Below, in pieces: positions 1 through 21,427 of a stretch of DNA of 21,427 nt. Within the stretch, counting starts at the first letter, position 1; each line of letters starts with the position of its first letter. Position numbers and translations under genes: made by a program. Under the pieces are notes generated by a model. That model searched no databases and was not told the origin of the DNA. It saw nothing but the letters and a program-made list of their open reading frames with translations. Source of the DNA: a virus. The stretch covers positions 1 to 21,427 of IMG/VR virus record IMGVR_UViG_3300025889_007807. The stretch is one strand, 5' to 3'.

Positions 1-1786
1 TAAAAGCATCATTAATATTAGTTTGACTATTTAATCCTACTACAGGTTTTATAAATCTCACTTCAGTATGTAAAATATCCATTTCATCTAAATTATTTTG
101 AGAGTCTACGGGATATTCTATATCAAATACAATAGCATCATTAGTTTGTGTAACAACAAAAGTATTTAAAGGTAGGGGCCTACTTGCTTTTCCTACTAGT
201 GTTATAGTTTTATAAACTGGAATACCTACTATTAAACCGTTTAAAGGTAAAATTCTTACTTCTAAAGAATAAGTATTTCCTGCTTTACCTAAATCAAGAT
301 TATTTATAGTAAAATTAATATTTCCATCTTCACCTGCTTCATTAGCGTCTACCATTATACTAGTATATTTAGTCATCCCACTAGGATGAGGGTCTGAACC
401 AGCTACTTGAACTATTCTGTAGCTAATATCATAGTTTTTAACATTTCTGTTTACTATGTGAGGAAACTCGACTAGAATTCTAGACATAATACCTTTAGTA
501 CGATCTCTAAATAGAGTTTCTGTTAAAGTTACGTCATCTTCTGAAACTTGTCCTAAAGGAGGATAAGCTGTTGCAACTGTTTGTACTATAGGAACACTTG
601 ATCTATTAAATTCATTTACAGCAGCTACTTTAAAAATAAAAATACCTGCAACAGCGGGTGTTTGTATTTTATTGTCTGTAAGGGCGACAGAGATAAAGTT
701 ATTATAATTAAAAGGAACTATAGTGTAAGCTCCTACATTAGAAAGCTCATAGCCTTTATCATACTTAGCAGCGTCGTATGTTAAAGTTACAGAATTAGCT
801 GAAGTATTTATGGCTGAAATATCAGCAATTAAATCTTCTGATATATTCATAATAATACTTTTACCTACTGAAGAGGCTATATTATCTGTAAGTTTAATTT
901 TAAAAAAGTCAGAAGAGGTAAGTGCAGCATTATAGGTAGGAGAAGAAGCAAGATATGAAACTGAGTTTATAGTATTAAGCTGTTCATTGTCTTCAATGTA
1001 TATTTCATCTTTAGCTTCAAACGAGGGAGGCTGATAATTTTCTACTGTAGTAATTATTTCAATATCGCTAGTAGATATATTATGTACAATGTAGTTATCG
1101 CCTGGAGACCATGAAAATTCTGTAATAGACTCTTCTATATAATTTCCATTTACATAACTACTTATTAGCCCTTTAGCAGGCGGGGTTACTCCTAAAGATA
1201 AGTTAGCTGTTCCAGATTCAGAAAGTACGTTATGTTTTCTAGCTTTAGTATTAAGAGTTCCAGAAGTATAAAAAGTATTGGAGCTAGAAATAGTAGGTTC
1301 TATTATTTGTTGTAGTTCTACATAGAAAGGAGCAGGTAAAAGTACGTTTTTTACAGTAGTAGCTACTTGCACACTTCCATAATCAATAGTTAACGTATTA
1401 GCTGTTAAATCAAACGAAGTCACATTAGTGCTAATTGAAACTAATGTAGAATCGTGTCCTACAGTGTCTGCTATTACTCCAGAAGTATTAGGGGCTGTTT
1501 TTACATTTAAATTATATTTTAAAAGATTATCAGGAGCCTGACCTCTAAGAGATATTAGTTGTGTATTATTTCTAGCCTCTAACAAATGACAGTCAAAGTT
1601 ATCATCATACATTAAATGAAGATTAGAAACTTCATAAATAATACTACTATTACTAAGGTGAGTACTTACAACTAGTGGTTTAACTGTGCCTAAATAAGAA
1701 GTAGCTCCATTTTTACCAAAAAGAGCAGCAGAAGGCTGTCCTGAAAAAGGACTTACATTTGCAGTTAACATTGTTATATTAGTCAT
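1..1786 (-). CDS. J-like tail tip/fibre protein, C-terminal half, with fibronectin-III-like regions (3' end cut by window)
   Basis: An open frame of 595 codons starts at ATG (1786-1784) and has no stop before the window edge, so the C-terminus is missing. The protein is rich in Ser, Thr, Asn and beta-branched residues, with no signal peptide or membrane segment. Around residues 425-560 it shows fibronectin-III-like features: a YDISYRIVQV strand motif, a TYSLEVRILPLNG strand motif, and a preceding YPPLGQV linker. In lambda J the hub part is followed by fibronectin-III domains and a host-binding C-terminus. Here the hub gene stops exactly where that region would begin and this gene takes over, so I infer it is the second half of a split J, projecting from the tail tip and probably contacting the host. 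The start overlaps the hub stop by one base (TAATG), with an AGGGG stretch 7 nt upstream, suggesting coupled translation. A separate fibre protein is the alternative. The identity is inferred from position and fold pattern, not from strong sequence identity. Confidence 0.72.
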   Translation of the reverse strand, partial: MTNITMLTANVSPFSGQPSAALFGKNGATSYLGTVKPLVVSTHLSNSSIIYEVSNLHLMYDDNFDCHLLEARNNTQLISLRGQAPDNLLKYNLNVKTAPNTSGVIADTVGHDSTLVSISTNVTSFDLTANTLTIDYGSVQVATTVKNVLLPAPFYVELQQIIEPTISSSNTFYTSGTLNTKARKHNVLSESGTANLSLGVTPPAKGLISSYVNGNYIEESITEFSWSPGDNYIVHNISTSDIEIITTVENYQPPSFEAKDEIYIEDNEQLNTINSVSYLASSPTYNAALTSSDFFKIKLTDNIASSVGKSIIMNISEDLIADISAINTSANSVTLTYDAAKYDKGYELSNVGAYTIVPFNYNNFISVALTDNKIQTPAVAGIFIFKVAAVNEFNRSSVPIVQTVATAYPPLGQVSEDDVTLTETLFRDRTKGIMSRILVEFPHIVNRNVKNYDISYRIVQVAGSDPHPSGMTKYTSIMVDANEAGEDGNINFTINNLDLGKAGNTYSLEVRILPLNGLIVGIPVYKTITLVGKASRPLPLNTFVVTQTNDAIVFDIEYPVDSQNNLDEMDILHTEVRFIKPVVGLNSQTNINDAF

Positions 1787-4278
1787 TATATAGCCCCTAG
1801 AACGTCTACAAAGTTAAAAGTAGGAATAAAAGCTTGCTGAATTTGTATTTGTGTAGCTTGGCTTTGTATATTAAATAAAAAATTTAAAATTGGATTGCCT
1901 GCTCCAGTATTAGTATATACCGGAGTAATAGAAAATATAGGAGGTGCAGGGCGAATTATAGGATTACTAATAGTTTTAATAGGAATAGGTTCAAAATTTA
2001 TAAGACTTTCACTATCTATATAAACCTCAGGCACATATTCAGTAGCAGAAATATTAGTTTCCCCACTAGTAGGCATAGAGATGCTATCTACTCTAAATAG
2101 TTTTGCAGCATTAGTAGAATAGTAATTAGAAGGATCTATTTCTCCTAACGCCCATAAATCTTTTTCTTTTGGAACATTATAAGCATCAAATCCTGTAATT
2201 CCTACAAAAGTATTAACAGAAGGATCCCATTTTTGTGTAGCAGTTACCTCTACATAGTCGTACCCAGACAGCTGTCCTTGTACGTTACCTGTAGTGGCAT
2301 AGGATACATCACCGACAGAATTACTTAGTATATATAATTCTGATTTTCCTGTATTATGGCTATAGTGTCGTAAAGCTAAAGGCAAACTATTAGCTTCGAA
2401 TACTGCATTTCCTATAGGCGGATATGAGATATGTTGAAGTTTTAATCTTAAATGATTAGTAACAGAGTCTTCTTGAATTAAACCATTGTATCCATAAATA
2501 GTACCTACTGTTTGAGTAGATAGAGCTACTATAGTTCCCGGAGATAAATCTGTTGTAGAAACAAAGGTAGAAAACTCTACACGTCTTTTCACATATTTTC
2601 TAGAAGCTAAGATGTATTGAGCAAATCTAATGGCCTCACTTCTTCTCGTACAGCCCATTAAATCTAAACTAACAGTACGTTCTTCTAAAGTTTCTGAGTC
2701 TGAATCATATATTTTTATAATATCTCTATCATAGTTATTGGCCCCGTCATAAAAAGAAACTTCTACAGAAGTAACATAATCGTCTAGTCGATTACCTGAA
2801 TAATTAACTTTTGTTAAGTTTACTTCATTAAACATTTGTTCTGGTAGAGAAAAAGGAACATCTAATACTATACCAACCTTATCATTGCTAATATTTAAAT
2901 ATCCTTTAGCAGATGCTAATATTTTGTTTATAAGATCATGAATCTCTATAGAATCAGTAACACTTATATCACATATAACTCTTCTTTCTTTTATTACAGA
3001 AGACGAACTAAGACCTATTTGATTCTCTAGAATAGAAGTAAATTGCCCTCTAGGTTTATGCCTAATGCTTCCGTCTGCATACGTTTCAATTCCTATAAAT
3101 TGACCCGTTTCAGGATCTACTGCATCAAATATTTGTGCTGCTTTGTAAAAGTTATACTTATCAATAAATCTTTCAGAAATTCCATAACCATAACTTGTAT
3201 TAGTAAGCAAATCATAAACTATCCAGGCAGGGTTTTGAGTCCAATCATATTTAAACGTTCCATCCCATATTCCTTTATAAATTTCAGGATTAGCTCCAAA
3301 CTGAATTGTTCCTGGATTAGATTGAAGCTCATAGCCTGTACTAGTAATATCATCTACTTCTACCTCTCTCCAATCAACTTCTCCATTAGCTAAAATAGGC
3401 TGACTATAATTAGAAGGCACTTTTACTATAAGACCTTTTATCAAACTGGTGTAATTGAGTACTGTTCCAGACCTAAGACCTGTTGCTTTTAGTGCGTAGC
3501 CAATACTAGCAGTTCTTGGATAACTAAAAGGTTGATGAGAAACTTCATTAAATCCTAAAAAAGAAACTTCAGAGCTTATTTCAGAATCTAAAGTATCGTC
3601 AGAACCTTTAAGAACTGATACTCTATAACCATTAGGACTTTGATTTTCAGTGGGTATACTAACAGGTATTTCAAGTTTAGTGTTAAAAGTAATAGTCTCA
3701 CTAAAAGAATGTTGTACTAAAGCAATATAATTATCTAAATTACTAGTTTCATTTCTGTCGTGCACTATTACTCGTAAATCAAGTCTTTGATTCTCTGGTC
3801 CTGTAGTAGCGTTATTATCTCCTGCTTTTCTGTATAGCTCTTCAATATCAAATCTAAAAACTAGAGTATCTATAGGCACGTCTTCTACTGTTGCAGAAGT
3901 AGGAAAAAATAACACATTTGCTTCTGGAACACCTGTAACAACACCATTTATCTGTCCAGATTTTAATACTACGGGAGAGGCGAATCTTATATTATTAACA
4001 ATTTCATCATTAAAAGGAGTTAAAACTTGTTGTTTTACACTTCCTGTAGTGCTTTTATATTGAAAAACATAAGGATCAGGCTCATTATCAGAAGTTATAA
4101 GATCATCAATAAATTTACCATCTATTTTTATATCTTGAACTCCGTTAGGATTTATCCTATATATAGGTCCTTCTCCAATAGCTACGTGACTAAACTGAAT
4201 ATCGGTATTTAGTTTAGTTAAGTCTTTTTCGAAAGTTTGATCTTGACCTACAGATAAGGTTAGAGTAGTAACAGCCAT
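1786..4278 (-). CDS. J: Tail tip attachment protein J, N-terminal hub part (lambda gpJ family)
   Basis: 830 residues forming the central tip hub. The alignment to lambda gpJ is recognisable by eye in several blocks. VKVPSNY is followed by YKGIWDGTFKYDWTQNPAW and YDLLTN..YGYG (about residues 335-366), matching the lambda block VPSNY...YSGIWDGTFK...AWCLWDMLT. LMGCTRRSEAIRFAQYIL (about 535-555), then RRVEFS and a PGTIV turn, match the lambda block FGCTSRGQAHRAGLWLI...VDFS...PGDVIEI. LFRVDSIS...ATEYVPE (about 726-750) matches the lambda block LFRCVSIREN...AVQHVPE. Lambda J continues for several hundred residues with fibronectin-III domains and the receptor-binding end (1132 aa in total). This protein instead stops about 80 residues after the last hub block, and the next gene supplies beta-rich sequence. 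Its start overlaps the gpI stop by one base (TAATG) and has no good Shine-Dalgarno sequence, so it probably depends on coupling. In assembly, J forms the base on which I, L, K and M act before the tape measure joins. Confidence 0.93.
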   Translation of the reverse strand: MAVTTLTLSVGQDQTFEKDLTKLNTDIQFSHVAIGEGPIYRINPNGVQDIKIDGKFIDDLITSDNEPDPYVFQYKSTTGSVKQQVLTPFNDEIVNNIRFASPVVLKSGQINGVVTGVPEANVLFFPTSATVEDVPIDTLVFRFDIEELYRKAGDNNATTGPENQRLDLRVIVHDRNETSNLDNYIALVQHSFSETITFNTKLEIPVSIPTENQSPNGYRVSVLKGSDDTLDSEISSEVSFLGFNEVSHQPFSYPRTASIGYALKATGLRSGTVLNYTSLIKGLIVKVPSNYSQPILANGEVDWREVEVDDITSTGYELQSNPGTIQFGANPEIYKGIWDGTFKYDWTQNPAWIVYDLLTNTSYGYGISERFIDKYNFYKAAQIFDAVDPETGQFIGIETYADGSIRHKPRGQFTSILENQIGLSSSSVIKERRVICDISVTDSIEIHDLINKILASAKGYLNISNDKVGIVLDVPFSLPEQMFNEVNLTKVNYSGNRLDDYVTSVEVSFYDGANNYDRDIIKIYDSDSETLEERTVSLDLMGCTRRSEAIRFAQYILASRKYVKRRVEFSTFVSTTDLSPGTIVALSTQTVGTIYGYNGLIQEDSVTNHLRLKLQHISYPPIGNAVFEANSLPLALRHYSHNTGKSELYILSNSVGDVSYATTGNVQGQLSGYDYVEVTATQKWDPSVNTFVGITGFDAYNVPKEKDLWALGEIDPSNYYSTNAAKLFRVDSISMPTSGETNISATEYVPEVYIDSESLINFEPIPIKTISNPIIRPAPPIFSITPVYTNTGAGNPILNFLFNIQSQATQIQIQQAFIPTFNFVDVLGAI

Positions 4279-4907
4279 TAAGGTATAACATCCTTTACTC
4301 TAAATACATCTGGATCACATCTATAACTTTTAGTATAGTTATTTATTAAAGTACCTGCTACTCTAACCATACCATAATGAAGGCCTATAGGTAAATTAGC
4401 ATTAGTATTTATTTGAAGTTCTCCAAAAGTATCATTATTTTTTCTAGTTCCTGCAGCATATACTTGCTCCGCCCTACCGAACAAAGAAGAATCTAAAATT
4501 CTTTTATCTAATCCTTCAAAATCAGAGGAATCTGTACTAGCAGTAGATAAACCAAATAAAGGATACATATAGCTAGATTTTATATCTTCATACAAATTAG
4601 AAAAGTTATAAGACTCAGAAGCTCCAAAAAATACAGGAGTTAAAGAAATTTTAGAGTTTTCTTTTACTGATAGCTTAAATTTAGTTACATCGATAACTTT
4701 AGAATCGTTAATAAACACAACATCTTGAAACTTAGTACTAGCATTTTTTAAGGTATTTAAAAGTTTTTCAAATTTAGGAAACATATTTTTAAGAGCTGAG
4801 TAAATATCAAAATAATCTATAGCGTCTAAAGATATTTCAGACCTATCATCAAAAAAAGACCTAAGAGGTTTATTAATATGTACAGTGACTTTCATTGAAT
4901 TTTTCAT
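4278..4907 (-). CDS. I: Tail assembly protein I (lambda gpI family)
   Basis: 209 residues with the bipartite gpI pattern. The N-terminus (about 5-95) is ubiquitin-like: KVTVHINKPL, a helix ending LKNMFPKFEKLL, then VVFINDSKVID and ISLTPVFFGA. The conserved C-terminal segment, NANLPIGLHYGMVRVAGTLI (about 169-188), matches lambda's QGNVMPVLYGEMRVGSRTIS. In lambda, I is needed to build the J-containing tip complex. The middle differs from lambda: the Gly/Ala-rich hydrophobic segment (about 50 residues there) is missing, replaced by polar, Ser/Tyr-rich sequence (about 96-165), so no membrane segment is seen. The start is uncertain. The ATG at 4907 has AAGG only 1 nt upstream, too close. Met5 (ATG at 4895) lies 13 nt from the same AAGG and gives MKVTVHINKPL, closer to the family N-terminus. 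The frame overlaps the upstream gpK-like gene by 35 nt (23 nt from Met5). Confidence 0.85.
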   Translation of the reverse strand: MKNSMKVTVHINKPLRSFFDDRSEISLDAIDYFDIYSALKNMFPKFEKLLNTLKNASTKFQDVVFINDSKVIDVTKFKLSVKENSKISLTPVFFGASESYNFSNLYEDIKSSYMYPLFGLSTASTDSSDFEGLDKRILDSSLFGRAEQVYAAGTRKNNDTFGELQINTNANLPIGLHYGMVRVAGTLINNYTKSYRCDPDVFRVKDVIP

Positions 4908-5250
4908 ACCTTTTTATGTTTTTTTCTGTGTCAAACCAGTAGATATAAAAATCTTTATTATTAAATAATATAAATTTTATATCAGTATAAATAGTTAACG
5001 ATAAATCTAACTCAGAAGGGGTTTTAAACTTTTCGTCTGTGTGAGAATGAAAAATACCCCAAATGTTATCATCATTTTCATTTATTATAATAGGATCAAT
5101 AATAAAACTGTGTCTTGGATTATTACTTATATTTTTACTAGGAATAAACTTAAAATCTAAAGTTATAATTCCACAAGACTCTAAAGGGTACTCGGATTGA
5201 GCATATTTTCCCATAGAAACTAGTAGAGAATTAAAGTCGGTTTCTAACAC
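4873..5250 (-). CDS. K: Tail assembly protein K-like, JAB/JAMM (Mov34/MPN) metalloprotease domain only
   Basis: 125 residues covering just the N-terminal half of a lambda gpK. The JAMM zinc-protease signature is intact: Glu24 in PLESCG, then H68-S-H70 and S79-E-L-D82. There are 8 residues between His70 and Ser79, one more than in lambda K. Lambda-type K proteins continue with an NlpC/P60 cysteine peptidase domain that acts on peptidoglycan. Here the protein ends about 43 residues after Asp82 with a charged tail, and no Cys/His peptidase domain is seen in the neighbouring genes. K acts at the tail tip during assembly, and a JAB domain may process a tail protein; the substrate is unknown. The start is GTG (5250-5248), supported by GGAGG 8 nt upstream. 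It overlaps the end of gpL by 20 nt and overlaps gpI at its own 3' end. Confidence 0.87.
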   Translation of the reverse strand: MLETDFNSLLVSMGKYAQSEYPLESCGIITLDFKFIPSKNISNNPRHSFIIDPIIINENDDNIWGIFHSHTDEKFKTPSELDLSLTIYTDIKFILFNNKDFYIYWFDTEKNIKRYEKFNESHCTY

Positions 5251-6997
5251 CTGGAAACCCTCCCCAGTTTACTAAGTTGTTTCTTAATCTACAAGCGGCT
5301 ACGCTTTTAGAACATTTATCTGCATTTCCGTCACTAGTTGAAGCATTATTAACAGTAAACATTCCATTTGCAGTTTTAGGAGGAACTGAACCTTCTATTA
5401 CTCCTACTCCTAATGCAGGATATTTACATTCTGGCCCTTTATATAACCAAGGACAAGTATTTCTATAAAATTTTCGTCTAGGCACTTCTTTTAGTAAGTT
5501 GGTAGTTCTATTACCTAAATTAAAACTTACAGAAGAATCATTGTAAGAGTTTAGTTTGTTAATAGTAAAAACTCGTTCTACATAAGCATCAGGATCATAT
5601 CTTTCATTATGGATTAAAAGTTTGTGTCCAACATTAAAAGGCAAAATAGGAGCTTGGTTTAATTCTATAAAATTATTACCATGAACAGCAACAATAGTTG
5701 CTGTAGAACTATTTACATTGCTATTTACTGTATCTCCTACTCTATAAGGAGCTGTAGATTCAAGTTTTAAAAAATTTCCATTATAGTATTGAATTATTGA
5801 ATATTCTGGCCAAAATTCTAAAGAAGAAGCATAAAAACTTCGTACCTCTACTACTGCTCCTAATAAATCTCTACTATCAGGTTTTAGAGATACCCATTCT
5901 TCTCCTAAAGCAGTAGTAGTTAAGTAATCATAAGGTTGAGTCTCTCCTCTAGTTTCTGCTACAGCCGAGTCATATTCTGATGAAGAAGGAACAGTACGAG
6001 GATCAATATTACCTCTAAAAGATCCATTAACAGAGGCAGATATTGCAGAAGTATTATTATATCCTACTAAATTAGGATCTTCTACTATTGTAGGTAAAAA
6101 TAAATCTATAGCACTTATTTCTAAATCTAATTCTCCTACAGAACCATCTGAACTAATAGAAATTCCAGGGTAGTTTATAGGAAAGGCTACATAGTTATTA
6201 CTTTGATGTGTAATACTATAGTCTTCTATTGAAAAATCTTCTCCTATTATTTCTGCGTATCTAAGAGGAAACTTGTAAGGCCACGGAGTTCCTATTGGGT
6301 TGCTCAAAGAGTTTTTAGGATTTCCATTTTCATCAGGAGGATACCACTCTCCAGGATAGTATATAGAGTACAGTCTGACCACAGGCTCTTCTTCAAAAGC
6401 GTTTCTATGAACTAAGTAATTAGAAGGAAAAACATTATTTATAGTACTAGAGGCTGCTTGTATCTGACTAGCACTAGTATCAGCCCCTATAAAGGATAAA
6501 TCATCTTTATCACCTGTTCTTACTTTTATTTCTAAAAGACTAATATCTTGAGTAGGAAAAGTAACAGTATTTGCAATAGCTCGATCGTTAGCCGCAGGAA
6601 AAGTTATAATATCTACGTCTTTAAAATCAATGCCCCCTTCGTTCAAAGTTGTACTAGGCCATACATACTTACTTGAGTCTACATAAACATTATCAACATA
6701 TACTTGAATTTCAGCTTTATGATTAGGAGTAGAGGGTAGAGCAAAAACACTATCATTACCAGTTACAGAGTAGCTAACAGAAGTATTAACAACAGAGTTA
6801 ACTGTAGAATAAGCTACTAAACTTTCATTATGTACAAAATAGTGTCTAGCGTTTGCTACTTTTACTTTTAAATTTGCGCCATCTATGCCTACAATTTCTC
6901 CAAAAGACAAAGACGTAGATCCTATAACAGAATTTCCTACATAAAAGGCATTAGAATTTGTAACTTGTAGTATAAAATCATAAGCACGAGAAGACAT
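5231..6997 (-). CDS. L: Minor tail protein L (lambda gpL family), Fe-S cysteine motif, greatly enlarged
   Basis: 588 residues against 232 in lambda. The C-terminus is diagnostic: RNTCPWLYKGPEC, then DKCSK..AACRLRNN and NWGGFPGV, matching the lambda motifs ANTCTWTYRGDEC, DKCSKCLSGCKFRNN and NFGGF. Cys515, Cys524, Cys562 and Cys569 correspond to the cysteines thought to hold an iron-sulfur cluster in lambda L. The core beta part is seen near YAEIIGEDFSIEDYSI and GELDLEISAIDLF (about residues 245-300). The extra length is an N-terminal extension of about 185 residues and insertions around 300-400 and 415-470. One small beta module occurs twice, at 18-62 and 418-465. L joins J, I and K in the tail tip. 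The start ATG overlaps the gpM stop by one base (TAATG), with GAGG 7 nt upstream. Confidence 0.92.
   Translation of the reverse strand: MSSRAYDFILQVTNSNAFYVGNSVIGSTSLSFGEIVGIDGANLKVKVANARHYFVHNESLVAYSTVNSVVNTSVSYSVTGNDSVFALPSTPNHKAEIQVYVDNVYVDSSKYVWPSTTLNEGGIDFKDVDIITFPAANDRAIANTVTFPTQDISLLEIKVRTGDKDDLSFIGADTSASQIQAASSTINNVFPSNYLVHRNAFEEEPVVRLYSIYYPGEWYPPDENGNPKNSLSNPIGTPWPYKFPLRYAEIIGEDFSIEDYSITHQSNNYVAFPINYPGISISSDGSVGELDLEISAIDLFLPTIVEDPNLVGYNNTSAISASVNGSFRGNIDPRTVPSSSEYDSAVAETRGETQPYDYLTTTALGEEWVSLKPDSRDLLGAVVEVRSFYASSLEFWPEYSIIQYYNGNFLKLESTAPYRVGDTVNSNVNSSTATIVAVHGNNFIELNQAPILPFNVGHKLLIHNERYDPDAYVERVFTINKLNSYNDSSVSFNLGNRTTNLLKEVPRRKFYRNTCPWLYKGPECKYPALGVGVIEGSVPPKTANGMFTVNNASTSDGNADKCSKSVAACRLRNNLVNWGGFPGVRNRL
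5259..5263 (-). promoter_or_regulatory. Strong ribosome binding site of the K-like gene inside the end of gpL
   Basis: GGAGG (reading the minus strand) lies 8 nt upstream of the GTG start at 5250. It is the best Shine-Dalgarno match in the window and decides the non-ATG start. The same bases are gpL codons for Trp-Gly-Gly-Phe in its conserved C-terminal motif. Confidence 0.8.
5603..5746 (-). repeat. gpL internal domain repeat, copy 2
   Basis: Residues 418-465, with the pattern Y-R-V-G-D-T-V, S-S-T-A-T-I-V-A-V-H-G-N-N, A-P, then N-V-G-H-K-L and H-N-E. It shares spacing and most key residues with copy 1 (18-62), but the DNA is diverged, so the duplication is old. It lies inside the L core, shortly before the Fe-S cysteines. 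Confidence 0.6.
6812..6946 (-). repeat. gpL internal domain repeat, copy 1
   Basis: Residues 18-62 of the L-like protein. The pattern is Y-x-V-G-x-x-V, a short Ser/Thr-rich loop, I-V-x-x-x-G-x-N, A at about +31, then H-N-E-x-L. It aligns with residues 418-465 of the same protein. The 'VGxxVxGxTS...GxIVxxxG' pattern resembles small beta modules common in phage structural proteins. The function here is unknown. Confidence 0.6.
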
Positions 6998-7377
6998 TAC
7001 GCTACCTCTATGAGCACTAGAGTTATATTATAAATATCAGTATTATCTCCAGAAATTACATGATTTATATTTAAATTTTCAGAAAATTTAACATTTGCTG
7101 TTCCTGAAAGACCAAAATGTGCCAAGTCTAACTTAAACGTTTCAAAATCTCCTCCTCTATCTAAATAAAATGCTTCTATATTATCTTTTCTAGTTTTACT
7201 GATATTTGTATAGCTAAAAGAAAAAGTTCTAAGTACTTTTCTAGATAATCTTTTTCTTTTCTCGTAGCCTAAAATAGAACTAAAAGTAACATTTTTAGGG
7301 GCTCTAGTAATACTATAGCCCCTGTCTGGTTTTCTATCTATCATTGATGCGTCGTCTGGATATGTATATGTTGTCAT
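6997..7377 (-). CDS. M: Minor tail protein M (lambda gpM / phage minor tail family)
   Basis: 126 residues, close to the usual 110-130. The pattern fits gpM: DRGYSITRAPKNV near residues 18-30, a Lys/Arg-rich strand (KRKRLSRKVLRTFSFSYTN), a helix with KTRKDNIEAFYLDRGGDFETF (lambda: LESFLEEHGGWKSFLW), and a C-terminal strand pair ending YNITLVLIEV. gpM stabilises the tail tip after the tape measure has been built in. Its position between tape measure and L is the lambda order. It starts 6 nt after the tape measure stop, with only a weak GAG-type ribosome site 4 nt before the ATG. By sequence alone it could also be placed in a neighbouring minor tail family of the same size; the gene order favours M. 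Confidence 0.82.
   Translation of the reverse strand: MTTYTYPDDASMIDRKPDRGYSITRAPKNVTFSSILGYEKRKRLSRKVLRTFSFSYTNISKTRKDNIEAFYLDRGGDFETFKLDLAHFGLSGTANVKFSENLNINHVISGDNTDIYNITLVLIEVA
7005..7008 (-). promoter_or_regulatory. Ribosome binding site of the L gene
   Basis: GAGG on the minus strand lies 7 nt before the gpL ATG at 6997. It sits in the last sense codons of gpM (Ile-Glu-Val-Ala-stop). Together with the 1-nt stop/start overlap it suggests coupled translation of M and L. Confidence 0.65.
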
Positions 7378-7383
7378 ATTACT

Positions 7384-10300
7384 CTACTTTATTTTTTTAA
7401 TGCTCTTTTTAATAGGTCCGTTAGTTCTTAAATCTTTAAGAACTACATCTACTACTATTTTGCCATCAATCATACTAACTTTTGGCTCTGTTTCAACATC
7501 TACTGGAGAACCATTATTAGTAATATTTACTTCAACATTAGTATCTCCTTGTGGAAGTTGCCCTGTATTATTTATATAGTCTAAAGTATTTACCCCCACA
7601 TTGTCAACAGCTGAATTTCTAACAATATACTCTCCGTCAGAAAGCATTGCCATGATAGAATCGCTTAGACCTGTTCCAGGACCTGAAATCAATCCTCCTG
7701 CTGCATAACCAGAAATACCAAATTGTTTTGCAAGAGCTCTGCCTTCTGCAGTAATATTAGACGTACCTACTCCCCAAGTATTCCAAATACGAGAAGCTAA
7801 AGTGCTCCAATCATTTTTTCCGTAATTACCTTCTAAACTTGCAGGGTTACCCAAACCAGAAGCATTAACAGTACTGTTCCAATCATTCCAATCGTAGCCA
7901 AACTCAGAATAATTGTTTTGATTACTACCCCATGCCCCCCAAGGATGATCTCCTATTCTAATCCAGTTCTTATGTTCATAATTTAGTCCTTTGCCTTTTG
8001 CATAGCTTGCACCTCTAATAAGAGCAGATATTGCGTAGCCTATAGTCTCGTTTGCATTATAACCATATAGGAAACTAGACGCATTATTACTATACAACCA
8101 TTGAGGCCATCCATCTGAGTTTTTACCCGACCATAAATCAAGATAATTATCTTTAGAGTTTTCTAAAGTAGTCACGGATGTTGTATCTGGGGTTGGAGGT
8201 CTATCATCAAAGAAAAACTCTTTAAGGCCTGTTAAAGGGTTTTTAGAACCTGCTCCTCCCATAGATTTTAATAGACTAGCTTCTAGAGAGTTAATATGCG
8301 CTAACTGTGTATCTCCTTTTCTACCTAATGAGGCTATAGATCCTGTAGCGTTAAGAGTATCTAACACATCTCTTCCTAAGTTTTTAGCAGATTCAGCTTT
8401 AATTACATACTCTCCATTTGACAGTCTAGCAGGAATTGAATCACTAGTAGAAGTACCAGGACCTGTAACAGGACCCCCTGTTGCCAAAGTTACTGCTTCA
8501 GCGCCGCTATATTTATAACGTGTTCTGTTTGTTGCTGTATTTGTTATAACACTATCTAAGTTGTCAGAAAGATGATCTAAGTTATCAGAAAGATGATCTA
8601 AGTTATCAGAAAGATGATCTAAGTTATCAGAAAGATGAGAAATCTTGTTGTCGAAAGCAGCAGACATAACAGAAGTATCCTCGTCCATAGTTTTTAAGAA
8701 TGCACTGTTAGTAGCTATAGTTTCTAAGTATACTACCATATTATTTAAATCTGTGTGCATAAATTCTAATTCAGCTTTTATAGATTTTAAATACTCATCA
8801 TTAGCATATTTTACTTCATCATATATACCAGGAAGGTATAAAGCATAACCATTCAAAGTTTTAAATTCTGCTAAACTATCAGTAATAAGAGTATTAATAG
8901 CATCTAAATTATCGGAAAGATGATCTGAGTTGTCAGAAAGATGATCTAACTGAGTTTCTACATTATCTGTGTGTGATTCAATTTTTGTAAGCTTGTCAAC
9001 ATTTACAGAAGTATTTGTTTTAATATTTGCAGTATTAGCTTTAATATCTGCTAAATCTCCTAAAGAGGTAATTATATCTTTTATATAAGCAGTATTTTTT
9101 AATTCAGCTTCATAAAAACCTTTTGCCGCAGCTTCCATATTTGTTAATTTTTCACTAGATACTTTAGTGTAACCAGCTATATTTTGAAGGTGATCTTGAG
9201 CATTTTTAAGAAAATCATCTTGCTTGACTATAGCATTTACAACACTTGTCATTTCTGTTTCAAAAGTACCACCTACATCTATCTGTACAGCGCTTACATC
9301 ATATAAATCTCCTGCTGAAATTTGTGATTTCTCAACACTCCAGAAATTAGCTCCTTTTATAGCACTTTGAGTAGGGTTAAAGAAAGAAGCTCCGGTCTTA
9401 CTGGTAGGATCACCAAGCGTATAAAAATCTGACCCTGATTTGTCTACTGCCTCTATTTTAAAAGCTTTACTTGCATCGACTGTATATTGTGAGCTGCCTA
9501 AACTTAAATGATTTCCTGCGTGGAAAAATAGTTTTCCATCTATCTTAAGAACGTCTGCTGCTTTAGCTATATATCTATTTTCATCTAAATGATCTAAATC
9601 AATTAAGTCTGATCCTTCGACTTTAACATTATCAACTGTAAAAAAGTCAGTAGCCTCTTTTGTTACTTTATTTAGTATATAAAGATTATTGGCATCTATA
9701 CTTTGAGGCACAGAAGCAAGCTTGAACAGGCTACTGCCATCTACATCCATCTTTTTTATTGTATACAGAGCATCTGCAGAAACAGGTTCTGGAGCTATTA
9801 AGGCGAATAGCTCCTCTCCTTTTATTTTATCTTCTGGATCTATTGTAAACCAAGTATCCCATTTCATACTTTCTTTGTCGCTAACGGCAGGAAGCTTAAA
9901 GAAAGTTTTGTAATCAATATCAGTTAAGTCTACACTAAACATATCTTCATATGTTAATCTCATTGTATCTAGAGTAAATTTATCACCATCAAAGTTTTCA
10001 AAAATATGCCCTGTTTCAAGTACTGCTTTATTTGCTAAGCCTTCTTTTAGTTTATCTACATCTATAACTTGTGCTACGCTAACTATAGCTTTAGTCCAGT
10101 CAAACTCTCCACTAGCAAAATTACTAAAAATATCTCCTAATTCCATAGCCATTTTTTCTGTAGGCATTTGGAAAACATCACTAGCTTTAGGTTTGATTTT
10201 AGAAGTAGTATCAATTGTAATTAATTCCGAAGCATATACATCATCAGGAGTTATATCTATTAATTCAAGACCCATAACAGTGTCTTTGCTAATGGTAAAT

Positions 10301-13300
10301 AGTTCTAAAGCACTTTTAGTTGCTTTAGTTATCTCAATAAACTCATCTATACTTTTAGATACAAGCTTAAAGAAAGTTGTATAATCAACCTCTTTAGCTT
10401 TTGTAAGGAAGAAATAGTCTGCATCCGTTTCTATTATATCTAGTTGATAAAAATCTTCTGCGTCTTTAGTAACTTTACTGATAGTTATTAACTTATCAGA
10501 CTCTACAGTAACTGGATCAATATGATCTGTAAGAGTTATTTTATCTTCAGGGTCAAAGAAGTCAGAGTACTTAACTGCTACTTTACCTATAGTAAACCAG
10601 TCCTGATAATCTGTATCTAATTTAGTAGCTACGTTATACCACATTTGTGCTGTATGATCACTTTTAGTAGGTAAATTATACCATGTATCAATAGAATGAT
10701 CAGTCTTATCGGGGGAATTAAAGAAAGTTTGATAATTAGCACTGGTTTTAGTTATATTGATCCAATCAAAAAATCCAGTTTCTTCATCGACAATAGTAAG
10801 CCAATCACTAAATTTAGTATCTATTGTTGTATACTCATTAAACCATTCATCAAATTGAGTATCTATTTTTGTATAATCATTAAACCATTCATCAAATTGA
10901 GTATCTATAGCAGAAATATTAAATAGATAAGGACCGCCTCCTACATCTAACGAAGTAACAGATACAGGAACTATATCAAAGAAGAAAGAATAATCAACTT
11001 CAATAGGCTCTACTAAATAGAAATGATCAATACTTACTACTTTAGGCGTTACAATATAAAAATAATCTGCAGGTTTTGTTATAGGCTCTCCAACTTGGAA
11101 TAGCTGACCTGCCGTGCCTAGAATATCTAATCCAGAAGTAACAATAGGAGTTACATTAGGAGTAAGACTTGTGCCCCCTCCTGTAGTAGCTCCTCCTCCT
11201 GTAGTTGTAGAGGCATTTCCTCCAGTAAAGTTAGATACTATGGCTGCATAAGTAGGTAAGACTCCTCCTTGGAAAAGGAGTGTGTCTTCTAATACGGTTC
11301 TAATTTGCTCTAAGAGTTGGTTTGTATAGAATAAGTAACCAGGACTAGAAACACCTAGTCCTTTAGATAAAATGTCTTGTAAAATTGCATTTTGAGCAGT
11401 TATTAATGGATTATTAGCTTGTAGAACTCCAGAAGGCTGAGAACCTCCTCCCGTTACTGTACCTACTATGCTTGTTGTAGAACCACTAGTTGCTTGATTG
11501 CTTATAGTTAAAGGGTTTTGAAGTAATGCGATTGCATCAACTATAAAAGCTTCAAAAGTTTTATCTATATCTGCTATATTATTATTACCCATAACACCTA
11601 GTAAGCCAGTTAAAGTAGCTTCTAAGTCTGTGAGTTCTGTATTTAATTTATTAAATTCATCTATAGGTAAAACAGGAGTTACTGCCGAGATAGAGCCATA
11701 GAGATTTTCATAAGCTACTTTTGCGTTTATTATATTTTCAAAATTAGTTAGTACTCCTGCTAGTTCTGACAATTGAGAAGGAGTATTATCTGAAACCTCT
11801 ATAGTTACTTGATCTGTAGGATTATTAATAATATCCAACACATCTATTATCTCTTGTACTCCTGTAGCATTAACATCTGCTATTGCTGTTTGAATATCTG
11901 CAAATGCTTGATTTGCTTTAGTCATTTCATCTATAAATTTAGTTACACTTAAACTAGTATCATCTATAGCTGTAACCGAATCAACTAATCCAGGAGTAAA
12001 ATTATTAGTTAGTGCGCTATTAAAATCATCAAAAAGCACATTAGCTTCATTAAATGCATCTCTGGCAGTCAAAGCTCTAGACACTAAATCTTGAGCTACT
12101 TCTGTAATAGTTAAATCTATGTCTTTAAGACCTGCATCTAGATTATTAAAATTAAGTTCTTCTTGAATTTTTAATAAGTCTAAAGTAGCTTTCTGTAAAT
12201 CTGCAGGGTCTTTAACTTCTGTTCTTCCTGATCCCTCTATTTGGTTATTAATATCATCTATTTCAGAAAGTTTTCTACTAATTTTTACAAACTTATCAGC
12301 AGAGTCGGGTAACGCTTCTAATGCTGTTAATTCTGCTAAACTGTTAGCTAAATTATCTTGAAGGGAAGATAAAGGCTGTACTGTATCTATATCTCCTAAA
12401 GCCACTAAGCCTTCTGTTACGTCTATTTGAAGTTGTTTTAAATACTGATCTAAACCAGAATAACCTTTGTATTGAGGATCTAATTCATTTACAATATCAT
12501 CAATTCTAGATATATGTCCGTCAAGGTATCCTCCAGCATCTACAAACGCTTGTTGTGCAGAGAATAAAGTATTATAAAGTGTTTCTTCTGCGTCTGTTTG
12601 CTGTGCTACAGCGTCTTGATACATACTTTTTACATCAGCCACAGAGCCTTTATATGTATCTACAAGAGATTTAAGTAGATCTTCTAACTCAACAGCAATA
12701 GATTTGAAAGAATCATTTAAAGAATTTTTAAAACTATCCATTTCGTTTTGAGCATCTGAAAATGCTGATCTTAGATTACTAAATAAATCTAAGAAATCAG
12801 TAAAAGACGACTGTAAAAATGAAAATCCTTGAGCATACTGCTCCATATTTATATCTTCTGAGTTTACTAATTGATAATTAAGTTCACCTATGGCGGTAGA
12901 AAGATCTGCAATACCTGCTTGTCCAGACTTTGCTTTTACTCCAAAATCTGATAAAGTATCTACAAAATTTCCGGAAAGAAGACTAATATCTTCAAATCCT
13001 ATATTTTGAAAATCACTAACTACAGAAGCACTAAGAGTTTTAGCAACTTCTCCAGAACCAGAAACTAAAGCATTATAAAAACCTACGAGACTTTGTTCAA
13101 AGTCTCCAAAAGACTTAGATACTACAACAATTTGTCTAGCTGCTAATTCTACTTGAGCGTATCCTTGAACAGTTGCATCTACTATAGCATCAGTGGTATT
13201 TTTAATAACTTTAAGCTGTTCTTCGCTAGCCTCTTTAACTAAATCTTTTCTTTCTTGTTCAAATACTGTAAACACTCTTTTATAGGCTTCAGCACCTTCT

Positions 13301-16300
13301 ATAGCATCTATAAATCCGTCCTCTACTGCATCATCTATAGTAACCATACCATCTTCAAAAGCATAAACTATTTGCCTAGTAGCAGCAATTATGCCTGAAG
13401 GATCTAAAGCTGTGTCTTGTAAATCTAAAAAGAAAGATTGATATTCTTTCATTTGAGCAATAGCAGTATCAAAATCAGAAGTAAGATCGTCTAATACAGA
13501 ACCATAAGATGTTCCTGTAATAGCTCCTTGAGACAATGCAATATTCATTTCACTTATAGCTGCTTGTAGATCACTAGCAGTAACTGCAGAAGTTTCAACA
13601 TTGTAATAAAAAGACTCTAAGCTATCAGAAAGACTAGACACACTTTCATCACTAAAATTAATACTGGCACTAGCCATAACTTGTTTTGCAGTATTTTCAG
13701 CAAGCATCATATTTAAAGCTTCTGTAGCAGTAGTAGCTGTAGTTAGTCCTGCAGCCATATCAAAAGTTGCAAGAGCAACATTAGTCGCTCCTTTTTGCAT
13801 CTCGCCTAATACAATATTAAGAGAGGCAATCGCCTGGGACGCTGCTCCTGAATCTTGTTGTATTTGTATGTATTGTTCAAACAATTCATTATTACTTTGT
13901 GCTACAATTTCTCTAGCTTCATAGGTTTCTAAAGTCAAGGTTACGTCTTGGCTAAACTTTTTAAACGCTTCTTGTAGTTCTGGAGATAAAGCAATAGTAG
14001 CTCCTGCCCCTCCAAACTGTTCTAATTTGTCAGGAGCGATTACCCCTGTAACAGGAGCAACATTAGGATCAGTACCGCTTACTAGTTTTTGAACTCTTCC
14101 TTCGTTGATACCCGCTAGCACTCCTAGTCCTACGTTATCTACTGCTTCTTTATTAACTACAAATTCACCAGGCATTAGTAGTGCGGGCACTGAATCTTTA
14201 TTTTGTTGTTCGGGAGTACCGGGTACGAATCCTCCAGTAGCAAAAGTTAGCCCTCTACGAACGTTTCTAGAGCCTCTTTGTGCTTGAGTAAGTTGTTTAG
14301 CTCCGTCAAATATATTATTCATAACGCGTCTAGTTAATTCAGCATCTGCTGCAGCCTTCATAGCTGCGTTACTAAATTCTTGGCCAGCACTTGATAATTC
14401 ACTTAAAGCTCTAAGTTCTACATCAGTAGCCTCTCTAATTATCTTATCTCTTTGAATAGCTAAAGCTAACTCTGCTTCTTTGATAAAGTCATATCCATTA
14501 CCTAATTCTTCTTGAATAAAAGCTGCATCTCTTACTATTGCATGTTGATACTTTAAAACGTTTTCTAAAGAGTCTATCACATCCGTTTCTAATGCTCCTC
14601 CAAATCTAGTAGCATCATTTATAGCTTCTCCAAAATCAGTAGCTAATTGTTTTATTTTTAATATAGTTCCTTCTTCTATGATACGTGCTGCTTCTTCAGC
14701 CTCAATCCCAGAAGCTATTAAAGAGTCGGCAAAGGCTTCTGTTTCTGCTCTAGCAGATATAAAGGCCATCTCCATATTAGAAAGCATAAAAGCTTGTTCA
14801 TCTAAAAGTCTTACTGTTCCGTCTTGTGCTATATTCAGACCTGCGTAAGAAAGAACTAAGTTTTGAGTAGCGTCTCTAGCTCTGTCTACTTGAGTAGAAG
14901 TTTCTCCAAATACCTTTGATGCTTCTTCGATAAGATCAAAAGCTTCTTGAAGGGCGCCTTCTGCCACAGCCTTACTAGAGGCTACTACTCTATCATATAA
15001 AGTCTCTGCATAATCTACAGCACTATCAAAATTTCCTACTACTACTTCAAGTTGGGTAATTAAATCATCAAAACCTCTAGCAAAATTTAACTTCTTTAAA
15101 TTCTCTTCTACTGCCTCATTAAAGTTAATATTAGCTATGGCATCTTTAATGTCCTGACTTAAAGAGTCAGGATCGAATCCTTTTATTAAAGCTTTAAATA
15201 CGTCTTTTCCAAATTTTTCTGCGTCTGTACCTATTTGAATAACTTGGGAAGCTGCACCTCCTCCTGAAATACGTAAGTCTTTTTGTTTTACATCTCCACC
15301 TCTTTCTACAAAACTAGCCTTAGCACTCGTAAAACGAGTATCTTGACCTACAACAGCTTCTAATGCATTATTAAGTTTGAATACGGCGTCGCTAACTTGG
15401 ATAAAATTGCTACCATACTTACCTCTTGTAGTAGTATCTCCAGTAGCTAAATCAGTGGTAGAGCTGCTCCATGTTCTGCCTGCAAATTGTTTTCCAATCC
15501 AATTTATAGCTCGATTAATGCCCTTTTCTAGTGCTCCTCCGGTAAAAAAGTCTATCGCCGTACTCACAAGAGCTCCTATAGGAGAAGTAAAGCTTATTAT
15601 AGTCTTTAATCCGTCTTTTAAAAAGCCTGATACAACAGGGGTCAAAGACTTAGCAAAAGAAGCACCAGCTAAATCTAAAATTCCTACATCATCCCTTTGT
15701 GCTAAATTATCAGCTATAGCAATTTCAGCACCAGGACTAATAGCACCAAATCTTTCAAACCCTTTCAATGTGCGAATAGAAGAAGAAATAATTTTTCCAG
15801 TATCCTCTATTACTCCTTGTAAGGCGGTTCCATTTTCCGTAGAGGTAGTCGCCTTAAAGCCGCTGATAAGAATTCCGCCAAGACCTTTTATAGCGTCTAC
15901 TACAGGATTAGCCACCATTCCCACAGGATTTTGCATAGCTCCCATTAAATTGCCCATCGAGGAAAAAGCGTTTGCGAGACCGGTAGTAAGACTTGTTATG
16001 GCAGACATAGAGTTTCCTAGTTTACCTAATTTAATCATATGTTCTGAGATTTTGTAGGCTATAGAATCTTCTGCATCCGCTAAATCTGCTAATGCTTGTT
16101 CGTGATTATTAATAGCAATAGTAGTTTCTAAACTAGCAATGGCTAAATCAGCTTCAGCTACGGCTCTAGCAACAGAGGCTTCTTTTAAAGAATCTGCTTT
16201 TTCATCTAAAGTAGTAAAACTCTTAGCAAACTCTTCTTGCGTTCTAATGTAAGAAGAAGCATCTAATTGTCTAACAGAGTCTATTAAGTCTCTTTCTAAA

Positions 16301-19300
16301 TCTCTACGACGCTCTAATACTTCTACGGTAGCTTCTAATGCTGATCTTTCTTGATCTCTTAAATTTTTTAGTCTTTCTAACGCTTGAGATTCTTTAGCTT
16401 TTGCTCGTTCTAATTGCTCCTCTGCGGTTTCTATTTCTTTTTTAATTTTGCCCGTAGTCATCTCTTGTATTAACATACCCGAAGCAGCAATAGTTTGAAA
16501 GGATTTTTGAATAAGCTCTTGTTGTTGTCTAAAACGCTCCATGTTAGCAGCTTTTTTTGCGTTTTCGTTTTGTATTTTTGTAAGTTCAGCTTGTTGATCT
16601 AGATTTTTAAGTTGTAAATCATTTAATTCACTTTGTGCTGCAAATTTTTGTACCATTCCTGATCTTTCAGCAGCTAGAATATCTTTTTCAAACTTAAACT
16701 GTTTACCTAGAAGTGAAATTTCTTCTTTCTTATTTTTAATAGCAGTCTCTGCAGCTTGGGCCTCTATTGCCGCTACTGCAACCGCTGCGTTGTGATCTTG
16801 AGTTAGGGTATCTGTCTCTAATGCTTGGATAAGATCTAAAGTGCTACCTTGAGCACTACTTTGAGCATGTTCATCTACATAATACGTAGTAAGATTGTTT
16901 GCAGCAGTTGCAGAATTGTCTAATGATTTTGTTAAATTGTTGACCGCTGATTGAAGTCCTGGATCAACTTTACCTTCTCCATATCCAACCGTCGGTGCTA
17001 CTACTCCTGCTGCTCCTGCTGCTTTTGCTGCATTATATGCCGCAAGCCCCTCAGGAGTCAGCTCTGATTCGTTTGCACCACCACCGCTGGGACCTGCGCC
17101 TCCAGCTGTTATTGCTACTCCATTCTTCAAAACTTCTGCTAAACCAACTATATGACTATTAAAAGATTTGCTCAGACCCTCTACATGGTCCATCATAGCT
17201 TCTTTCATGGCTTGTACGTCTTTAAATCTTTCTCGCTGCTCCTGCTGAGTCATTTCTAAATTTTCTCTTGCAGCATGTTGTTGAGCAGACAGTAATTCTT
17301 GTTCTTTAGCAGACAGAGCTTTCTCTTGTTCTAATATACTAAGCTCTCCACGGGCTTGGAAAAGAGCTATTTCTTTTCTTGCTTTTAGATCTGCCTCTCT
17401 TGCGCTCATTTCTGCTTCTGCAAGAGCTACTTCTGCGGCAAATATTTGTTCTTGAAAATCTATTTTTTGTCTGTCAAGATCATAAAGAGCATCTACATTT
17501 TTAGCATTATTTTCAGCAATTAATTTATCCTGATCTCCTACTTTAACATCTAAAGCAATATCGCCTAGATCAGCTATCATATTTAATATATCAATAGTTT
17601 TTTCATCAAAAATAGTAAGTTCTTCATCTAAAGCATCTCTTGCAAGAGATATTATATCTTTTTGAAATCTGAGTTCTTGTTTTACTCCCTCTACTCTAGC
17701 ATTTGCTATGCTAGTTTCTAGATTTAAGGACTCTTTACGAGCATCAAATACTCCTTGTTCTATCTCTAATACTTCTTTAGTAGTTCTAAGTCTTGTTATA
17801 TCTGCTTTAAGTTGTAGCTGCCTGTTATTAGCTTTCATACCCATTAGCTTTAATTCTTGTTGCATTTCAGCTCTGTCTGCAGCTAGTTGAGCTTTAGCAA
17901 TAGCTATTTCTGCTTGTAGTCGAGCTTGAGTATTTTCTTGAATAGCTTTTTTAAGTAGCTTATTAAGTTCTTTTTCTTGATCTCTAATAGCCTGTACTTG
18001 CTGGTATAAAATACCTAAAATTGCTTTTTCAATAAATTCTCTATTTTTTACAAGCTCAGTAAGAGTTTTTTGTTCTAATCCTAACTCTTTCATAGAGGCT
18101 AATGCTTGCTCAGTAGGAGCAAATATATTAGTTTCTTCATCAAAAGTTCCAAGACCTTCAGCAGCAAGATTTCTAAATTTATTTTGTAAACTATTTAACT
18201 CATTCAACTGACCTTTTAACACATTTATTTGATTAATGGTTCTTTGCATAGGAGTAGCTGCTACTTCTATTCCATTAGCCGTTTCTACAAAAAATCCTTT
18301 TAAATCAGCATTTATCATCTGATCTGCGGCGCTTTTAAACTCTTTTTGAATATTATTCAAATGTGCTAAAGTTTTTGCCGCTTCATCATATCCAGCACTT
18401 AAACTTTCTACAGCTGTTTTCTGCTGATTAAGCAGAGCAGTAGATTGGCTCAACACTGTTTGTAATTCATTTCTATCTTGTATTGTTCGACTAAGAGTAT
18501 CTCGTAAGCCCTCATTACCAGGGTCTGAGGTTAACTGTGTGAAAAGTTCGTCAATTACCTTACCATAATTTTCTAGAGATGTTGTGCCTGATTCTATAAA
18601 ATTTTGTAAATTGCTTTGTGCAGTTTTTAAAGACTCTATAGAAGTAACAAACTCTTCTAGTCCTGTAGAATTATCTGATAAAACTTTATCTGAATCAGTT
18701 AATGCTGTTACAAATCCTACAACATTAGGAATAGCTGCTGCTGCAGCCGCATTAAGTAGCCTAAATCTGCCTCCTGCCATAGAGACTCCTATATCTACTC
18801 CTCCTATACTAGCTATAAGATCATCACTAGAACCTGCAACTTTATTAAAAGTTAAGGCTAAATCAGCACTCTTGTCATTTAGTTCTGTTAGACCTTGAAT
18901 AGTTTGACCACTTTGTCCTGAAATTCTAGCTAATGTTCCTACAAACTCTACTTGTGCGGCTGTAGTGCTAGCTAAAGCTCTTTCAAAACCTTTGAGAACT
19001 TCAATTTGTTGTAATAAATTTAAATCGCCTGTATTATTAAATTGTTCTTGTAGAGCATCAATGTCATTACCTAGTTTTCTTATAGCAACATCCATGTCCT
19101 CTACAGCATTTGAAACTCCAAAGAAATATTCGGCTACAGAATTTACTAATCCTTTAACTTTAGAGTCGTAATCAAATGCTTTGGCGAGCCCTACTTCGAA
19201 TATCGCACCTACACCAACAGCTAATCCTGCTATGCCTGCTGTCGTTGCTGCAAAGGCTCCAGTTAATGCTGTTGCTGCTGTTGTTAATCCTCCTAGAACA

Positions 19301-21141
19301 GTTGCTCCAACCCCCGCTGCAATCGCGTCACCTCCAAGAGAGCTCCCAGCAATCTCGTCTAATTTTCCTCCAGATTTTGTTAGTGCCTCTTGTACTTTTG
19401 CAAAAGCTTCAGCAGTATTGTCTGCTACTTCTCTAGCAGTAAGACCAAGACTACGAAACTTATCATTTATTGTGTCTATATCTACCGCAGAGCTAGTAGC
19501 TAAAGATCTAATACCCATCTCTAAGTCTTTAGATCTTTGTCTGACAGAAAGAAAATTTTCTTTAAGAGCTTCTATCGCACGATTAAACAAATCTATTTTA
19601 CCTAGCAGCTCTAATATAATAGGACCAAAAGCCAAAGCTAGTAAAAAGACATTTAATGCTCTAAAAAGAGTGCTAACTGCTGCAGAAGCAAATTTTATAG
19701 CAGTTCCAAAAGTTCTTGCTGCTACAGAAGCAGCTTTTAATCTTGTGGTTTGTGTAGATAGTGCAGCATTAGCAGCGCTAACTCTTTGGGCTTGAACAGT
19801 TAAGTCATTATTAATGGCTTTAATTTGTCTTTCATATTCGACAAAAGCTTTTGCATCTGGAGCAGATAATTTCTGTCCTGATTGAATTTTTGAACGTAGA
19901 GAGTCTGATTGCTTAAGCAGGGTAGCTTGTGTTTTTTGTAAAGAAGTTAATTGAGCTTTTTGAGCATCTCTATATTTTAATAAACTTTCTGCGCCTAAAT
20001 TACCTGAGGCAGCTAGAGTATTTAAACTTCGGGCTTGATTACTTATTTCATCTGTTGCAGGCATTAAAGCAGGAGCAATACCTTTAATAGTTGTTTGAAA
20101 GTCTTTCATACCTTGAGCAGAAGCATTTACAACTTTTGAAGAATTGCCAAACTTTTTAGCAAAGTCTTCTCCTCTTGTAGCTAGAGAGTCAAATCCAGAA
20201 CTGATAGCCATTAATCCAGAAGCTGCGGCTTGTCTAGCAACAAAAGCAAATACAGACACAGCCCCAGTCATATCTTTAGTAAAAAAGTCTATTAAAGGAG
20301 TAAGTTCTTCCGCTAGTAATAATCCTATATTGTGTCCTAAGTCTTGTAACGTAGCACTTAATCGATTTAAACTTTTTTGTGCAGAAGGCACACTAGTATC
20401 GATTTCACTAAATTTTCTATTACCTTCTTCGATAATTGCATTAACAAAAGCTTGTCTACGTTCAAACTCTGTAAGATCACTTGCTGCCTTTCCTATCTCT
20501 TTAGCGTACTTTCTGGTTGCAGGATCAAGTTTTGTAAAGATACCTAGTTCGTCTAAAAGTTCAGGCTCAAGCTTTGCTGCACCTCTAGTAAGTCTTTCAA
20601 AAGCATCTGATAAGTTTCTACCTAACGCAATAGATACCTTAGTAGAAATATTACCAAGTTCTTGAATTTGTTTAGTGTTGAATCCTGTAGAAAGAGCAAG
20701 GTTAGTCTTCTCTGCTACTTCTCCTAAAGATATTTGTCCTTGTGTTATATCTTGTAGAGTTCTAAGAATTTGAGTACCGTTCTCACCTACTTTAGCGGCA
20801 AGAGTTTGAGTTCCTCTAATAATGTTCTCAACTTGTGCAGCTCTGTTTAAAGCTGAGAAAGCTTGTTGTAGTGCAAAAACAGTAGCCGCAGCACCTGCAT
20901 AGGCTCCTACGAGCCCACCAAGTCCTGCGGCTTGTGCGGAGAACTGTCTTCCTGCGGATGCAGAAGACTGCCCTAATCTAGTTGTATTTCTATTTAATCT
21001 ATCAGAACCTTTAGCGCTAGAATCAGCAGACGCACCAATTTTACGAAGAGCAGCATTTAAAGCATTAATATCTTTAGTTGCTCGCTGTGTACCAGTGGAT
21101 TTAACATTAAGATTAATGTTAGTATTTATATTGCCTGCCAA
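7384..21141 (-). CDS. H: Giant tail tape measure protein (4585 aa; lambda gpH counterpart)
   Basis: This protein is the ruler for tail length and is probably ejected with the DNA. The N-terminus (Asn-rich, then DINALNAALRKIG and a helix-rich start with QNTTRLG-like turns) is typical of tape measures. Regions by residue: hydrophobic segments at about 69-92, 492-513 (FLLALAFGPIILELL) and 600-655 (Gly/Ala-rich); long charged coiled coils at about 1047-1184, 1217-1328, 1400-1550 and 1564-1702, split by a Gly/Pro linker near 1337-1394; a Gly-rich hydrophobic stretch near 1700-1770; a GG...DSVPALL..GEFVV module at 2300-2349; acidic helical sequence to about 3300; a Thr/Gly linker near 3309-3326; a 13-residue repeat tract at 3346-3957; heptad repeats near 4000-4200; a second GG...DSIP module at 4220-4268; a Trp-rich segment at about 4330-4475; and a third module at 4480-4528. 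The stop is TAG. The start is TTG directly after the upstream TGA; the next in-frame Met lies about 290 codons later. No lytic domain is seen. Confidence 0.95.
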   Translation of the reverse strand: MAGNINTNINLNVKSTGTQRATKDINALNAALRKIGASADSSAKGSDRLNRNTTRLGQSSASAGRQFSAQAAGLGGLVGAYAGAAATVFALQQAFSALNRAAQVENIIRGTQTLAAKVGENGTQILRTLQDITQGQISLGEVAEKTNLALSTGFNTKQIQELGNISTKVSIALGRNLSDAFERLTRGAAKLEPELLDELGIFTKLDPATRKYAKEIGKAASDLTEFERRQAFVNAIIEEGNRKFSEIDTSVPSAQKSLNRLSATLQDLGHNIGLLLAEELTPLIDFFTKDMTGAVSVFAFVARQAAASGLMAISSGFDSLATRGEDFAKKFGNSSKVVNASAQGMKDFQTTIKGIAPALMPATDEISNQARSLNTLAASGNLGAESLLKYRDAQKAQLTSLQKTQATLLKQSDSLRSKIQSGQKLSAPDAKAFVEYERQIKAINNDLTVQAQRVSAANAALSTQTTRLKAASVAARTFGTAIKFASAAVSTLFRALNVFLLALAFGPIILELLGKIDLFNRAIEALKENFLSVRQRSKDLEMGIRSLATSSAVDIDTINDKFRSLGLTAREVADNTAEAFAKVQEALTKSGGKLDEIAGSSLGGDAIAAGVGATVLGGLTTAATALTGAFAATTAGIAGLAVGVGAIFEVGLAKAFDYDSKVKGLVNSVAEYFFGVSNAVEDMDVAIRKLGNDIDALQEQFNNTGDLNLLQQIEVLKGFERALASTTAAQVEFVGTLARISGQSGQTIQGLTELNDKSADLALTFNKVAGSSDDLIASIGGVDIGVSMAGGRFRLLNAAAAAAIPNVVGFVTALTDSDKVLSDNSTGLEEFVTSIESLKTAQSNLQNFIESGTTSLENYGKVIDELFTQLTSDPGNEGLRDTLSRTIQDRNELQTVLSQSTALLNQQKTAVESLSAGYDEAAKTLAHLNNIQKEFKSAADQMINADLKGFFVETANGIEVAATPMQRTINQINVLKGQLNELNSLQNKFRNLAAEGLGTFDEETNIFAPTEQALASMKELGLEQKTLTELVKNREFIEKAILGILYQQVQAIRDQEKELNKLLKKAIQENTQARLQAEIAIAKAQLAADRAEMQQELKLMGMKANNRQLQLKADITRLRTTKEVLEIEQGVFDARKESLNLETSIANARVEGVKQELRFQKDIISLARDALDEELTIFDEKTIDILNMIADLGDIALDVKVGDQDKLIAENNAKNVDALYDLDRQKIDFQEQIFAAEVALAEAEMSAREADLKARKEIALFQARGELSILEQEKALSAKEQELLSAQQHAARENLEMTQQEQRERFKDVQAMKEAMMDHVEGLSKSFNSHIVGLAEVLKNGVAITAGGAGPSGGGANESELTPEGLAAYNAAKAAGAAGVVAPTVGYGEGKVDPGLQSAVNNLTKSLDNSATAANNLTTYYVDEHAQSSAQGSTLDLIQALETDTLTQDHNAAVAVAAIEAQAAETAIKNKKEEISLLGKQFKFEKDILAAERSGMVQKFAAQSELNDLQLKNLDQQAELTKIQNENAKKAANMERFRQQQELIQKSFQTIAASGMLIQEMTTGKIKKEIETAEEQLERAKAKESQALERLKNLRDQERSALEATVEVLERRRDLERDLIDSVRQLDASSYIRTQEEFAKSFTTLDEKADSLKEASVARAVAEADLAIASLETTIAINNHEQALADLADAEDSIAYKISEHMIKLGKLGNSMSAITSLTTGLANAFSSMGNLMGAMQNPVGMVANPVVDAIKGLGGILISGFKATTSTENGTALQGVIEDTGKIISSSIRTLKGFERFGAISPGAEIAIADNLAQRDDVGILDLAGASFAKSLTPVVSGFLKDGLKTIISFTSPIGALVSTAIDFFTGGALEKGINRAINWIGKQFAGRTWSSSTTDLATGDTTTRGKYGSNFIQVSDAVFKLNNALEAVVGQDTRFTSAKASFVERGGDVKQKDLRISGGGAASQVIQIGTDAEKFGKDVFKALIKGFDPDSLSQDIKDAIANINFNEAVEENLKKLNFARGFDDLITQLEVVVGNFDSAVDYAETLYDRVVASSKAVAEGALQEAFDLIEEASKVFGETSTQVDRARDATQNLVLSYAGLNIAQDGTVRLLDEQAFMLSNMEMAFISARAETEAFADSLIASGIEAEEAARIIEEGTILKIKQLATDFGEAINDATRFGGALETDVIDSLENVLKYQHAIVRDAAFIQEELGNGYDFIKEAELALAIQRDKIIREATDVELRALSELSSAGQEFSNAAMKAAADAELTRRVMNNIFDGAKQLTQAQRGSRNVRRGLTFATGGFVPGTPEQQNKDSVPALLMPGEFVVNKEAVDNVGLGVLAGINEGRVQKLVSGTDPNVAPVTGVIAPDKLEQFGGAGATIALSPELQEAFKKFSQDVTLTLETYEAREIVAQSNNELFEQYIQIQQDSGAASQAIASLNIVLGEMQKGATNVALATFDMAAGLTTATTATEALNMMLAENTAKQVMASASINFSDESVSSLSDSLESFYYNVETSAVTASDLQAAISEMNIALSQGAITGTSYGSVLDDLTSDFDTAIAQMKEYQSFFLDLQDTALDPSGIIAATRQIVYAFEDGMVTIDDAVEDGFIDAIEGAEAYKRVFTVFEQERKDLVKEASEEQLKVIKNTTDAIVDATVQGYAQVELAARQIVVVSKSFGDFEQSLVGFYNALVSGSGEVAKTLSASVVSDFQNIGFEDISLLSGNFVDTLSDFGVKAKSGQAGIADLSTAIGELNYQLVNSEDINMEQYAQGFSFLQSSFTDFLDLFSNLRSAFSDAQNEMDSFKNSLNDSFKSIAVELEDLLKSLVDTYKGSVADVKSMYQDAVAQQTDAEETLYNTLFSAQQAFVDAGGYLDGHISRIDDIVNELDPQYKGYSGLDQYLKQLQIDVTEGLVALGDIDTVQPLSSLQDNLANSLAELTALEALPDSADKFVKISRKLSEIDDINNQIEGSGRTEVKDPADLQKATLDLLKIQEELNFNNLDAGLKDIDLTITEVAQDLVSRALTARDAFNEANVLFDDFNSALTNNFTPGLVDSVTAIDDTSLSVTKFIDEMTKANQAFADIQTAIADVNATGVQEIIDVLDIINNPTDQVTIEVSDNTPSQLSELAGVLTNFENIINAKVAYENLYGSISAVTPVLPIDEFNKLNTELTDLEATLTGLLGVMGNNNIADIDKTFEAFIVDAIALLQNPLTISNQATSGSTTSIVGTVTGGGSQPSGVLQANNPLITAQNAILQDILSKGLGVSSPGYLFYTNQLLEQIRTVLEDTLLFQGGVLPTYAAIVSNFTGGNASTTTGGGATTGGGTSLTPNVTPIVTSGLDILGTAGQLFQVGEPITKPADYFYIVTPKVVSIDHFYLVEPIEVDYSFFFDIVPVSVTSLDVGGGPYLFNISAIDTQFDEWFNDYTKIDTQFDEWFNEYTTIDTKFSDWLTIVDEETGFFDWINITKTSANYQTFFNSPDKTDHSIDTWYNLPTKSDHTAQMWYNVATKLDTDYQDWFTIGKVAVKYSDFFDPEDKITLTDHIDPVTVESDKLITISKVTKDAEDFYQLDIIETDADYFFLTKAKEVDYTTFFKLVSKSIDEFIEITKATKSALELFTISKDTVMGLELIDITPDDVYASELITIDTTSKIKPKASDVFQMPTEKMAMELGDIFSNFASGEFDWTKAIVSVAQVIDVDKLKEGLANKAVLETGHIFENFDGDKFTLDTMRLTYEDMFSVDLTDIDYKTFFKLPAVSDKESMKWDTWFTIDPEDKIKGEELFALIAPEPVSADALYTIKKMDVDGSSLFKLASVPQSIDANNLYILNKVTKEATDFFTVDNVKVEGSDLIDLDHLDENRYIAKAADVLKIDGKLFFHAGNHLSLGSSQYTVDASKAFKIEAVDKSGSDFYTLGDPTSKTGASFFNPTQSAIKGANFWSVEKSQISAGDLYDVSAVQIDVGGTFETEMTSVVNAIVKQDDFLKNAQDHLQNIAGYTKVSSEKLTNMEAAAKGFYEAELKNTAYIKDIITSLGDLADIKANTANIKTNTSVNVDKLTKIESHTDNVETQLDHLSDNSDHLSDNLDAINTLITDSLAEFKTLNGYALYLPGIYDEVKYANDEYLKSIKAELEFMHTDLNNMVVYLETIATNSAFLKTMDEDTSVMSAAFDNKISHLSDNLDHLSDNLDHLSDNLDHLSDNLDSVITNTATNRTRYKYSGAEAVTLATGGPVTGPGTSTSDSIPARLSNGEYVIKAESAKNLGRDVLDTLNATGSIASLGRKGDTQLAHINSLEASLLKSMGGAGSKNPLTGLKEFFFDDRPPTPDTTSVTTLENSKDNYLDLWSGKNSDGWPQWLYSNNASSFLYGYNANETIGYAISALIRGASYAKGKGLNYEHKNWIRIGDHPWGAWGSNQNNYSEFGYDWNDWNSTVNASGLGNPASLEGNYGKNDWSTLASRIWNTWGVGTSNITAEGRALAKQFGISGYAAGGLISGPGTGLSDSIMAMLSDGEYIVRNSAVDNVGVNTLDYINNTGQLPQGDTNVEVNITNNGSPVDVETEPKVSMIDGKIVVDVVLKDLRTNGPIKKSIKKIK
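7558..7704 (-). repeat. GG / DSIP / GE module of the tape measure, copy 3
   Basis: Residues 4480-4528: AAGGLISGPGTGLSDSIMAM, LSDGEYIVRNSAVDNVGVNT, then LDYINNTG. The last 57 residues of the protein follow it. About 210 residues with a Trp-rich segment separate it from copy 2. Confidence 0.85.
8338..8484 (-). repeat. GG / DSIP / GE module of the tape measure, copy 2
   Basis: Residues 4220-4268: ATGGPVTGPGTSTSDSIPAR, LSNGEYVIKAESA, then LDTLNATG. It aligns residue by residue with copies 1 and 3. It follows directly after the heptad array. Confidence 0.85.
8556..8639 (-). repeat. Four tandem 21-bp repeats encoding a D-H-L-S-D-N-L heptad
   Basis: Units at 8556-8576, 8577-8597, 8598-8618 and 8619-8639 differ by one base at most two sites. 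They encode HLSDNLD repeated four times (residues about 4168-4196). Leu falls at positions 1 and 5 of seven, the a/d spacing of a coiled coil. The near-identity points to recent expansion and possible copy-number slippage. Confidence 0.93.
8904..8945 (-). repeat. Two older copies of the same 21-bp heptad repeat
   Basis: 8904-8924 and 8925-8945 encode HLSDNSD and DHLSDNL (residues about 4066-4079), with several base changes from the four-copy array about 265 bp away. The flanking coding sequence (IKANTANIKTNT..., VDKLTKIESHTDNVETQL) also has heptad spacing, so the whole stretch probably forms a long coiled coil. Confidence 0.85.
9271..11103 (-). repeat. Tract of about 40-46 degenerate 13-residue units in the tape measure
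   Basis: Residues 3346-3957. The typical unit is (S/D/T)-(D/x)-(L/F/W)-(F/Y)-x-(I/L/V)-x-x-x-x-V-x-(A/G), for example EDFYQLDIIETDA, DYFFLTKAKEVDY, DALYTIKKMDVDG and TDFFTVDNVKVEG. Most units are 13 long, some 11-16. About 60 residues in the middle (around the GEFDWTK stretch) are less regular. Units are diverged in DNA except for one recent 42-bp duplication. Tandem units of 11 or 13 residues with fixed aromatic positions have been described in other siphophage tape measures, to my knowledge. Confidence 0.85.
10817..10900 (-). repeat. 42-bp tandem duplication inside the 13-residue-unit tract
   Basis: Two near-identical 42-bp copies (10817-10858 and 10859-10900), differing at a few bases, encode IDTQFDEWFNDYTK and IDTQFDEWFNEYTT. 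A third, more diverged unit (IDTKFSDWLTI) lies on the 5' coding side. They look like a recent in-frame duplication of one unit. Confidence 0.9.
14095..14244 (-). repeat. GG / DSIP / GE module of the tape measure, copy 1 (mid-protein)
   Basis: Residues 2300-2349: FATGGFVPGT, then KDSVPALLMPGEFVVNKEAV and NVGLGVLAGIN. Such modules are commonly seen towards the C-terminus of phage tape measures. Here the copy lies at the middle of the protein, after the coiled coils and before the acidic second half. Confidence 0.8.
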
Positions 21142-21155
21142 TCATTTTCTACCTT
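21138..21155 (-). promoter_or_regulatory. Translation start region of the tape measure gene (TTG start abutting upstream TGA)
   Basis: On the minus strand AAGG (21155-21152) is followed by an ATG (21145), the chaperone-like stop TGA (21144-21142) and TTG (21141). The ATG is 6 nt from AAGG but opens an 8-codon dead-end frame. TTG is 10 nt from AAGG and opens the 4585-codon frame. The upstream gene and the tape measure share a reading frame, with this TGA as the only stop between them. Confidence 0.6.
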
Positions 21156-21427
21156 TACTTTTAGATTTTTGCTGTTGTTCTTTTTGTTTTTTAGAATAGT
21201 GTTCAGAAGTTTCTTGAACTAACACTGATAATAAAGTTAAAAACAACATTTCATCTTGAACTTCGTGAATGTCCATAAATGTTCTAAGACCAGAATAATC
21301 TTTTCCTAACCATGTGCCACTCATACCAGCAACACTATCAGGTAAAAGATTAAATATTGCTAATGCAATTTGACTCTCATAAGCTAAATCTGAATAGTCT
21401 ATAGGTATTTCTGACTCTATAGGCGTA
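21142..21427 (-). CDS. Tail assembly chaperone-like protein, C-terminal part (5' end cut by window)
   Basis: The frame is open from the window edge to TGA at 21144-21142: 94 codons plus stop. An internal ATG at 21324 would give 60 residues, but the frame stays open for 34 codons before it with plausible sequence (IPIDYSDLAYESQIALAIFN), so I read this as the end of a longer protein. It continues LPDSVAGMSGTWLGKDYSGL, FMDIHEVQDEMLFLTLL, and ends in a Lys/Gln-rich tail. I do not recognise the family from sequence alone. The position directly before the tape measure is where lambda G/T and similar chaperones lie; these coat the tape measure until tube subunits replace it. In many phages that product comes from a programmed frameshift, and any slippery site would lie outside this window. 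It is in the same frame as the tape measure gene, separated only by TGA. Confidence 0.6.
   Translation of the reverse strand, partial: TPIESEIPIDYSDLAYESQIALAIFNLLPDSVAGMSGTWLGKDYSGLRTFMDIHEVQDEMLFLTLLSVLVQETSEHYSKKQKEQQQKSKSKGRK

Follow-up and report, generated by a model that had tools for sequence, protein, structure and literature searches.

An aromatic 13/14-residue repeat array in the tape measure protein of an environmental virus and the different arrays found in the same slot of sister proteins

Tail genes of the window

The window analysed here is an environmental virus record of 21,427 bases (IMGVR_UViG_3300025889_007807), taken at its full length. Its genes follow each other on the minus strand in the order chaperone end, tape measure protein (TMP), a gene in the position of lambda M, L, K, I, J and one more protein (Table 1). 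The TMP starts with a TTG codon adjoining the chaperone stop. It is recognized by the placement of its gene 3' of the tail assembly chaperones and 5' of the tip genes and by its sequence matches with known TMPs (phrog_3779, E 3.5e-43; PDB chains of T5 pb2, E 1.2e-21). Its N-terminal region also matches TMPs of T5-like phages and PDB 7zhj (residues 25-309), and residues 4475-4525 match the TMP of PDB 8zdo. The small protein in the M position had no family match in Pfam or PHROGs.

The window ends short of the tube gene and the type of the tube is read from relatives. The tube protein of close relatives matches T5 pb6 structures (E 7e-32). It occurs in G012 and G013, in which the TMP N-terminus is near-identical to that of the window, as well as in G006 and G007. 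Judged by these matches the predicted tail is a hybrid of a T5-type tube (from the relatives), a pb2-like TMP N-terminus and a tip of lambda type with L, K, I and J. An earlier sequence-only reading of this DNA had assigned the locus to a lambda-type module, which holds for the tip genes L-K-I-J but not for the TMP N-terminus and the relatives' tube, both of T5 type. T5 itself differs in its pb2 of only 1219 aa and in its tip genes, those of the window being lambda-like, and no similarity was found between T5 pb2 and the repeat array described below. Scaled from T5 (1219 aa, 40 rings of 40.6 Å) and from Gordonia phage Hotorobo (9,984-bp TMP gene, tail about 540 nm; PMC4982279), the 4585-residue tape extrapolates to a tail of roughly 610-740 nm.

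Table 1. Features of the window, with positions on the 21,427-base record
Feature	Position	Strand	Basis or remark
Lambda J-like central tail protein	1786..4278	-	PF13550; phrog_31 E 1.9e-65
Lambda I-like tail assembly protein	4278..4907	-	phrog_32 E 2.5e-6
Lambda K-like protein, JAB domain	4873..5250	-	PF14464; phrog_30
Lambda L-like minor tail protein	5231..6997	-	PF05100 E 6.9e-20; phrog_18
Small protein, lambda M position	6997..7377	-	gene position
Tape measure protein (TMP), 4585 aa	7384..21141	-	phrog_3779, phrog_3547, phrog_6090 (tail length tape measure)
C-terminal domain of TMP	7387..8496	-	GGxVxGPGT..SIPA.LS.GEYV motifs, kept in sister TMPs
Coiled-coil segment 3' of array, residues 3958-4215	8497..9270	-	moment peak, Pfam coiled-coil matches, AF2
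Aromatic 13/14-residue repeat array, TMP residues 3346-3957, ~36 units	9271..11106	-	autocorrelation, unit profile
Second run of units, residues 3725-3957	9271..9969	-	irregular gap near 3850-3885
Conserved non-unit spacer, ~residues 3666-3724 (MELGDIFSNF...)	9970..10146	-	present twice in G007
First block of array, 320 residues	10147..11106	-	conserved landmarks
42-bp tandem repeat, 2.4 copies, 94% match	10810..10908	-	encodes IDTQFDEWFNEYT
T5 pb2-like N-terminal region of TMP, residues 18-473	19723..21090	-	phrog_3779 E 3.5e-43
C-terminal frame of the tail assembly chaperone, open at window end	21142..21426	-	phrog_3914; homologues in relatives

The aromatic repeat array and its relatives

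The aromatic repeat that the sequence-only reading had proposed inside the TMP is real and lies where it was placed, between coiled coils and directly ahead of the C-terminal coil and tip domain. Its periodicity is significant over same-composition shuffles, the comparison which that reading had named as a possible refutation: the autocorrelation of aromatic residues (F/W/Y) reaches z 7.9 at lag 13 and z 8.1 at lag 14 (1000 shuffles). A coil of period 7 or 11 was rejected, as lag 7 gives z -2.2 and lag 11 z -0.4 and the hydrophobic moment peak (see below) is off. As a positive control the same method returns lag 11 (z 6.4) for the TMP of TP901-1, and for that of P74-26 the best value is z 4.8 at lag 12, far under the 8.0 of the window. 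Whichever half of the tract is used to derive a unit profile, the other half scores above 1000 of 1000 shuffles, and no further segment of this TMP scores as high. Since columns outside the 10-column profile are enriched too (column -2 in K and P in all three tracts, with z 6-8 and z 4-8, respectively), the unit is more than an artefact of picking aromatics. That chance or drifting low complexity has let an Asp/Phe-rich stretch pass for a repeat would agree with units that are only weakly similar to each other and irregular in places, but with 0/1000 shuffles in both cross-validations, with length and motif conserved in relatives and with dN well below dS we consider this possibility negligible.

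The consensus unit is [TDS]-[KP]-[IV]-[DT]-[VIK]-[DS]-[AGYF]-[DS]-[DE]-[FLW]-[FY]-[NT]-[ILV]. Units are spaced by 13 residues in 19 cases and by 14 in nine, with few other steps and a mean of 13.3 (30 steps of 11-15), so that the proposed period of 13 is rightly distinguished from 7 and 11 but is not strictly 13. Fourier analysis of the window tract divides the signal into several peaks (12.75, 14.35), and therefore no single coherent long-range period exists. Also the 40-46 recurrences counted before are reduced to 36 units by the profile, because a non-unit block (3666-3724), a gap near 3850-3885 and irregular steps interrupt the array.

In kind, the array belongs with the aromatic-marked repeats of 11 or 11-11-18 residues known from siphophage TMPs (Belcaid 2011, PMC3271669; TP901-1, PMC5099701). 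These are likewise tandem units with fixed W/F; they are gained and lost, and deletions shorten the tail (PMC3271669, PMC5099701). It does not belong with them in period (13/14 instead of 11), length or sequence, and no sequence match to them was found. It carries an aromatic pair where those carry one marker, it stands in a tail with T5-type tube and lambda-type tip, and its 612 residues compared to 347 in the aromatic repeat region of TP901-1 (PMC5099701) bear out the earlier impression of unusual length. In HFTV1 and lambda, too, the tube encloses the TMP and the C-terminus of the tape is found at the tip (for lambda, PMC10721106), and lambda has the same L, K, I, J tip genes. Their tapes are helical coiled coils where resolved, and the consulted passages of both reports describe no 13-residue array (PMC12494034, PMC10721106).

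Searches with the tract sequence gave no match in viral contigs, phage records, Pfam or PHROGs; with the tract alignment no match was obtained in GTDB genomes or PDB, and viral contigs returned only the loci already known. The relatives carrying the array are few, fragmentary and metagenomic, and their loci (L009-L012) were reached via the shared C-terminal domain and not via the tract sequence. In all four the aromatic array is conserved. Tract identity to the window amounts to 55% in L010 and L011/G006 and 28-30% in L012/G007, and L009/G004 holds a part of the tract that is 48% identical. Between window and G006 dN is 0.36 and dS 1.37, and the tract is under purifying selection. The same comparison has seven indel columns across 612 residues. 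Aromatics are retained at 88% of tract positions as against 66% upstream, and identity is highest at columns 3, 6 and 7 of the unit. Two further candidates were discarded: the weak match of L080 to the unit profile was judged by eye to be noise, and the corresponding region of L058, considered as a divergent array, is aromatic-rich but without the 13/14 period.

The history of the array is visible at two scales. The 42-bp tandem repeat shows recent duplication of a 14-codon unit. In G007 an internal duplication of 307 residues (score 261 versus a shuffle maximum of 66) comprises second block and spacer. It accounts for most of the extra length of the G007 TMP (4985 versus 4585 residues), the tract having 913 residues there and 605 in the window. 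The first block, on the other hand, has 320 residues in the window, 321 in G006 and 319 in G007, a count that is independent of gap placement since it is set by two conserved landmarks. Within this block G007 has an insertion of 26 residues and deletions including 13 and 12 residues, which appear close to whole units, gap placement being uncertain at the identity of window and G007. Such constancy of length is not peculiar to rulers and would be expected of many domains.

One slot in sister tape measure proteins

Upstream of the array, sister TMPs are homologous to the window TMP as far as its residue 3035-3090 or so, and the homology resumes weakly right after the tract. There the downstream coil is marginal against L017 (score 72 versus a shuffle maximum of 67) and not significant against L015 or against L016 alone. 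In the slot of the aromatic array four sisters (L016, L018, L019, L021) have a 27-residue tandem array with the consensus TNTDSSVDQINLVNTNINSALSNVNFV, and a fifth (L004) has a sequence-different array of 26.65-27 residues. In L015 and L017 the slot is empty. All these sisters have the C-terminal domain in common with the window TMP. In the literature searched we found no published description of these 27-residue arrays. They resemble the array of the window in their position before the C-terminal domain and in similar array length, and they share the tube family with its relatives where the tube gene is present; on the L004 contig this gene was looked for and not found. Across phages with aromatic arrays, with 27-mers and without array the tube protein is 56-92% conserved. 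The 27-residue arrays differ in having twice the period of the aromatic unit and no proline-rich junctions, and homology between the two units is not detectable (score 66 versus a shuffle maximum of 83).

Among the 27-mer TMPs (56-79% identity) array lengths differ by 27 or 54 residues with one exception of 52. An α-helix rises by 1.5 Å per residue, and 27 residues make 40.5 Å. The slot thus looks like a unit-quantised tape, this length being the height of a T5 ring. Tube rings are 40.6 Å high in T5 (PMC8718954) and 40.25 Å in P74-26 (PMC10034513). In HFTV1 (PMC12494034) residues 2-316 of the tape are helical and span 11 rings, from which about 28.6 residues per ring can be computed. Each 27-mer thus fits one ring. 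For the aromatic array ring arithmetic is weak evidence because two conformations can each fit: 13.3-13.5 residues correspond to one ring at about 3.0 Å per residue and to half a ring as helix. The docking of every unit to one position of the tail tube, as suggested in the sequence-only reading, would agree with these numbers, but the firmer match to a ring is that of the 27-residue arrays.

Most TMPs lack clear units (PMC3271669), and whether tapes have units and what one unit equals are the matters to which this comparison speaks. One and the same slot, in phages sharing the tube family where the tube gene was found, contains 27-residue arrays, 13.4-residue aromatic arrays or none. This is a natural experiment on whether the tape unit is the tube ring and whether every part of a tape has to be coiled coil. 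Setting the aromatic array beside the 27-residue arrays may even be more valuable than the aromatic array itself, since one slot is then seen in several natural states.

The sisters bear also on two roles outside the mature tail. The units could be motifs to which the tail assembly chaperone docks when it coats the TMP, before the tube takes its place, with chaperone spacing as origin of the periodicity. TMPs are coated by chaperones in lambda-type assembly, a complementary aromatic periodicity was proposed for the TMP chaperone of phage p2 (PMC5099701), and the acidic, motif-like units resemble short linear motifs. We nevertheless hold this role for improbable: judged by eye, each of the two chaperone frames is homologous and similar in length across all three kinds of phage (with aromatic array, with 27-mers, without array), so that no array-specific chaperone is apparent, which is a modest argument. 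Still more improbable is an action after ejection, in which the aromatic-rich stretch would line or span periplasm or inner membrane for DNA passage. TMPs leave the tail at infection and are proposed channel formers (PMC8718954, PMC10721106), and the tract lies in the C-terminal third of the TMP near the tip. It is, however, very acidic (12% Asp) and not transmembrane-like, and the sisters with 27-mers or an empty slot lack it, with a tube and a C-terminal domain of the same kind.

Fold of the tract and its putative place in the tail

The tract is distinct from the coiled coils around it, as had been noticed from the sequence. The peak of its hydrophobic moment lies at 120-130 degrees (in relatives at 110-130) and its proline content is 3.3%, whereas the corresponding values of the downstream coil, which has Pfam coiled-coil matches, are 100-110 degrees and 0.4%. 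A moment near 100 degrees with low proline is thus absent from the tract, which argues against a canonical coiled coil. AF2 prediction of 691 residues from five sequences reached a pLDDT of 26.8 and placed the longest helices, at low confidence, in the coil following the tract; prediction of six units from 32 repeat-derived rows reached a pLDDT of 44 with a short helix at most motifs, again at low confidence. The regular stacked structure suggested in the sequence-only reading found no counterpart in these models, since the tract obtained no fold, the six units formed only single turns and a solenoid was seen in neither. Low AF2 pLDDT may also reflect a chain that is disordered or that folds only as an oligomer. 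Locally, the tract most likely forms a succession of short turns.

We weighed a strained α-helical bundle, in which 13.4 residues (20 Å) would make half a ring with the aromatic pairs in the core, as a counterpart of the helical 27-residue arrays. For such a bundle speak the relation 27 = 2 x 13.5 together with Fourier peaks of the sister 27-mers at 13.45-13.5, the i, i+3, i+4 spacing of the conserved columns 3, 6 and 7, the low-confidence helical turns of AF2 at most motifs and the helical HFTV1 tape (residues 2-316; PMC12494034). It is contradicted by the moment peak of 120-130 instead of 100 degrees, by prolines of 3.3-5.3%, by the lack of long-range phase and of any notable positive autocorrelation of hydrophobicity at lags 4 or 7, and by AF2 which gives a continuous helix in the coil just after the tract but none within it. 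On balance we regard the bundle as unlikely.

With moderate confidence we favour the tract as a non-canonical, unit-built and semi-extended section of the tape, located in a T5-type tube and making periodic aromatic contacts. It would lie inside the tail tube between tape of the ordinary coiled-coil kind and the tip domain at the C-terminus and, in contrast with the flanking tape, is probably a semi-extended chain of short helical turns. The array has probably grown as single units and larger blocks were duplicated, and it would add constrained, unit-built length to the ruler. Column 3 of the unit (small or aromatic) and the aromatic pair in columns 6-7 would make the repeated contact, presumably to the tube wall or to further TMP copies along the tube axis. 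A rigid ring register is doubtful since the window array is not phase-coherent along its length.

A bolder version, which appears quite unlikely, is that one tube family accommodates two unrelated unit tapes in one slot. The helical 27-mer would span one ring (40.5 Å), and the aromatic 13.4-mer would span one ring nearly extended (13.4 x about 3.0 Å) with its pair docking once per ring. Unit duplication would then change the tail in whole-ring steps, and this stretch of the ruler would not be a coiled coil. In the favoured semi-extended tape the aromatics need not be essential, because TP901-1 tolerates alanines in place of one aromatic repeat with little effect (PMC5099701).

Repeat units of the tape measure proteins

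Sister tape measure proteins (TMPs) of the environmental viral loci L018, L019 and L021 likewise carry long 27-residue tandem arrays (see Table for L016 and L004), which reach about 30 copies among these sisters and differ between relatives mostly by whole units of 27 or 54 residues. One T5-type tube ring corresponds to the length of 27 helical residues. In the window TMP the 21-bp repeat encodes DHLSDNL heptads within the coil that follows the aromatic array, and these heptads are a recent expansion.

Table. Coordinates of repeats, TMP regions and the gene downstream of J
Feature	Position	Strand	Remarks
27-residue tandem array	L016 aa 2642-3180		frame 2
27-residue tandem array	L004 aa 180-1010		frame 1
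21-bp tandem repeat	window 8554-8638	(-)	near-perfect, 4 copies, 98%; inside coil after array
Trp/Tyr/Asn-rich C-terminal region	TMP residues about 4330-4470		WPQWLYSNNASSFLYGYNANET...FGYDWNDWNS
GG-x-V-x-GPGT...SIPA-x-LS-x-GEYV module	TMP residues about 2301-2347, 4215-4260, 4479-4530		3 copies
Protein downstream of J	window 2-1786	(-)	open at window end; relative's counterpart L007 from 7386

C-terminal region and recurring module

The Trp/Tyr/Asn-rich region is strongly conserved in L012, a relative with an aromatic array, and no family match above threshold was found for it. The GPGT module, one copy of which lies mid-protein, is common to many TMPs including those of mycobacteriophages and PDB 8zdo.

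Hybrid tail module

The window (1-21427) and the related contig G006 (L098-L102) together show a hybrid tail module that combines a T5-type portal, tube and TMP N-terminus with a lambda-type L-K-I-J tip. The module lies on an 82-kb phage contig that also has genes for a DNA polymerase of its own and for a ribonucleotide reductase. The protein downstream of J, about 1100 aa long in relatives, is without Pfam or PHROG match. The TMP starts with TTG (window 21141) immediately after the chaperone stop, as it does in the G006 relative.
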